Shown here in pieces: positions 1 to 64,000 of a DNA stretch of 64,000 bases. Source of the stretch: Gammaproteobacteria bacterium (GTDB taxonomy: Bacteria > Pseudomonadota > Gammaproteobacteria > Ga0077554 > Ga007554); assembly GCA_040183005.1 (NCBI GenBank), contig JAMPIW010000007.1, positions 1,372,188 through 1,436,187 of the forward strand, written 5' to 3'. The notes under the pieces were generated by a model. That model saw nothing but the letters and a program-made list of their open reading frames with translations, ran no database searches and had not been told where the DNA came from. How positions within the stretch are numbered: the stretch's first letter is position 1; every line of letters begins with the position of its first letter. The position numbers and the translations under genes were made by a program.

Positions 1-1042
1 GCAACAACAAGACCGCAATACCTAGCAGCAGCAGGCCATGCACCCACCACAAGCCGACCCCGGCAGGCACCACACCACGCTCCAGCCACGCGCGCGCGAC
101 GCCTAGCAGATTGTTATACACCACATAAATCAGTATCCCGGCAAACAGCTTGGCATAACGACCCTGACGCGGATTGCTGCGGCTTAACGGCACTGCCAGC
201 AGGGCCAGCAGCACGGCAGAGACGGGCATGGCGATGCGCCACTGAATCTCCGCGCTCGCGCCCGGCTCGGTTGATTGCCATAATGCCTGCGTCGGAACCG
301 CTGCCAATTGGCGCATGGTGGGCTCCACCGCCTTTTCCTCGACGCGAACGGCATGTTCTTTATACTGGACGATCTTGAAATCAGCTTTGCCGGGCGCGCC
401 TTCGTAGCGGTAGCCGTTCACCAGCACAACAAATCGGTCGCCGGTTTTGGGGTCGGTACGCTGATAGGCGCTGGGCGCCGTGATAATGGTTTGCCTGCCC
501 TTCTTCTCGCTCTGGATAAACACGTTATTCATCGCTCGCCGGTCTGGCGCCAGGCTCTCGATATAAACGATCAAATCCCCAGTGGTGGATTCCCTGAAAC
601 TGCCGGGTGTAATGGTGCTGATGTCCGAAGCCGTTTTGGCGCGATCCATAAGCTGATAGCTGCGTTCCTCCGCCCATGGCCCGGCATACAGCGACACTCC
701 TGCCACGAGCACTGCGAACAGCAGACCAACCCCAAGGATATTCCTTAGCATCCGCCCCGGCCCCACCCCGCAGGCGGCCAGGGCTGTCATTTCGCTGTCT
801 TTGTACAAACGTCCAAAGGCGAGCATGATGGCCAGATAGAGGGCCAGCGGCAACAGCAGCACCATGGCATTCAGCGACTTCAGCGAGAGCAGCTCGACCA
901 CCATGCCGGCTGGCAAGGCGCCCGCATCGGCCTCGGTCAGAAAACGCACAAAACGGTTGCTGACGTAAATGAGGGACAACACGCCCGTCACCGCCAATAG
1001 CGTTTGCAGCACTTCCTTCAATAAATAACGTTCAATTATCAA
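1..1042 (-). CDS. lptF: LptF, LPS export permease (3' end outside window)
   Basis: Translating the minus strand from a TTG at 1042 gives an uninterrupted LptF/YjgP-type permease: an N-terminus IIERYLLKEVLQTLLAV, an early hydrophobic helix, a second helix pair, a periplasmic beta-rich middle, and two C-terminal membrane segments near the window edge. LptF pairs with LptG and the LptB ATPase in the inner membrane to pull lipopolysaccharide out towards LptC and LptA. No ATG is in frame near the N-terminus, so a TTG start is inferred. The gene is divergent from pepA across 183 bp, a frequent arrangement in Proteobacteria. The C-terminus lies beyond position 1. Confidence 0.9.
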   Translation of the reverse strand, partial: MIIERYLLKEVLQTLLAVTGVLSLIYVSNRFVRFLTEADAGALPAGMVVELLSLKSLNAMVLLLPLALYLAIMLAFGRLYKDSEMTALAACGVGPGRMLRNILGVGLLFAVLVAGVSLYAGPWAEERSYQLMDRAKTASDISTITPGSFRESTTGDLIVYIESLAPDRRAMNNVFIQSEKKGRQTIITAPSAYQRTDPKTGDRFVVLVNGYRYEGAPGKADFKIVQYKEHAVRVEEKAVEPTMRQLAAVPTQALWQSTEPGASAEIQWRIAMPVSAVLLALLAVPLSRSNPRQGRYAKLFAGILIYVVYNNLLGVARAWLERGVVPAGVGLWWVHGLLLLGIAVLLL

Positions 1043-1225
1043 CAGGTCACACCCGAAAGGAAAAATGCGTTCTCTATATGGAAAAAGGGGGTATTTCAGG
1101 TAAACTTGAAATCAGGCCTATTTTATAAAGTTTTCCTTATAGCCTCCGCTATCAGGATAAACGTCAAACGTCAAAGAAATACAATTATCCACTGGTTTAT
1201 AGCCATTTGTCTTTAGGAGTTCGGC

Positions 1226-2728
1226 ATGGAGTTCACAGTAAAAAGCGGCGATCCCGAAAAACAGCGCACAGCCTGCATAGTAATGGGGGTGTTCGAACCA
1301 CGGCGGCTCTCACCCGTGGCGGAGAAACTGGATGACATCACCGGCGGCTATTTGTCCAAATTGATCCGGCGCGGCGACCTGGAGGGAAAGATCGGCCAGA
1401 CGCTGCTGCTGCACGATGTTCCGAATACGCTGTGCGACCGCATACTGCTGATCGGCTGCGGGCGCGAGCGCGATCTGGGCGACACCCAGTATCGCAAAAT
1501 CGTCAACACCGCTGTCAACACCCTGAATGAGATCGGCGCGATGGAGGCCGTGTGCTATCTGACCGAACTGCACATTAAGCAGCACGATGTACCGTGGAAG
1601 GTACGCCAAACGGTGGAGGCCGCGCAAAACGCTCTGTACCGTTTCGATCAGCTCAAAAGTAAAAAAGACACCGAGCGCCGCCCGTTGCGTAAACTGGTGT
1701 TGAGCGTGCCGAGTCGCCGCGATCTAACAGAGGGCGAACGGGCACTTGAGGTCGGGCTCGCTATTGCCGCGGGCGTGACGCTGACCAAAGACCTGGGCAA
1801 CCTCCCTGCCAATATTTGCACACCCACCTACCTAGCCGAGCAGGCCAAGGAACTGGGCAAGCGTCACAAGAACATCAAGGTCGACGTGCTTGAAACCGCC
1901 GACATGGAAAAGCTCAAAATGGGCTCGCTGTTATCCGTGTCACGCGGCAGCGATCAACCTCCGAAGCTGATCACCCTCGAATACAGCGGCGGTAAAAAGC
2001 ATGACAAGCCCGTGGTACTGGTCGGCAAGGGCGTCACCTTCGATTCCGGCGGCATTTCAATCAAGCCCGCCGACAAGATGGACGAAATGAAATATGACAT
2101 GTGCGGCGCAGCCAGCGTGCTGGGCACCTTGTCCGCCGTGGCCGAAATGAAACTGCCCATCAACGTGGTCGGCATCATCCCCGCCACGGAAAACCTGCTC
2201 AACGGCCAGGCCACCAAACCAGGCGACATTGTCACCAGCCTGTCCGGCCAGACCATTGAGATCCTTAACACAGACGCAGAAGGCCGCCTGATCCTGTGCG
2301 ACGCGCTGACCTATGCCGAACGTTATGAGCCGGACACAGTCATCGATATCGCCACCCTCACCGGCGCCTGCGTCATTGCCCTTGGCAGGCACGCCAGCGG
2401 CCTACTGAGCAATCACAGCCCCTTGACACACGACCTGCTCAACGCGGGCAAGGCCAGCGGCGACCGCGCCTGGGAGCTACCCCTGTGGGATGAATACCAG
2501 GATCAGCTCAAAAGCAACTTTGCCGACATGTCCAACGTCGGCGGGCGCGAGGGCGGCACCATCACCGCCGCCTGCTTCCTGGCGCGTTTCACCAAGAAAT
2601 TCCATTGGGCGCACCTCGACATCGCCGGCACCGCCTGGCTGTCAGGCGACAAAAAGGGCGCCACCGGACGGCCCGTGCCGTTGCTGACACAGTATTTGAT
2701 GGATAGGTGTGCGGAGAAGCAGGTATAG
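1226..2728 (+). CDS. pepA: Leucyl aminopeptidase PepA (M17)
   Basis: A 500-residue protein of normal family length. It has an N-terminal macro-like domain (about 1-170) and a C-terminal dinuclear-metal peptidase domain. Seen directly: the [11 protein letters not shown] metal and catalytic lysine segment near residues 266-276 and the M17 signature NTDAEGRL starting at about residue 348. It releases N-terminal amino acids from peptides in the cytosol; in some bacteria PepA also binds DNA in site-specific recombination and pyrimidine control (family knowledge). The start ATG follows AGGAG at a normal distance. In related genomes holC normally follows directly; here about 9.5 kb of accessory DNA separates them. 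Confidence 0.96.
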
Positions 2729-2826
2729 CGGTAAAAAACGACCACACCACGGGGGGGTATGTTGCATCCAACGTAGGGTGCGCCGTACCCGTGAAGGGCA
2801 CAATGTGAAGGGCACGTTATCCCCTG

Positions 2827-3123
2827 CACGCTGACCAAGTGGCCCAATTCGTGGATGACGCCTGCGAAACCGGCACCGACTGCCGCGCCACCTCCGCCAA
2901 GCTATACACCCGCTATCAGGGCTGGGCGATGGATGCCGGAGTGCGGCGGCAACTCAACCGCAACAATTTCACCGGGCGGCTGAAACGGCTGGGCTATGCG
3001 TCGGGGCGGAGAACGAGCGGGGCGCGGATGATTGCGGGGGGGGGGAAGCCGAGGCAAGAGGTGGGTAGTTATGGCGCAGTGAAGGAGGGGGTGAAATGTC
3101 CAGATTTATCCTTATTCTTCTAG
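2827..3123 (+). pseudogene. 3' remnant of a P4-type satellite/phage primase-helicase
   Basis: Only about 95 codons remain. They resemble the C-terminal tail of phage P4 alpha / D5-type primases: an acidic start (FVDDACETGTDCRATSAKLY), a YxxW segment (YTRYQGWAMDAG), a helix ending NNFTGRLKRLGY, and an RRTSGARMI segment. The last 30 codons look out of frame after a G-rich run near 3035. No start, catalytic primase or helicase motifs are present, so it is a relict. It sits immediately after pepA and marks the left end of the island as the residue of a P4-like integrative element. Identification is by pattern recognition only. Confidence 0.65.
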
Positions 3124-3198
3124 CCTGCCAACCAGAAATTGGCGCACAATTTCCACTTCGTGACATAAAAAATAGTGATGACAGGGGAATTTGTGAGC

Positions 3199-4266
3199 AT
3201 GGATTTTTTTCAATTCACCATTCAACGGCTTGTGCTGCACAAGGTTCAGCCGCGCCAAAATCGTGCTCCAGTTGCTCCTGTTTATGGGCAGGGGCTTGTG
3301 AACATGGGGGCGGATGGGCTGCAAACCCTCCAGAATCGCATCGTCAAGGCCATGGGGAACGATTCTCGTGGGGTTGAAATGGCGATAGCCCAACATGGCG
3401 CGGGGAGTTTTTTTGCCACAGCCACGGGCCTGTTGGAATCTGATGACGTTTCATTTGTTGACAGGTCAAAACTCATTGCCGATATGCTTAACGTTGCCCA
3501 GGCAACCCGCGATTTACCAGGGGGCGCTCTGGTAGTCATGACAGGCATAACGGGCGCGAACGCAGCGCGTTTTCTGGCAGTGATTAAGGCGGAAATGCAA
3601 GACGGCTTTGATCTTGAAGAGTCCGAACAAGGGCTAACTGTTCAATATCTCAGCAATTTGATGCTGACCCCAGCGCAGCGCTTTTACAAGATCGGGCTGC
3701 TACTGGAACGCACCTACAATGAAGCTGGCGAGGAAGGAAGAGCGCCGGGCGATTTTGCCGCAATTTTGTATGACCAACAAATGAGCGCACAGGAAACCCG
3801 CTCGGCAGCCCAATATTTTTACCGGACCTTTCTTGGGTTCGAGGTGATGGACACCAGCAAGAAGCTGACCCGCGATTTCTTTTTGTTTACGCGAGAATTC
3901 ATTACTGGCCGCGATCTTGACACCGAGAAGAAGCTAGACCTTAACGATGCCTTGCGCGTCATGGTCAAGTCTGATCAGACTTTAACGCTCTCGTCCGCCG
4001 AGTATGCCGATTCCTACTTGGCCTTTGACGAAGACACCCGAGACGATTATCTGCAATTCATGCAAACCAAGGGTTTTCCTGCTCAGGCGATTAGCAAGGA
4101 CACTTCCTTGCTGGGCTCGTTGTTGAAGCGCCGCAAGGTTAAGTTCACCAGCGATGTCACCCTAACCGCTCCTGCCGACCAGTTCAAAGACTTAATACAG
4201 ATCGAGGAAAGCGGCGCGGATTCAACCCTGGTCAGAATCAAAGGCAAGTTAAGGTCAGAGGAATGA
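3199..4266 (+). CDS. NdpA/YejK-like 37-kDa nucleoid-associated family protein
   Basis: The sequence has the layout of the NA37 (YejK/NdpA) family: a beta-rich N-terminus (FTIQRLVLHKV), a central hydrophobic strand (GGALVVMTG) followed by FLAVIKAEMQDGF, a YLSNLMLTPAQRFYKIGLL segment, and a C-terminal part with FMQTKGFPAQ and a closing strand RIKGKL. At about 355 residues it is slightly longer than E. coli YejK. I chose ATG 3199 because AGGGGA lies about ten bases upstream; an in-frame ATG at 3175 has no such site. The stop overlaps the next start as ATGA, so it is translationally coupled to the RelA/SpoT-like gene. YejK binds nucleoid DNA; the role in this pairing is unknown. Confidence 0.72.
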   Translation: MDFFQFTIQRLVLHKVQPRQNRAPVAPVYGQGLVNMGADGLQTLQNRIVKAMGNDSRGVEMAIAQHGAGSFFATATGLLESDDVSFVDRSKLIADMLNVAQATRDLPGGALVVMTGITGANAARFLAVIKAEMQDGFDLEESEQGLTVQYLSNLMLTPAQRFYKIGLLLERTYNEAGEEGRAPGDFAAILYDQQMSAQETRSAAQYFYRTFLGFEVMDTSKKLTRDFFLFTREFITGRDLDTEKKLDLNDALRVMVKSDQTLTLSSAEYADSYLAFDEDTRDDYLQFMQTKGFPAQAISKDTSLLGSLLKRRKVKFTSDVTLTAPADQFKDLIQIEESGADSTLVRIKGKLRSEE

Positions 4267-5255
4267 CCGAAGCAGACTTCATTGAGCGTTTTGAGAAAGA
4301 TGCCCCAATGCTGGAGGCGTGGGGACGTTTTGTGGCCAAGGCAATCTGCGACAAACTTGGTGAATTACTGCCAGAATCTGAATCTGTTGAGACTTTTCTA
4401 AAACTTCCGGTTAGTCCGCGTGTAAAAACAGTGGAGTCGGCAATAGAAAAAGTTTTCGTTCGCAAGCCCTACCAAAACCCTTATGAAGACTTGAGCGATA
4501 AGGTCGGCGTCCGCTTTGTCGTTCTGCTTACCCAGGACATTGATAAAATCACTGGCGCCGTGGAATCAATCGAGCATTGGGCGGCATCAAAGGACAAGGA
4601 CTACGAAAAAGAGCAGGAACAAAATCCCGAATCTTTTGATTACCAGTCCGTTCATTTTGTTGTTCGCGCCAAGCAGAACTTGCCAGTAGGCGGAATAACT
4701 GTACCGGCGGGTACACCCTGCGAAGTGCAGGTTCGCAGCCTCATGCAACATGCCTACAGCGAGCTTACCCACGATGCCACCTACAAGCCCAAGGCGGCAG
4801 CTACACCACAGGTTAAGCGCTACATGGCGCGCAGTATGGCGTTGATTGAAACGACCGACGAGCTTTTCTGTACCGCAAAAAAACAAATAGATATTGCAAC
4901 AAGCCCAGAAGACGCCATTCTCAGGGATATAAAACGCCTATATGAAGTTTTGATCGGCGAAAGGGCTATTGCCACAAAAACCGAACTGGAACTTATTGAC
5001 GCCTACCGGGAAAAATTCGTACCGGAAACCGCTTCAGAAATTCAGCAGTTTTTACAGGCTACCCCGGCACTTGTTCAATTGATAAAAGATCGTCGCACAG
5101 GGAATATCCTTTATCGGCAGGCCGCTATTCCGGTTGTTTACTATCTCGTGTCTGCGCGCAGCAAGTTCACAAAAGCCCAGTGGCCGCTGGGGAGCCGGGA
5201 AAAAGACCTTGAACAGATATTTACTGACTTGGACCATTCCTACACCACGGATTAG
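4263..5255 (+). CDS. RelA/SpoT-domain nucleotidyl (pyrophosphate) transferase
   Basis: A 330-residue single-domain alarmone-synthetase-fold protein. Visible signatures: LSDKVGVRFVV (residues 77-87, the ATP/G-loop side of the fold), YQSVH (127-131), EVQVRS (154-159) with the acidic catalytic Glu, and QHAYSELTH (162-170). There is no HD hydrolase domain and no TGS or ACT domain, so it is a small synthetase type. The C-terminal ~140 residues are helical and match nothing I recognise. Family knowledge: such stand-alone synthetases make (p)ppGpp or, as toxSAS toxins, make toxic alarmones or pyrophosphorylate tRNA. Coupling to the upstream NA37-like gene by a 4-bp overlap suggests a two-protein module, possibly toxin with partner or infection-triggered. 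Confidence 0.85.
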   Translation: MTEADFIERFEKDAPMLEAWGRFVAKAICDKLGELLPESESVETFLKLPVSPRVKTVESAIEKVFVRKPYQNPYEDLSDKVGVRFVVLLTQDIDKITGAVESIEHWAASKDKDYEKEQEQNPESFDYQSVHFVVRAKQNLPVGGITVPAGTPCEVQVRSLMQHAYSELTHDATYKPKAAATPQVKRYMARSMALIETTDELFCTAKKQIDIATSPEDAILRDIKRLYEVLIGERAIATKTELELIDAYREKFVPETASEIQQFLQATPALVQLIKDRRTGNILYRQAAIPVVYYLVSARSKFTKAQWPLGSREKDLEQIFTDLDHSYTTD

Positions 5256-5267
5256 AAATAGGCGGAG
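5255..5267 (+). repeat. 13-bp direct repeat, left copy
   Basis: The sequence GAAATAGGCGGAG begins on the last base of the RelA/SpoT-like stop codon. An identical copy lies at 10212-10224, eight bases after the stop of the endonuclease III-like gene. The two copies bracket the mcrB-mcrC-nth-like operon exactly, suggesting a cassette boundary. A chance match of this length within 5 kb is possible; the position at both cassette edges is what makes it notable. Confidence 0.45.
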
Positions 5268-5529
5268 TGACGTAAGTGATGCGGTGTTCTACATTTCTCC
5301 AATTTATCGCGTAGCGGCTTATTTAGTAGTGGCTCATCTGATGCACAGCCATGTAAGGGAAGATATGTAGGGGATAGCGTCACTTGTGTCACTGCTGGCT
5401 TTTTTAGGCAAAATATTCGTATGATGCACAGTGCAAATGGTTCTGTGCGCCGGCAGAAATTCAGAGAACACATTGGAACTGGCCTCTTTGACCATGACGG
5501 GACCAGCAATTTCAGTAGGTAAGAAAACG

Positions 5530-7137
5530 ATGCTTCAACAACGCGAACAATTCAAAGCGGCGTTCATGCCGTACCTGCGACAGTTCATTCAGCAGGCACA
5601 GCTAGAGAAACCAGAACTTACCCAAGTGCCAGTCCCACCTGAACTTGGGCATATTTGTCAGGTCCACGGCATCGCCATGAAGACAAGCTTCGGAATGGGA
5701 TCGCCCACCGTAATTCCCTGGATGGCATGTTTTTATCCCGGACAAACAGCGAGCAAGGAAGGTGTCTACCCTGTCATCTTGTATCGTCGCGATAACCACA
5801 CGTTAAGCGTTTGCTATGGTGTGAGCGCCACAACCCAGGCGGCAGAAGGCGATTGGCCGAGGGAGTGGCCAGCGGAACTTGTTCAAACCCTGCCATTTTT
5901 TGGCCATAAAAAATATGGCGAATCGCACGAACTACGGCTTTTTCAAACTGATGAAAGAGAAGATTATTCGGGAATCACAGACGCATTCCTGCACGTCATG
6001 GATGATTATCTCACCTTGCCCAGAGCAACGCCAACACTGGAGCCGTTAATGTTGGAAATTTCCTTGCGAGCATTTCGAGAGCAATCACATGCAAGCTTTA
6101 CTCGGGCGGGGTTGCGAGTTTCTGATAGCCTGTTGCTCCGTTTTGCCGCATCACTCCTCGCCAAGCGTTTCCTCATCCTCACCGGCCTTTCCGGCTCGGG
6201 CAAGACAAAGCTTGCTCACGCCTTCGCCGCCTGGATTTCGGAGACCGAAGACCAGTACCGCCTCGTTGCCGTAGGCGCGGACTGGACCACGAACGAAAAC
6301 GTGGTCGGCTACCAGGACGCGCTGCAAACCGGCATTTACCGCAAGCCGTCCAACGGCGCGCTGGACGTGATCCTGCGTGCGGAGAGCGACCCGGCGCGCC
6401 CCTACTTCCTGATCCTGGACGAAATGAATCTTTCCCACGTGGAGCGCTATTTCGCCGATATTTTGTCCGCTGTTGAATCGGGGCAGGAAATCGCACTGCA
6501 TTCGGCGGCGGGGAACCTGAAAGCGAGCGAGGACGACCCCTTGCCGGTGCCGCCCAAACTCCGCCTGCCGGACAACCTGTTTATCGTCGGCACGGTGAAC
6601 GTGGACGAAACCACTTACATGTTTTCGCCCAAGGTGCTGGATCGCGCCAACGTAATCGAATTTCGCGCCACCGCTGACGACATCGCCGCGTTTCTCGATG
6701 CGCCGTCAAAGGTGGACATGGCCGCGCTGGCCGGCAAGGGCGCGGCTTTCGGCCCGGCCTTTGTAACGGAAGCCAGTGCGGACGCGCAACTGGACGGCGC
6801 GACAGCAGCGGACCTCAAGGCACGGCTAACGGAGATTTTTGGCGCGCTTGCCCCGATTGGCGCGGAATTCGGTTTCCGCACCGCGTATGAAATTACTCGC
6901 TTCACCCATTTTCACGCCAAGCTGGCTGGCAGCGGTTGGCAGTTCAAAGATGCCCTGGATGCCCAGGTGCTGCAAAAGCTGCTGCCCAAGCTGCATGGCT
7001 CGGAACGCAGGTTGGGGCCGGTGCTGAAAGCGTTGGAAGCGTTTTGCACGACGCATCAGTGCGATGACAGCCTGAAAAAAATCCGCCGCATGCAGGACCG
7101 TTTGAAAGACGGCTTCACCAGCTTCGCCGAGGCCTAA
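5530..7137 (+). CDS. McrB-like AAA+ (GTPase-type) restriction subunit with DUF3578 N-domain
   Basis: Motor subunit of a type IV-like, modification-dependent restriction system. The N-terminal ~200 residues match the MrcB_N/DUF3578 layout (GMGSPTVIPWMACFYPG, then a LYRRDNHTLSVCYG strand pair). The C-terminal AAA+ module shows Walker A GLSGSGKTK near residue 220, Walker B LILDEMN near 294, and the McrB-like sensor GTVNVDET near 354. In E. coli, McrB hydrolyses GTP and drives McrC. The preferred start is ATG 5530 (535 residues). An in-frame upstream start at 5431 would add 33 residues of unlikely sequence. The stop codon abuts the next gene's GTG directly. The 275 bp before it probably holds the operon promoter. 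Confidence 0.88.
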   Translation: MLQQREQFKAAFMPYLRQFIQQAQLEKPELTQVPVPPELGHICQVHGIAMKTSFGMGSPTVIPWMACFYPGQTASKEGVYPVILYRRDNHTLSVCYGVSATTQAAEGDWPREWPAELVQTLPFFGHKKYGESHELRLFQTDEREDYSGITDAFLHVMDDYLTLPRATPTLEPLMLEISLRAFREQSHASFTRAGLRVSDSLLLRFAASLLAKRFLILTGLSGSGKTKLAHAFAAWISETEDQYRLVAVGADWTTNENVVGYQDALQTGIYRKPSNGALDVILRAESDPARPYFLILDEMNLSHVERYFADILSAVESGQEIALHSAAGNLKASEDDPLPVPPKLRLPDNLFIVGTVNVDETTYMFSPKVLDRANVIEFRATADDIAAFLDAPSKVDMAALAGKGAAFGPAFVTEASADAQLDGATAADLKARLTEIFGALAPIGAEFGFRTAYEITRFTHFHAKLAGSGWQFKDALDAQVLQKLLPKLHGSERRLGPVLKALEAFCTTHQCDDSLKKIRRMQDRLKDGFTSFAEA

Positions 7138-9501
7138 GTGGCAGAGCCGCTTCCCGAGGCACTGGAGTTTCTGGACGAACGCGGCAACCCTGTCGCAAGC
7201 CTGGAACTTTACCCGCCCGATAGCCCGGCCAACGCGTTGGTGCGGCTGGAAGATGCGGAAGCCAGGGAGGCCGGAGAGGAGCCGGTGCAGCTCATGGAAG
7301 GGCTGCGCTACGAATACGCTTTTGTCGGCCCCGGCGCTGATAACCTGCGGCTGGAAGAAGAATTTGGTAAGGGCGCGGTCGAGCCAAGCGGCATCAAGGG
7401 GCTGGCACACTGCGGCAGCATCGCCACCGGCCTGAATACCGGGCGGCTGGCTCTGGTGGTGCGCGATGCGGCGGGAGAAATTGCCGGGCGCGCAGCGCTT
7501 GAGGTACGCTCGCGCAAGGTCACGTATCGTTACGACTACCGGCGTATGCTGGAAGACATCACCGATCAATGCGTGGCTCTGCTCATGGAACTGCGCGCCC
7601 CTACGGCCATGCGCGTAGCGCCCGACCCTGGCCGGACACCGGACACGTTGCACCAGCGCTTTGCCTTTTTGCGCGGCCTGCTTGGCTCGCGCCAGTTTCG
7701 GGATGCGCTGCACCGCATTACTACCCACCCCCACCGGCGCTGGGAGCCAGAAGAATCCGTCCACGACATGCGGCGAGGCTTCAAGCCCGACGCCAGAACA
7801 CTGCGCCAGCTTGCCCGTGCGCCCAGGCGGGTGCCGCTCCCGTCCGGCCACCCGCTGGCGAAGATCATTCCATCCCTGCCCGAGCGCATTTCGCTCCACC
7901 GCAACGCCCAGACCGAGGACACGCCGGAAAACCGCTTTGTCAGGTTCGCGCTGCAAACCTTTTCCGGTTTCCTGAACCGGATGCGCCTCAAGCTGGAAGA
8001 AGTCGGCAGCGCTGCCGACACGCGGCTGCAAGCGGAAATCGCCGCGCTGGAAAACCAGCTCGAAACGGCTTTGGCGGCAGACGTGTTCCGCAGCGTTTCC
8101 GACCCGGACATGCTGCCGCTGGGTAGCCCTGTTTTGCAGCGCAAGGAAGGCTATCGCGAGGTTTATCAGGCGTGGCTCAAGTTCGACATGGCGGCGCGCC
8201 TGGTATGGCACGGCGGCGATGACGTGTACGGCGCAGGCCAGCGCGACATCGCCACGCTGTACGAATACTGGGTTTTCTTCAAGCTGCTGGACATCGTTTC
8301 GGCGGTGTTCAAGCTGGAAAAACCTGCCGCCCATGCACTGATCGAAGAAACTGCGGACGGCTTCGGCCTCAAGCTCAAATCCGGCGAGCAACTGGCGTTC
8401 GATGGCGTAACTTTTGGCGGTGCTCGTCCGCTGCGAGTGCGTTTCAGCTACAACCGCAGCTTTTCTCACAATGCCGCGCCGGATCGGGTTGGATCGTGGA
8501 CCGAGCGCATGCGCCCGGACTACTCGTTGAGCCTGTGGCCGGCAGAGTTTTCCGAAGCAGAAGCGGAAGCTCAGGAAATCATGGCGCATGTGCATTTTGA
8601 TGCCAAATACCGCATCGACAACGTGGAGCAGCTTTTTGGGCGCGAGGACGAAAGTTTGGGTGCCGCTGGCGTGAATAGTGACTTGGCTGAAGAAAAGCAG
8701 GAGCAGCGCGAAGGCCGCTACAAACGCGCCGACCTGTTGAAAATGCACGCTTACCGCGATGCCATCCGCCGCACCCAAGGCGCTTATGTGCTCTACCCCG
8801 GCGATTCATCGCGCCAGTGGCAGGGCTACCATGAAATTTTGCCAGGGCTGGGCGCGTTCCCGCTCAAGCCCGGCAACGGCGCACAGGAAGTGGAAAACTT
8901 TATCCGCGAGGTTGTCGCCCACGCATGCAACCGTGCGACTGCGCGGGAGCGCCAGAGCTACCATACCTACCAAACGCAGGAAGCGCCAGCGAGCTATGCG
9001 GTGTTGAGCAAGTTGCCCGAGTTTGATGGCGCTACCCGCAGGCGCGCGCAACCTCCTGCCGAAACGCATGTGCTGGTTGGTTGGTACAAGGACGAGGCAC
9101 ATTTGAAATGGGTGCTGGCCCAGAAGCTATATAACTTCCGCATGGACACGAAAGCTGGCTCGCTACGGCTCACGCCGGAAGTTTCAGGCGCACAGTATCT
9201 GTTGCTGCACAGCTACAAGGGAAAAACGAGTTCCGGCCTTTTCCATGTCGCCAAGGAAGGACCGCGCGTGCTTTCACGAGAAAAGCTGAAGGAAAAGGGC
9301 TATCCCGGCGCACCATCCCAACCTTTCTACCTAGTCTATAACGTAGTGCCAGCGCCCGGATTTGATGGCTACGAATGGGATTACTCGAAACTGCCCGAGC
9401 GCCTGCAAAATCGCCAGTCCGCCGAGCCGCAAACAGTCACGCTCGACGAGTTGATGGCAGTAGCCAAGGAGAACCTGCTGGCTGGCGCTGGGGGCGGCTG
9501 A
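7138..9501 (+). CDS. McrC-like DUF2357 / PD-(D/E)XK nuclease subunit
   Basis: A 787-residue partner of the McrB-like motor. The N-terminal half has the DUF2357 character (YEYAFVGPGAD, then a helical RRYDYR-like region near 130). The C-terminal half carries a PD-(D/E)XK nuclease core: RPDYSLSLW near residue 458, then HFDAKYR near 486, and a conserved KMHAYRDAIRRT helix. The last ~170 residues (from about HVLVGWYKDEAHLKWVL) have a beta-rich PUA/EVE-like look that could read a modified base; that assignment is tentative. The start is GTG directly after the mcrB stop, so expression is coupled. Long antisense ORFs across this GC-rich gene are shadows. Confidence 0.85.
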   Translation: MAEPLPEALEFLDERGNPVASLELYPPDSPANALVRLEDAEAREAGEEPVQLMEGLRYEYAFVGPGADNLRLEEEFGKGAVEPSGIKGLAHCGSIATGLNTGRLALVVRDAAGEIAGRAALEVRSRKVTYRYDYRRMLEDITDQCVALLMELRAPTAMRVAPDPGRTPDTLHQRFAFLRGLLGSRQFRDALHRITTHPHRRWEPEESVHDMRRGFKPDARTLRQLARAPRRVPLPSGHPLAKIIPSLPERISLHRNAQTEDTPENRFVRFALQTFSGFLNRMRLKLEEVGSAADTRLQAEIAALENQLETALAADVFRSVSDPDMLPLGSPVLQRKEGYREVYQAWLKFDMAARLVWHGGDDVYGAGQRDIATLYEYWVFFKLLDIVSAVFKLEKPAAHALIEETADGFGLKLKSGEQLAFDGVTFGGARPLRVRFSYNRSFSHNAAPDRVGSWTERMRPDYSLSLWPAEFSEAEAEAQEIMAHVHFDAKYRIDNVEQLFGREDESLGAAGVNSDLAEEKQEQREGRYKRADLLKMHAYRDAIRRTQGAYVLYPGDSSRQWQGYHEILPGLGAFPLKPGNGAQEVENFIREVVAHACNRATARERQSYHTYQTQEAPASYAVLSKLPEFDGATRRRAQPPAETHVLVGWYKDEAHLKWVLAQKLYNFRMDTKAGSLRLTPEVSGAQYLLLHSYKGKTSSGLFHVAKEGPRVLSREKLKEKGYPGAPSQPFYLVYNVVPAPGFDGYEWDYSKLPERLQNRQSAEPQTVTLDELMAVAKENLLAGAGGG

Positions 9502-9502
9502 C

Positions 9503-10204
9503 GTGGGATCGCGCAAATACCCTGTGGCAGTCAGAGAAGTTGCAGGGGCTTTGAAATACCGCTATCACGATTTCGACCATTACAACCTTAAAGACCCGCT
9601 GGACGAGCTGCTGTTCATTATTTGCAGCACGAAAACCGAAGAAGCGAGCTACCGGAATTCCTTTCGTGCCCTGAAAGAATCTTTCCCCACCCACCTCAAG
9701 ATCGCCGAAGCACCAGCCGAATACATCGCCCAGACCATCGCAAGGGGCGGATTATCCAACCAGAAAGCCAAAGCCATCCGCAATCTGCTGGATGCTGTCG
9801 TGGCACGGTTTGGCGAACCAAGCCTCGAACCACTGCGTGCGATGAGCGATAAGGAAGCGGAAGATTTTTTGCTGTCGTTGCCCGGTGTCGGCAAGAAAAT
9901 CGCGCGGTGCGTTCTGATGTACTCGCTAGACCGGCAGGTTTTCCCGGTTGACACGCACTGCTGGCGCATCGTCCGGCGACTGGGATGGGTCAGGCCAACG
10001 CAAAAAGACCGGCATTGCGCGCCGCGCGACATGGACCGCCTGCAATCCAAAATCCCCCCAGAGCTTCGTTACTCGCTACACGTGAACATGATTTCGCTAG
10101 GGCGCGAGATTTGCACTGCGGGTGCACCCCGTTGCGATGAATGCCCGTTAGCCGACTGGTGCCCCAAGATTGGCGTGGCTCGTGGCAAGGGAAGGGGGAA
10201 ATAG
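9503..10204 (+). CDS. Endonuclease III-like DNA glycosylase/AP lyase in the McrBC operon
   Basis: A 233-residue HhH-GPD protein. The helix-hairpin-helix LPGVGKKIA near residue 125 carries the lysine that corresponds to the catalytic Lys of E. coli endonuclease III. VDTH near residue 149 carries the catalytic Asp. The C-terminus has a [4Fe-4S] ligand set spaced C-x6-C-x2-C-x5-C (about 204, 211, 214, 220). All catalytic features are therefore intact. Endonuclease III excises oxidised pyrimidines; here, one base after the DUF2357 nuclease stop, it is more likely part of the restriction module, perhaps excising a modified pyrimidine. The start is GTG. The housekeeping nth would normally be elsewhere in the chromosome. 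Confidence 0.9.
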   Translation: MGSRKYPVAVREVAGALKYRYHDFDHYNLKDPLDELLFIICSTKTEEASYRNSFRALKESFPTHLKIAEAPAEYIAQTIARGGLSNQKAKAIRNLLDAVVARFGEPSLEPLRAMSDKEAEDFLLSLPGVGKKIARCVLMYSLDRQVFPVDTHCWRIVRRLGWVRPTQKDRHCAPRDMDRLQSKIPPELRYSLHVNMISLGREICTAGAPRCDECPLADWCPKIGVARGKGRGK

Positions 10205-10211
10205 TAGCGCT

Positions 10212-10224
10212 GAAATAGGCGGAG
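10212..10224 (+). repeat. 13-bp direct repeat, right copy
   Basis: Identical to 5255-5267 (GAAATAGGCGGAG). It lies just after the stop of the endonuclease III-like gene and before the convergent gene on the other strand, so the repeat pair flanks the three-gene cassette. Confidence 0.45.
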
Positions 10225-10265
10225 GACTGATCGGTAGCGCTGAGGTTGATTCGGAAAATGTGAGA

Positions 10266-11435
10266 CTATGCGGCGCTGCTGGAAGACTCAGTAGCCGATG
10301 GCTCGCGGGATACCAGCGAAACGTCAATCTCGCCATTCTTGATGTTTTCCCTGCCACTAATCGTGACGCACTGATCGGTATTGAACACCTCCAACACATC
10401 GTCGAAAAATTCCTGCGGAAACCGGCAAACGTGATCTTTGCTGTCGTCCGTTTCTCGCAGGGTGAAGGACAGATCGTCCTTGTCGAGCTCGCGCACCAAC
10501 CCTGTGACTTTGGTGATTCGCTCCTGGGATACGCGCGCTTTGCCAAGCGCCCGACGTACACGCTTTGATGTGTCACGGGTGAGCTGATAACGGGCGTGAC
10601 CAGCACGGAAAATCCGGCCACGTAGCTCCACAGACTTGACGATGCCCGTTTGCGGCGGCACAAGCTTTTCGAGTGCTTCCAGCAGGTCAATGTCCAGCGG
10701 TTCGTTGTCTTCTTCGGGCTTGGCATCTATGGCCCACGAAAGTGCTTGCTCCAACAGCTTGCCGATTTCATCGAACTCACTGCCAAGTTCTTCCGGGGCT
10801 TCGCCTGCGCCCAAATTCAACTGCTTGCGATCGGGAAGTCGAAAGGCAATCTCGAAGCTGTTGTAGGCAACACCTTGCATGGGCAAGTCGTAGAATTGTC
10901 GGATAACATTAGCCTTGCGCCCTTGCGCGCGCGCCGCCTGAAATACTCGCCCAGCTATCTTTTTGAGCGCCGTTGTCGCGCCATCGACCACTTGCCGTAT
11001 CACGCTGGCGGGTACGGTGCCTTCGCCCAAGCCGTCGCCAATCGCACGAAGCACAAAAACAGGTTCAAGGTGCGGCCACAGCATCACGCCCGGCCGCGGG
11101 AGAGTATCTACAGGCGCATCGGCTAGCGTACCCTTCCAGGCCGCAACAGGATTGCCGTCATATTGCGTATCGAGAAACCACACCCAAGGTTGATTAAGGG
11201 CGTCGCGGACAGATCGCACGCCTGATTTCATCAGATCAATAATGCTCGTGTTAGTTGGCGCGACGATGTACCGGCACAAGCCATCCTGTTCATCAGCCAA
11301 ATAAAACAGCAGTTCCCCCATGACACTGCGCGCCGTGAAAATGCGCGGCCCATCAAACTCGTAAAGAATCTCCTCCGGGGAAATTCCCTGGAAACTTTCT
11401 ACGTCAAATTGTGGAGCGGTTACCGTCCAATTCAT
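10266..11435 (-). CDS. Uncharacterised defence-island protein (DUF6575-like N-terminus)
   Basis: About 389 residues with no catalytic motif I recognise. The N-terminal ~100 residues (EILYEFDGPRIFTARS, then strands ending RYIVAPTNT and a SVRDALNQPWVWFLD segment) remind me of the DUF6575 type; this is a weak recollection, not a search result. The middle is helical (VVDGATTALKKIAGRVFQAA) and the C-terminal third is beta-rich, ending in a Ser-rich tail. I chose ATG 11435, two bases after the upstream stop; an in-frame GTG at 11447 would overlap it. It is convergent with the mcrB-mcrC-nth operon and forms a two-gene unit with 11437-11808. Function unknown. Confidence 0.7.
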   Translation of the reverse strand: MNWTVTAPQFDVESFQGISPEEILYEFDGPRIFTARSVMGELLFYLADEQDGLCRYIVAPTNTSIIDLMKSGVRSVRDALNQPWVWFLDTQYDGNPVAAWKGTLADAPVDTLPRPGVMLWPHLEPVFVLRAIGDGLGEGTVPASVIRQVVDGATTALKKIAGRVFQAARAQGRKANVIRQFYDLPMQGVAYNSFEIAFRLPDRKQLNLGAGEAPEELGSEFDEIGKLLEQALSWAIDAKPEEDNEPLDIDLLEALEKLVPPQTGIVKSVELRGRIFRAGHARYQLTRDTSKRVRRALGKARVSQERITKVTGLVRELDKDDLSFTLRETDDSKDHVCRFPQEFFDDVLEVFNTDQCVTISGRENIKNGEIDVSLVSREPSATESSSSAA

Positions 11436-11436
11436 T

Positions 11437-11808
11437 TTATTGAGCACCTACGCATACGAACGGGGCTACCCGATCAATACCATCATACGGCCACCAAGTG
11501 GTATGCGTTGGAAGTGTACCCTTGGTAAGAAGCGTCTTGCCGTGACCCGAATTGAGTTCACCACGGCAAATCAGCTTGCCATGCTTCGGAAATAACTCGG
11601 TTTGGTGAATGGCATCATCCAATGTCCTCAATAGGGACAAGCCAGCGCGCTTGCACGGGTTTGCCTTCGGGGCTGCGCCGCGTTCAGAATAAGACTTGAA
11701 ATCATCCACGCCCGGTGGGTTATTGCTGACGACACGAAAACACTCGCCCTGCGCGTCTTGCGCATTGGCGGGAGGGCATTCAGGAGGCCAACTTTCCGGG
11801 AACTGCAT
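11437..11808 (-). CDS. Small uncharacterised protein, first gene of a two-gene unit
   Basis: A 123-residue soluble protein without signal peptide or membrane segment. It has a Cys/Pro-rich start, a basic middle (CKRAGLSLLRTLDDAIHQ) and a Trp/His C-terminus (HTTWWPYDGIDR). I do not recognise a domain. It ends two bases before the 389-residue protein on the same strand, so the two are co-transcribed. No good ribosome-binding site precedes ATG 11808. A paired small and large gene in a defence island often means toxin-antitoxin or sensor-effector, but nothing in the sequence proves this. Confidence 0.6.
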   Translation of the reverse strand: MQFPESWPPECPPANAQDAQGECFRVVSNNPPGVDDFKSYSERGAAPKANPCKRAGLSLLRTLDDAIHQTELFPKHGKLICRGELNSGHGKTLLTKGTLPTHTTWWPYDGIDRVAPFVCVGAQ

Positions 11809-11860
11809 AATTTATTTTCTGAAAATACACGAATAGGCGCAATGATAAACGGTTTTGTCA

Positions 11861-12124
11861 TCAACCGACAACAAACTGCAGTCTATCGGAGCCTTCGAGG
11901 CTGAACCAGCTACCGACGCCATGAAACCGCCACACAGGACGATGTTCGATAAAACCCATGGCAACCTGGCCGTAATCAACCACGTTAGCTACACCCGGAC
12001 CGAAACCCACTAGAGGCAAAGGCTCAGCCGCAATACAACTGCCGGAAACGGCAAGCAATCCGAAAAAGGCCGCTTTTTTGATGAGAAACTGAAATTCCAG
12101 GCAGCGTATTATAGCGGACCCCAT
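11861..12124 (-). pseudogene. Truncated exported protein at island edge (acyloxyacyl hydrolase-like start)
   Basis: The reading frame encodes a signal peptide-like stretch (KKAAFFGLLAVSGSCIAAEP) followed by about 50 residues resembling the first strands of a PagL/acyloxyacyl hydrolase or similar small outer-membrane barrel (GVGSWFSLEGSDRLQFV). It then stops, far short of the ~170-190 residues expected. The truncation point faces the accessory island, so insertion or associated deletion probably cut it. No clear start codon with ribosome-binding site was found. The family name is tentative; the export signal and truncation are clear. The rest of 12125-12333 is AT-rich, non-coding leader in front of holC. 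Confidence 0.45.
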
Positions 12125-12333
12125 TGCGCATCGAACTGCGGCAGACAGCTATGAAACAGACTTCAAACCAACCACCAACTCTTCTATAATTTATTGTTTT
12201 TATTGAATTTTTTATATTTATTGGCCACCAATACTTATAAACGTACACTACCACTCCCTCGGGTGTCAAGCCATTCTCTCACACAACTTCGTGATAAGAT
12301 TAGCATTTATCCATTGATCTTCGCCTTGAGACC

Positions 12334-12773
12334 ATGACTCGCATCGACTTCTATATCCTCCCCGACGCGCAGGTGCAGAGCAGGCCATTACTCGCCTGTC
12401 GCTTGGCAGACAAGGCCTACCGGCTGGGTCATCGCGTTTATATCCACACTGAATCCCAGGAGCAAGCCGTCTACATGGATGATTTACTGTGGACGTTCAG
12501 CCAGGGAAGCTTCCTGCCTCATGCACTGGTGGAGGCAACCGGCGAGCCGCCACCGGTATTAATCGGCCATGACGCAGCTCCGTTGGCTGGCACGGATGTA
12601 TTAATCAATCTGGCAGGCAGCGTACCGTCATTTTTCGACCGCTTCGAGCGCGTCGCGGAGATCGTCGATCAAAGCGATGCGCAAAAACAGGTGGCGCGAG
12701 AACGTTACCGCTTTTATCGTGATCGCGGTTATGCTTTGCAGTCGCATAACGTTCCAACACCAGGCATTGAGAC

Positions 12774-12777
<4 letters not shown>
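12334..12777 (+). CDS. holC: DNA polymerase III chi subunit
   Basis: A 147-residue protein of normal HolC length. It opens with [26 protein letters not shown], the typical chi N-terminus, and has a conserved core with [11 protein letters not shown] and a [24 protein letters not shown] segment. Chi links the clamp-loader complex to single-stranded DNA-binding protein during replication. Its stop overlaps the next start by four bases (ATGA), showing translational coupling to the valS reading frame. Ancestrally it would lie next to pepA; the island now separates them. Confidence 0.93.
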
Positions 12778-15986
<3,209 letters not shown>

Positions 15987-16069
15987 GTCGGGGGGGCATC
16001 AATATAAGATGTGTAACCGTTAGAGGCCATATGTACTTTCAGAATAAATTTTAAAGGAGAAAAAAATTC

Positions 16070-16438
16070 ATGAAAAAATTAATCGCAATCGCTGTTTTCC
16101 TCGCCGCCACCGTTTCCAGCAGTATTTCCGAACAGGCGATGGCAGCCAACACCGACGTGATCAACCTGAACTCACAAGCGTGGCTGGGCAATTTCAAGCT
16201 GGATCAAAAACAGTTGGCATCGGTAAAAGCTGCTGTGGAAAGGGCGCTGGAAGCCCCAATTGACGTTGAACAGCAGTGCGGCGATGAGACAGGCCTTTGC
16301 GTAGTACGCTCTGCCCGCGAATGGATTTATGATGGCGTCAAATACCGGAAGATTGTCATTCATCTCCACACAATAGGAGATGCCGCTGGCGCGGCTCGTC
16401 AAATCAATGGCAAATGGACCGAAATCACCGTCAAATAA
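16070..16438 (+). CDS. Small exported protein of unknown function
   Basis: A 122-residue protein with a clean Sec signal peptide (KKLIAIAVFLAATVSSS, cleavage likely after AMA near residue 25) and a mature domain of about 97 residues with two cysteines (CGDETGLC), compatible with a periplasmic disulphide. A strong AAAGGAG site precedes the start. It is convergent with prfC, with one base between the stops, so terminators must overlap coding sequence. I do not recognise the family. Confidence 0.75.
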   Translation: MKKLIAIAVFLAATVSSSISEQAMAANTDVINLNSQAWLGNFKLDQKQLASVKAAVERALEAPIDVEQQCGDETGLCVVRSAREWIYDGVKYRKIVIHLHTIGDAAGAARQINGKWTEITVK

Positions 16439-16439
16439 A

Positions 16440-18020
16440 TCAATGCTCCCGCGTTGCCCGGAACTCGATGTCCGGCCAGCGCTCCTTGGTCAGCTCCAGA
16501 TTGACGCGGGTGGGGGCAATATAAGTCAAATCACCCGCGCCGTCGAGGGCCAGGTTGTCGCGCGCCTTGGTACGAAATTCTTCGAGCTTTTTGGAATCGT
16601 CGCAACTGACCCAGCGCGCGGTGGCTACCTGCACGTTTTCGAAGCTGCACTCCACGCCGTATTCGTGCTTCAGGCGGTAAGCCACCACATCAAATTGCAG
16701 CACGCCAACCGCGCCCAGGATCAAGTCGTTGCTATTGAGCGGGCGGAACAATTGCGTCGCACCCTCTTCGCAAAGCTGCAGCAGCCCCTTTTGCAGGGCC
16801 TTCGTACGCAGCGGATCGCGTAGCCGTGCACGGCGAAACAGCTCTGGGGCGAAGTGAGGGATGCCGGTAAATTTGAGATCCTCACCCTGTGTAAAGGTAT
16901 CGCCGATCTGGATGGTGCCATGATTATGCAGACCGATAATGTCACCGGGATAAGCATCCTCGACATGCTCACGCTCGCGTGCCATGAAGGTAATAGCGTT
17001 AGAAATCTGCACATCGCGGCCAATTCGCACCTGACGCATTTTCATGCCCGTGGCAAAGCTACCCGAGCATATGCGCATGAAGGCGATGCGATCGCGGTGC
17101 TGCGGGTCCATATTGGCCTGTATCTTGAATACGAAGCCACTGAATTTTTCCTCCAGTGGTGACACCTCGCGCGTCGTCGTTTCACGCGGCAACGGCGGCG
17201 GGGCATATTCAACAAAGGCATCCAGCAGCTCCTTAACACCGAAGTTGTTGATCGCGGAGCCGAAGAACACTGGAGTCAGCCTGCCGTCCAGAAAAGCCTG
17301 CTTATCAAAGGTATTGCTCGCACCACGCACCAGCTCAATCTCGTCGCGGAATTCGCCCGCCAAACTTCCGAGCAGATCATCCAGGCGCGGATTATCCAGG
17401 CCCTCGATCACCTCGCCTTCTTTGATCTTGCCACCGTGGCTGGCACTAAACAGATGAACACAATCGTGGTAAAGATCGAACACGCCCTTGAAACCCTTGC
17501 CCATGCCGATCGGCCAGGTAATAGGCGCGCAACGGATCTTCAGCACCTCTTCCACCTCGTCGAGCAAATCGATGGGCGGGCGACCTTCGCGGTCGAGCTT
17601 GTTGATGAAGGTGATGATCGGCGTATCGCGCAAGCGGCACACCTCTATCAGTTTAATGGTGCGCTCTTCAACACCTTTGGCACTGTCAATCACCATCAGC
17701 GCGGAATCCACCGCCGTCAGGGTGCGGTAGGTGTCCTCGGAAAAGTCTTCATGCCCAGGCGTATCGAGCAGATTGATGATTGCATCCCGGTAGGGGAACT
17801 GCATCACTGACGATGTCACCGAGATGCCGCGCTGCTTCTCCAGCTCCATCCAGTCGGAGGTGGCATGGCGCGCGGCCTTGCGGCCCTTCACCGTACCAGC
17901 AAGCTGAATAGCGCCACCGAACAACAGCAGCTTCTCGGTGAGAGTAGTCTTACCCGCATCGGGGTGAGAGATAATGGCAAAGGTGCGGCGGCGCGCCGCC
18001 TCTTGGGCAATAATGGACAT
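16440..18020 (-). CDS. prfC: Peptide chain release factor 3
   Basis: A translational GTPase that removes RF1/RF2 from the ribosome after termination. Starting at ATG 18020 gives 526 residues, the usual RF3 length; the open frame extends 16 codons further up but without family-like sequence. Seen: G1 [10 protein letters not shown]2-region [18 protein letters not shown]3 DTPGHEDF, and G4 [11 protein letters not shown]-type elements integrate at the 5' end of prfC in other bacteria; this copy shows no junction. Confidence 0.96.
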
Positions 18021-18202
18021 TATGGCGGAACCGGCTTGAATGAGCTGACAGCTGCAGAATGTTGGCACTGAAAAAACAATAAGGGCTGCACTCTATCGCA
18101 ACTCTTCGATTTTATTGGCGGGCCCGCTCGGACTCGGGCCAAGGGATTATGAGTCCGTTAATTGAAGTCACTATATCAAACAATACATAACAATACAATA
18201 AG

Positions 18203-18511
18203 TTACATCGCGACACTCACGGTAAATTTGTTCTCAAGGAACCCGTGCCCCGCGACTGCAGAGTTCTGAGTCATCCGCAGATAGTCGAAGACAAGGCGGG
18301 TACGGAAGCTGAGTTTACGCATCAACTCGGCGATGGATTGAGTGGGTTTCTGAAATGCCTTGAGTATTCCGACCGCGAAGCGGCGCAGACGAGAAACGTT
18401 TTCCGGACCGAAACCGGTACGGCTGCGATCTTCGTCGTAGTTCCAATCGATAACAATGATGCCCCGCACAGCGAGAGGTTCACCAACATCGCGAAACTCT
18501 CGGTGAACCAA
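18203..18511 (-). pseudogene. Transposase C-terminal fragment (ISAs1-like)
   Basis: About 100 codons resembling the end of a DDE transposase: NYDEDRSRTGFGPENVSRLRRFAVG, followed by a MRKLSFRTRLVFDYLRMTQNS tail typical of ISAs1-type and related insertion sequences. The catalytic N-terminal two thirds are absent. No terminal inverted repeats were found around it, so it is an inert scrap between prfC and the stress region. The exact IS family is uncertain. Confidence 0.6.
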
Positions 18512-18585
18512 GAATATAGCCAGACAGATGGGATATCAGGATATCAGAGATGGCTTTGGTATCCATGGGGTATCTATGGTTATGC

Positions 18586-18909
18586 TCACTTCCGCCAAGC
18601 GTTCGTCCTCTTGGCAGCATGCCATTGCTTGCGCGTCAGGCTAAACAATTCCCAGGCAGTGAATAGTCGGCTGGGCCAGAACAATAGCTTGTTCCGAGGT
18701 GCGGGCAACAGCAGTGTGGTGCTCGCAACCGCCAGTACCGTCAGTACCGGATGGATGCGCATCGCCTGAACGATAGCGACCCCCGTGTCTACCAGACGCA
18801 AACGTTTTTGCAGGTGCAACGCGACAAAGGACACCTCGCTGCGCTGGGCTGCGGCCTGCGATACCAGTAGCTCGCGCCGTCGCCTTAGATATTCGACACG
18901 TGCATTCAT
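18586..18909 (-). CDS. YqjK-like protein
   Basis: A 107-residue basic protein with an Arg-rich start (YLRRRRELLVSQAAAQRSEV) and a single hydrophobic stretch near residues 55-75. This is the pattern of the third gene in yqjD-yqjE-yqjK-type operons. It overlaps the yqjE-like stop by four bases. Function unknown; the operon is linked to stress and stationary phase in enterobacteria (family knowledge). Confidence 0.7.
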   Translation of the reverse strand: MNARVEYLRRRRELLVSQAAAQRSEVSFVALHLQKRLRLVDTGVAIVQAMRIHPVLTVLAVASTTLLLPAPRNKLLFWPSRLFTAWELFSLTRKQWHAAKRTNAWRK

Positions 18910-19307
18910 AACTGGGATCCCAAGCTTTTACGGTCCTTATCCAACTCGGATAGGGTTGTCGAAAACAACCGTGGCCGAGTCCGGATCTTGTGTCGTACCA
19001 CTAGTGCGGCTATGGCGCCGACTCCCAAATAAGAGACCGCGAGGCAGGCCAGAACATATAGCCGGTTAGTTTCCCAGAAGGCCATTACAACGAACAAGGT
19101 TACAAGCACCAGGCCTAATCCGAGAAAAAATACCGACACCAGTCCGTATACGAGCAGTTGCTGTACCCTACAAACCTCTTCTTCCAATTCCGTGGAAAGG
19201 ATATCTACCCGGGTATGAAGTATCTCGGTAAAAGTTTTCAGCAACCGCCGCAACGAAACCAGCAGGCCGGGCGTCGGTTCCGTCGCACCTGCGTCGGTAT
19301 TCACCAC
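18906..19307 (-). CDS. yqjE: YqjE-like holin-superfamily III membrane protein (DUF1469)
   Basis: A 133-residue protein with an amphipathic N-terminal helix (LLVSLRRLLKTFTEILHTRVDILSTELEEE) and two hydrophobic hairpin segments (about 52-75 and 83-105), the layout of the YqjE / phage-holin-superfamily III proteins. It starts four bases after the yqjD-like stop and overlaps the yqjK-like start, so the three genes form one operon. Confidence 0.85.
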   Translation of the reverse strand: MVNTDAGATEPTPGLLVSLRRLLKTFTEILHTRVDILSTELEEEVCRVQQLLVYGLVSVFFLGLGLVLVTLFVVMAFWETNRLYVLACLAVSYLGVGAIAALVVRHKIRTRPRLFSTTLSELDKDRKSLGSQL

Positions 19308-19311
19308 GCGC

Positions 19312-19623
19312 TTAGTGTCGACTGGTCAGCATACCGAGCAGGAAGCCCACTGCCGTGGCAAGGGCAACCGACTGCCAGGGGTTTTCATGGACAAGCTGAT
19401 CAGTCGCCTTGGCCGCGGCCTTGGTTCGACCCACTAAGTTGCTCTCCATGTCGCCAAGCTTGCGCCGCGCCTCCCGTAAGCTTGCCTCAGCCCGCGCACG
19501 CACTGCACCAATTTTATCTCCCGTCTGATCGGAGGTGGCATTGAGCAGCTCTTCTGCGTCATGTATGACGGCCTTAAAATCCTCTACCAGCTTATCCCTT
19601 GCAGCTTGTGTTTCAGTAGTCAT
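19312..19623 (-). CDS. yqjD: YqjD/ElaB-family ribosome-associated membrane protein (DUF883)
   Basis: A 103-residue protein with a long helical N-terminus (DKLVEDFKAVIHDAEELL), a basic middle, and a single C-terminal transmembrane helix bearing the family's HENPWQSVALA signature. YqjD and ElaB anchor inactive ribosomes to the inner membrane in stationary phase (family knowledge). A strong AAAGGAG lies eight bases before the start. First gene of the yqjDEK-like operon. Confidence 0.9.
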   Translation of the reverse strand: MTTETQAARDKLVEDFKAVIHDAEELLNATSDQTGDKIGAVRARAEASLREARRKLGDMESNLVGRTKAAAKATDQLVHENPWQSVALATAVGFLLGMLTSRH

Positions 19624-19744
19624 GCCGTACTCCTTTGCTTTACTTTGTAGGTTTAAAAGATTTGATCTTTCTTTTCCCTACTGGAAAATTCGCATACACA
19701 CACGCATTCGCAGATATGTGAAGGATATTTAGATGTAATGGATA

Positions 19745-19766
19745 ATGGGCACCTATTGGTGCCCAT
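19745..19766 (-). terminator. Hairpin after csbD
   Basis: A perfect 9-bp stem (ATGGGCACC / GGTGCCCAT) with a TATT loop lies seven bases past the CsbD stop. A poor T-run follows on the minus strand, so it may be a weak terminator or mRNA-stabilising hairpin. Confidence 0.5.
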
Positions 19767-19772
19767 AGTACA

Positions 19773-19994
19773 TCACTTGGGGTAATTATTTTTTTCGTTT
19801 ATACGATCCTGCCACAAGGCGAGTTGCTTCTCAGCCTCATCCTTCGACAGGCCGTAGGTTTCCTGAATTTTGCCAGCGAGCTGGTCACGCTTACCCGCAA
19901 TTACATCAATCTCATCATCAGTAAGCTTGCCCCATTGCTCTTTGACGTTGCCTTTGAGTTGCTTCCAATTTCCTTCGATACGATCCCAATTCAT
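19773..19994 (-). CDS. CsbD-family stress protein
   Basis: A 73-residue CsbD-like protein with the diagnostic start MNWDRIEGNWKQLKG and the repeat-like segment GKLTDDEIDVIAGKRDQLAG. CsbD proteins are small, very abundant general-stress proteins of unknown biochemical role. The second of two in-frame ATGs (19994) is preferred because GAGGGA is correctly spaced before it. A TGTGC-type operator lies about 170 bp upstream. Confidence 0.92.
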   Translation of the reverse strand: MNWDRIEGNWKQLKGNVKEQWGKLTDDEIDVIAGKRDQLAGKIQETYGLSKDEAEKQLALWQDRINEKNNYPK

Positions 19995-20164
19995 TTTCAT
20001 TCCCTCGTGTGATTAACTATCGGAGGCTGATGAAATTTCAGCCCTGTATTTCTCTGCACCAATACCCGCGAGATTTCGCAATGCTATTAAGCATCTATGC
20101 GCAACCGCAATTACACGCATCTTTGGAGAGAGTTAGCACATTTTGTAGAAAAATATTGATAATC

Positions 20165-20184
20165 TCTGTCTGGTAGCGCACATA
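20165..20184. promoter_or_regulatory. TGTGC-N6-GCACA-type operator, copy 1
   Basis: TCTGTCTGGTAGCGCACATA, between the entericidin stop and csbD. It fits the shared consensus TCTGTRCGNTANCGCACATA with two mismatches in the left half-site. Candidate controller of csbD. Confidence 0.5.
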
Positions 20185-20215
20185 GAGAGGTGCTTGTCGG
20201 ACGTCCAATTAAACG

Positions 20216-20365
20216 TTACATTTTCTTTTGGACATCTTTAGCCGCATCATGAACCTTTTCGCCGCCGCGTTCGATGTCTTTTCCCGCGCCCGCCACGGTA
20301 TTGCACGCCGTAACGGCGCCCAATATCCCTGCCATCAACACTATCGCCAGTATTTTTTTCGCCAT
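20216..20365 (-). CDS. Entericidin-family lipoprotein
   Basis: A 49-residue protein: a short basic start, a hydrophobic helix, the lipobox AVTAC (Cys 21), then the EcnA/B signature NTVAGAGKDIERGGEKVHDA. Entericidins are tiny outer-membrane lipoproteins of a bacteriolytic toxin-antidote pair in enterics; most non-enteric homologues occur singly, as here. Length and composition are typical. Confidence 0.88.
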   Translation of the reverse strand: MAKKILAIVLMAGILGAVTACNTVAGAGKDIERGGEKVHDAAKDVQKKM

Positions 20366-20502
20366 GATTCACTTCCTCCTGCAATTAATTCAAAGTTAAG
20401 GCTCGTCACTCTGCCCACCATCAGCACGTTTACCATAATCGAGACCGGGTTACAAGCCGGTCCACACCCACTGTCCAGCTGTATAGGGTTAATCCAAGGC
20501 CG

Positions 20503-20652
20503 CTACACGACACGACGACCTTGAATAACACGAATCAGAATCACCACGATAGCTATAACCAAAAGAATATGAATGAATCCGCCCATGGTGTATGCGGTGA
20601 CCAAGCCAAATAGCCATAGAACAATTAAGATAATTGCAATAGTCTCGAGCAT
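20503..20652 (-). CDS. Lmo0937-family tiny membrane protein
   Basis: A 49-residue protein of two hydrophobic helices separated by a TMGGFIH turn and ending with a basic tail (IQGRRVV), the Lmo0937-family pattern. GGAGGG precedes the start. It begins five bases after a 33-codon ORF, suggesting co-transcription. Function unknown. Confidence 0.82.
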   Translation of the reverse strand: MLETIAIILIVLWLFGLVTAYTMGGFIHILLVIAIVVILIRVIQGRRVV

Positions 20653-20657
20653 TTTTC

Positions 20658-20759
20658 TTACCCTCCCCTGTTATAAGTTTTCGGCGATCCGAGTCTGAGG
20701 GGCAGCCAGCGATCATTGCCGCCTGATGTCTCCAATATGGTCAGAATTTTCTTTTTCAT
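20658..20759 (-). CDS. Possible 33-residue leader/microprotein
   Basis: A 33-codon ORF with an excellent AAGGAG site eight bases before its ATG. Its end supplies the ribosome-binding site for the Lmo0937-like gene. The sequence (KKKILTILETSGGND at the start) matches nothing I know. It may be a genuine microprotein, or the stump of a shortened gene whose promoter and initiation region have been kept. Confidence 0.4.
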   Translation of the reverse strand: MKKKILTILETSGGNDRWLPLRLGSPKTYNRGG

Positions 20760-20850
20760 TATTTATCTCCTTATCTCCTTGTGAAAATTATACCCCGCAA
20801 ATAGTGAAATTTTACGGCGACACGGCATAAGAGGCGAACTCACCTCTATT

Positions 20851-21441
20851 TCACGGGCGATTTTTTTTCTTCAATTCCGCCGGAAAGCCCTGCAGCAAGT
20901 CCGCCAACTCGTCGGCGTGCTGCTCTTCCACCGCCAATATCCCTTCCAGCATTCGCCTTGTCGTGGGGTCTTGTTCGCCGAGGTACTGGATCATGTCACG
21001 ATAGCTGTCGATGGCGATTCGTTCCGCCACTAGATCCTCTTTGATCATATCGATCAGTGAATCGCCCGCCACGTATTCCGAATGGCTGCGGCTTACCAGG
21101 CTCTCGGGCGCAAAATCCGGTTCGCCACCCAACTGTACGATACGTTCCGCTATCTGGTCGGCATGGCCCTGTTCCTCATTGGCATGTACCAGGAACTCGT
21201 CGGTAATGCTCTTGGAATGAATGCCTTTTGCCATGAAGTGATGGCGCCTATAACGCAGGACGCACACAATTTCGGTGGCCAGTGCGTCGTTAAGTAGTTT
21301 TAGCACCTTTTCCCGGTCCGCGCCATAACCGGCCGTCACGGCGCCTTCCTCTATATGCTGACGTGCTTGCTTGCGTAAGGTCTGGACGTCAGTCAGGAAA
21401 GATTTCTTGGTCACAGGGGTCACCTTTAATCTGTTATTCAA
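20851..21441 (-). CDS. Ferritin-like / bacterioferritin-type protein
   Basis: A 196-residue four-helix protein with a two-half di-iron ligand pattern: ATEIVCVLRYRRHHF (first Glu), HANEEQGHADQIAERI (ExxH), DLVAERIAIDSYRDMI (Glu), and AVEEQHADELADLL (ExxH). The spacing is that of bacterioferritin/Dps-like proteins used for iron storage or peroxide consumption. An extended N-terminus of about 40 residues precedes the fold. It stands alone in the stress cluster. A repeat element follows upstream of its promoter region. Confidence 0.85.
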   Translation of the reverse strand: MNNRLKVTPVTKKSFLTDVQTLRKQARQHIEEGAVTAGYGADREKVLKLLNDALATEIVCVLRYRRHHFMAKGIHSKSITDEFLVHANEEQGHADQIAERIVQLGGEPDFAPESLVSRSHSEYVAGDSLIDMIKEDLVAERIAIDSYRDMIQYLGEQDPTTRRMLEGILAVEEQHADELADLLQGFPAELKKKNRP

Positions 21442-21553
21442 AAATGTGTTAACTGCGGGTTCGCAGACTAGATCTCAAATGGAGCCGTGTCGCATCAGGC
21501 AGAAACTACTGCTGAATTTCATATCCAACAGTGAGTCGCCCCTAACTATTTAT

Positions 21554-21630
21554 CCCAAATAACCCATTAGCCCGTCATTCCCGCCTGCGCGGGAATGACG
21601 CAGTTTTGTGCGAATGGATTATTTGGGTTT
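21554..21630 (-). repeat. Miniature element family A, short copy
   Basis: A 77-bp element with near-perfect terminal inverted repeats (CCCAAATAA.. / ..TTATTTGGG) enclosing a 20-bp dRS3-like palindrome ATTCCC-N8-GGGAAT. Compared with the copy at 27124-27302 it is inverted and lacks the central ~100 bp. It lies between the ferritin-like and BON genes. Confidence 0.75.
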
Positions 21631-21635
21631 ATCTC

Positions 21636-21947
21636 TCATTTAAGCCGCATGTCGTCCTTGATGGATTTTACACCCTTGACGGTGCGTGCCATCTCAATCG
21701 CTTTTTGTTTGCTGGCCTCGGAACTCACAAAGCCACTCAATTGAACTACACCCTTAAATGTTTCAACATTGATCTCCATCGATTTCAACGAAGGTTCACC
21801 GAAGATTGCTGCCTTTACTTTGGTGGTGATAACGGTGTCATCAACGAATTCTCCAGTACCTTCCTGAGTTGACGTAGATGCGCAACCCATGGCAGAGACC
21901 AATATGATTGCAAAGAAAAAAGCAGTAATGTATTTTAGTATTTTCAT
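21636..21947 (-). CDS. BON-domain lipoprotein
   Basis: A 103-residue lipoprotein: a hydrophobic signal, a lipobox ending at the Cys of SAMGCAS, then one BON domain (TVITTKVKAAIF, then INVETFKGVVQLSGFV and KGVKSIKDDMRLK). BON domains bind phospholipid or anionic surfaces at the outer membrane, as in OsmY and DolP. ATG 21947 is preferred because GGAG is nine bases away; an ATG at 21962 is too close. Confidence 0.9.
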   Translation of the reverse strand: MKILKYITAFFFAIILVSAMGCASTSTQEGTGEFVDDTVITTKVKAAIFGEPSLKSMEINVETFKGVVQLSGFVSSEASKQKAIEMARTVKGVKSIKDDMRLK

Positions 21948-22035
21948 AGCCATAATCTCCATATTTACATGATGTTATTATTAGAAATTACCGTAACCGA
22001 TGATTATTTTCATGAAAAGATATTAATTAATCCAT

Positions 22036-22191
22036 TCATATTTTTCCCATAAGTAAAAGCACGATCACGATTATCAATATCAGCCCTAGCGTTCCGCTCG
22101 GAGCGTAACCCCATCCTTTACTGTGTGGCCAAGTCGGGATAGCGCCTATCAGCATCAGTATCAGGATAATCAACAACACGGCTCCCAACAT
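22036..22191 (-). CDS. DUF3309-family tiny membrane protein
   Basis: A 51-residue protein with a hydrophobic helix, the central DUF3309 motif IPTWPHSKGWGYAPSG, and a second hydrophobic helix ending in GKI. AGGAGAAGG precedes the start. Widely found in Proteobacteria near stress genes; function unknown. Confidence 0.92.
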   Translation of the reverse strand: MLGAVLLIILILMLIGAIPTWPHSKGWGYAPSGTLGLILIIVIVLLLMGKI

Positions 22192-22281
22192 TTTCCTTCT
22201 CCTAATGACGTAACCTACAACGGTTAAACGGTTATTCTCTTACAATTTCCTCATAAAGAGATATCCTGCTTTATCGAATGC

Positions 22282-23310
22282 TCAGCGCGGCGCAATGCTG
22301 CCATTGTCGTCGGAAAGAATAATTTCCACGCGCCGATTCAATTGACGACCGGCAGTAGTTTCGTTACTGGCAACAGGGTACTCCTCACCATAACCACGTG
22401 TGCTTACACGGTCGCCGCTGACTCCCATGCGCATCAAAGTATTGCGCACGGCATTGGCACGACGATCAGAAAGATCCTGGTTGTGGTTGCTACTGCCCGT
22501 ACTGTCAGTGAAACCCTCTATCAGGGCTTTACGTTCAGGGTATTCTTTGAAAAAATCGGCAAGTTTCTGCACACTATTGACACCTCCCGATCTAAGCTCC
22601 GCCTTGTTGGTATCGAACAACACGTCACCAAGAGTAATAACCAGGCCGCGCTCTGTTTTCTTGGCATTCAAGTCTTTAAGTTCTGTCTCCATCTGACTGA
22701 CTCTGGCATTGGCGGCAGCCAATTCTGCTGTTTTCTGATCTGCGCCTTGCTGCGCAGTTATCGCTTGTTGCTTGGCCACATCGGCTTCCACCGTTTGAGC
22801 CTCAAGGAGGGCCTTGCCGCGTTCGGTATCGGCGTTAGCAGCCGCTAATGCGGTGGCTGCCTGATTGGCTGCCGCCTCCGAAATCACCGCCTGCTGCTTG
22901 GCTGTCTCCTGCGCAGTTGCCATCCCCTGTTTGGCGGCATCGGCTTCCGCCGTTCGTGCCTCAAGACGGACTTTGTCGCGTGCAGTACTGGCGTTAGCGA
23001 CAGCCAGCTCGGCCGCTTTCTGTTTGGCTGTTTCCTGCGCAATCGCCACACGTTGCTTGGCTAGGTAGGCGAGATTATCGACCACTTCGCGGTCTTCGCG
23101 CTTGCTCTGAGCTTCGTTGGCTTTGTCCAGCGCTTTACCAGCCTGTTGCAATTCGACTGGAGCAAGATTGGTAACATCCGGATTGCTCTGTGCCGCACTG
23201 TAGCCGCTGCGGGCATCGTCCAGCACAGCGTTTTTCTCAGGCTGCATGCTGCATGCTGCAAGCGCGGTACTGGCTAACAGTATAGTAGGTAATATATAAT
23301 TAATTTTCAT
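22282..23310 (-). CDS. OmpA-family lipoprotein with DUF4398 and coiled-coil repeats
   Basis: A 342-residue outer-membrane lipoprotein: signal peptide with lipobox ALAAC, a DUF4398-type segment, then a long alanine-rich coiled coil made of about three related ~40-residue repeats (AQETAKQKAAELAVANA-like), and a C-terminal OmpA peptidoglycan-binding domain (VLFDTNKAELRSGG, then GFTDSTGSSNHNQDLSDRRA and RGYGEEYPVASN). It should tether the outer membrane to peptidoglycan. ATG 23310 has GGAA upstream. The preceding gene is another DUF4398 lipoprotein 42 bp away, so the two form an operon. Confidence 0.93.
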   Translation of the reverse strand: MKINYILPTILLASTALAACSMQPEKNAVLDDARSGYSAAQSNPDVTNLAPVELQQAGKALDKANEAQSKREDREVVDNLAYLAKQRVAIAQETAKQKAAELAVANASTARDKVRLEARTAEADAAKQGMATAQETAKQQAVISEAAANQAATALAAANADTERGKALLEAQTVEADVAKQQAITAQQGADQKTAELAAANARVSQMETELKDLNAKKTERGLVITLGDVLFDTNKAELRSGGVNSVQKLADFFKEYPERKALIEGFTDSTGSSNHNQDLSDRRANAVRNTLMRMGVSGDRVSTRGYGEEYPVASNETTAGRQLNRRVEIILSDDNGSIAPR

Positions 23311-23352
23311 AATAAATTCCTTTATGTTCATTCTTGGTAATGTGATTCGCGC

Positions 23353-23754
23353 TTACTTGGTGGTTCGTTTAATCTCTTCACGCAGAACGCGATTTGATTC
23401 TTGTGCATCATCGACCGCCTTCTGCGCCTTTGCCAAACCGGCCTTTGTTTCAGCAAGCTTGGCATCAAGCTGCGCTTGTTCTGCCAATCGTTTAGCAAGC
23501 GGGTAATCTTTCGCATCCATTGCCCGCTCTGCACCTTCCATCTTTTCCATGGCGGATTTGAGCTCCAGCGGTGCAAACTCATTGCCGCCACTTCTGGTTG
23601 CACTCGTCACTGCCGCCTTGGAAACCGCGAGTTGCTCTGTGGGGGCTGGAATACTTGCGCATCCAACCATAAAGATTGTAGTAACAGCGATTACTGTTGG
23701 TACGCCGACCCAGTTCATCATTCGAGTCGATCTGGGGTTAGTAAGTATCTTCAT
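23353..23754 (-). CDS. DUF4398 lipoprotein
   Basis: A 133-residue lipoprotein: a long basic N-region, a hydrophobic signal and a lipobox ending MVGCAS, then a helical DUF4398 domain (FAPLELKSAMEKMEGAERAM, followed by an A/K/E-rich coil). It parallels the N-terminal half of the OmpA-family protein downstream, suggesting the two interact or arose by duplication. The start is placed at 23754; 23766 and 23757 are also in frame. An operator copy lies about 210 bp upstream. Confidence 0.85.
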   Translation of the reverse strand: MKILTNPRSTRMMNWVGVPTVIAVTTIFMVGCASIPAPTEQLAVSKAAVTSATRSGGNEFAPLELKSAMEKMEGAERAMDAKDYPLAKRLAEQAQLDAKLAETKAGLAKAQKAVDDAQESNRVLREEIKRTTK

Positions 23755-23962
23755 GATCATCTCCATCCAATAAAGTTAAATATCGTTTAATTGCCAACAA
23801 CTGAACATCTATACCACGGGGGCTACTAACCCCTTCGATCGGTGCCACCTGAGATGACATGCCATCTTGATGCCATTCCGGCACAAGACCATGATTTTGA
23901 ACAGCCATCTTCTCGTCGATCTAAACCTTTGATGGTAAGACTGACCCTAATACCAAGCGCCG

Positions 23963-23982
23963 TCTGTACGGTGACGCACATA
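23963..23982. promoter_or_regulatory. TGTGC-type operator, copy 2
   Basis: TCTGTACGGTGACGCACATA, about 210 bp before the DUF4398-ompA operon. A TATAAT-like hexamer directly adjoins its right end on the plus strand. A good consensus match. Confidence 0.55.
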
Positions 23983-24009
23983 TAATGAATAGAGGTAATG
24001 CCTGGGCGC

Positions 24010-24132
24010 TTACCATGCACTCGAACGACACGGGACATAATGGGTGCCAACACAATCACGGAAAATAATCTGGGCGTCCCATTCCTTCACCTGAGCCCCA
24101 AGATTTTGCGTATAAGCATTGTTCGCTCCCAT
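24010..24132 (-). pseudogene. Possible 5' stump of a coiled-coil stress protein
   Basis: A 40-codon ORF with a strong AAGGAG seven bases before ATG. Its first 22 residues (NAYTQNLGAQVKEWDAQI) resemble the start of the sll1863-type coiled-coil stress proteins; it then diverges into non-coding-looking sequence and stops. Likely a gene that lost its 3' part. The remaining DNA between 23755 and 24170 shows no other gene. Confidence 0.35.
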
Positions 24133-24170
24133 GAGTTACTCCTTAAGGGGGGGGGCGTTACAATTCGCCG

Positions 24171-24581
24171 TTACTTGGCTAACTTCACCACCAATTGATT
24201 TTCCACTCCCTTTACTTCCGCCACAGCACCCGCTATTTCTTTGGCTCTATCACTACTTTGCTGCGAGTCAACCGACCCGCTCAGTGTAGTCACGCCTTTC
24301 GTGGTGTCGACATTGATCTGAAGAACGCTCAGTCCAGGCTCCGCTAGAATGGCCGCTTTTACTTTAGCAGTGATCGCAGCGTCATCAATCGCCACACCGG
24401 CCTTGTCACCCTGATCACCAATATCTTTTGATGTCTCGTCCATTTTGTCGCCGGCTTTTTCTGTCGCTTGGTCTATTGACTTACCGGCCGTTTCTGCCGG
24501 ACCTTTTTTGTCGCATGCGGAAATCCCAAAAACAAGAATCATTGACGCCCCTGCTAATAGAACTCTTTTTGAAATATTCAT
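24171..24581 (-). CDS. BON-domain lipoprotein with helical linker
   Basis: A 136-residue lipoprotein. The lipobox ends at GISAC, followed by an acidic/basic helical linker (KSIDQATEKAGDKMDETSKD), then a BON domain (AITAKVKAAILAEPG, VDTTKGVTTLSGSV, KGVENQLVVKL). AAGGAG stands before ATG 24581; the longer open frame to 24749 has no support. An operator copy sits about 105 bp upstream. Confidence 0.9.
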   Translation of the reverse strand: MNISKRVLLAGASMILVFGISACDKKGPAETAGKSIDQATEKAGDKMDETSKDIGDQGDKAGVAIDDAAITAKVKAAILAEPGLSVLQINVDTTKGVTTLSGSVDSQQSSDRAKEIAGAVAEVKGVENQLVVKLAK

Positions 24582-24685
24582 CGTTACTCTCCTTATGTTA
24601 ACTATGTGATTTAAAAATTTATCCGCAAGCTTTGTCCAAGCTGCGTGCGGAGTGCTATGCAGCATACGGCACAAGACGGAAATGC

Positions 24686-24705
24686 TCTGTGCGGTATCCC
24701 ACACA
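24686..24705. promoter_or_regulatory. TGTGC-type operator, copy 3
   Basis: TCTGTGCGGTATCCCACACA, upstream of the BON lipoprotein gene. The dyad is CTGTGCGG / CCCACACAG. A second, more degenerate dyad-like stretch lies at about 24644-24672. Confidence 0.55.
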
Positions 24706-24760
24706 GGCGGCGCGGCGGGGTGTTTTATGGTTCGATTGTTTAGACTCAAAGTACATTTGA

Positions 24761-26885
24761 CTAGCCATTATGACCGCGGGAGAGTTCTGATATGCCGGTT
24801 CTAAGTAGCTTGGTGTACTCCTCCGGAACCAACGGTCGGCTGAAATAGTAACCCTGTGCCTCGCCGCAGCCCGCGGCCCGGAGGAAAGTGAGCTGTTCTG
24901 GTGTTTCAACGCCCTCGGCGCTGACCCGTTTGTTGAGATTATTACCCATCCCGATCATGGCGTTAACTATAGTAGCGTCGTCCGGATCAGTGGTGATGTC
25001 GCGCACGAATGACTGGTCGATTTTCAGGGTATCGATCGGAAAGCGTTTCAGGTAACTTAAACTGGAATAGCCGGTGCCGAAATCATCGATGGCAAGCCGC
25101 ACACCCATGGCTTTGAGTGCATCAAGCACGGTAATCGTGGACTCGCCATCCTGCATGAGAACGCTTTCGGTCAGTTCGATCTCGAGATGACCCGGCTCCA
25201 GGCTAGTCTCTTTGAGGATGTCACGAACGCCATCGAGAAAGTCATTGCTGCGGAATTCTACTGCAGAGATGTTGATCGCCACGGAGGGTGGCCGAAGGCC
25301 AGCTTCCACCCAAGTGCAGATTTGTCGGCATGCTTCGCGGAGCACCCACCGGCCGATCGGTACAATGAGACCACACTCTTCGGCGATTGGCACAAACTTC
25401 TCGGGTAAGAGGAGCCCGCGCACCGGGTGCAGCCAGCGGATGAGTGCCTCAGCGCCGGTAATCCTGCCTGTTTCGAGATTGATTCTGGGTTGGTAATGCA
25501 AGACAAACTCCTGCCTTGCCATGGCACGACGCAGGCTGGCCTCAAGGAATTGCCGCTCGACGACCCGGTCGTTCATGTCTTGCTTGAAAAACTGGTAATT
25601 GTTGCGCCCATTTTGCTTGGCGTGGTACATCGCGGCGTCGGCATTTTTGATCAGAGTTTCCGCATCCTCGCCGTCACTGGGGTAGATGCTGATACCAATG
25701 CTCATAGTGATAGTGAGATCGTGTCCCGCGATACTATGATGATCTTCCAGCACCGAGATGATATTTGACGCGCGGCGTGCCGCATCTTTTGCGTGCTCGA
25801 TGTCTGAAAGCAGCACTATGAATTCATCCCCACCCTGGCGGCTGACTGTATCCGAACTACGTACACAAGTAATCAAGCGATCCGCAACCGACTGCAGCAA
25901 TTTGTCGCCAATCAGATGACCCAATGAGTCATTGATGTTTTTGAACATATCCAGATCCAGAAACAGAACCGCCAATTGTTTGCGGTGCCGACGGACAACG
26001 GAAATCGCTTGTTTAAGCCGATCATTTAATAGCACGCGATTGGGCAAATCAGTGAGGAAATCGTGTTGTGCTAAATAAGACATTTTGAGCACCATCGCCC
26101 GCGCCTCGCTGACATCGTGGAAAACCATCACGGCGCCGATAACGCGGCCACCACGGTCGTGGATGGGCGCGGCAGAATCTTCTATGGGCAATTCAAACCC
26201 ATCGCGCTTGATCAGGATGCAGTTCGCGCTGAGGCTGACGGGTTTGTTTCGCTGCATGGCCAGCTCTATTGGACTGCGGGCGGGTTCGCGTGTGACACTA
26301 TCGACGATCTGGAGCACATCGGCAAGCGGCCGGCCGACCGGTCGCCTCTTCGCGCGACCAGCCGGTCATGCGCTCCGCGACCAGATTGAGATAGGTGACA
26401 TTGCTGGCGATGTCGGCACTTATTACAGCATCGCCAATGGAATTAAGCGTGACTTGAGCGCGCTCCCTTTCGACAAACAGCGCCTCTTCCGCCACCTTGC
26501 GCGCAATCACGTTGCGTAGAACGTGAGACAATGAGTAACCGTCGATGTGACCTTTTAGGAAATAATCCTGCGCGCCATGCTGTACGGCTTGTTGTGCGAT
26601 ATCTTCTTGATCCAAGTCACTGAGAATCAGAATCGGGACATCACACGCGATCAAATAAAACCTATCGAAGGTCTCGATACCTTGGCTATCGGGCAGGGAT
26701 AGATTGAGCAAGACGGCCTTAATCCCTCCCCTATTGAGCCGTTCGAGGCCATCGGAGAGGGTTGCAACCCATTCGATAGTGAATGGACCATATCTTGCGT
26801 CAGAGAGCGCATCCCTGACCAACTTGGCAGTAGCGGGGTCACACTCGATGAGAAGTACCCTTTCTTCCGTATTGCCCATGCTCAT
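24761..26885 (-). pseudogene. Receiver-PAS-GGDEF-EAL regulator split by a frameshift
   Basis: Two consecutive frames together encode one protein. The first (from ATG 26885) has a receiver domain and the start of a PAS domain ending ...MTGWSREEATGRP. The second resumes with VLQIVDSVTREPARS and continues through PAS, GGDEF (GGDEF intact in RQGGDEFIVLL) and EAL (EALIRW intact). The break coincides with a tandem GGCC duplication at 26328-26335; removing four bases restores GRPLADVLQIVD. The receiver has Asn in place of the phospho-acceptor Asp (LLNLSLPDSQG), though the Lys in YFLKG is kept. If the shift is real, only a receiver-PAS stub is made, unless the second part starts at an internal GTG. 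A sequencing or assembly error is possible. Confidence 0.85.
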
Positions 26886-27084
26886 AAAACTCCTTTGTAA
26901 CAAGATCCAAGCATACACCTCCAACGAGCTTATTATTATGAGGAATTATCGTTCTGCTATCGGACAGTCGTCATGGCGTAATGCGTGGTACCGAATATAA
27001 ACCGCCTCTCTTGTCCGCACATACATCCATCAATTTGGCATGGCTCACCAGCACGATTATTGTGCAATGAGAAATCTGTCGTGT

Positions 27085-27104
27085 TCTGTGCGGTAGCATA
27101 CATA
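27085..27104. promoter_or_regulatory. TGTGC-type operator, copy 4
   Basis: TCTGTGCGGTAGCATACATA, about 200 bp upstream of the receiver-PAS-GGDEF-EAL gene. It directly adjoins the miniature element at 27124. Confidence 0.5.
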
Positions 27105-27123
27105 CCGAAAAAGAGTCAGCGTT

Positions 27124-27302
27124 AAACAAAAATAATCCATTGGCACAAAACTGCGTCGTTCCCGCTCAGTCGGGAATCCAGATGATTAAAAAATCTCCCG
27201 CGAAGCGGGACAGCATCGCGGTCTCGTCAGCTTCGCGGGATGTTCGTCCTTGTTAAATTCCCACCTGTTCGGAAATGATGGGTTAATGGATTATTTGGGT
27301 TT
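27124..27302 (+). repeat. Miniature element family A, full-length copy
   Basis: About 179 bp with terminal inverted repeats (AAACAAAAATAATCCATT on the left, AATGGATTATTTGGGTTT on the right). Internally it has a dRS3-like GTTCCC-N8-GGGAAT and a second dyad built on CCCGCGAAGCGGGA / CTTCGCGGGA. It has no coding capacity. Similar copies are at 21554-21630 and, interrupted, at 49589-49956. Confidence 0.8.
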
Positions 27303-27330
27303 AACTGAAAGCGTTGGTTTTATAACGCCC

Positions 27331-27362
27331 AAAAAAAGGCCCTGCGAGGGGGGTCGCAGGGC
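27331..27362 (-). terminator. Strong intrinsic terminator (minus strand)
   Basis: A perfect 9-bp GC-rich stem (GCCCTGCGA / TCGCAGGGC) with a C6 loop, followed on the minus strand by a C and seven Ts. It has no long gene directly upstream, only a 22-30 codon ORF, so it ends a short transcript. Confidence 0.85.
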
Positions 27363-27384
27363 TAAGGGGGGGTAAATCGTCCGC

Positions 27385-27477
27385 CTAACTAAATATAGGC
27401 ACGGTAGGCACAGCCATCATCTCGATATAACGGCTATTGTCGCGGCCTCCCACAGTCACGCTCCTAGAGCCATTCAT
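27385..27477 (-). ncRNA. Short transcription unit: small RNA or microprotein gene
   Basis: A short unit defined by an operator at 27540-27559 (perfect TGTGC-N6-GCACA), a further copy at 27687-27706, and the strong terminator at 27331-27362. Within it is a 30-codon ORF from ATG 27477 without a ribosome-binding site, or a 22-codon ORF from GTG 27453 preceded by AGGAG at seven bases; the shared C-terminus reads SRYIEMMAVPTVPIFS. I recognise neither an RNA family nor a peptide family. The rest of 26886-27915 holds only the operators and the miniature element listed separately; 27707-27915 shows nothing clear. Confidence 0.4.
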
Positions 27478-27539
27478 GTGTTTATTTATTTTAAAGTTGA
27501 TCACAATAATGACGTTTTGACCGACAGAACCCCTGCGGG

Positions 27540-27559
27540 TGTGTGCACTAATGCACAAC
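27540..27559. promoter_or_regulatory. TGTGC-type operator, copy 5 (perfect dyad)
   Basis: Its core TGTGCACTAATGCACA (27542-27557) is an exact inverted repeat, the most symmetrical copy in the window. It lies 65 bp before the short unit at 27385-27477. Confidence 0.55.
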
Positions 27560-27686
27560 GTTCAGAAATCACCTTTAGATGCTCCACGACTATGGCTTTA
27601 ATCTGCTCATTTTAAATCAGACAAACCCACTCCAAGGAAAACTTCCACTGCCACTGATATCTTTATACCCCTCTCACACAAGACGT

Positions 27687-27706
27687 TCTGTGCACTGACA
27701 CACATA
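27687..27706. promoter_or_regulatory. TGTGC-type operator, copy 6
   Basis: TCTGTGCACTGACACACATA, 130 bp beyond copy 5 in the same leader region, which suggests two operators for the short unit. Confidence 0.5.
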
Positions 27707-27915
27707 GCGAGGGCAGGTTGAGGCTTTCCTGTTTCAACGGCTATTTAACTACTTCTTGGGCTTTGTCGATCTCGTAGACAAATTCAGTGAGACAGAAAAA
27801 ACTCACTCAAAAATAGAAGAAAAAGCGGGGTAGCACCTTTCCGCCGCATGTGAAAGGTTACCCTCTTAAACCCGATGCATTATTGTCTTGACTGATGAGT
27901 CCACTATAGTCTCAC

Positions 27916-30063
27916 TCAATCCTTTGCTTTATCTTCGACAACGTTTTTTGGCGGCACGAAAAAATCCAGAGGTGCCACCAAAAAACGTGCCAGCAATGCC
28001 TTGAGCAGTGTTGGCCATTTGGTGAAGCGCACTTGGCGCGCGCGTAATGCCACGAACAGCGCCAGGGAAAAGCTAACTAACAGGTTTACCGCGCCAATAC
28101 TGAGTACGCCCAAGGTAGAAATAACGGCGGTTTGCCATGTTATATAATGTTCCAAGCCGACTAATGATATAGCGAAATTGGCGGCAGAAAAGGTAATGTG
28201 GCGAATATCTATGGGTAGGCCGAGCAGGAAACCCAGGGTGCCCATGCTGCCGAGTAGTATGCCAAAGTAAAAGTTGCCCATTAATCCGCCCAGGTTATTT
28301 TCAATATAACCTGCAAAGTTTCTTAGCCGAGCTTCGCCAAGCAAGCGATGTAGCCAGCGTAACTGCGCTATACGTGCTGGAATGTGAGCGTAAACTGCTT
28401 TGTTATCATAATAGCCGGATATTAATCCCGACAAAAATAAACACACACCAGCAATAGCCGCATAAAAGAGTGCGAGACTGTGAAAAGGGTCTATGTCATG
28501 CAGCAAATGCTCAGCTTTTTCCGGTGTTACCAGATGCTGGCCTTGCAGGTAAAAATATCCCCAGGCAATCAGGTAGGCCATCGGAAAGGCGATGATGATA
28601 TTGCCTAACACCGCCACGAATTGGGTGCGTATGACCTTTACTATTAGCTCAACCAGGCTATCAAGGTCGATGTTTCGGCCGTCGCGGCTCTGTAGTCCGG
28701 CGGCAATGCGGGAAGCGGTCATGGCCGGCTGCTTGGTTGCAACCGTGAAATGCAGCACGTGGATCAGCATGAAGCCCAGAGAATAATTCATGCTGAACAG
28801 AAAGGCCTCCACCAACGGTGCGGCGCGCAAGTAGGATGCGAGAATCTTGAGCATCGCCATGAAGCTGATGATGAAACCGGCGCCGGCTGCAGAGCGGAAC
28901 ATCGCGGCATACTCGCTGCGGGTATCCGCGACGTAGTGCTCGCCGGTGCGGCTGGCATTTTCCGTGATGTTTCGGGCAAGCAGATCAATGTTGCTGGCGA
29001 ACAGCTCACGCACCGCGTATTTGCGGTTGTGGGCCTCGATCAACTCCAGGCCTAGCGACAAGGCTGCACCCCTCCGCTCAGAGGGTGCAGTGGTTTCGCC
29101 ACATTCTGGGATAGAGCTGGGCAGATCGTGGGCTACATCTATCAGCGCCAGCAGTTTCCGCAACCGGTCGATGCTCTGGGTGAGTCGTCCCAGCAAATAG
29201 GTGAGCGCTACACTGGTGCCCTGACGCAGCGCGTTTTTGCGAATTTTGGTGACGACCATCTCGCACTGATCCAGCATCACCAACAAATGTTTGGCATCAT
29301 CGGGCGTCGCCGCGCTGCCATCCAGGAAGCGGGCATAACCCTCGGCAGGCGTGGCTGGTTTGTTGGCTACCGGCGTCGAGTCGCCATCCAAAAATCGGGC
29401 GTAGCCGTTAAGGTATTGGTGTACCTCAAAATTTTGCATCAAAAACGGTGATTCGAAGGTTTCGAGATCCGGATTGTTACGAATCAATTCAGGTTCCAAC
29501 CCCATCGCACTGATGCGGTAAGACAATGTCTGGATGGACTCCAGCAGTTGCACCATCGTTTTTTGTTGGGCTGACGTGTCCCCATTCTCTCCCCCGTCAG
29601 CGATGGCCAAGGTATCGAACAGCGCCAACCAGTCCGCCGCAGGCACGCCGCTTATCCACAGGTAATCAGTCTTTGCGGGGAGTATCTGATCCAAACAGTC
29701 ACGCATATAGCGATCATCCACTGCGGGTGGCAGCATGCGATATGAGAGGCGCTGGAACAACTCAGTGAAAAAACCGTTGCTGGAGAGGATTCCCGTATCG
29801 GTATAAAGGTTGGTCTGATGCCGTGCCGAGAACACGCGCAACAGATAGTGACGCAGCGCAATGGCATGACTATGATTGCCTTGAAGCAACTGAGTGAGGG
29901 TGCGGACGTTGGCGGCGGCCCGATCAATCTGATGAGGCTTCGCTGGGCGCAATTTCTGGACGAGATCCGCCAGACCGTCAATTACGTCGGTGTCCGGGTG
30001 AGCGGCGATACGTTCGAGCAGGTCCAGCATTCGGAAAGTTCGGGGCGCCACGCGCATGCTCAT
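27916..30063 (-). CDS. Gcr-type 'site-specific recombinase' family membrane protein
   Basis: A 715-residue protein of the betaproteobacterial family annotated as site-specific recombinase (Gcr, SpecificRecomb). The N-terminal ~330 residues are helical and soluble, with two near-duplicate stretches GYARFLDG(D/S) around residues 215-255. The C-terminal half has several clear membrane spans (for example FIISFMAMLKILASYL, FAISLVGLEHYI, LLVSFSLALFVALRA). No tyrosine or serine recombinase motif is visible, so the recombinase label is historical; a membrane role is more likely. It stands 23 bp from the peroxidase gene upstream and could be co-transcribed with it. Confidence 0.85.
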   Translation of the reverse strand: MSMRVAPRTFRMLDLLERIAAHPDTDVIDGLADLVQKLRPAKPHQIDRAAANVRTLTQLLQGNHSHAIALRHYLLRVFSARHQTNLYTDTGILSSNGFFTELFQRLSYRMLPPAVDDRYMRDCLDQILPAKTDYLWISGVPAADWLALFDTLAIADGGENGDTSAQQKTMVQLLESIQTLSYRISAMGLEPELIRNNPDLETFESPFLMQNFEVHQYLNGYARFLDGDSTPVANKPATPAEGYARFLDGSAATPDDAKHLLVMLDQCEMVVTKIRKNALRQGTSVALTYLLGRLTQSIDRLRKLLALIDVAHDLPSSIPECGETTAPSERRGAALSLGLELIEAHNRKYAVRELFASNIDLLARNITENASRTGEHYVADTRSEYAAMFRSAAGAGFIISFMAMLKILASYLRAAPLVEAFLFSMNYSLGFMLIHVLHFTVATKQPAMTASRIAAGLQSRDGRNIDLDSLVELIVKVIRTQFVAVLGNIIIAFPMAYLIAWGYFYLQGQHLVTPEKAEHLLHDIDPFHSLALFYAAIAGVCLFLSGLISGYYDNKAVYAHIPARIAQLRWLHRLLGEARLRNFAGYIENNLGGLMGNFYFGILLGSMGTLGFLLGLPIDIRHITFSAANFAISLVGLEHYITWQTAVISTLGVLSIGAVNLLVSFSLALFVALRARQVRFTKWPTLLKALLARFLVAPLDFFVPPKNVVEDKAKD

Positions 30064-30086
30064 GATGATCCGCCTTACGTTGCGGC

Positions 30087-31451
30087 CTACAGCGCCCGCA
30101 TGAAGGCTACAAGATCCTTCTTCTCCTGTTCATTCAGCTTCACTTCCAACACGAGGTTGAAGAACTCCACCGTATCCTCCAGCGTCAGCAGGCGATCATC
30201 GTGCAGATACGGCGGCGAATCTTTGATGCCTCGAAGCGGGAAGGTCTTGATCGGGCCGTCGGCTGACGCTCTGCGGCCGTTAATTGTGACCTCCTTGAAG
30301 AATCGCTCTACCTTCAAATTGTGCATGGAGTTGTCGGTGTAGTACGGTGGAGTATGGCAAGTCGAGCACTGACCCTTGCCAAAAAAGATTTCCTGACCGC
30401 GTATCTCGCTCTCACTGGCTTTGGCGGGATTGAGCTTGCCGAAGACGTTGAGCTTCGGCGCGGGCGGAAAGTCGAGCAGCGCCTGAAACTCCGCCATGAA
30501 ATGCACTTGGCTACCGCGTTCGAGAATGTTGGTGCCTTTGCGTGTCGCGTCGGCCGGGATACCGTCGAAGTAGGCGGCTCGCTGTTCGAACTCGGTAAAA
30601 TCTTCCACTGTTTTCAGGGCACGCTGTGAACCGAATAAACGCTGAACATTCACGCCGCGCAGCGATGGCGTGTCGATGCGATGGCGATGCTCGTTGGGCC
30701 GAATGTCGCCGACCGTATGAGTGGAGGCGTTCGTATGTCCGTTAGCGTGGCAGTCGAAACAGGCAACGCCCGAATGGGCCTTCAAACTACGGCGGTCTTC
30801 CGTGGCATTGAACTGCTGCTGGGGAAACGGCGTAACCAACAAGCGCAATCCTTCGAGTTGTTTGGGATTGAGGATGTCTTTGAATAATGCGTTGAAGTTG
30901 CTGAGCGTTACCAGTTTCCCTTGCGAAACGTCGCCCAGATCCGGCCGCGTCGTCAGATAGATTGGCGCAGGGAACTCAGGCATGAAATGGTTCGGCAAGT
31001 CGAAGTCGAGATCGAAGCGAGCCAGATCCCGATCGGTCTGCTTCTTCGTTTCCTCGATGAGAAATTTGGGAAAGATCATGCCGCCCGCTTCGTGATGAGG
31101 ATGCGGCAACGGCAGAAAGCCGGCCGGCCAGAACTGCTTTTCCTTGACTTCCTCCGGCGACAAGGCGGCGAGTTTCTCCCAAGTCATGCCATCAGCCAAC
31201 TTGACGCGCACGCCCTCTTGCACCGGCTTGCCACGCGACATGACTGTTCCCTTGGCCGGACGATCAGCAAGGTTGTAGCGTTTTGCGAGCAAAGCCTGTT
31301 GGCGCTCTGCGAACTTTGATTTCTCCGCTTCAAGGCGTTTTGTCAGCGTGGAGAAGTCTTCATCGGCGGCCGAAGCTGTCAGTGTGAAGCAGACAACCGC
31401 AGTGGCAGGCAGTGCGGCCAGAAACCAGCGGGTTCGAGACAAATATGACAT
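30087..31451 (-). CDS. Dihaem cytochrome c peroxidase / MauG-family protein
   Basis: A 454-residue periplasmic protein with a signal peptide (cleavage near ASA, residue 28) and two haem-binding CxxCH motifs: CFDCH in HSGVACFDCHANGHT near residue 230, and CSTCH in GKGQCSTCHTPPYYTDNSMHN near residue 357. The arrangement is that of the CcpA/MauG superfamily, reducing peroxide with electrons from c-type cytochromes or performing MauG-like oxidation. It is larger than classical CcpA (~330 residues) owing to an N-terminal extension of about 150 residues. Confidence 0.88.
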   Translation of the reverse strand: MSYLSRTRWFLAALPATAVVCFTLTASAADEDFSTLTKRLEAEKSKFAERQQALLAKRYNLADRPAKGTVMSRGKPVQEGVRVKLADGMTWEKLAALSPEEVKEKQFWPAGFLPLPHPHHEAGGMIFPKFLIEETKKQTDRDLARFDLDFDLPNHFMPEFPAPIYLTTRPDLGDVSQGKLVTLSNFNALFKDILNPKQLEGLRLLVTPFPQQQFNATEDRRSLKAHSGVACFDCHANGHTNASTHTVGDIRPNEHRHRIDTPSLRGVNVQRLFGSQRALKTVEDFTEFEQRAAYFDGIPADATRKGTNILERGSQVHFMAEFQALLDFPPAPKLNVFGKLNPAKASESEIRGQEIFFGKGQCSTCHTPPYYTDNSMHNLKVERFFKEVTINGRRASADGPIKTFPLRGIKDSPPYLHDDRLLTLEDTVEFFNLVLEVKLNEQEKKDLVAFMRAL

Positions 31452-31628
31452 GGTTGACTCCTTCTGAATTAGTTTACCTGGTTCTCGATTTTGGGTTTTT
31501 CTACAGCCTCAATGCTTCGACTGAGCAACGCGCCGTTTATTGGTCGTGCTCTCTACAAGCAGTGGATGGAGAAATTGCTGTGATCGCCCAAGTTATTTAC
31601 CCTCGATTCCTTGACCTCCCCAGACGCA

Positions 31629-32243
31629 TTACCCGCCGAGTGTCTGATCCTGGCCTTTAAACCAGGCGAGTGCGTCCTCAAAATGCTGCGGATCAAAATC
31701 TGGCCAATATTCATCTCTAATATAAAAGTCCGCATAAACCGATTGCACCGGAAGAAAACCGCTCAACCGGCGTCCTCCTCCCCAGCGCACAATCAAATCC
31801 AGACGTGAAACTTCAGATGAACGCAGGCCGCCGTTTTTAAGACCGGCCAGATCCCATTCCCAGCCATAGTTGACGAGTAGATTCACCTTCATTCCGACAC
31901 CCTGGCGCTGCCGGAATTCTTTTAAGACATTAGGGAATTGCGTCGATGTCTCATCGCCGACAACCAGCAGAGCCGCCCCACGGCGTACAATCTCGAAAGC
32001 GAATGCAACACAGGCCTCACTGAATGCCTGCTTCTGAATGTAAGGCCGCTTGGTGTTGTCCTGGGTAAAGCCGTAGATGGAAACTTCCTTGATCCCGCAT
32101 TCTTTACATTTTTCATACAGCTGCAACCCTGGGTTGATACCATGAGCATATCCGGCTTCTTTGCGCAGACCACGATCCACGGCCCAGCGGCGATTTCCAT
32201 CGGGAATGAAGCCGACATGACACGGGATATTATTTTTCACCAT
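31629..32243 (-). CDS. Short cis-prenyltransferase (UppS-like)
   Basis: A 204-residue isoprenyl diphosphate synthase homologue. Visible: the pyrophosphate-binding start HVGFIPDGNRRWA with the essential Asp, YGFTQDN (SxxN-like region), and the C-terminal DLIVRWGGGRRLSGFLPVQSVYADFY in place of the usual RTSGE..RxSxFxxWQ, so several binding residues are altered. It is about 40 residues shorter than housekeeping UppS and is not beside cdsA or dxr, so it is an accessory paralogue that may make a shorter or different prenyl chain. GAAGAAGG precedes ATG 32243. Confidence 0.82.
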   Translation of the reverse strand: MVKNNIPCHVGFIPDGNRRWAVDRGLRKEAGYAHGINPGLQLYEKCKECGIKEVSIYGFTQDNTKRPYIQKQAFSEACVAFAFEIVRRGAALLVVGDETSTQFPNVLKEFRQRQGVGMKVNLLVNYGWEWDLAGLKNGGLRSSEVSRLDLIVRWGGGRRLSGFLPVQSVYADFYIRDEYWPDFDPQHFEDALAWFKGQDQTLGG

Positions 32244-32391
32244 TGCAAGCCTTCTTCCAACATGATGTGAGGCCATACGATACGAAGATTATCATTCGGA
32301 TCCGTGCACGCCAGTTCAATGAATAATTTTCTGTCATCCTGCGATGGACGTCAGACCTAAAATACTGGAGACCCTCGTCGGCAAAGCGACA

Positions 32392-33216
32392 TCAGGTCTT
32401 AAGGAAAGCTAGCAGGTCATCGTTGAGTTGATCCTTGTGCGTGTCCGCAAGGCCGTGGGGTGCGCCCGCGTAGATCTTCAGGGTCGCGTTCTTGACCAGC
32501 TCAGCTGAGCGGAGAGCCGCGGCGCCGATCGGCACGATCTGGTCGTCGTCGCCATGGAGGATCAGCGTCGGCACGTCGAACTTCTTGAGGTCTTCGGTGA
32601 AATCCGTCTCGGAGAACGCCTTGATGCAGTCGAAGGTGTTCTTGTGACCGGCCTGCATGCCCTGGAGCCAGAACGAGTCGATCATGCCCTGCGAGACCTT
32701 GGCGCCGGGCCTGTTGGCCCCGAAAAAAGGACCGCTGGCGAGATCCTTGTAAAACTGCGAGCGGTCGGCCAGGGAGGCGAGGCGTATCTCGTCGAACTTC
32801 TCCAGCGGCAAGCCGCCAGGATTGGCCGCAGTTTTCAGCATCAGCGGCGGCACGGCGGAAATCAGCGCGGCCTTGACCACCCGCTTCGTGCCGTGACGGC
32901 CGATATAACGGGCAACTTCGCCGCCGCCCATCGAAAAGCCGATCAGAACGGCGTCCTTCAGGTCGAGCGCTTTGATGAGCTCCTCGAGGTCATCGGCAAA
33001 GGTATCCATGTTGTTGCCATTCCAGGGCTGGCTCGACCGCCCATGGCCGCGCCGGTCATGGGCGATACAGCGATAGCCGTTGGCGGCCAGGAACAGCATC
33101 TGCGCCTCCCAGCTATCCGCACTGAGGGGCCAGCCGTGGCTGAACACTACAGGCTGTCCTGCGCCCCAGTCCTTGTAATAGATCTGCGTACCGTCTTTCG
33201 TCGTGATCGTACTCAT
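32392..33216 (-). CDS. Alpha/beta hydrolase, non-haem chloroperoxidase type
   Basis: A 274-residue alpha/beta hydrolase. The nucleophile elbow is GFSMGGGE (Ser near 97), the acid is in [10 protein letters not shown] (Asp near 225), and the His is in [10 protein letters not shown] (near 255). The [13 protein letters not shown] start is typical of cofactor-free haloperoxidases and arylesterases. The peroxidase activity of this family is often incidental; the natural substrate is usually an ester. A monocistronic gene; the 295 bp upstream to 33511 shows no gene. Confidence 0.9.
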
Positions 33217-33511
33217 CGTTTGCCTCCTTTTTTTGTCGGCGGGGGTCCCCGTCGACCTTTCGTGTCCGTCCGAGTGTCCGAATTATTTAAATTGCCTCGC
33301 CTAATTATTTGAACTCGCGCCTGCTTCCATGCCCGCGAAGCAGGCTTTCAGGGATGAAAGGCATCGGGTCGGAATCCGTATGACTCGATAATGGCCGACC
33401 CGACTAATCTCGTAATTATGGTGCGCGACGTAATGTGTGGTTCGCGATACTCACCCTAGCCTACCCCACCTCAGGAATCGAAAGCATCCATGGTTCGGTG
33501 GGGAATATCTT

Positions 33512-33904
33512 TCATTTGCCGGAGGTCAAAGGTGCTCCTGGTTTATTACTCATATCGCGGATAGCTTTTCGGCGGTATAAGCCAAAGGCTGCGGCAGCCA
33601 TTACCAATAAGCCGACAATGAGCTGATTCCCAGCCAACGTGGTAAGAGAACCACTTATAAGCATTCCATTGCCGAAAAGATATGAAGCGGCGATCAGCCA
33701 GGATGCCAACGCAACCAGGACAAATTCTATCCAAGCGTTGGGACGAAGGATTGCTGCAATAGCCACCACTGTCAAGAATACGCCGACGATCAGCGAATTA
33801 TTGAAAAGTTTAAAGTCCCCCATGGTTCGGGGAAGTATAAAAGGAGAAACGATTAACCAAAAACCCAGAAACAGTATTACCATATCCTGCCATCTTTTTT
33901 TCAT
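33512..33904 (-). CDS. SPW-repeat membrane protein
   Basis: A 130-residue protein with four hydrophobic helices. The first helix carries the SPW-type motif (WQDMVILFLGFWLIVSPFIL, with Phe in place of the repeat's Trp), and the third (VLVALASWLIAASYLFG) is a related repeat. Function unknown; common in envelope-stress gene neighbourhoods. Confidence 0.8.
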   Translation of the reverse strand: MKKRWQDMVILFLGFWLIVSPFILPRTMGDFKLFNNSLIVGVFLTVVAIAAILRPNAWIEFVLVALASWLIAASYLFGNGMLISGSLTTLAGNQLIVGLLVMAAAAFGLYRRKAIRDMSNKPGAPLTSGK

Positions 33905-33935
33905 GACACATCTCCATTAAAATTTAAGATCGATA

Positions 33936-33968
33936 GTTAACCCGAATTTATGAAACATTCGGGTTAAC
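33936..33968 (-). terminator. Hairpin between SYLF and SPW genes
   Basis: A perfect 12-bp stem (GTTAACCCGAAT / ATTCGGGTTAAC) with a 9-base loop lies between the SYLF stop and the SPW start. The T-run is weak, so it could be a terminator, a processing site or an operator dyad. Confidence 0.45.
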
Positions 33969-34023
33969 GTACACATAGATAATTTATTGAGCTTCAGAGA
34001 ATTACGCCTTACAACGCATACTC

Positions 34024-34572
34024 TTACTTCTGTATCTTCGTGATCTTGGAACCTTCAAGTGACAAGTCACCTATCAGGCCCTTCTCTCCGAAAACGAAGC
34101 CGAGGATGGGTTTCTGCAGTGTTTTGGTGTCGTATTGACCCCCGGCACCCAGAGACACAATGGCAACACCTGCATCAACGCCAATTTTCCAACCCTTGCT
34201 ATTCTTGAATTTGTCGAACGATTCCTGGGTCATGAACATAACGATCTCGCTACGACTCGCAATACCGAGTGTGAGTCCGACTGACGCAGACCTTATGTTG
34301 TAGTAGTCGATAGTCATGTCCTTGACTTGCAGGACGCCCTCGCCAAACTCGCCAGCGACACCCACACCACCCTTAGTGATACTCGGGAAGACGAGCATGC
34401 CAGCCGCCTTGTCTGCGAGTTCCTTGTGCTTCGGGTTGTGCGCGTAGAACTGCTTCAAGGCCTGGCTCACATTCGCGTCGATCTCTGCCTTGCTGTCGGC
34501 AAAGGCCGTGGTATTGGCGAACAGACTGAGCATTATCAGGCCAATTGCAGCCAACGGGTTTTTCCAGTTCAT
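34024..34572 (-). CDS. SYLF-domain (Ysc84-type) lipid-binding exported protein
   Basis: A 182-residue protein with a signal peptide (LAAIGLIMLSLFANTTAFA) followed by a SYLF domain: LADKAAGMLVFPSITKGGVGVAGEFGEGVL, then GLTLGIASRSEIVMFMTQES and GVDAGVAIVSLGAGG. SYLF domains bind phosphoinositides in eukaryotes; the bacterial proteins are exported and poorly understood. An operator copy lies about 130 bp upstream. Confidence 0.88.
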   Translation of the reverse strand: MNWKNPLAAIGLIMLSLFANTTAFADSKAEIDANVSQALKQFYAHNPKHKELADKAAGMLVFPSITKGGVGVAGEFGEGVLQVKDMTIDYYNIRSASVGLTLGIASRSEIVMFMTQESFDKFKNSKGWKIGVDAGVAIVSLGAGGQYDTKTLQKPILGFVFGEKGLIGDLSLEGSKITKIQK

Positions 34573-34703
34573 AGTTTAAATCTCCATGTTCATTGTGTTT
34601 CGAAATTTTGGGACAGTTCCGTTCACTTCACGGTTCCTGCCCCGCCTTGGCGCCTCGCAGGGCTACCATAAGTGCAAGATACTGCGTCTAATCATCGGCC
34701 AGG

Positions 34704-34723
34704 TCTGTACGACATCGCACATA
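34704..34723. promoter_or_regulatory. TGTGC-type operator, copy 7
   Basis: TCTGTACGACATCGCACATA, just past the porin stop and upstream of the SYLF gene. It differs from copy 2 only in the central bases. Confidence 0.55.
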
Positions 34724-34730
34724 ACGCGGA

Positions 34731-35312
34731 TCAGAAGCGGTATACACCGCCCAGATACCAGCCCTGAACATTGTCTTTCGTGCCATCAACGCCGGAAATA
34801 TCAGTATAGAGCTGGTATTCCGCACGCAACATCCAATTGCTGGCAAGATCGAACTTCACGCCGGCGCCAAAATAGGGCTTGGTGCTATTCTTGTCCGCCA
34901 CCGGCACGCCCTGGACAGTTCCGCTGTTGCTAACGTTGTATCTTGCAAGGCCCAGCCGGCCGAAGATGCCGAAGCGTTCGGCAACCGGCCACGTGCCCAA
35001 TGCGCTGGCTGTCCATGCGCTGGCATCTTGCTTGGCATTTACGTTGTTATCATTGGCATTAAATAGTGTCCCGAAACTGGTGTAGCCCAGCTCGGCGCCC
35101 AGATTATTATTGAACTGATATCCAACCTCGCCGCGCACACTGGTATCAGCGCTATCGCAGTTCGTTATATTATTGCAATATTTACGCGCTTCGGCTTGGC
35201 CTGCGTTTAGCCCTAGATAAACGCCGCTCTCGGCAGCTTGGGCAACATTCGCACCCGTCGTGCCGACGAGTGCCATGCACAATGCAGTAAGTTTTATTTT
35301 GTTCTTCAACAT
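34731..35312 (-). CDS. Small outer-membrane beta-barrel protein (OmpA/OmpX-like porin family)
   Basis: A 193-residue protein: signal peptide cleaved near AQA (residue 26), then alternating amphipathic strands (GVYLGLNAGQAEA, RGEVGYQFNNNLGAELGYTSFG, MLRAEYQLYTDISG) and a terminal aromatic (GVYRF), typical of eight-stranded barrels. Two Cys (CNNITNC) may bridge an extracellular loop. An operator copy lies 90 bp upstream. Confidence 0.88.
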   Translation of the reverse strand: MLKNKIKLTALCMALVGTTGANVAQAAESGVYLGLNAGQAEARKYCNNITNCDSADTSVRGEVGYQFNNNLGAELGYTSFGTLFNANDNNVNAKQDASAWTASALGTWPVAERFGIFGRLGLARYNVSNSGTVQGVPVADKNSTKPYFGAGVKFDLASNWMLRAEYQLYTDISGVDGTKDNVQGWYLGGVYRF

Positions 35313-35401
35313 GGCGATTCCTTTTAATTAAGAGTATGGAGAGTCACAGCAGGGCAAAATACTTGCCGGGAAGCCAAAGATAGACTTATGGGTAAATTTC
35401 G

Positions 35402-35421
35402 TCTGTGCGCTATGCAACATA
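35402..35421. promoter_or_regulatory. TGTGC-type operator, copy 8
   Basis: TCTGTGCGCTATGCAACATA, 90 bp before the porin gene start on the minus strand. The remainder of 35313-35680 shows no convincing gene. Confidence 0.5.
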
Positions 35422-35680
35422 GCGAAAGGAGCGTCATCTGCCGAAAAAAGAAGTTCTTTCAGCTATACTCACTTGCAAAGATGGTCTCTTCCCGTAACTC
35501 AATCGAATACTTCTTTATAACGGCTATCAGCGTTCGAAAAAATCTGACCTATAAGTGCGATAGCGCACTGAGCGCATTTAAAAAGAAGAGGATAATCACC
35601 ATTAAATCTGTTATATCTCGCGTGGGTTTGACGAGATTGATTGAATTCGCGATGGAAGTTTGATTGTAAGGAGAGATGTC

Positions 35681-35758
35681 ATGGGTAAATATTTTATTGG
35701 ATGGCTGCTCGGTGTTCCGGTTATTGTGTTGGTGATTATTTATTTCTTTATGAACTAA
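35681..35758 (+). CDS. 25-residue single-span membrane microprotein
   Basis: A tiny ORF with a strong AAGGAG eight bases upstream. It encodes GKYFIGWLLGVPVIVLVIIY and a short polar end, that is, a single hydrophobic helix. Similar tiny proteins with a GWLLGVPVIVLVI core are familiar from betaproteobacterial genomes; function unknown. Confidence 0.65.
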   Translation: MGKYFIGWLLGVPVIVLVIIYFFMN

Positions 35759-35912
35759 ACAATCTCTCAATGACCTTTGGCCAATATAGCCGCATGATGG
35801 GCATGGTGTTGGCTTGACTCCAGCATCAGTGTGTTTACACTTAGTTAATCCATGCCACCCTACCTAGAGCAAGGCGCCATGGACACCACCACTATTTCAT
35901 CAGCCGCACCAC

Positions 35913-37106
35913 ATGAATCCTAAACCCCAGGCCAACTCAGAAAATCATACTGGAGAATCCTTGGTCAGCCAGGGGACTGCTATGCCGGATACTGCTCAGC
36001 AGCCCACCGTCCGCATGCCGGTTGACGTGCACAGCCTTTCGCTCGCGCTGCTCACAGTGCTTGCAGTCATCTTCGCGCTGTATTGGGCACGTGCGTTTTT
36101 CATCCCGCTGATGTTTGGCGTGATGATCAGCTACGCGCTCTCCCCCCTCGTTAACTTGATGCAAAAATGGAGAATTCCCCGCGCCATCGGGGCCGCAGCG
36201 TTATTGATCGGTATCATGGGAGGGGTAAGCTCTCTGGCTTATTCCCTCAGCGACGAAGCCGCTGCAGCGATAGAAACCTTGCCCGAAGCGGCGCAGAAGT
36301 TCCGCCAAACTCTGAGCAAGGAACGCGGGACGTCCGAAAGCGCGATCGAGAAAGTGCAAAAAGCCACCACCGAGCTGGAGCGGGCGGCGAGCGATACGCC
36401 AACCCCGCCTCCTACTCCCCCGAGGGGTGTGATTCGTGTGCAAATCGAAAAATCCAAATTTAATATCCAAGACTATCTTTGGGCCGGAACGATGAGCGCG
36501 GCTGGGTTTGCCGGTCAGGCCGTCATAGTATTTTTTCTCGCGTATTTTCTGATGGTTTCAGGCGACAGTTTTCGGCGCAAGCTGGTCAGGATCAGCGGCC
36601 CTACCTTTAGCAAGAAAAAAATCACCATCCAAGTGTTGGATGAAATCACCGGCCAGATCCAACGTTATCTGCTGGTACAGCTATTCACCAGTTTTCTTGT
36701 GGGGGTGGCGACCTGGCTCGCATTTCTCTGGATCGGTTTGGAACATGCCGCGATTTGGGGGATTGCCGCCGCGATATTAAATACTATCCCCTATCTCGGT
36801 GCGGTAATCTTTACCACTGGCGCTGCTCTGGTCGCTTTTCTCCAATTCGGAACAATAAGCACAGCGCTCTTGGTCTCCGGAATCGCACTGGCTATCACCA
36901 GTCTCGAAGGTTTTTTGCTGACACCGTGGCTCACGAGCCGGGCAAGTCAGATGAACGCAGTAGTGATTTTCGCAGGCGTGCTGTTTTGGGGTTGGTTGTG
37001 GGGCGTGTGGGGTTTACTGCTAGGCATACCTATCCTCATGGCCATCAAGGCAGTATGCGACCATGTGGAAGATTTAAAACCTGTTGGGGAACTGCTGGGA
37101 AAGTAA
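35913..37106 (+). CDS. AI-2E/PerM-family membrane transporter
   Basis: A 397-residue inner-membrane protein with about eight spans. It has an N-terminal helix pair (LLTVLAVIFALYWARAFFIP), a soluble Pro-rich loop in the middle (around residue 170), and the C-terminal family core (LGAVIFTTGAALVAFLQFG, then EGFLLTPWLTSRASQMN and WGVWGLLLGIPILMAIKAV). The family exports small molecules such as AI-2 or acts in cation/proton antiport; the substrate is not predictable. ATG 35982 has a better AGGGGA site than 35913, so the first 23 residues may not be translated. Confidence 0.9.
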   Translation: MNPKPQANSENHTGESLVSQGTAMPDTAQQPTVRMPVDVHSLSLALLTVLAVIFALYWARAFFIPLMFGVMISYALSPLVNLMQKWRIPRAIGAAALLIGIMGGVSSLAYSLSDEAAAAIETLPEAAQKFRQTLSKERGTSESAIEKVQKATTELERAASDTPTPPPTPPRGVIRVQIEKSKFNIQDYLWAGTMSAAGFAGQAVIVFFLAYFLMVSGDSFRRKLVRISGPTFSKKKITIQVLDEITGQIQRYLLVQLFTSFLVGVATWLAFLWIGLEHAAIWGIAAAILNTIPYLGAVIFTTGAALVAFLQFGTISTALLVSGIALAITSLEGFLLTPWLTSRASQMNAVVIFAGVLFWGWLWGVWGLLLGIPILMAIKAVCDHVEDLKPVGELLGK

Positions 37107-37251
37107 CCTGAATCTCTGTGCTATTCGGATGGGATGCGAACGAGAATTTGCAAGGGATTAGGGTGCGATTATCATGCCTGCATATGTCGCATATGGGTAG
37201 TGTCGTCTACGATAGAAATGCTGGCGTTACAAATATCTGCAGCGCCAATCA

Positions 37252-38832
37252 TCACAGGGGGCCTGGCTTAGTTGCATCGCCTAATCCTGTTTCTGAAAAA
37301 TTCAGTGCCCTATGCAGCATCTCCATTAACTCGTTGACCTTGATCGGCTTGGTGAGATAACTAAAAAATCCTGTCTCTAGCCCCTTTTCGACATCGTGCT
37401 GCATGGCATTGGCACTGAGGGCAATTATGGGGATGTGCTTTGTTACGGGGTCTTCACGCAGAATTCTCAATGCTTCGAATCCGGTGATATCAGGCAGATT
37501 GACATCCATCAAAATTACATCTGGCAGTTGGGTGGTTGCCAGTTTGATGCCACGATATCCGTCGATTGCGCTTAGCATGTGTATCTGTGGGTATGCCTCC
37601 ATGATTTGCTCGACCAGCATCAGGTTAACCGGATTGTCTTCCACATAGAGCAGGGTACACTGCGCCATGTTGACTTGAGCTAATGGGGGCGGTAGCGTGG
37701 GCATAGCGCTCTCAGCGGCAAGTTGCGGCATAACGTCGCCAGTCAGTTCAATCCAAAATTCGCTGCCCATACCAACAGTGCTTTCAACGCCAACACTACC
37801 GCCCATCAACTCGACCAGTTGCTTCGTCACCACCAGGCCTATGCCTGTCCCTTCCTCGGGGCCGTTCTCTTGCCCGAGACGATTGAACGGCTGAAATAGC
37901 TGCGCCAGCTTTTCCGGAGGCAAACCCGCACCGCTGTCTTTAACACTGATGCGGATGCGGTCTGGAGTGCTCAGGCTGCACTTCACTTCGACTGTTCCTT
38001 GTGCTCGGTTGTATTTGATCGCATTCGAAAGCAGGTTAACCAGCGCCTGCTTGACGCGGATTCGATCGACATTGGCATGCCAATTAGGATCGAATGGCAG
38101 AAAGTTGATTTGGATGCCGCGTTGTTGCGCCTGCGGTTCGATCATGGCCTGGCAATCGCGTATCACCTCGATCAACGCTACCGACTCTCGCGACAGGGAT
38201 ACCTGGCCGGACTCTATTTTCGTGAGATCGAGAATTTGGGTAATCAGTTCCAGAAGATACCATCCTGCTTTGATAATCTGCTGTAGCCGGGCATTCTGGG
38301 TGGGCGTAGGCGGCGGTGTGCCAGCTTCCAGCAGCTGGGCAAAACCGAGAATGGAATTGAGCGGGGTACGCAGCTCGTGGCTCATGCTCGTTAAAAAAGC
38401 CGATTTGGCGAGGTTAGCTGTTTCTGCCACCGACTTGGCTCTTTCCAACTGATCTTTAGTCGCTTGAAGTTGTTCGGCCAGTTTCTGTGCTTCAATGGTC
38501 GTGATGACCAAGCGCTCATTCACGTGCTGCAACATCATCATGTGGTCGTCGGACGCTGCCTGTATCGTCTCTGCCGCGCGAACATCCTGTTCGCGCAAGG
38601 AGACAGCCCCTTCGTGCAGGTGAACAGCATCTTCACGCAAATCCGCGGCATCTTCACGTGAAGTGACCAACTCCTCGCGGCTTATAATACGCCTATCATC
38701 GGCGACATCGATCTCCCTGCGTCGCCTATCTTGTCCGCGGACAACGTGAGGCCTGTTTTTGACATGTCTAGCCGCACCCGATTGGCCTGAGCCATCGGTA
38801 TAAGGAACATTGTCAGTATCACTGCTGCTCAT
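37252..38832 (-). CDS. Hybrid histidine kinase with C-terminal receiver, coupled to KaiC-like gene
   Basis: A 526-residue cytoplasmic hybrid kinase. The N-terminal ~130 residues have no sensor fold but a heptad-like array (REDAADLREDAVHLHEGA), probably a coiled coil. HisKA follows with the His in SMSHELRTPLN, HATPase with N-box LLSNAIKYN and G-boxes DSGAGL and GTGIGL, then a receiver (LYVEDNPVN, VILMDVNLPD with the acceptor Asp, and YLTKPIKV). It starts 30 bp after the KaiC-like stop, so it belongs to that operon. The kinase-receiver half is closely related to those at 43046 and 45540. Confidence 0.92.
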   Translation of the reverse strand: MSSSDTDNVPYTDGSGQSGAARHVKNRPHVVRGQDRRRREIDVADDRRIISREELVTSREDAADLREDAVHLHEGAVSLREQDVRAAETIQAASDDHMMMLQHVNERLVITTIEAQKLAEQLQATKDQLERAKSVAETANLAKSAFLTSMSHELRTPLNSILGFAQLLEAGTPPPTPTQNARLQQIIKAGWYLLELITQILDLTKIESGQVSLSRESVALIEVIRDCQAMIEPQAQQRGIQINFLPFDPNWHANVDRIRVKQALVNLLSNAIKYNRAQGTVEVKCSLSTPDRIRISVKDSGAGLPPEKLAQLFQPFNRLGQENGPEEGTGIGLVVTKQLVELMGGSVGVESTVGMGSEFWIELTGDVMPQLAAESAMPTLPPPLAQVNMAQCTLLYVEDNPVNLMLVEQIMEAYPQIHMLSAIDGYRGIKLATTQLPDVILMDVNLPDITGFEALRILREDPVTKHIPIIALSANAMQHDVEKGLETGFFSYLTKPIKVNELMEMLHRALNFSETGLGDATKPGPL

Positions 38833-38861
38833 TGCCGCGCTCTCAAAACTGATCGTCCTGG

Positions 38862-40322
38862 CTACGGACTGACCGTGGGCCGGCCAGACATAATTCCTTC
38901 ATACCCAGATAAGGTCTCGCCAATAATGATGCCCGCATCTGTAATGTTAAACAATCGAATCTCCTTGCTGTGCTCACTGTCACGGACCTTAACGACCGAG
39001 AAAACGCGTTTGAATTGTCCACCGATTTCGATATAGCGCAGCACGATAATGGCGTCGGCGAGAAAAGCACTGCCAAAGGGGCTAAAGCGCAAATCGGTGT
39101 AGCGGTCTTCCAGTTCCGAGGTCATTAATATGGTCATGCCCAGGTTGGTCAGCTCAGCAACCATCCGGTACAGCGAGCCGCGAAAATCTTCTCTAAACTC
39201 GGGCGCCAGCGCCAGCTCGAATCCAGACAATGAGTCGATGACGACACGCTTTGCCTGCATGCGATTAATCATGGCAATCAAATCATGCAAGGTTTCATCA
39301 ATCGACAAATCCAGCGAACGCGTATCGATCACCCCCACCTGCCCCGCCTTGACCAGCGCATTCAATTTACTGCCCAGCAGTTGGCTGGGGCTCTTTTCAA
39401 ACGCCGCAATCACACCGGGTTCACCCCTGCGTACACCTTCGGCGAGAAAGTCCGTCGCCAATATGGTTTTCCCGCAACCGGAGGGCCCAACCACGAGTAG
39501 CGAATAGCCAGCCGGCAAACCGCCACCCAGCATCTCATCCAGCCCAGCTGTTCCCATCGAAACACGCTCTTTTTCAGTGGATACATTGATTGCTGAAGTA
39601 ATTGCTGTGCCATGCTGGATAATTGCACGCGGGAAAACCTGAATGCCTGCATCACTGATGCGGAAGGTATGCAAACCCGGCGCCTGTGCTTGACCACGCA
39701 TTTTGACGACTTGCATCTTGCGCACCATGGAATTGTGGTGCAAATTTTGCGACAACCAGAGGATACCATCGGCCACAGTAAAGACCGGGCTGGACTCCGC
39801 TTCCGGCATTAAATATTCACCGATTAAAAACGTAGTTGCTTGCCAGCTCGTCATTTGTATACCCAGTTGCTGCACGAACCGTTGCAGCCCGGAAGCGCCC
39901 TGCTCTTCCTGCTTCGCCGACTGCGCGACGGATCGAAACGAATCGACAAAAACAAAGCTGGGAGAATACGCTTTCACCTCTTCGGCAATACGCGACAATA
40001 CCCGGTCAAAATCGCCGTCCAGGAGATCTGCAGAGAGATTGACGAAGCGGATCGATTCGTTGACTTTATCTATATCAAAAAACGGAAATTGTTGTTGATA
40101 ACGGAGCATCTTCAAAGGCGGCTCCCCAAGCACAGTGAAAAACAGCGCCCGATTATCCGGGTTTGCCAGCGAGAACATGATCTGGTGGGCGAGCGTGGTT
40201 TTTCCGCTGCCCGGCGTGCCCGCAATCAGGTTAAACGAGAATTCCGGCAGGCCGCCACCCAACAGGTTGTCCAGCCCCGGTACGCCTGTGGGCAGACGAC
40301 GTATGCTTACCTTTTTACTCAT
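38862..40322 (-). CDS. KaiC-like double RecA-domain ATPase
   Basis: A 486-residue protein with two RecA/KaiC domains. CI has Walker A GTPGSGKTT (near 30); CII has GPSGCGKTI (near 285). Each is followed by the family's conserved segments (GVPGLDNLLGGGLPE, then GTAGLDEMLGGGLPA). KaiC is the clock ATPase/autokinase in cyanobacteria. Homologues without KaiA or KaiB, as here, pair with histidine kinases and are thought to act as ATP-dependent signalling switches. ATG 40322 has AAGGA upstream. It overlaps the stop of the preceding small gene. Confidence 0.9.
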   Translation of the reverse strand: MSKKVSIRRLPTGVPGLDNLLGGGLPEFSFNLIAGTPGSGKTTLAHQIMFSLANPDNRALFFTVLGEPPLKMLRYQQQFPFFDIDKVNESIRFVNLSADLLDGDFDRVLSRIAEEVKAYSPSFVFVDSFRSVAQSAKQEEQGASGLQRFVQQLGIQMTSWQATTFLIGEYLMPEAESSPVFTVADGILWLSQNLHHNSMVRKMQVVKMRGQAQAPGLHTFRISDAGIQVFPRAIIQHGTAITSAINVSTEKERVSMGTAGLDEMLGGGLPAGYSLLVVGPSGCGKTILATDFLAEGVRRGEPGVIAAFEKSPSQLLGSKLNALVKAGQVGVIDTRSLDLSIDETLHDLIAMINRMQAKRVVIDSLSGFELALAPEFREDFRGSLYRMVAELTNLGMTILMTSELEDRYTDLRFSPFGSAFLADAIIVLRYIEIGGQFKRVFSVVKVRDSEHSKEIRLFNITDAGIIIGETLSGYEGIMSGRPTVSP

Positions 40323-40692
40323 GTTTGAATTCCTTGTCGGCCCCATGCGAGGCGTCAGTGCCCCATGCCGAACGTAAAATACGGGTCGTTAACTGCTCGC
40401 CAATTAATGAGGCCACGATGTCGGTGAAAGTAATCAGTAGCAGAGTGTTGGCTGCGCTGGCTTGCGCAGATGGTTGTCCTTCAAGGCACATTTTTAATGC
40501 CGCGAAGCGGTGATCAGTCTGGGGTGACAGTGCGATGGCCTCAAGCCAGGGAAATGTGGACTGGGCAATAAATACACTTCTCGCGTAAAGTGAATTTAAA
40601 CCCCCTTCGCCGACGATCGAAATGATTTGGGTCGCCATCTGCTCCCATAAGATAATCGCAGCATCCTCAATTTTTTCAGGGGGCTGTGTCAT
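40315..40692 (-). CDS. Uncharacterised helical protein preceding the KaiC-like gene
   Basis: About 125 residues, all-helical by composition (IEDAAIILWEQMATQIISIVG, then NTLLLITFTDIVASLIGEQL), with no signal peptide. The 3' end overlaps the KaiC-like start by eight bases, a sign of coupling, and it is the first gene of a three-gene unit with kaiC and the hybrid kinase. A GTG at 40719 would add nine residues. I do not recognise the family; by context it may link the KaiC-like ATPase to its input. Confidence 0.7.
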   Translation of the reverse strand: MTQPPEKIEDAAIILWEQMATQIISIVGEGGLNSLYARSVFIAQSTFPWLEAIALSPQTDHRFAALKMCLEGQPSAQASAANTLLLITFTDIVASLIGEQLTTRILRSAWGTDASHGADKEFKHE

Positions 40693-40951
40693 GAGACTTT
40701 CGATTATATGGTGTCGCACAAATCACTCGCTTCCATGAGAGAAATACTGACGGTCGGTTGATGGAGAAACGCCAATGGAATAAAGTCGCTGTTTAGATCT
40801 GGCCTTATGTATATGGCATGAATTTAGATCAGTTACACAAGAAGTTTACACTGAATCAGTACCTGTGCCGCAATGTTTATGTGCGCCATTCTTCTGCGAG
40901 ACTATGACCTCTACGGCCAAAAAGCCTTGCGAATTGTAAGTATAATCGTCA

Positions 40952-41080
40952 GGGCACCTCTAATAATTCGTCATTCCCGCGAAGGCGGGAATCCAGAAGT
41001 TATTGATTTATCATCTGTTTCAGAATGCTGGATTCCCGCCTTCGCGGGAATGACGGAAATTTGAATTTTTAGAGGTGCCC
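40952..41080. mobile_element. Miniature inverted-repeat element, family B, with 4-bp target duplication
   Basis: A 129-bp element with terminal inverted repeats GGGCACCTCTAA / TTAGAGGTGCCC. Inside each end is a dRS3-like ATTCCC-N8-GGGAAT palindrome in opposite order, so the whole element folds into a long hairpin. It is flanked by GTCA on both sides (40948-40951 and 41081-41084), a target-site duplication. It has no coding capacity; mobilisation would need an IS transposase elsewhere. The rest of 40720-41186 shows no gene. Confidence 0.85.
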
Positions 41081-41186
41081 GTCAGTGATTGTCTAGGGAA
41101 ACGCAAAATAGAAGCCCGCTTTTTACCCTTCGTTTTTTTGCTATGTGGAAACGCAGCAAGTGCTTGGGGTGGATCATTCCGCCCAT

Positions 41187-42044
41187 TTATGATGCAGGCG
41201 GGTGAGCGGTATCGCGCATGATCCCGGTAACGTCCCTGCCCACGCCGCGATAACCGGTAAAGCGGCCGGATGCGTCGAACATCGGCTCGCCGCTCACCTG
41301 AAAATATTGGCGCGCACCATCGCCATCGATCCGGCTATAGACGTAATCCAGGAACGGCTGCCGCGTCGCCATGTATGCTTCTAGCGCCGAGCGCTCGGCC
41401 TCATTCCAGCGCGCCACCTGCGCTTCCTTGGTTTCGCCGAGCAAGGTATCGACCGGGATGCCGAGCATCTCCAGCGCTGGGCCATAAACCTTGGTGAAAT
41501 GCCCGTTCTGGTCCTGCTCCCAGTACCAGTCGGATGCCAATTCCGTCAAACGACGAAAGCGCGCCTCGCTTTCGCGCAGTTCGGCCGTGCGTTTCAGCAC
41601 TGTTTGTTCCAGCGCTTTGTTGTAATGCTCGAGTTGCTTGTACAGCAACCGCACTTCCAGCATGTTGTGAATACGCGTCTTGACTTCGATCAGGTCAAAC
41701 GGTTTGGCGACGAAATCCTTCGCGCCGGTAGCCAGCGCCCGCAGCTTGTGGCCCGGTTGGGCCGTAATCACGAGTATCGGAACATAATCATTGGTTTCGA
41801 TTTCCTTCAGGCCTTCCATCACCTGGAAGCCGTTCATGCCGGGCATGTGCAGATCAAGCAAAATCAGGTCGTAGTGGTTGGCTCGATGCAGCGCGCAGAC
41901 GGTATACGGATCCATCGTCGATGTTATGCGCCGATATCCGACTTCACGCAGCATTTGCTCCAGCAACTGCACATTGGCTTCCTGATCGTCTACGATCAGA
42001 ATGCTGGCGTTAAGAATATCAGCGGCACTCACCATACTATTCAC
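41187..42044 (-). CDS. Response regulator with PAS domain, no output domain
   Basis: A 285-residue protein: receiver (ILIVDDQEAN, LILLDLHMPGMNGF with the acceptor Asp, VAKPFDLIE), a coiled linker (YKQLEHYNKALEQTVLKRTAEL) and a C-terminal PAS/PAC (ASDWYWEQDQNGHFTKVYG, GYRGVGRDVTG). There is no GGDEF, kinase or DNA-binding domain after the PAS, so it may be an adaptor or a kinase that lost its C-terminus. Last gene of a run of signalling genes on this strand. Confidence 0.88.
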   Translation of the reverse strand: MNSMVSAADILNASILIVDDQEANVQLLEQMLREVGYRRITSTMDPYTVCALHRANHYDLILLDLHMPGMNGFQVMEGLKEIETNDYVPILVITAQPGHKLRALATGAKDFVAKPFDLIEVKTRIHNMLEVRLLYKQLEHYNKALEQTVLKRTAELRESEARFRRLTELASDWYWEQDQNGHFTKVYGPALEMLGIPVDTLLGETKEAQVARWNEAERSALEAYMATRQPFLDYVYSRIDGDGARQYFQVSGEPMFDASGRFTGYRGVGRDVTGIMRDTAHPPAS

Positions 42045-42089
42045 TTTCTTTCCTTTGCGCTAGGCGCAGTCTTATGAGGATCCGTTATG

Positions 42090-43049
42090 TCAACTACGCG
42101 CAATCGCTAACGGGTCGGTGCACACTGCAATGCGATAATCGTTCTTGCCTGTGAGCTTAGCTTCATACAAGGCCAGATCCGCGCTTTTCATCAGCGTCTC
42201 CACCTCCTCGCCATGCGTGGGATAAATGCCGACACCGGCGCTGGCGGTCATGCGCACGCAGCGGCCTTCAATGCTATAGGGTTGTGACACGGCCTGTATC
42301 ACTTTTGACACCAGCTTGATCACACCGTCTGCATGGTTTACTTCCCAGAACGCGATCACGAATTCGTCGCCACCCAAGCGCGCCACTGTGTCCTCTTGAC
42401 GCACCACAGCCGCCAGGCGATCGGCAACCATCCTCAGCAGCGTGTCGCCCGCATCGTGGCCCAATGTGTCATTGATCTGCTTAAACCCATCCAAATCCAA
42501 ATACATCACCGCCATCGTACTTTTGTTCCTGTGCGCATGCGCGATGGCCAGGGAGAGTCTATCCATTAAAAGCCGTCTATTCGGCAGCCCGGTTAGCGCG
42601 TCATGCAGCGCCATGGATTCCAGCGCACGGCTGTAATGCTCGAGTTGCTTGTACAACAAACGCACTTCCAGCATGTTGTGAATGCGCGTATTGGCTTCCA
42701 TCAGATTAAATGGTTTGCTGATAAAGTCCTTCGCTCCAGAGGCCAGCGCCCGCAGCATGTGGTCCGGTTGGGCTGTGATCACGAGCACCGGAAGGTAGCC
42801 GTCGGTTTCGATTTCCTTTAGGCGTTCCATCACCTGGAAGCCATCCATGCCGGGCATCAGCAGATCAAGCAGAATCAGGTCGTAGTGGTTGTCGCGATGC
42901 AGCGCGCAGACGGCATGCGGATCCATCGTCGACGTTATGCACCGATAGCCGGCTTCACGCAGCATTTGCTCCAGCAGCAGCACATTGGCTTGCTGATCAT
43001 CTACGATCAGGATACTGGCGTTAAGAATATCGGCGGGGCTAATCATCAC
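42090..43049 (-). CDS. Response regulator diguanylate cyclase
   Basis: A 319-residue protein: receiver (ILIVDDQQAN, LILLDLLMPGMDGF, FISKPFNLME) joined by the same coiled linker as the neighbouring receiver-PAS protein to a GGDEF domain with the intact active site RLGGDEFVIAF near residue 230. It should make c-di-GMP when phosphorylated. No RxxD inhibitory site is obvious immediately before GGDEF. Its start overlaps the hybrid kinase stop by four bases (ATGA), so that kinase is the likely phosphodonor. Confidence 0.93.
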   Translation of the reverse strand: MMISPADILNASILIVDDQQANVLLLEQMLREAGYRCITSTMDPHAVCALHRDNHYDLILLDLLMPGMDGFQVMERLKEIETDGYLPVLVITAQPDHMLRALASGAKDFISKPFNLMEANTRIHNMLEVRLLYKQLEHYSRALESMALHDALTGLPNRRLLMDRLSLAIAHAHRNKSTMAVMYLDLDGFKQINDTLGHDAGDTLLRMVADRLAAVVRQEDTVARLGGDEFVIAFWEVNHADGVIKLVSKVIQAVSQPYSIEGRCVRMTASAGVGIYPTHGEEVETLMKSADLALYEAKLTGKNDYRIAVCTDPLAIARS

Positions 43050-45460
43050 AGGGGTACTGGCACAACTGCGCCGTCCATTCCTGTTTGCGCAAGCTCCAGT
43101 GCCATGTCCAGCGCCTCCATGAACTCGTTGACTTTGATCGGCTTGGTGAGATAGCGGAAGAATCCTGCCGCCAGGCCTTTCTCGATATCGCGTGGCATGG
43201 CATTGGCACTGATGGCAAGCACCGGGATGTGTGCCGTTACCGGATCTTCACGCAGGATTTTTAGCGCCTGGATACCGCTGATGCCAGGCAGATTGATGTC
43301 CATCAGGATCACCTCCGGCTGATAGGTGCGCGCCAGCGCGATGCCACGATTGCCATCGCGCGCACTCAGCATGCGTAGCTGAGGGTGATCCTCGATGATG
43401 TGCTCGACCAGCATCAGGTTGGCCGGATTGTCTTCCACATAGAGCAGGGTGCGCAGCGGCGCGTTTCCCTGCGTCTGCGGCACACGTTCTGCAGGCATGG
43501 CCTGTCTCGCGGCCAGTTGCGGCGTCACGTCCCGGATCAGTTCGATCCAGAATTCGCTGCCCACGCCGACGGTGCTTTCAACACCGACGGTGCCGCCCAT
43601 CAGTTCGACCAGCCGTTTGGTGACCGCCAGGCCGATGCCCGTCCCTTCCTCGGCGCCGGCCTCCTGCCCGAGACGATTGAATGGCTGGAATAGCTGCGCC
43701 ATTTTTTCTACAGACAATCCCGCGCCGCTGTCCTTGATGCTGATGCGGATGCGTTCCGGAGTGCGCGCGGTGCATTTCACCATGACTGTTCCCTGCTCGC
43801 GGTTGTATTTGACCGCATTGGACAACAGGTTGATCAGAACCTGCTTGACGCGCGTTCGATCGGCCCTGGCATACCAATCCGGATCGAATGGCAGAAAGTT
43901 GATGTGGATGCCGCGTTGTTGCGCCTGCGGTTCGATCATGGCCTGGCATTCGCGCATGACATCGATCAGCGACACCGGTTCTCCCGACAGCGACAGCTTG
44001 CCGGACTCGATCACCGCGAGATCGAGAATTTCGTTAATCAGCTCCAGCAGATACCATCCCGCCTTGGTAATCTGGTGCAGCCTGACAAGCTGGGCGGCCG
44101 TGGGCGGCGGCGAACCGGCCTCCAGCAACTGGGCGAAGCCGAGGATGGCATTGAGCGGGGTGCGCAGTTCATGGCTCATGCTGGACAGGAAAGCCGATTT
44201 GGCAAGGTTGGCTTTTTCAGCCAATCGCCTGGCGCGCTCCAGCTCGGCGTTCTGATCCTGTAGCGCCTGATCCAGGCGTTTGCGTTCGGTGATGTTGGTG
44301 AAAAGGACGGCAACTTTGCGGCTGTCCCGCCCGCCAACCCGGAAGGCGTAGAGGTCGAACCAACTGTCATCCAGGGCTTTCGCTTCGTTTACAAAGCGAA
44401 TCGGTTCGCCCGTCAGCACGACTTTGCCATACGTTTCAAACCAATGCGCTTCATGATCCGGGGCCAGTTCGCGCATCCGTTTTCCCACGATATCGTGCAA
44501 TCCGGTCTGTTTCTCGAACGAGGGGTTCACTTCCAGAAAACGCCAATCGACTGGCTTGTCGTGTTTGTCGAAAATCATTTCGATGATGCAAAAGCCTTCG
44601 TCGATTGATTCGAAGAGCGTGCGATAGCGTGCTTCGCTAAGCTGCAAGGTGACGTTGGCCTGTTGCAGTTGTTTGTTCGTCTGCTCCTGAATCTCGAGCA
44701 ATTTCTGTGTTTCGAGATGAACTAAATTCTTGAGCCGTAGTTGTGTTTCCCGATAGAACGAATAAGCGAAGGCCAGTGCAAACAGCAGCGTAAACAGGCT
44801 GGCGCCAACAATGGCGGCAAATAGATTGCGCATGCTCGACTGGAATTCAGCTTCGCGCTGCGCCAGCATGCCTTCCTCTAGCGGGATGTGGCGGCCCATC
44901 TCGGCACGAATCGAATCCATCAAGCGCCGGCCCTGACCACTGCGTACAAGCGCCACCGCGGCAGTTTCGTCATGGTTGCGGCGTAACTCGATGGCCTGCG
45001 ATATATGCGCCAGTTTGGCATCGACCAGTGGAACCAGTGCGTCCAGGTGGTTTTTGGCTGTAGGAATTAAGGTAAGTTGACGCAGTTCTTGCAGATTGCC
45101 CCTGATGCGATCGCGCACCGCCAGATACGGTTCCAAAAAGGCCTCGTCACCGGTCAGTACATAGCCACGCATAGCGGTCTCTGAATCTACCAATGTAGAC
45201 AGAAAATTGTTCGCGCGGATCAATAAAACGCGGCTATGCTTGCGCATCCCAGCTGCTTCTTCGACCTGTTTGAAAGTCCAGAGCGATACCGCCACCCCCA
45301 GCGCAACCAGCAGGGCCGCTCCAGCAAGCCAGGCACCAATTTTATAACCGGCCTTCAAGGAAGATTTACCCCGCGCACAACGGTTGCGGCAACGCCATTG
45401 CGGGTGATGGGGGTTCCTGCCGCCCGGCCCATACCCTCTCCCCCACCTCTGATGGAACAA
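43046..45460 (-). CDS. Membrane hybrid kinase, CHASE3-PAS-HisKA-HATPase-REC
   Basis: An 804-codon frame. After about 35 unlikely residues comes a transmembrane helix (GAWLAGAALLVALGVAVSLW), a periplasmic CHASE3-type helical sensor (NNFLSTLVDSETAMRGYVLTGDEAFLEPY), a second helix (near 215-235), PAS (SEARYRTLFESIDEGFCIIE), HisKA (SMSHELRTPLN), HATPase, and a receiver (VILMDINLPG). The real start may be the TTG at 45358 (LKAGYKIGAWLAG). It lies in tandem with another hybrid kinase and is coupled to the diguanylate cyclase, so a kinase to c-di-GMP pathway is likely. Confidence 0.92.
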   Translation of the reverse strand: MFHQRWGRGYGPGGRNPHHPQWRCRNRCARGKSSLKAGYKIGAWLAGAALLVALGVAVSLWTFKQVEEAAGMRKHSRVLLIRANNFLSTLVDSETAMRGYVLTGDEAFLEPYLAVRDRIRGNLQELRQLTLIPTAKNHLDALVPLVDAKLAHISQAIELRRNHDETAAVALVRSGQGRRLMDSIRAEMGRHIPLEEGMLAQREAEFQSSMRNLFAAIVGASLFTLLFALAFAYSFYRETQLRLKNLVHLETQKLLEIQEQTNKQLQQANVTLQLSEARYRTLFESIDEGFCIIEMIFDKHDKPVDWRFLEVNPSFEKQTGLHDIVGKRMRELAPDHEAHWFETYGKVVLTGEPIRFVNEAKALDDSWFDLYAFRVGGRDSRKVAVLFTNITERKRLDQALQDQNAELERARRLAEKANLAKSAFLSSMSHELRTPLNAILGFAQLLEAGSPPPTAAQLVRLHQITKAGWYLLELINEILDLAVIESGKLSLSGEPVSLIDVMRECQAMIEPQAQQRGIHINFLPFDPDWYARADRTRVKQVLINLLSNAVKYNREQGTVMVKCTARTPERIRISIKDSGAGLSVEKMAQLFQPFNRLGQEAGAEEGTGIGLAVTKRLVELMGGTVGVESTVGVGSEFWIELIRDVTPQLAARQAMPAERVPQTQGNAPLRTLLYVEDNPANLMLVEHIIEDHPQLRMLSARDGNRGIALARTYQPEVILMDINLPGISGIQALKILREDPVTAHIPVLAISANAMPRDIEKGLAAGFFRYLTKPIKVNEFMEALDMALELAQTGMDGAVVPVPL

Positions 45461-45539
45461 CTAACCATTCGACCAAGCCCGCACGCGGGCGAGTCGCTGC
45501 TTATCCCCTGGAGGGCGTTGAGAATTGGTATCTCGCTAA

Positions 45540-48095
45540 TCATCGTATTTGTCCGGCTTCATGGGTAGCAACCCCTTCCATCTCGGAAAATTTAAGCGCC
45601 TCATCCAGCGCTTCCATGAACTCGTTGACTTTGATCGGCTTGGTGAGATAGCGGAAGAATCCGGCCTCCAGGCCTTTCTGAATATCGCGTGGCATGGCAT
45701 TGGCACTGATGGCAAGCACCGGGATGTGTGCCGTTACCGGATCTTCACGCAGGATTTTCAGCGCCTGTATACCGCTGATGCCAGGCAGATTGATGTCCAT
45801 AAGGATCACCTCCGGCTGGTAAGTGCGCGCCAGCGCGATGCCGCGCGTGCCATCACCCGCACTCAACAAGCGCATGTCGGGACGACGCGCGATGAGTTGC
45901 TCGACCAGCTGCATGTTCGCCCGGTTGTCTTCCACATACAGCAGGGTGCGCAGCGCTGCGCCATGCTGAACACGCGCCTGAATCGGCGCAAGCGGTTCGC
46001 CTGCACCGGCAGCAAGTTGTAGCGCGGCCGCCGAGTTCAGCTCGATCCAGAACACACTGCCCACTCCGACGGTACTTTCCGCGCCAATTTTGCCCCCCAT
46101 CAATTCGACCAGCCGCTTGCTCACCACCAGGCCGATGCCGGTGCCTTCCTCGGCGCTGGCCTCTTGTCCGAGACGATTGAACGGCTGGAACAGTTGTGCG
46201 AGTTTTTCCGGGGACAATCCTTCGCCGGTATCCTGCACACTAATACGTATGCGCTCCGCTGTGTTCGCGCTGCACGTCACTTCGACCGTCCCCCCCGCGC
46301 GGTTGTATTTGATCGCGTTGGAAAGCAGATTGATGAAAACCTGCTTCACCCGGGTCCGATCGGCATTGACAAAGTAAGGGCTATCAAACTGAGGAAAGCT
46401 CATGCGTATGCCGCTTTTTTGTGTCTGCGGTTCGATCATGGCTTGGCAATCGAGCAGCACTTCGGGCAGCGATATGGGTTCCAGCGACAGCGAGAGTTTG
46501 CCGGACTCGATCAACGCGAGATCGAGGATTTCGTTAATCAACTCCAGCAGATACCATCCCGCCTGGAGAATCTGGTCGATGCTTGACTTTTGTGTGGGCG
46601 TTGGCAGCGGCGAACCCGACTCCATCAACTGGGCGAAGCCGAGGATTGCATTGAGCGGGGAGCGCAACTCGTGGCTCATGCTGGAAAGGAAATCAGATTT
46701 CGCGAGGTTGGCTTTTTCCGCCGCGGCCTTGGCGTTGGTCAGCTCAGCGTTCTTTTCCTGCAGTACCTGATCCAGGCGTTTGCGTTCGGTGACGTCGCGC
46801 GCAGCGGCGAACACGCCCTGCAGCTTCCTGTCGCGATCGTAGAATGTGGTCGCATTGTAGGACACCACCGTTTCCTTGCCGTCCCTGGCGCGCGCGGTTA
46901 GCTCGTAGTCGGTGACCTTCTTTTCGCTCAGCACCCGCTTGATGCCTGCCTCGGCTCGCTCCGGATCGGTGAAGTAATTCTTGAACGGCGCGCCGATCAG
47001 CTCGTCACGTGTGCAACCGGTAAGCGCCTCCATCTGCTTGTTGACGTCTGTAATGATGCCGGACGGATCGGTAGTCATCAGCGCGTCGATGTTGGATTCA
47101 ATGAGCGAGCGCGTGTAGAACTGCTGGTCGCGCAGCCGCTGATCGAGCAGCTTCTGCTCTGCTTCGACCTGCTTGCGCGCGGTGTTGTCGGTGCCGATCA
47201 GCAGATAGCCGATAATTGCGTTTTGATCGTCGCGCAGCGCCGTGACCGACACGACCGCCGGGAAGCGGCTGCCATCCTTGCGGATGTAGGTCAGCTCGTA
47301 AATATCCTCGATGCCGCGTGAGGCCTTGAACACCAATGCATCGAAGCCCGGCGCAATCTTTGTTCCGAGCTCGACGCTCAACGTGTTGGCGCGCGCGATA
47401 ACTTCCTGAGGATCGGAAATGTCGGCCGGGGTGATCTTGTTCATCACGTCGGCGGCCGTGTAGCCCAGCATGCGTTCCGCGCCGACGTTGAAGATCTGGA
47501 TGACGCCCTTCGCGTCGGTAGCAATGCTCGAGAAATTGGCGCTGTTGAAAATCGCGTTCTGCAGGGCCCCCGCCTTGAGCAGCGCCTCTTCGGCCTGCTT
47601 GCGCGCGGTATTATCGGTGCCGATCAGCAGGTAGCCGATGATGGCGTCTTGATCGTCGCGCAGCGCCGTGACCGACACTACCGCCGGGAAGCGGCTGCCG
47701 TCCTTGCGGATATAGGTCAGCTCGTAAATGTCCTCGATGCCGCGCGCGGCCTTGAACACCAATGCCTCGAAGCCCGGCGTAATCTTTGTTCCGAGCTCGA
47801 CGCTCAACGTGTTGGCGCGCGCGATAACTTCCTGAGGATCGGAAATGTCGGCCGGGGTGATCTTGTTCATCACGTCGGCGGCCGCATAGCCCAACATGTG
47901 TTCCGCGCCGACGTTGAAGATCTGAATGACGCCCTTCGCGTCAGTTGCGATACTCGAGAAATTGGCGCTGTTGAAAATCGCGCTCTGCAAAGCCCCGGTT
48001 TTAAGCAAGGCCTCCTGGCGCCGGAGTTCGGTGATGCCTTCCGCCGCGCCGACAGCTGGGTGGAGAATGACGGAATCGTGGATTGTCTCGGACAT
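45540..48095 (-). CDS. Hybrid kinase with three PAS domains, two of them a recent tandem duplication
   Basis: An 851-residue soluble hybrid kinase. PAS1 is residues ~28-169 and PAS2 ~170-311; these differ at only about eight of 142 positions. A divergent PAS3 follows (LIESNIDALMTTDPSGIITD), then HisKA (SMSHELRSPLN), HATPase (LLSNAIKYN, GTGIGL) and a receiver (VILMDINLPG). It lacks membrane segments and any haem or flavin motif I can name. The kinase-receiver half is a paralogue of those at 43046 and 37252. An operator copy lies 326 bp upstream, past a leader with no gene (48096-48480). Confidence 0.93.
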   Translation of the reverse strand: MSETIHDSVILHPAVGAAEGITELRRQEALLKTGALQSAIFNSANFSSIATDAKGVIQIFNVGAEHMLGYAAADVMNKITPADISDPQEVIARANTLSVELGTKITPGFEALVFKAARGIEDIYELTYIRKDGSRFPAVVSVTALRDDQDAIIGYLLIGTDNTARKQAEEALLKAGALQNAIFNSANFSSIATDAKGVIQIFNVGAERMLGYTAADVMNKITPADISDPQEVIARANTLSVELGTKIAPGFDALVFKASRGIEDIYELTYIRKDGSRFPAVVSVTALRDDQNAIIGYLLIGTDNTARKQVEAEQKLLDQRLRDQQFYTRSLIESNIDALMTTDPSGIITDVNKQMEALTGCTRDELIGAPFKNYFTDPERAEAGIKRVLSEKKVTDYELTARARDGKETVVSYNATTFYDRDRKLQGVFAAARDVTERKRLDQVLQEKNAELTNAKAAAEKANLAKSDFLSSMSHELRSPLNAILGFAQLMESGSPLPTPTQKSSIDQILQAGWYLLELINEILDLALIESGKLSLSLEPISLPEVLLDCQAMIEPQTQKSGIRMSFPQFDSPYFVNADRTRVKQVFINLLSNAIKYNRAGGTVEVTCSANTAERIRISVQDTGEGLSPEKLAQLFQPFNRLGQEASAEEGTGIGLVVSKRLVELMGGKIGAESTVGVGSVFWIELNSAAALQLAAGAGEPLAPIQARVQHGAALRTLLYVEDNRANMQLVEQLIARRPDMRLLSAGDGTRGIALARTYQPEVILMDINLPGISGIQALKILREDPVTAHIPVLAISANAMPRDIQKGLEAGFFRYLTKPIKVNEFMEALDEALKFSEMEGVATHEAGQIR

Positions 48096-48420
48096 GGCCG
48101 ACCTCTATTAAAGCGCGAATGGGTCTGGCGGATCGCGGAGCCGAAAGGTGCAGGCTGCACCTCACCTACGATATACGTTACACGCTCACCCTGCACAAAA
48201 ATACATGCACTTTTTCTTGCAGGCGCCGAGGGGTAAACTGCCACATTTATGGCATTCCCAGCCCGCATGTGGGGTGCGAGACCCTTCTGTGGGCAAAAAA
48301 CCTGACGGCATTGCCGTCTATGGGCACCATTACCGCCCGTTCGTGGGTAAGCGTTGCAAGCCATCTTTGGCAATCAACCTGATAGGCACGGCTCGATCAT
48401 AGCGGTCAAGCCCTCCGTTC

Positions 48421-48440
48421 TCCGTGCGTTATCACACATA
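48421..48440. promoter_or_regulatory. TGTGC-type operator, copy 9
   Basis: TCCGTGCGTTATCACACATA, in the leader between the Crp/Fnr-family gene and the triple-PAS kinase, 40 bp past the regulator's stop. Possible link between the regulator and the kinase gene. Confidence 0.45.
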
Positions 48441-48480
48441 AGGCGGGGATTTTATGCGGAGCATGAAGCGGGGCGAGGAA

Positions 48481-49242
48481 TTAACCGTGACTGGCTGAGG
48501 GAAGTTCCTGGCGATTACGTACATCGCACAGCAAACGATCGAATTCTTTTTTGACCACTGCATAGCATTCACACACGCGCGACTCCAGGCCCGACCGATC
48601 AAGCACGGTGATGTGGCCACGGCGATAGCGAATGCACCCCGCTTGCTGCAAATGCCCGGCGGCCTGGGTGATGCCTTCACGCCGCACGCCGAGTATGCCG
48701 GCAATTAATTCCTGCGTCATGGCCAACTCGCCCGAGGGCAAACGATCAAGGGTCAGCAACAGCCAGCGGCACAGTTGCTGCTCCACCGCATGGTGGCGAT
48801 TGCATACGGCCGTTTGGGATATCTGTGTAATCAGCGCCTGGGTGTAGCGCAGCAACAAATGCTGCATGACACCAGCGCGGCGCCCCCCGGTGCGATTGAA
48901 TTCCTCCATCAGCAACCGCGCCTTCAGTCGGTAGCCATAACCGCCGGTAGACACGATGGCTCTGCTGGGTGTGGTATCCCCCCCCATGAACACCGAAATG
49001 CCGACTACGCCCTCATTGCCCACCCCCGCGATTTCAGACGAAGCGCCGGTCTCCATCACGTAGTGCAGTGACACGATGGCGGTCGTCGGAAAATATACGT
49101 GCTGCAACTGGCCGCTGGATTCATAAAGGACATCGCCCAGCGGCATCGTGACCAGCTCCAGATGGGGGGCGATATGCTCGAATTCAGCCGTGGGCAATGC
49201 CGCGAGAAGATGGTTTTGGTTGGGACTCTGCGGGCTATCCAT
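48481..49242 (-). CDS. Crp/Fnr-family transcriptional regulator
   Basis: A 253-residue regulator: an N-terminal cyclic-nucleotide-binding-like barrel (LELVTMPLGDVLYESSG, HVYFPTTAIVSLHYV), a long dimerisation helix (LLLRYTQALITQISQTAVCNRHH), and a C-terminal Crp-type winged helix with recognition helix GVRREGITQAAGHL. The Arg-Glu pair of the Crp recognition helix is retained, but the position of Crp Arg185 is Gln. There is no Fnr-type Cys cluster and no full cAMP-binding RxxS set, so the ligand is unknown. Its fold matches the dyad geometry of the operators found in this window. Confidence 0.88.
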   Translation of the reverse strand: MDSPQSPNQNHLLAALPTAEFEHIAPHLELVTMPLGDVLYESSGQLQHVYFPTTAIVSLHYVMETGASSEIAGVGNEGVVGISVFMGGDTTPSRAIVSTGGYGYRLKARLLMEEFNRTGGRRAGVMQHLLLRYTQALITQISQTAVCNRHHAVEQQLCRWLLLTLDRLPSGELAMTQELIAGILGVRREGITQAAGHLQQAGCIRYRRGHITVLDRSGLESRVCECYAVVKKEFDRLLCDVRNRQELPSASHG

Positions 49243-49310
49243 AAGCGGTCTCCGAATGATCGCCTAAGCGGCATAAACATCACGAACAGTATACACGCCT
49301 TGCACCCTTA

Positions 49311-49463
49311 GAACCTGTTCACAATCTCGATCAAGGGATGCAGCGCAAGGCGGATTTTGGCGAGGAAGCGGAGTTTACACATAGTTTGCCGCTTCCCGGC
49401 CCCGCATTCCGAGCCGAAATCCAACGACGCGATGCGCCCTTCAGCGAGATCGTGAACAGGTTC
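49311..49463. mobile_element. Miniature inverted-repeat element, family C
   Basis: A 153-bp element with inverted ends GAACCTGTTCACAATCTCG / CGAGATCGTGAACAGGTTC (one internal mismatch), flanked by TTA on each side. The interior is GC-rich with a GCGGAGTTT / GCCGCTTCC-like partial dyad, and no ORF of its own. Resembles short non-autonomous elements. Confidence 0.7.
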
Positions 49464-49588
49464 TTAGGCGTGTTACCGCACATAGCTTTTCACCCACGGC
49501 ACCTTGGCGAGTTGCTTCTCGACACCCCGGGCACTCAACGGGGAGAGCAAGTCGCGCATATCAAATGACGAATGACGGTTGTTTTCAT

Positions 49589-49956
49589 CCCAAAAAATCC
49601 ATTAGCACAAAACTGCGTCATTCCCGCCCAGACGGGAATCCAGATGATTAAAAAAGTGGGGTATACACGTAAATACTGTGATTTTGATTGGTAAAATATA
49701 ATTTCGTGAAATTACAATTAGTTGCAATACGAGACGACCACATGTCACTTGCCGCACAACAAGAAAATAATGAAATTTTTATTCTTTTATCAATAAGTTG
49801 TATGCGCGATAATATTTACCGCATTTACGTGGATACCCCATTTAAAAAATCTCCCGTGAAGCTGGACAACATCGCGGTTTTGTCCGCTTCGCGGGATGTT
49901 TGCCCTTGCTGGATTCCCGCCTGCGCGGGAATGACGGGCTAATGGATTACTTGGGT
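49589..49956 (+). repeat. Miniature element family A, copy interrupted by another element
   Basis: The left part (49589-49655) and right part (49842-49956) together match the full copy at 27124-27302, including dRS3-like ATTCCC-N8-GGGAAT palindromes and the terminal GGATTACTTGGGTT. Between them lies a 186-bp insertion. The right end abuts the P-type ATPase scar. Confidence 0.8.
49656..49841. mobile_element. Nested miniature element, family D, inside family A
   Basis: An AT-rich 186-bp insertion with 18-bp inverted ends TGGGGTATACACGTAAAT / ATTTACGTGGATACCCCA (one mismatch). The flanks TTAAAAAA (49648-49655 and 49842-49849) form an 8-bp target duplication; the uninterrupted copy at 27124-27302 has this octamer once. 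No transposase is encoded. Confidence 0.85.
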
Positions 49957-49983
49957 TCATCGTTGCTCCTAAGTCGTCCTCAG

Positions 49984-50211
49984 CTAAGGCGCAAGCAGGC
50001 CGTTCCGGAAGCACCACAATGTTCTGGCAGGATTTCTCCAGCCGACGGCGGGCTTCATTGCTCGTGAGGCCGCTCGGCGGGACATCCTTGACTGCGCGGA
50101 CTCGTCGGGCAAAGTGGTTTCGGTGGGCGGCGCGGGTGCAAGGCCGGGCTCGCCACTCACAATCGGTTTGGTTGGTGGTTTCGCGGGACTATCGGCGTTG
50201 AGTTTATACAT
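49984..50211 (-). pseudogene. N-terminal scar of a P-type ATPase (proton/cation type)
   Basis: From ATG 50211 the frame gives a Pro-rich start (SPAKPPTKPIVSGEPGLAPA) to about DESAQS, then a one-base shift continues as VKDVPPSGLTSNEARRRLEK, the characteristic N-terminal segment of P-type cation or proton ATPases. The rest of the ~800-residue pump is missing; the fragment ends at the family A element. One of several gene scars in this region. Confidence 0.6.
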
Positions 50212-50289
50212 GGGCGCTCCCGCAAGAATATCAATTGGATGAATCTAGCATCAGAAGCAGGGGCAAGCTGTTTTACGGGTAATTAGGAA

Positions 50290-51069
50290 TCAATGCAATG
50301 ACTCCTGCCGATAAAACAACGCCAGTTGCCGATAGACACTGGGGCACTCCTTTTTTAAAATGTCCGGTGCGGTAAAAAAATACTCGCTCAACACCGCGAA
50401 AAACTCTGCCGGGCTGGTGGCGGCATAAGGATTGATAAAGGCTGATTCTCCTGCTGCCACTTGCAAGCACAGTGCATCGTAGGCCGCGCTCATGGCCTCG
50501 GTCCATTGTTCGCGATGCATATCACCATGCAGTGGCGGCATCCCGTTGGTTCCCCCATTGAGACCATCCAGCTTATGGGCGAACTCGTGCAGCACCACGT
50601 TGTAGCCGGCGCGGCCATGATAGACATCTCGTTCAACGTCATCCCAGGATAAAATCACCGGGCCGCGCAACCATGACTCACCACTCAAAGCGCTTTCTTC
50701 ATTGTGAACCAGGCCAAATGAGTCCATTTTTTCGTGGTTGCCACGGAACGCACCGGGATAGAGTATGACCTCGATCCAACCATCGAAGTACTCGACTCCG
50801 AGGTTCAGAATCAACAAACAAGCCTGGGCAGCCACCGCTACCCGCATCGGTGGCGTCACCTCCAGGCCCTGGACGCCGATAATCGATTTCCGATCAATAA
50901 ACCACGTCGCCAACTCGCGCAGATGCGCCATTTTCACCGCATCAAGCTCCCTCAACACCAATGCGTGTCGCGTCACATTGTGCCAGATGTGGTGAGGTAT
51001 AGGATTGCGTCTCAGAATCCTCCGAATGCGCCAGCGCCACAGCGTATTATCTAGTTTCAATGGAGCCAT
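50290..51069 (-). CDS. mtfA: MtfA-type zinc peptidase (M90)
   Basis: A 259-residue protein with the MtfA core: the zinc-binding HEFAH (His-Glu-x-x-His) near residue 150 within VVLHEFAHKLDGLNGGTNG, the WDDVERDVYHGRAGYNV segment just before, and EFFAVLSEYFF containing the third-ligand Glu region. E. coli MtfA inactivates the Mlc repressor and thereby affects ptsG; outside enterics the target is unknown. Intact, between gene scars. Confidence 0.92.
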   Translation of the reverse strand: MAPLKLDNTLWRWRIRRILRRNPIPHHIWHNVTRHALVLRELDAVKMAHLRELATWFIDRKSIIGVQGLEVTPPMRVAVAAQACLLILNLGVEYFDGWIEVILYPGAFRGNHEKMDSFGLVHNEESALSGESWLRGPVILSWDDVERDVYHGRAGYNVVLHEFAHKLDGLNGGTNGMPPLHGDMHREQWTEAMSAAYDALCLQVAAGESAFINPYAATSPAEFFAVLSEYFFTAPDILKKECPSVYRQLALFYRQESLH

Positions 51070-51113
51070 TCCTTTTCAACACCATCCAATTCCATCTGCT
51101 CGATTTTCTCCAC

Positions 51114-51488
51114 TTATTTATCCGCTCCTTCCCCGCGTGTCTGCGTCGAATTTTCGACGCCGAGTGAACCTTGCGCCGCAAGCGAACCAGCAGTGGTGGG
51201 CTTGCCCTTTAGTATCCACTCGAAAGCGACACCTATCAGCGCGCCCAGTACCGGCCCCACCACATAGATCCACGCCGTGCCAAGGTCGCCACGCACCAGG
51301 TCCAGCGCCAATGATCGCACCGGGTTCATCGAGGCGCCGCTGATAGGTGCCGCCCAAAGACCCGCCAGAGCAACGTATCCACCCACAGCGATGGCGCCGT
51401 TAGCGCCGATGTTGCGCGCCCCCGCGGCCGTGCCCAGGATCGTGTGCACCAACCCGGCTGTCAACACCACTTCCATCGCCAACGCTGT
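51114..51488 (-). pseudogene. C-terminal half of a MIP/aquaporin channel
   Basis: About 123 codons from [17 protein letters not shown] to the end. They include the second pore half with NPV in SGASMNPVRSLALDLV (second NPA box) and a final helix (VVGPVLGALIGVAFEWIL). The first half with the first NPA box is missing. Sequence upstream in this frame is antisense-like noise overlapping the PPK2 scar. The join to PPK2 is at about 51489-51499, so one deletion removed the channel's 5' half and the kinase's 3' end. Confidence 0.85.
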
Positions 51489-51498
51489 CCCGCTGCGT

Positions 51499-52002
51499 AA
51501 TATCGGCAAGGCTGAATTTCCAGTTCTTGTCCGGTTCGTCGATGCGATCGAGGAAGCGCTTGCGCTGTTCCTCCCTGGACAGGTGAAGAAAGAACTTGAT
51601 GATCCGCGTGCCGTTACGGGTGAGATGGTTCTCCATGTCGACGATGGAACGATAGCGTTCCTTCCAGACAGACTTCTCGTCGAGCAGGTCACCTGGCAAG
51701 CCTTCGCTGCGCAGAATCTCCGGATGCACGCGAACGATCAACACCTCCTCGTAATAGGAGCGATTGAAGATGCCGATCCGGCCGCGCTCCGGCAGACACT
51801 GGGTGGTGCGCCATAGAAAATCGTGCTCCAGTTCCGCGGCGCTTGGATGTTTGAAACTGAAAACCTGACAGCCTTGCGGGTTGACGCCGGACATCATGTG
51901 CTTGATGGCGCCGTCTTTTCCGGCGGCGTCCATCGCCTGAAAAATCAGCAGCACGGCATGGCAGTTGGATGCGTAGAGAAGTTTTTGTTGATAGTGTCGC
52001 CA
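51499..52002 (-). pseudogene. Internal fragment of polyphosphate kinase 2
   Basis: The frame carries a PPK2 Walker A ([17 protein letters not shown]), the lid-proximal [17 protein letters not shown], and [17 protein letters not shown], then leaves the family. The N-terminus is also gone: reading back from YQQKLLYAS meets a TAG before any start. PPK2 transfers phosphate between polyphosphate and nucleotides. With both ends lost it should be non-functional. It lies just beyond the fructose-bisphosphate aldolase gene. Confidence 0.85.
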
Positions 52003-52030
52003 CCTGCATGGCTAACGCCCATTCCGCAAC

Positions 52031-53056
52031 TCATTCGCTCTCCATCGCGGCGGTGTATTTACCTTGACTGGCCGCGCCATTCAAACGCGCCCGCTGGTAC
52101 AGCGCTTGCTGTGCGATCATCTTGTTCACCGTCTCGCCGCGCCATGCCTTAAGCACGGGTGCCTGGAGGGCGCGCCCGTAGGAGAAGCTCAAGACCCATG
52201 GTTGCCTTTCTGCGCCGGTATTTATGGCGTTGAGGTTGGCCGTGGCCGCCGCCTCACTCTGCCCGCCGGAGAGGAAATTGATTCCGGGCACCGCTGCCGG
52301 CACCGTGCGCCGCAGACAGATAAGCGTTGCTTGCGCCACCTGCTGGGGTGTGACTTGCTTGGGGCATGCGCTGCCAGGGACGACCATGCTGGGTTTCAAG
52401 AGCATGCACTCCAGCGCGACGCCATGCTGGTGCAGCGCGTGAAACACTGCATGCAGCACCTCTTCAGTGACGCGTGCACAGGTCTCGAACGTGTGGTCGC
52501 CGTCCATCAATACCTCAGGCTCGACGATCGGCACCACGCCCTGCTCCTGGCAAATGGCTGCGTAACGCGCCAAGGCATGCGCATTGGCTACAATAGCTGA
52601 CGGTGTTGGGATGCCCTCACCGATAGCCATTACCGCGCGCCACTTGGCGAAGCGCGCAACCAGCTGTTTATATTCGCTTAGCCGCTGCGCCAGACCGTCC
52701 AAGCCCTGCGTCACTGTCTCTCCGGGAAAGTTAGGCAACAGCACAGTGCCCTTATCCACTTTGATACCGGGCACTATGCCTTGTGTTGTCAGCAACTGCG
52801 GCACCGGCACGCCTGCCGCGGTTTTCTGTTTAAGTGTCTCCTCGAACAGAATGACACCGCTGATAAAATCACCGAGGCCTGGCGTAGAAAATAACAACTC
52901 GCGGTAATCGCGCCGGGCCTCCTCCGTGCACGCCACTTTCACTGCCTTGAAGCGTTTCTCGATGGTGCCGGTACTCTCGTCGGCCGCGAGAATTCCCCTG
53001 CCTGGCGCCGTTAGGTCGGCAACCGTTTTTTCCAGTTCTTGTATGGATATCGACAT
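52031..53056 (-). CDS. Class I fructose-bisphosphate aldolase
   Basis: A 341-residue Schiff-base aldolase of the eukaryote-like class I type: GRGILAADESTGTIEKRF near residues 19-36, IVEPEVLMDGDH (near 176), ALECMLLKPSMVVPG with the Schiff-base lysine near 220, and INFLSGGQSEAAATANLNAI. It cleaves fructose-1,6-bisphosphate. It follows phosphoketolase by 57 bp and is probably co-transcribed with it, giving a phosphoketolase-shunt operon. Intact, unlike many neighbours. Confidence 0.95.
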   Translation of the reverse strand: MSISIQELEKTVADLTAPGRGILAADESTGTIEKRFKAVKVACTEEARRDYRELLFSTPGLGDFISGVILFEETLKQKTAAGVPVPQLLTTQGIVPGIKVDKGTVLLPNFPGETVTQGLDGLAQRLSEYKQLVARFAKWRAVMAIGEGIPTPSAIVANAHALARYAAICQEQGVVPIVEPEVLMDGDHTFETCARVTEEVLHAVFHALHQHGVALECMLLKPSMVVPGSACPKQVTPQQVAQATLICLRRTVPAAVPGINFLSGGQSEAAATANLNAINTGAERQPWVLSFSYGRALQAPVLKAWRGETVNKMIAQQALYQRARLNGAASQGKYTAAMESE

Positions 53057-53113
53057 GGAACCTCCGTCAGTTATTACTCATTGAATAATTTTTCACCGTC
53101 TCAACAGCGCCGC

Positions 53114-55531
53114 TCATTTGCGCGGGGAGACTTTCTTCCCCGTTTCCTTGGTACCCCATTTCCAATTGCGAATCTCCGGCATGTCTTCGCCGTTTTTTTC
53201 AATGTAGTCCTTGTGATCGAGCAGTTTGTCGCGCATAAATTGTTTAGCATAGGCGGCGCGTGAACCCAGACTAGGCACCCTGTCGATGACGTCGATGACC
53301 AGGTGGAAGCGGTCGAGATCGTTCAACACCACCATGTCGAAGGGGGTGGTGGTGGTGCCGTTTTCCTTGTACCCGCGTACGTGCATCTGCTGATGATTAG
53401 TGCGGCGGTAGGTCAGACGATGAATCAGCCAGGGATAGCCGTGGAAGGCAAAAACTATGGGCTTGTCCTGGGTGAACAGGCCATCGAAATCCTTGTCAGA
53501 AAGGCCATGAGGATGTTCGCTCTGCGGCTGCAGCGTCATCAAATCCACCACGTTTATGACGCGAATCTTCAGTTCAGGAAAGTACTGCCGCAGAATCTTG
53601 ACCGCCGCTAGCGTTTCCAGCGTAGGCACGTCACCGCAACAGGCCATCACCACATCGGGGTCACCGCCTGCGTCGTTGCTGGCCCATTCCCAGATGCCGA
53701 GCCCGGCCGTACAGTGCTTGATAGCTGCTTCCATATCCAGCCATTGCAGTTCCGGCTGTTTACCTGCAACGATGACATTGACGTAATTGCGGCTGCGCAA
53801 GCAGTGATCGGTGATCGACAGCAGTGTATTGGCGTCGGGCGGTAAATAGATGCGGATAACGTCCGCCTTCTTGTTCACCACGTGGTCGATGAAACCCGGA
53901 TCCTGATGGCTGAATCCGTTGTGGTCCTGCCGCCACACGTGCGACGACAGCAGGTAGTTCAACGAGGCGATGGGGCGTCGCCATGGAATGTCTCTCGATA
54001 CCTTGAGCCACTTGGCGTGCTGGTTGAACATCGAATCCACAATATGGATAAACGCTTCGTAGCATGAGAAGAAACCGTGCCGGCCCGTCAGCAGGTAACC
54101 TTCGAGCCAACCCTCGCACTGGTGCTCGCTCAACATCTCCATCACCCGGCCATCGGGCGCGACGTGCTCGTCGATGGAAATGATGTCTGCAGTCGAGCAA
54201 CGGTTCGTTACTTCGAACACGGCGCCCCAACGGTTCGACGCGGTTTCGTCCGGGCTGAAGATACGGAAATTGCGTGCCTCGGCATTGAGCTGCAACACGT
54301 CGCGCATGAACTGGCCCTGCACGCGCGTCGCTTCGTCTACCACGGCGCCGGGTTTCGGCACCTCGACCGCATAGTCGCGGAAGTCCGGCATGCTCAGATC
54401 GCGCAGCAGCATTCCGCCATTAGCATGCGGGTTGGCCCCCATGCGCCGCTCGCCTTTCGGCGCCAGTTCGGCCAGTTCCGGCATGAGCCTGCCATGTTCG
54501 TCGAATAGTTCTTCGGGGCGGTAATTCTTCATCCATTGTTCGAGAATCTTCAGGTGCTTCGGCTTCGTTTCGAAATCGGTAACAGGTACCTGATGCGCGC
54601 GGAATGTCCCTTCAATCGGTTTTCCATCGACTGATTCAGGACCGGTCCAGCCCTTCGGTGAGCGCAGAATGATCATCGGCCAGCGCGGCCGCTCGCTGAA
54701 TCCGTTGGCGCGGGCGTCGTGCTGGATACGCTTGATCTCGGCGACCACTGTATCGAGCGTGGCGGCCATGAGCTGGTGCATCTGCTCGGGGTCGTCGCCC
54801 TCGACGAAATACGGGGTGTAACCGTAACCGCGAAAAAGCTGGTCAAGTTCTTCGTGGCTAATGCGCGCCAGCACGGTGGGGCCGGCAATCTTGTAGCCGT
54901 TCAAATGCAGAATGGGCAGCACAGCGCCATCATGAACCGGATTGAGGAATTTGTTCGAATGCCAGCTGGTGGCCAGCGCGCCGGTTTCCGCCTCGCCATC
55001 GCCCACCACGCAGGCCACCAGCAAGTCGGGATTGTCGAACGCGGCGCCATAGGCGTGAGCAAGGGAATATCCGAGTTCGCCGCCTTCGTTAATCGAGCCC
55101 GGGGTTTCCGGAGCGACGTGACTGGGGATGCCGCCGGGAAAAGAAAACTGGGTGAACAGCTTTTTCATGCCCTGTTCGTCCTGGGAAATGTTCGGATACA
55201 GCTCGCTGTAAGTACCCTCCAGATAGGTGTTGGCCACCAGACCCGGTCCACCATGCCCGGGGCCTGTGACATTGATGATGCTCAGGTCATATTGCTGAAT
55301 GATGCGATTGAGGTGAACGTAAATGAAGTTCAAGCCCGGCGTGGTACCCCAGTGCCCCAGCAGCCGAGGCTTCACATGATCCAGCGTCAACGGTTTTTTG
55401 AGCAGAGGATTATCGTACAAATAAATCTGGCCAACCGACAGATAGTTGGCTGCGCGCCAATAGGCGTTGATCCTACGCAGAACATCAGGCGACAACGGAT
55501 TGTTCGTGAGCTTAATCTTTTTCGTCTTCAT
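53114..55531 (-). CDS. xfp: Phosphoketolase (xylulose/fructose 6-phosphate)
   Basis: An 805-residue thiamine-diphosphate enzyme of normal length. Signatures: [18 protein letters not shown] near the N-terminus, [17 protein letters not shown], the cofactor-binding [20 protein letters not shown], and the C-terminal [15 protein letters not shown]. It splits xylulose-5-P (or fructose-6-P) to acetyl-P. Its start overlaps the stop of the acetate kinase scar as ATGA, so the gene was once coupled to ackA, which would use the acetyl-P. With ackA gone, acetyl-P must be handled elsewhere. Confidence 0.96.
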
Positions 55532-55737
55532 GACCCTATTCCTTTCTTTTCAATTGGGAAACCCAAAACGCGGCAGACCGATTTTGCGATCATCACTTCC
55601 TCATCCGTATGCATGGCGCGAACAGCGACTCGGCTGGTCTGCGCGGAAATCACGCCCACATTCGCCAATTTACGCTTTTCCTCAATCTCGATTCCAAGAA
55701 ATCCAGCCCGGCGCAGATCCGCGCACGCACTGCAGGC
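55528..55737 (-). pseudogene. C-terminal scar of acetate kinase
   Basis: About 69 codons ending in the acetate kinase tail: CADLRRAGFLGIEIEEKRK, then ISAQTSRVAVRAMHTDEEVMIA. The N-terminal ~330 residues with the phosphate- and acetate-binding sites are missing. In frame upstream it runs directly into a glycogen-phosphorylase segment, so the deletion fused the two genes. The 4-bp overlap with xfp survives. Confidence 0.8.
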
Positions 55738-55962
55738 GCGTTCTAGCAGGGCATAGAGGACTTCCACTTCGATAGCATCCCAGGCGGGATCGTTATCATG
55801 TTCCTGCCCATCTCCCAACGACCACCAGCCGTCCAGTGCTGCCGCCACACATCATCTGCGCCATGACTCCACGTCGAACGCATATCCAGAGCAAGTTCGG
55901 CCAGGTAATTGAATCCATCAATGTCCTTGGACAAAATGCGGTCCTTCGGGTGTCGGATTCAT
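55738..55962 (-). pseudogene. Collapsed glycogen/alpha-glucan phosphorylase gene
   Basis: From ATG 55962 a start of the MNPTPEGPHF type is followed, after a frameshift, by the family's N-terminal segment YLAELALDMRSTWSHGADDVW. Within a few bases the reading jumps to a C-terminal segment, ALDGWWSLGDGQEHDNDPAW. About 750 residues between these, including the pyridoxal-phosphate site, are deleted, and the remainder runs into the ackA scar. Confidence 0.72.
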
Positions 55963-56053
55963 GCTTGTTCGCTCATGAGATTTCCCTCATAATTTTTCGT
56001 GGATGCAATCTCCGGCTGCCGCGTGGGCGCCGCCATCGCAACAGAGACGAGGC

Positions 56054-56212
56054 CTATGCTTCTTCCAAGATGCGCTGCAGATGATCCGCTCCACGAAAGC
56101 TCTCCACATAAATCTTATAGATATCTTCGGTGCCGGACGGACGTGCCGCAAACCAGCCGCTCTCCATCACTACTTTCAAGCCGCCGATGAGTACGCCGTT
56201 ACCTGATGCTTG
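56054..56212 (-). pseudogene. C-terminal scar of phosphoglucomutase
   Basis: About 52 codons matching the end of an alpha-D-glucose-type phosphoglucomutase: GNGVLIGGLKVVMESGWFAA, then RPSGTEDIYKIYVESFRG (the phosphate-binding RPSGTE loop) and a final HLQRILEEA. The catalytic and metal domains are absent. Upstream sequence to 56379 is non-coding with a short ACGTAC dyad near 56250. Confidence 0.82.
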
Positions 56213-56379
56213 GGTGCTGCGCACAGCGTCTCGCGTGCACAGATGCTTCACGTACGCTGACGTACGTGAAACGACAAAGCAGAGCCGGCGAGACTTCGTA
56301 CAGACCTGTTTCATTTCTTCGTAACGCGGCGCATCACTTGTTCCCTGGCTTCAATATGGGGCATACTCCGAATGACAAT

Positions 56380-56676
56380 TTATTTCCACATTACGTTAGA
56401 GTTTGCCTTCGCTGCGGCAGCAAGAAGATTAATGAGAGGCAGCGCACGAGTCGCCGTGCTCACCATTGGTTCATCCGTATCCTTGTCCTCAACTTGCGGC
56501 AAGGCTTTTTCTGCATCGACAGCATCTGTTAACCGATTCAGGGCAACAGGAACATCAGCCGCCAGAATCGCACCGGGTACTGTGGCACTGTGTCCCATCA
56601 TTTTCAGCATAGTAAGCGCGACATCACCAAACATGGTTATGTCGGCGTAGGCATCCGTCGTAAAAGTCACCAACAT
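56380..56676 (-). CDS. DUF1840-domain protein
   Basis: A 98-residue protein with the DUF1840 start MLVTFTTDAYADITMFGDVA and a conserved MMGHSATVPGAILAADVPVA. It is preceded by GAGGAG. Typical of betaproteobacteria; function unknown. Complete. Confidence 0.88.
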   Translation of the reverse strand: MLVTFTTDAYADITMFGDVALTMLKMMGHSATVPGAILAADVPVALNRLTDAVDAEKALPQVEDKDTDEPMVSTATRALPLINLLAAAAKANSNVMWK

Positions 56677-56740
56677 GTGTTACTCCTCGAATGAATGATT
56701 AGCATCTACTTGAATTGCAGACAGCGATTAAATCATACGC

Positions 56741-56908
56741 TCACAGGCTTTCAATCACCTTTTTCAGTTTTTCCTGAACCTGCTCGGCAATGACGGCAAG
56801 TGCAGGGTTACCGACAGCGCTCATCGATGCCATAGGATCGACAGCAACATGGCACGCACTTGCAATCCGAGTAACGAATATATGCATGCTCTCCACCACC
56901 CCAATCAT
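56741..56908 (-). CDS. Small protein coupled to mgtA
   Basis: A 55-residue ORF whose ATG overlaps the mgtA stop as ATGA; a second start at 56887 has GGAG close by. The C-terminal half is helical (ALAVIAEQVQEKLKKVIESL). No membrane span or known domain. The longer open frame in this phase inside mgtA is a shadow. Confidence 0.5.
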   Translation of the reverse strand: MIGVVESMHIFVTRIASACHVAVDPMASMSAVGNPALAVIAEQVQEKLKKVIESL

Positions 56909-59538
56909 TCGCCAAACCTGCGGATAAACCAGGTCTTCACCAGCTGAGTCAGGATCATATAGCACAGCAGCATGATCGCCAGCAGCAGCCAGTACAGCGG
57001 TGGCAGCACGACAAAGCCGAGCGTGTCGGCCAGCGGCGAAACCGTCAGCCAGGCGCCGACTGCAACGATGATCAGCGAAGTGGCAATCAGCTGCCAGCTG
57101 GCCCGGCTTTCGATGAACGGAATCTTGTTGGTGCGAATAACATGGATGATCAGCGTCTGGGTGAAGATCGACTCCACGAACCAGCCGGTGTGGAACAGTG
57201 CCGGGTTTTGCCAGCTGTTGAAAAGATACAGCATGATGAAGAATGTCAGGTAATCGAAGATCGAACTGATCGGTCCGATAAACAGGATAAAACGCTGGAT
57301 CTCGCCTATCTCCCACTTGCGCGGCTTGATCAGCCAGTCGGCGTCTACCTCGTCGGTGGGGATCGTGGTCTGCGAGAAGTCGTACAGCAGATTGTTGATC
57401 AACACCTGGATCGGCAACATCGGCAGGAAGGGCAAAAACACGCTGGCCCCGACCACACTGAACATGTTGCCGAAGTTGGAGCTGGCCGCCATCTTGATGT
57501 ACTTGATGATGTTGCCGAACACCCGCCGCCCCTCCAGCACGCCCTGCTCCAGTATCAGCAAGTTGTTTTCCAGCAGGATGATGTCGGAGGACTCCTTGGC
57601 GATGTCGACTGCGCTATCCACTGAAATACCCACATCGGCCGCCTTGAGTGCTGGGGCGTCGTTGATGCCGTCACCCATAAAGCCGACCACGTGATCGCGG
57701 CTCTGCAGTGCGCGGATGATGCGCTCCTTGTGCGCCGGAGCCAGCCGCGCAAACACGCTGCTTGTTGATACAGCATCGGCAAGTTCGTTATCGCTCATCG
57801 CCTCGATCTGCGAGCCGAGCAACAGATGCTCCACCGGCATGCCTACTTCCTTGCAGATGTAGGCGGTGATGATTTCGTTATCGCCGGTCAGAATTTTGAC
57901 GTCCACATTTAGGCTGTGCAGCCGCTTCAAGGCCTCGACGGCGGTGTCCTTGGGCGGATCGAGGAAGGCCAAAAAACCCAGCAGGATCAGGTCCGACTCA
58001 TCCCTGACCGCGTACACCGGCTCATCCGGCGCCCCCTGCATTTGCTTATATGCCAAGGCGATGACACGGAAGCCCTGTCCATTAAGTTCGTCCGCAAGCT
58101 GCCGGCGTCTGGTGTCATGTTCGGGCTGCACCGCGATCACCTCGCCATTCAGTTCCACCCGCGTGCACAGGCTCAGCACTTCGTCGACCGCGCCTTTGCA
58201 GATCAGCGTATTCAGTCCGCTTTCATCTTCCACCACCACCGACATCCGGCGCCGCACGAAGTCGAACGGAATCTCGTCTATCTTGCGGTACTTCTCTTGC
58301 ACTTGCAGGTGTTGTTCCAGTTCCTCATGCTTGAGGATGGCCTCGTCCAGCAGGTTCTTCAGGCCGGTATGATGAAAGCTGTTCAGGTAGCCAAAATGCA
58401 GCACCTTCTCGCTGTCTTCGCCGTTCACGTCCAAGTGTTTTTCCAGCACGATCTTGCCCTGGGTAATCGTGCCGGTCTTGTCGGTGCATAGCACATCCAT
58501 CGCACCGAAGTTCTGAATGGCATTCAGGCGCTTTACAATCACTTTCTTGCGCGCCATCGCCAGCGCACCCTTGGACAGGTTGACCGTGACGATCATCGGC
58601 AGCATCTCCGGCGTAAGCCCGACTGCCACGGCCATCGCAAACAGAAATGCTTCCATCCAGTTGTGTTTGCTCAGCCCGTTGAGCAGAAAGACGGTCGGCA
58701 CCATCACGGCGATGAACAGGATCATCAGCCAGGTAAACTTGTTGATGCCCTTATCGAAGCTGGTCAACTGACGCTGTCCGACGATACTGGCGGCTAGCGA
58801 TCCCAAGTAAGTCTGCTCGCCGGTGTAAATGATCACCGCCGTTGCCGATCCGCTTTCCACGTTGGTGCCCAGGAAGCAGATGCTTGCCAGTTCCAGCGGG
58901 TTGTGAATGTCTGCGAGCGCCGCGTCGGCCTTTTTTTCCACCGGTAGAGATTCGCCGGTAAGTGCCGCCTGATTGAGAAACAAGTCCTTGGCGGACAGCA
59001 CGCGCACGTCGGCCGGCACCATGTCACCGGCTGCCAGTCGGATGATATCGCCCGGCACCATAATCTTCAGCGCGACTTCCTGCTCCTTGCCGCCTCGCAC
59101 CACCGTTGCCGTGTTGCTGACCATCGCCTTAAGCTTCTCGGCCGCGTTATCGGCGCGCATCTCCTGCACGAAACGCAGAACTATGCCGAGAATCACCATC
59201 ACGAAAATGACGACCGTCGCCCGCAAGTCACCAGTCAGAAAAGAAAGCACGCCCAGCGCCACGAGCAGCAGGACCAATGGATTCTTGACGTTGCTCAACA
59301 GGCGCAGCAAGGCAGATTGCCGCTGCTCCCGAGCAATCGCATTCGGCCCATATTGCTTCAAGCGAGTATCGGCTTCAGCCTGCGTCAGGCCATCTAAGCG
59401 CGATGCAAGCTGCTGCAAAACGGTAGCGGCATCGGCGCGCCCCTTTTCCAATAATTGATCGGAAATATGCGCATCTTTCCCGCCAGCGGGATTAGCTCTG
59501 CTTGTGTTAGCTAGCTGAGGTGATGATTCCATAGTCAT
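56905..59538 (-). CDS. mgtA: Magnesium-translocating P-type ATPase (MgtA type)
   Basis: An 877-residue P-type (IIIB) pump. N-terminal GLTQAEADTRLKQYGPNAIA, actuator TGESLP (near 222), phosphorylation site CTDKTGTITQGK (Asp near 355), hinge MGDGINDAPALKAADVGIS (near 620), and about ten membrane helices, including the C-terminal set. It imports Mg2+ at the inner membrane. No Mg2+-sensing leader was recognised in the 73 bp upstream of the start, which hold the transketolase scar. Start ATG 59538 or 59532. Confidence 0.93.
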   Translation of the reverse strand: MTMESSPQLANTSRANPAGGKDAHISDQLLEKGRADAATVLQQLASRLDGLTQAEADTRLKQYGPNAIAREQRQSALLRLLSNVKNPLVLLLVALGVLSFLTGDLRATVVIFVMVILGIVLRFVQEMRADNAAEKLKAMVSNTATVVRGGKEQEVALKIMVPGDIIRLAAGDMVPADVRVLSAKDLFLNQAALTGESLPVEKKADAALADIHNPLELASICFLGTNVESGSATAVIIYTGEQTYLGSLAASIVGQRQLTSFDKGINKFTWLMILFIAVMVPTVFLLNGLSKHNWMEAFLFAMAVAVGLTPEMLPMIVTVNLSKGALAMARKKVIVKRLNAIQNFGAMDVLCTDKTGTITQGKIVLEKHLDVNGEDSEKVLHFGYLNSFHHTGLKNLLDEAILKHEELEQHLQVQEKYRKIDEIPFDFVRRRMSVVVEDESGLNTLICKGAVDEVLSLCTRVELNGEVIAVQPEHDTRRRQLADELNGQGFRVIALAYKQMQGAPDEPVYAVRDESDLILLGFLAFLDPPKDTAVEALKRLHSLNVDVKILTGDNEIITAYICKEVGMPVEHLLLGSQIEAMSDNELADAVSTSSVFARLAPAHKERIIRALQSRDHVVGFMGDGINDAPALKAADVGISVDSAVDIAKESSDIILLENNLLILEQGVLEGRRVFGNIIKYIKMAASSNFGNMFSVVGASVFLPFLPMLPIQVLINNLLYDFSQTTIPTDEVDADWLIKPRKWEIGEIQRFILFIGPISSIFDYLTFFIMLYLFNSWQNPALFHTGWFVESIFTQTLIIHVIRTNKIPFIESRASWQLIATSLIIVAVGAWLTVSPLADTLGFVVLPPLYWLLLAIMLLCYMILTQLVKTWFIRRFGE

Positions 59539-59611
59539 TCTTCAATCCGAACAAAGCTGGTTTTGCACACGTTGGCCTATAAGAAGTTCGGCCAGTGGGG
59601 ACCCTACGGGT

Positions 59612-59770
59612 TGGCTCATAGCGCAGAAAACGCTGCCACAAACAGTAGGCCACCGGCGCGGCGTCCATGGGCGTTCCGGGATGCCCGGACTGCGCCTGCT
59701 GCACGGCGCCGATGGAAAGCGTGCGCAGGGTATTGATGCACAGCTGGTCGAGTTGCGTTGCGGTTGTCAT
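59612..59770 (-). pseudogene. N-terminal scar of transketolase
   Basis: The first 53 codons match transketolase: [19 protein letters not shown], then AVQQAQSGHPGTPMDAAP and LWQRFLRYEP, followed by unrelated codons. More than 600 residues are missing. Its ATG overlaps the zwf stop as ATGA, so zwf and tkt were once coupled. Confidence 0.88.
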
Positions 59771-61179
59771 TTTGCCGCCTTTCCCGGTATCGGGTTGTAC
59801 CAGCTTCCGTCTGCCGCAATGAGCGCGTCCGCTTGTTTCGGCCCCCAACTGCCGGGCTTGTAGGCGTGTACCCGGTGGTGCTTTTCAAGTACGGGATCGA
59901 CCACCGCCCAGGCGGCCTCAACCGCGTCTTCACGGGTGAACAGCGCACCGTTGCCAGCCATGGCGTCACTCAATAGCCGCTCGTAGGGTGTTTCCTCTCC
60001 CATCTGTTCATCCAGCAGATAGAGCTCGCGCTGGTCGCCGATGAACTCTTTGCCAACGAGCTTGACGCGCGCGGCGAGGGCGACGGCAGCGTTGGGGGAA
60101 AGCCTGAAGCGCAGATAGTTGGCCCGCCCGGCCACGGGCGCTGAATCGTCGAACAGCCGCTGCGGTGGCGGCCTCAGCTCCACGACAACTTCGGCCGCCG
60201 TTGTAGCCAGGCATTTGCCGGATCGCAGATACCACGGAACCCCTTCCCAGCGCCACGAATCGATGAACAACCGCAGGGCGCAGAATGTTTCCACATCTGA
60301 ATCCTTCGCCACGCCAGGCTCTTTGCGGTAGCCGGTGTACTGGCCGCGTAACACGTCGTCCGGCTGCAGCGGACGCATGGCCTGGAACACCTTGGCTTTC
60401 TCGCTATGCACGGCGCCATAGCCCTGATAGGCCGGTGGCTCCATGGCCAGCAGCGCGACAATCTGGAATAAATGGTTCTGGATAACGTCACGCAGACAAC
60501 CCGCACTTTCGTAAAACGCACCGCGACCCTTCACGCCGAAATCCTCGGCCAGCGTGATCTGCACGCTGGCCACATGATTACGATTCCAAATCGGCTCCAA
60601 GAATGAATTTGCAAAACGGAAATAGAGGATGTTCATGATTGCTTCCTTTCCGAGATAGTGGTCAATTCGGAAGATCGCATCTTCTGCAAACACCGACAAC
60701 GCGATGCGGTTGAGCTCCCGCGCGGAGGCCAGGTCGCGTCCGAACGGTTTTTCGACAATGACGCGCGCCTGATCGGCCAAGCCGGAAGCCCCAAGTCCTT
60801 TTATTACCATAGCAAACAGCGCGGGTGGGATGGCGAGGTAGTGCGCCGGGCGCTTGGCATCGCCCAGCGCCTGCTTGAGCGTTTTGAACGTACTCAGATC
60901 GTTGTAATCACCGTCCACGTACTGGAGCAGGGAAAGAAGGTGGTCGAGGGCGTCCCGGTCGTCTATCTTGCCAGCTTGCTTAATGCTGTCATTCGCCTGT
61001 TTGCGAAATTGTGCCAGATTCCACTTCGATGCGGCGACGCCGATCACCGGCACGCTGAGAACACCGCGTTTAGCCATCGCGTAGAGCGCCGGAAAAATCA
61101 TCTTGTGAGCAAGGTTGCCGGTCGCGCCGAAGATTACTAAAGCATCAGCCGGTGTCGTGCGGCTATGGGTATTATCCAT
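59767..61179 (-). CDS. zwf: Glucose-6-phosphate 1-dehydrogenase
   Basis: A 470-residue Zwf. NADP-binding [18 protein letters not shown] near residue 19, the substrate site [13 protein letters not shown] near 172 with the essential His/Lys, and a complete C-terminal domain. First step of the oxidative pentose phosphate and Entner-Doudoroff routes. In Leloir-type clusters zwf pairs with gnd or tkt; here the partner is reduced to a scar. The start agrees with family length. Confidence 0.96.
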
Positions 61180-61223
61180 ATCTATAAGTCCCTATAAGTC
61201 CCCCATTTTTTTCATCATGCCCT

Positions 61224-61454
61224 TCAGACTTTTTTCTCGGGGCTTTGACAGCCCAAAAGAAAACGTGCAGCAAACGCAACACAAGTGAGCCGTCGATCCA
61301 TTGCATAACTTCGCCAGTCCGATTTTAGAGCGCGTCTTGCATCGCCGTCGATGCCAAGAAAACCAGGCCATGCATCCACTGCTTCGTCAAATGGTTTTCT
61401 CTCGTCAAAGGTGATGTGATTCGCGTTTGGCACACCTATTCCTACTCTATTCAT
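61224..61454 (-). CDS. Small hypothetical protein
   Basis: A 76-residue ORF with an excellent GGAGG site seven bases before ATG 61454, between the GH94 gene and zwf. Sequence FDEAVDAWPGFLGIDGDARR then a basic C-terminus with two Cys; no domain recognised. It could be the stump of a longer gene, given the local pattern of truncation. Confidence 0.5.
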   Translation of the reverse strand: MNRVGIGVPNANHITFDERKPFDEAVDAWPGFLGIDGDARRALKSDWRSYAMDRRLTCVAFAARFLLGCQSPEKKV

Positions 61455-61491
61455 GACTTGCCTCCATTCATCGGTCGTGTTGATCTTTTTG

Positions 61492-64000
61492 TCATGAGTA
61501 AACTGGTGGTGGTGCCATTATTCTCACTTCGACCGCATGATCCTGGCGGTCGTCGATCAGTGGAATGATTTTGTCGGTGCGTTCGACGCCATCCACCATC
61601 ACGCGCATCGCGTCGCTCTGCGCAGCATCGGCGAAATCCGTTTGCGTCACAACGATATGGTAGACCGTCTCCCGATACCGGTAGTGCAGCTTGAACGCTT
61701 TCCAATCCGCGGGTAGGCAAGGCGCGAAATGCAGTTTGTCCACCTCCAGTCTTAGGCCGAGCAGGGATTCCACAATCAGCCGGTACATCCAGCCCGCCGA
61801 TCCCGTGTACCAACTCCATCCGCCGCGACCGGCATGCGGTGCTACCGCATAGACGTCGGCGGCGACCACGTAGGGTTCGACTTTGTAAATCGCCACGTCC
61901 GCCGCCGATTTTGCATGATTGACGGGATTGATCATGATCAAGAGTTCCCACGCGCGCCGGCTGTCGCCCAAGGCGGCAAATGCCATCGCAGTCCAGATGG
62001 CGGCATGGGTGTATTGCCCACCATTTTCGCGCACGCCGGGAACGTAACCTTTGATGTAGCCCGGATCCATATCCGAGGTGTCGAATGGCGGATCCAACAG
62101 TTGAATGAGCGCATCATCGCGTCGTACCAGACGCGCATAAACGGCCTCCATGCCCTTCCGCGAACGCGATGCATCGCCCGCGCCGGAGAGTACCGACCAG
62201 CTTTGCGAGATCGAATCGATCTGGCATTCGGTGTTGGCCGCCGAGCCCAGCGGAGTGCCGTCGTCGAAGTAAGCGCGGCGGTACCACCCACCATCCCACG
62301 CGTTGGCCTCGATACGCTGGCGTAGTTGCGCGGCTTCGGTGCGGCACTGCTCGGCGAAGGACACGTCGCCGAAGCGCTGCGCTAATTCAGCGAATCGCGT
62401 CAGCACTTCGTATAGGAAAAAACCGAGCCAGACACTTTCGCCCTTGCCATGCAAGCCCACCAAGTTCATGCCATCGTTCCAGTCCCCCGAACCGATCAGC
62501 GGCAGGCCATGTTCGCCAAACCGCAAGCCGTGCTGGATGGCGCGCACACAATGCTGGTACACGCTGGTCGACTCGGCGGAGTGTCCTGGCAGATCGTAAT
62601 ACGAGTCCTCCCCAGCGTTGACGGGACGGCCTTCGAGGAAGGGAATGGATTCATCCAGCACCCCGGTATCGCCGGTGCAAAGCACATAGCGGCACACCGC
62701 CAGCGGTAGCCAGAGATAATCGTCGGAACAATGGGTGCGCACGCCGCGGCTCGACGGCGGATGCCACCAATGCTGCACATCGCCTTCCACAAACTGGTGC
62801 GCCGCGCACAACAGCAACTGCTCGCGCACGCGTTGCGGCTCGGCGTGAATCAGTGCCATCACATCCTGCAACTGATCGCGGAAACCAAAGGCGCCGCCCG
62901 ATTGATAATAGCCGCTGCGCGCCCATAGACGGCAAGCGAGCGTTTGGTACACCAGCCAGCCGTTGGTCAGTACGTTGAGCGACGCGTCGGGTGTTTCCAC
63001 TTGCACCGCACCGAGGGTGTGGTTCCAGTACTGCCACACCGATTCGAGCACAGCGTGGGCGGTAGCCGATCCGCGGAAACGGCGCACCAGATTGCGCGCG
63101 TCATCGGCGCCGCGTCTTCCGGCTTGACCCAACCGGAAGACGATCTCGCGTTCTTGCCCATCGGCCAAATCGAAGCTCACTTGGATCGCAGCGCAAGGAT
63201 CCAATGCCGCCCCCACCTTACCGGAAAGCCGCGTGCGTCCCATCGCCGCCGGATTTTTGAGCGAGCCGTTACGGCCAATGAATTCAGCGCGGTCGCAGCT
63301 TATGGTGCGGATTGTGTCATCCACATCGAAGAACGCAATGCGGTCGGCGAATTCCGTGTTGTAAGGGTTGCGCGCAAACAGCGCGCCGCTATCGGAATCC
63401 TCTTCAGTCGTCACGTGCATGGTCGATTTCGACCGCAAATCGCCCAGCACCCATTCCACGTAGCCGGTCGCGGAGAGCCGCCGCTGCCGGCCTGAGGCGT
63501 TGCGCACTTTCAACACCGAGAACTTGACCGCCGCATCCAGGGCCACGTACACCCACAACTCTGAGACGATGCCCCCTTCGTTATGTTCGAACACGCTGTA
63601 GCCGAATCCGTGCCGGCTGACATACGCATTCGCCCCGCGGCTGGGCAGCGGTGTGGGTGACCAAAAATGGCCGCTCTCTTCATCGCGCAGATAAAACGCT
63701 TCGCCGCTCGCATCCGACACCGGATCGTTGTGCCAGGGCGTGAGACGGAACTCATGCGCGTTCTCGCTCCAGGTATAGGCCAGGCCGTTCTCGGAAATGA
63801 CGGTGCCAAAATGCGCGTTCGCTAACACATTCACCCACGGCGCGGGTGTCACTTGCGCGGCCGTGGTAGTAATGACGTACTCGTGCCCGTCCGGCGTGAA
63901 TCCACCCAGCCCGTTGTGCAGGATGAGATCGCGCCTCGGCTCGGGACTGACCTGGACTTCAGCGCGGTGGCTGCGGGTCGGCTGCAAGCGCGGCACCCGC
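61492..64000 (-). CDS. GH94 glycan phosphorylase / cyclic beta-1,2-glucan synthase C-terminal part (5' end outside window)
   Basis: The frame is open to the window edge and shows the GH94 architecture: an N-terminal beta-sandwich (ILHNGLGGFTPDGHEYVI), then an (alpha/alpha)6 barrel with the catalytic-acid region IGSGDWNDGMNLVG near 62475, GFRDQLQDVMAL, YIKGYVPGVRENGGQYTHAA and a C-terminal jelly-roll. NdvB-type synthases are about 2,800 residues with this module at the end; a free-standing cellobiose-like phosphorylase would be ~800. As the frame has no convincing start at 63996, the NdvB type is favoured. Confidence 0.88.
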   Translation of the reverse strand, partial: RVPRLQPTRSHRAEVQVSPEPRRDLILHNGLGGFTPDGHEYVITTTAAQVTPAPWVNVLANAHFGTVISENGLAYTWSENAHEFRLTPWHNDPVSDASGEAFYLRDEESGHFWSPTPLPSRGANAYVSRHGFGYSVFEHNEGGIVSELWVYVALDAAVKFSVLKVRNASGRQRRLSATGYVEWVLGDLRSKSTMHVTTEEDSDSGALFARNPYNTEFADRIAFFDVDDTIRTISCDRAEFIGRNGSLKNPAAMGRTRLSGKVGAALDPCAAIQVSFDLADGQEREIVFRLGQAGRRGADDARNLVRRFRGSATAHAVLESVWQYWNHTLGAVQVETPDASLNVLTNGWLVYQTLACRLWARSGYYQSGGAFGFRDQLQDVMALIHAEPQRVREQLLLCAAHQFVEGDVQHWWHPPSSRGVRTHCSDDYLWLPLAVCRYVLCTGDTGVLDESIPFLEGRPVNAGEDSYYDLPGHSAESTSVYQHCVRAIQHGLRFGEHGLPLIGSGDWNDGMNLVGLHGKGESVWLGFFLYEVLTRFAELAQRFGDVSFAEQCRTEAAQLRQRIEANAWDGGWYRRAYFDDGTPLGSAANTECQIDSISQSWSVLSGAGDASRSRKGMEAVYARLVRRDDALIQLLDPPFDTSDMDPGYIKGYVPGVRENGGQYTHAAIWTAMAFAALGDSRRAWELLIMINPVNHAKSAADVAIYKVEPYVVAADVYAVAPHAGRGGWSWYTGSAGWMYRLIVESLLGLRLEVDKLHFAPCLPADWKAFKLHYRYRETVYHIVVTQTDFADAAQSDAMRVMVDGVERTDKIIPLIDDRQDHAVEVRIMAPPPVYS

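Follow-up and report, generated by a model that had tools for sequence, protein, structure and literature searches.

The window, by which we mean the whole stretch of 64,000 nucleotides that was analysed, contains two adjacent open reading frames, referred to here as gene A and gene B (Table 1). A 123-residue and a ~389-residue protein one base apart had been predicted from the sequence alone, and both open reading frames were confirmed: the gap from A to B is 1 base, with the ATG of B (11435) standing one base past the TAA of A. The longest open reading frame of B starts from a GTG at 11447 and comprises 393 aa, against 389 aa from the ATG. As the original prediction had it, the pair is convergent with a restriction cassette on the opposite strand. 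The five family-matched genes of this cassette (3175-10204) are all on the forward strand, 61 bp away, and encode a 37-kD nucleoid-associated (NA37)-like protein, a RelA/SpoT-domain protein, an McrB-like ATPase (match to PDC-M26A, E 5.5e-42), a DUF2357+PDDEXK_7 McrC-like nuclease and an endonuclease III-like glycosylase. It looks unusual for an McrBC-like system to be accompanied by a glycosylase and a (p)ppGpp-synthetase-like protein.

The defence-type island in which the pair had been placed is real. It measures 9.6 kb and was missing from three compared genomes of the same genus. In these genomes pepA and holC are adjacent, with a spacing of 23, 189 and ~430 bp, and we therefore regard 2729-12333 as an insertion in this strain. 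A search for shared exact words of >=10 bp between the two island ends (2601-3300 and 11801-12340) returned none. The numbers of promoter-like and terminator-like sequences were close to those counted in shuffled sequence. Directly upstream of A an 87-aa open reading frame was seen on the reverse strand (11861-12124), with a signal-peptide-like stretch by eye; it is perhaps the remnant of an exported-protein gene.

Table 1. Features of the A/B locus, in positions of the window.
Feature	Position	Strand	Description	Basis
Gene A	11437-11808	-	123 aa, ATG start; presumed antitoxin with ADP-ribosyltransferase-like predicted fold	Open reading frame, PD-T4-10_A family, structure model
Gene B	10266-11435	-	389 aa from the ATG at 11435; presumed toxin/effector	Open reading frame, DUF6575/PD-T4-10_B N-domain match
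B N-domain, residues 1-126	11058-11435	-	DUF6575-like; common to all B classes	
B C-terminal OB fold, residues 302-383	10287-10532	-	Predicted OB fold	Predicted model and structural alignment
A residue R25	11734-11736	-	Invariant, strand 1	
A residue S58	11635-11637	-	Invariant, strand 2	
A residue H102	11503-11505	-	Invariant, strand 5	
Island with the pair	2729-12333	.	Strain-specific, between pepA and holC	Genus comparison

The genome itself contained one match for each of the two genes at E<=0.001. Relatives elsewhere had identities of 50-52% for A and 61-62% for B. Among the three viral or prophage-like copies L022, L043 and L044, dN was 0.07-0.12 and dS 0.48-1.8. Since relatives exist and dN is far below dS among these copies, the coding of A and B is not a product of chance.

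The characterised system to which the pair is distantly related is PD-T4-10, a toxin-antitoxin system of E. coli that works by abortive infection against T-even phages (Vassallo 2022, PMC9519451). In the passages of that paper used here B is toxic and required for T4 resistance, A neutralises B and could not be deleted, and a predicted function is given for neither protein. DUF6575 is listed there as one domain found in the 21 systems, with no indication of the protein that bears it (PMC9519451). In the literature searched, this paper was the sole source found for PD-T4-10 or DUF6575.

Four classes of B were distinguished by what follows a common N-domain: the window class (the window, L022, L043, L044 and G428), a Peptidase_M78/ImmA-IrrE class (G418, G410 and G426), a PD-T4-10_B class (L013, G520, G489 and G660) and a DUF6575-proper class (L003, L016 and L017). 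The profiles for pairing were trained on 14 uninterrupted pairs together with the B of G428 and G385. Because they were trained on the pairs themselves, we took searches in which a whole class had been left out as the fair test.

The A of the window matched the PADLOC model PD-T4-10_A (PDLC04023) weakly, at E 0.0027, and the A of L044, a bridging relative, at E 6.5e-5. Direct alignment of window-class A with PD-T4-10-type A by hhalign gave E 6e-15. When the class concerned was left out of the profile, window-class A was recovered at 2.6e-30 to 1.9e-34 (best E among 80 shuffles 75) and PD-T4-10-class A at 1.6e-6 to 2.9e-15 (no match among 80 shuffles); A was recovered in every class, most weakly in L016 (6.5e-4). 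Both models identify L013 as a PD-T4-10 pair (9.5e-33 for A, 4.5e-52 for B). The B of L035-L037 matched PD-T4-10_B at 6.6e-23 to 1.4e-27; the A of L036 matched PD-T4-10_A at 5.6e-4, and the PD-T4-10-type A of L035 had no match to that model at E<=0.1. As judged from these profile comparisons, A and PD-T4-10_A form one family.

T4 Mrh (Pfam T4_MRH) was considered and dropped, as its E of 0.079 to the A of L013 was too weak. In PHROGs the A of the window, L044 and L036 had no match at E<=1 and that of L013 a best match at 0.15. The sequence search of the PDB gave no match for B and one chance match for A (E 0.62), and a search of genome contigs with A returned two Magnetococcales seeds only. No relative was found in phages with the window B or with the B and A of L013, in plasmids with the A of L013, in E. 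coli genomes with L013 DNA, or in viral contigs with PD-T4-10-type B and A and with the window B alone.

For B the kinship was confined to the N-domain. The window B matched Pfam DUF6575 (PF20215) at E 0.017 with 15 bits, below the gathering cut-off of 26.6, and had no match to the PD-T4-10_B models at E<=1. Relatives did match PD-T4-10_B (G428 5.7e-4, G385 1.9e-6, G418 of locus L020 0.0021, L044 0.0027), in every case confined to residues about 20-140. Against three DUF6575 proteins above the Pfam cut-off, hhalign of the window-class N-domain gave E 6e-9 across 105 columns. This N-domain was recovered at 2.3e-20 to 3.2e-13 by profiles lacking its class (best of 100 shuffles 22), and a profile of the other classes found the window B at 7.4e-19. 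With each class omitted in turn, the N-domain was recovered in all proteins but three of PD-T4-10 type: the values for the PD-T4-10 N-domains were 2.4e-9, 0.024, 0.036 and 0.47, where 80 shuffles reached 1.4 at best. When the window B class was aligned directly with the PD-T4-10 B class, hhalign gave E 0.13. Both A and the B N-domain are thus common to the window pair and PD-T4-10, the N-domain thinly so. The two systems are also alike in gene order, A before B, touching or overlapping. They differ in the C-terminal two thirds of B, which are unrelated by sequence and in the window end in a predicted OB fold. That the window pair is PD-T4-10 itself was rejected, since the full-length B is not PD-T4-10_B and the C-terminal parts are dissimilar. 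The DUF6575 proteins with an upstream partner (L003, L016 and L017) likewise have the A family and the N-domain in common with the window pair and differ from it in the C-terminal part of B, and the window B, as given above, stays below the Pfam cut-off.

A was found directly upstream of the N-domain, on the same strand, at 17 of 20 distinct places. Searches starting from B found A at 8/11 new places, and the three places without it all held short proteins (L002 206 aa, L018 135 aa, L045 160 aa). Searches starting from A found an N-domain downstream, again at 8/11 new places; the matches at the remaining three were weak (E 2e-6 to 1.9e-4) and contained in-frame stops. Five further B matches (E 0.003-0.01) had neither A nor N-domain and were taken as chance. 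Among the 14 uninterrupted pairs, the B of L022 runs off the contig end. Outside these pairs, both genes are truncated in G370, and G385 retains only a short B and a weakly matching fragment of A (E 0.0055). In G428 (L039 6727-8344) a frameshift divides A and B is open, so that the presumed antitoxin may have been lost. Across the 14 pairs, pairwise distances of A correlated with those of the N-domain (r 0.88), as they did after thinning to 12 (r 0.71), values reached by 0/10000 permutations each. This correlation shows, at the level of sequence, shared descent of the pair, not contact.

The structure of A was predicted from a six-sequence alignment, with a pLDDT of 90.3 and a pTM of 0.83; the five models scored 90, 80, 73, 35 and 35. 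Foldseek with this model listed nothing at E<=0.001. VIA-align was then used to re-align 568 chains from Foldseek's own list, which left 43 listed entries. ADP-ribosyltransferases (ARTs), identified by their titles or as known members of the superfamily, made up 37 of them. Tpt1/KptA came first, with a Z of 7.3 and 85 residues aligned at 2.9 A. The A chains of heat-labile and cholera toxins reached a Z of 6.3, and the list further held Tre toxins (6.2 and 6.0), a guanine-specific ART (6.0), RES proteins (4.8 and 4.6), and tankyrase and PARP (2.1-3.2). The titles of the other six entries (2aua, 8gug, 6b12, 6kyf, 4eyy and 3aq3) do not say ART, and several of the six are probably ART-like. A best Z below 8 lies where a common arrangement alone could account for a match; the case for an ART fold therefore rests on the uniform match list together with the invariant residues. 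According to the predicted model, A adopts an ART fold.

Only three residues, R25, S58 and H102, were invariant in 14/14 A proteins, and they are located on model strands 1, 2 and 5, the strands that carry the catalytic triads of ARTs. By the range offsets of VIA-align, and if strand 1 is ungapped, R25 aligns to residue 7 of the cholera and heat-labile A chains and to residue 9 of pertussis S1, which we take to be the catalytic arginines. One listed match is an Arg7Lys mutant, and its title mentions the active-site loop. In R25, A has the strand-1 arginine of the R-S-E ARTs in all 14 proteins. S58 is located on the next core strand and may correspond to the ART serine. A catalytic glutamate was looked for and no invariant Glu was found among the 14 proteins. 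That Arg and Ser are conserved speaks for a ligand pocket; the missing Glu speaks against classical ADP-ribosyl transfer. A resembles the ART superfamily (Tpt1/KptA, cholera-type A chains, RES and Tre) in predicted fold and invariant Arg, and perhaps in the invariant Ser on the next core strand. It differs from these ARTs in lacking the Glu, in having an invariant His on strand 5, and in being a presumed antitoxin and not a toxin or an RNA-processing enzyme. The absence of a familiar catalytic motif, noted in the original prediction, holds at the sequence level; structure prediction brought out the fold of A.

As a relative of PD-T4-10, the pair probably works as a toxin-antitoxin module in abortive infection, with A as an ART-fold antitoxin and B as the toxin, the roles being inferred by transfer from PD-T4-10. 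The original prediction for this locus, either a system not yet characterised or a pair of toxin-antitoxin type in a defence island, is supported by the island, the pairing, the mobile relatives and the kinship to PD-T4-10. It needs correcting in two respects: the kind of system is partly known, and A has a predicted fold that can be recognised. The profile and co-occurrence searches suggested at the time are those reported above, in which both genes proved to be PD-T4-10 relatives and A mostly preceded the N-domain. The homologues did not turn up mainly unpaired and outside defence or mobile contexts, three short N-domain proteins without A aside, within a biased sample of contexts.

The fold could also be read the other way round. 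RES and Tre are ART-fold toxins, both occur among the VIA rows of A, and in RES pairs the ART-fold proteins are toxins, not antitoxins. A would then be a small NAD+-using ART-fold toxin and B an antitoxin or regulator, in the M78 class a protease-type antitoxin. Three B proteins do carry an M78/ImmA-IrrE peptidase fused to the DUF6575-like N-domain (L020 642-2387, L021 5025-7034 and L034 3037-4809), with A upstream in 3/3, and the B of L034 matches PD-Lambda-2_B (4.9e-5), which belongs to a different system and is described in the passages used here as an antitoxin-like peptidase (PMC9519451). We hold such a reversal to be unlikely, because in the passages on PD-T4-10 it is B that is toxic and A that neutralises and is undeletable (PMC9519451), because A has no invariant Glu, and because the varied C-termini of B suit effectors better than antitoxins.

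Past residue 120 no class of B recognised another; cross-matches were worse than the best shuffle, and hhalign gave E 0.1-0.6. A shared middle domain suspected by eye was dropped, no cross-match being better than shuffles. The model of B had a pLDDT of 71-92 per ten residues over 1-110, below 50 over 120-307, 48 over 301-310 and 60-79 over 311-380. The C-terminal region aligned to SilF and PriB with a VIA Z of 10.4, and OB-fold rows filled the structural match list for B. Foldseek listed SilF, IF1, RPA and SSB for this region, none at E<=0.001. We predict with fair confidence, from the model, that B ends in an OB fold. Structure prediction and comparison, which had been suggested for both proteins, led to ART folds for A, in the model, and to an OB fold for the end of B.

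OB folds of this kind often bind nucleic acids, and the resemblance to SSB, PriB and RPA would suit a two-part defence that acts directly, A modifying or loading B and B binding phage nucleic acid, with no toxin-antitoxin behaviour. The OB region also matches the PADLOC candidate PDC-M32A weakly (E 1.4e-4). By eye PDC-M32A lies behind an HsdM-like gene in L056-L058 and before an HsdS-like gene in L057 and L058, and so between the two in 2/4 loci and beside the HsdM-like gene in a third; L059 showed neither. It resembles an accessory protein of type I restriction. Unlike the window B, it had no A or N-domain match alongside in the four loci (L056-L059), and the reading of B as a restriction accessory, once examined, was demoted to a rival. 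Direct action of this sort seems quite improbable to us, since the characterised relative PD-T4-10 is a toxin-antitoxin abortive-infection system in the passages used (PMC9519451).

Two of the three closest copies are in prophage-like contigs: the pair adjoins an integrase in L043 and L044, with Phage_GPD further out in both and Phage_P2_GpU, also a tail gene, in L043. The third, L022, comes from a viral contig of 4 kb that has an AAA_24 gene; an integrase was not seen within the sequence available. L003, L016 and L017 are plasmid records (Oscillatoria, Arthrobacter and Rhodococcus plasmids); their A is annotated as hypothetical in L003 and unannotated in L016, and the L017 record is without annotation. 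In G428 the neighbours are a resolvase-like open reading frame (by eye) and a PLD-helicase restriction-like gene. These mobile contexts form a biased sample, as plasmid and viral collections were searched deliberately. Among 398 genomes of the phylum A was found in 9 at E<=0.001, two of them the genomes with truncated genes, G370 and G385. The window class is rare, being confined to its own genome among 369 genomes of its class, as might be expected of cargo unrelated to phage defence that came to lie beside the restriction cassette by chance. We regard this as very improbable, given that relatives lie on prophage-like contigs, on plasmids and beside the PLD-helicase restriction-like gene, and given the kinship to the validated defence system PD-T4-10.

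For the toxin-antitoxin module that we favour, the following course of events may be proposed. The N-domain of B would dock A, and A would hold B inactive by binding this conserved domain, possibly with NAD+ in its pocket. The C-terminal part of B, ending in the OB fold, would do the damage: phage infection would disturb A (or NAD+), B would be freed and the cell would stop. The docking, the target of the OB fold and the trigger are inferred. With A as the constant partner of a constant N-domain and with the end of B varying, silencing of B by A via the N-domain would be the simplest model. Our reading of the sequences is of a constant antitoxin and docking domain that may serve exchangeable effectors.

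T-even phages carry ADP-ribosyltransferases of their own. A bolder version, which we consider doubtful, would make A an NAD+-using ART-fold antitoxin that silences B by binding or modifying it, type-VII-like and of a new enzyme class with R-S-H in place of R-S-E, on a modular platform with at least four effector ends. If this were true, T-even phages, with their own ADP-ribosyltransferases or maybe by lowering NAD+, would be sensed through A.

Within the literature searched, the predicted ART fold of the A family, the R-S-H set and the constant-N/variable-C arrangement of B appear to be new. An ART-fold antitoxin was not found in that literature, most subscription papers lying outside the search, and would, if true, invert the usual role of the fold in toxin-antitoxin pairs. 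The fold and the R-S-H set offer a concrete and mutable hypothesis of mechanism for PD-T4-10-type pairs. From the arrangement of B one would expect the antitoxin to act on the N-domain, and a search behind this domain to uncover more effectors.

Parts of the pair were also seen on their own. On a Rhizobium plasmid (L002 3376-4531) the 206-aa N-domain protein without A is preceded by an open reading frame that is DUF262/GmrSD-like by eye. A Salmonella record (L019 2480-3121) holds a 213-aa protein between ogrK and fieF, near phage tail genes, that matches the C-terminal part of the L013 B alone (23.6% identity); no A and no N-domain match was found in the stretch examined. A 45-kb viral contig (L045 3131-3613) carries a lone DUF6575 N-domain of 160 aa with a C-terminal membrane helix by eye and no A match in the stretch examined; this protein is possibly a decoy or an anti-defence protein.

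Follow-up and report, generated by a model that had tools for sequence, protein, structure and literature searches.

What does a bacterial transcription unit encode when an operator is followed on the same strand, about 350 bases on, by a strong terminator, with no recognisable gene between them? This question is raised by a minus-strand unit running from 27706 to 27331 in a 64,000-nucleotide stretch of gammaproteobacterial DNA (here called the window). The first-pass annotation of this DNA regarded the unit as too small for a usual protein, and indeed no normal-sized gene lies between operator and terminator. The features on which the following argument is built are listed below.

27687–27706 (−): operator TATGTGTGTCAGTGCACAGA, assigned by weight matrix to a predicted Crp/Fnr-type class II activator family
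27662–27667 (−): −10 hexamer TATAAA at a gap of exactly 19 nt from the operator, whose centre falls at −41.5
27655 ± 2 nt (−): predicted transcription start (A), placed from the position of the −10 hexamer
27331–27655 (−): predicted transcript of ~325 nt, deduced from promoter and terminator
27445–27655 (−): orphan body of the transcript, lacking a homologue and a supported ORF
27540–27559 (−): palindrome around TGTGCATTAGTGCACA, outside the operator family, an RNA hairpin within the predicted transcript
27385–27453 (−): 22-codon ORF with a GTG start; the open frame reaches 27558 with a TTG start
27321–27445 (−): 3′ region of ~125 nt, homologous to L098:12832-12945 (−) of genome G028, which belongs to the same class and another family
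27332–27362 (−): intrinsic terminator, GCCCTGCGA-CCCCCC-TCGCAGGGC followed by CT7, with a perfect 9-bp stem
27085–27104 (−): next operator downstream of the unit (score 24.1), belonging to the RR-PAS-GGDEF-EAL gene
24761–26924 (−): RR-PAS-GGDEF-EAL gene, flanking the unit downstream
27916–30063 (−): SpecificRecomb gene (715 aa), flanking the unit upstream
48481–49242 (−): Crp/Fnr-type regulator gene (HTH_Crp_2), the proposed activator, with its own operator at 49465–49484

Operator, predicted promoter and proposed regulon

The operator of the unit was scored with a weight matrix trained solely on sites from other genomes and reached 19.8 bits, with no such site expected in 8 × 64 kb of Markov sequence. 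It carries three mismatches and ranks below most other operator sites of the window. A second operator copy had been proposed at 27559–27540. With the same matrix this palindrome scores 0.7 bits, a level at which ~92 sites are expected per 64 kb, so that the unit has one operator and the two-operator model was rejected. The hexamer at gap 19 from the palindrome is TCAAAA, which departs from the −10 pattern described below, and within the predicted RNA the palindrome would form a 6-bp hairpin.

The operator motif, TATGTGCGNTANCGCACAGA, is directional, and its sites in the window are oriented with the gene that comes after them. Among 97 oriented sites, collected from islands that surround Crp-type genes in ~20 genomes of the class (870 kb in total), 29 have a TAnnnT hexamer at gap 19; other gaps mostly yield 0–3 such hexamers, with a maximum of 6. 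The unit has TATAAA at this gap, its last base departing from strict TAnnnT. With a −10 box at gap 19, the operator is centred at −41.5, where class II Crp/Fnr activators bind, and judged by sequence the phasing of the motif is that of an activator promoter. Since the −10 box at 27667–27662 belongs to the upstream operator, the predicted transcript is ~325 nt long instead of the 150–200 nt suggested earlier.

Searching the 3.33-Mb genome for places with at most two mismatches to the first-pass pattern returned 13 (two of them appear on both strands in the list), and 10 of these lie around the window, within ~52 kb of contig C7. In the window, operators precede genes for CsbD (named from sequence, not by family search), BON, DUF4398, Ysc84, OmpA, RR-GGDEF and the Crp-type regulator; because CsbD, BON, DUF4398, Ysc84, OmpA and RR-GGDEF genes sit behind them, the regulon looks stress-related. 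The Crp/Fnr-type gene is itself linked to the family by its upstream site, and its protein has no cyclic-nucleotide-domain match in Pfam. Genomes in which a homologue of the Crp gene was found contain a median of 16 motif matches, versus 2 in the others (n = 32; Mann-Whitney p = 4e-6, kinship ignored). The protein of 48481–49242 is thus most likely the regulator of this operator family, as suggested by sequence. A literature search that covered few subscription papers found no described CsbD/BON/Crp regulon that fits. The idea of a short, stress-regulated unit therefore gains support from the operator family before stress genes and from the activator-type phasing, while its second half, a dedicated sRNA or peptide, is neither demonstrated nor refuted by our analysis.

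The TATGTGCGNTANCGCACAGA regulon and its gap-19 −10 boxes structure an accessory island of stress genes that spans window positions 20165–49484 and extends beyond (L035:8096, 13246), and similar Crp/Fnr-type stress islands occur in several families of the class. The 20.7–33.9 kb block that holds the unit (window 20700–33900) is accessory, because G002, a genome of the same genus, lacks it at the matching place and has its CsbD cluster right beside Ysc84 there. A scan of recombinase relatives found no operators near them in their neighbourhoods. At 27121–27305 lies a ~185-bp MITE-like element whose inverted ends are 21 nt long (GTTAAACAAAAATAATCCATT) and enclose hairpins; the genome has seven more partial matches to it, most of them within this island. 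The RR-PAS-GGDEF-EAL gene is split by a frameshift near 26300–26360 (a sequencing error or a pseudogene), and in G028 it is a single 714-aa ORF. Just downstream of the crp gene, a ~290-nt operator-driven leader of a hybrid kinase occupies 48095–48440, and its promoter and parts of the leader resemble counterparts in G002, G028 and G088. Another tiny operator-driven unit (48440, terminator at 48321) was rejected as an sRNA: its relatives keep the operator as a hybrid-kinase promoter, not the terminator.

A probable promoter-terminator module and its counterpart in a relative

The textbook terminator reported earlier on this strand is present, from 27362 to 27332. No other perfect 9-bp stem with T6 or a longer T run behind it exists in the window, and 20 Markov-simulated windows contained none. 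The homology of the 3′ region to G028 extends past this structure: the local alignment over ~125 nt beats all 300 shuffles, and p is ~0.009 when the terminator is left out. A two-sequence covariance model built from it matches, under strict filters, only the places in the window's own genome (G000) and in G028 among 369 class genomes, and it found no further place in 0.88 Mb of fetched islands. The terminator is the only RNA structure shared with G028. Its stem contains one compensatory pair between the two sequences, which at n = 2 is compatible with chance, and the covariance analysis recommended in the first-pass annotation thus yielded no evidence for an sRNA.

The G028 locus is syntenic, with an operator, a DUF2892 gene, the homologous 3′ end with its terminator, the next operator and an intact RR-PAS-GGDEF-EAL gene, and the RR-PAS-GGDEF-EAL genes of the two genomes are 80–82% identical. 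The G028 unit (L098:13551-12842) therefore occupies the same slot under an operator of the same family. It differs in its content: it carries the gene of a 132-aa YgaP-like/DUF2892 membrane protein (PF11127, E = 1e-12), whereas the window unit has no protein gene. A regulon member in G088, a BON gene, is closed by a terminator of similar type, ACCCCCCTTAGGCCCTGC...GCAGGGCT7; judging by this likeness, operator, gene and terminator appear to travel as modules.

These observations suggest an explanation to which we assign an even chance, namely that the unit is a promoter-terminator module of the regulon whose gene was lost or replaced and which is probably still transcribed. A Crp/Fnr-type activator, most likely the 48481–49242 protein, would bind the operator centred at −41.5 and recruit RNA polymerase to the TATAAA box, and transcription would run from ~27655 to the terminator, ending at 27331. 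A stress gene, which such modules normally carry, would be missing here, its slot being held in G028 by the YgaP-like/DUF2892 gene, and what remains would probably be a stress-induced, largely non-coding RNA of ~325 nt with no demonstrated role. The operator family, its −41.5 phasing, the clustering, the Crp-gene association, the terminator and the 3′ homology were computed; binding by the Crp protein, transcription and the direction of change (gene loss rather than gain) are inferred. Loss or replacement of a gene is simpler than an sRNA or a peptide, because in the sole syntenic relative found the slot is taken by a protein gene.

In favour of this explanation, the ~220-nt body, from the −10 box to the 3′ region, has no DNA relative beyond very short matches in 185 genomes and no Pfam match in any frame, and blastn found no relative of the unit in plasmids and phages. 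Several observations speak against it. Compared with the DUF2892 gene of G028, the body aligns at shuffle level, with no trace in DNA or protein; the window's own genome contains no DUF2892 copy. A DUF2892 pseudogene was rejected, as the body has no coding remnant. With a neighbouring gene ~80% identical, recent decay should show, and the explanation therefore needs replacement, or the loss of a different gene. Moreover, the promoter and terminator look intact, which would be needless in a dead unit. The three mismatches of the operator and its low rank in the window also count against the explanation. As to polarity (a loss here or a gain in G028), a single relative is the only guide.

Small RNA, micropeptide or leader

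The presence of a predicted promoter and terminator and the lack of a supported ORF are also what would be expected of a regulatory sRNA. A functional trans-acting stress sRNA under the Crp-type regulator, whether the full ~325-nt transcript or a 3′ piece processed from it, is the main rival, though one that we consider doubtful. Its C-rich stretches (UUUACCCCCCCUUAG and the C6 loop of the terminator) might act on G-rich ribosome-binding sites. The C-runs are kept in G028, but terminators with such runs also stand behind protein genes in G028 and G088, which indicates that the runs are not sRNA-specific. The folding evidence is likewise divided: the 3′ 211 nt, terminator included, fold with z = −3.0, while the full 325-nt transcript is barely better than shuffles (z = −2.0), and G028 lacks the strong 11-bp hairpin seen in the window. 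No conserved sequence or covarying structure of the body was found in 185 relatives, the terminator alone being common to G028, and the narrow reach of the 3′ covariance model also argues against an sRNA. A check of 40 possible targets gave one weak candidate, the DUF5670 leader, uncorrected. Rfam returned nothing at threshold in the unit, with a best match of 19.5 bits versus a gathering score of 41; the sub-threshold matches (suhB/mmgR, beta-proteobacterial toxic sRNA and anti-hemB) were rejected, as they fall far under their gathering scores and all end on the terminator.

Another genome suggests that the regulon can contain sRNAs. In G146, a predicted 115-nt RNA (L139:8197-8311, minus strand) lies directly downstream of a Crp-type gene under the same class II operator (8343–8362). 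It folds with z = −7.6 into two long hairpins with a CUCCCCCU loop, is unrelated in sequence to the window unit and has no Rfam match; on this modelled structure, it makes a stronger sRNA candidate than the window unit does. A broader proposal takes the window unit as a functional stress-induced sRNA, directly activated by the uncharacterised Crp/Fnr-type regulator. On this view the regulon, an accessory stress island of several proteobacterial families, would have taken up mutually unrelated sRNAs with C-rich loops time and again, a second instance being the 115-nt RNA next to crp in G146. We regard this as unlikely.

A stress-induced micropeptide, of 22–30 codons ending at 27385 or read from the longer TTG frame, is improbable. 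The 22-codon ORF described earlier does exist, from a GTG at 27453 to 27385 with AGGAG 7 nt upstream, and its codon score is borderline, being equalled by 5.5% of random ORFs (p ~0.055). Codon conservation, the other check recommended for it, was not found: only the last ~5 codons and the stop align with G028 (n = 2), and the start region differs there. ORF length in the unit is at chance level, given that the longest ORF in random stretches of 337 nt has a median length of 39 codons, and Pfam, NCBIfam and plasmid searches with the ORFs of the unit returned nothing. One weak tblastn hit on a GMC oxidoreductase (GGRDNSRYIEM versus GGKDNSIYIQM, E = 0.015) gives the peptide no support from flanking sequence. 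It was also rejected as a gene remnant, because the flanking frame is mismatched and the DNA homology to G028 explains the region better.

Least probable is a long, terminator-attenuated leader of the RR-PAS-GGDEF-EAL gene, which lies on the same strand behind the terminator, as that gene has its own operator at 27085–27104 and the upstream slot in G028 is a complete protein gene.

Comparison with known Crp/Fnr systems

While the unit may be merely the shell of a lost gene, following it up brought to light a clearly delimited class II Crp-type regulon of CsbD, BON, DUF4398, OmpA and signalling genes in several families, offering a testable operator, promoter phasing and a candidate regulator. 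If functional, the RNA of the unit would be an sRNA arm of this stress regulon. FnrS and Spot 42 are sRNAs under Crp/Fnr control, and the unit resembles them in its shortness, Crp/Fnr-type site, intrinsic terminator and lack of a clear gene; it differs from them in that any Hfq site or target would be hypothetical, its body is not conserved and it has no Rfam match. The motif TATGTGCGNTANCGCACAGA matches neither the E. coli CRP nor the FNR consensus, and its candidate binder is an uncharacterised Crp/Fnr-type protein. In architecture, the unit corresponds to class II Crp/Fnr promoters such as those with E. coli FNR and CRP sites at −41.5: the site is centred at the same position relative to the predicted start, the half-sites are palindromic and of the TGTG...CACA type, and a −10 box is present, with no need for a good −35 box.
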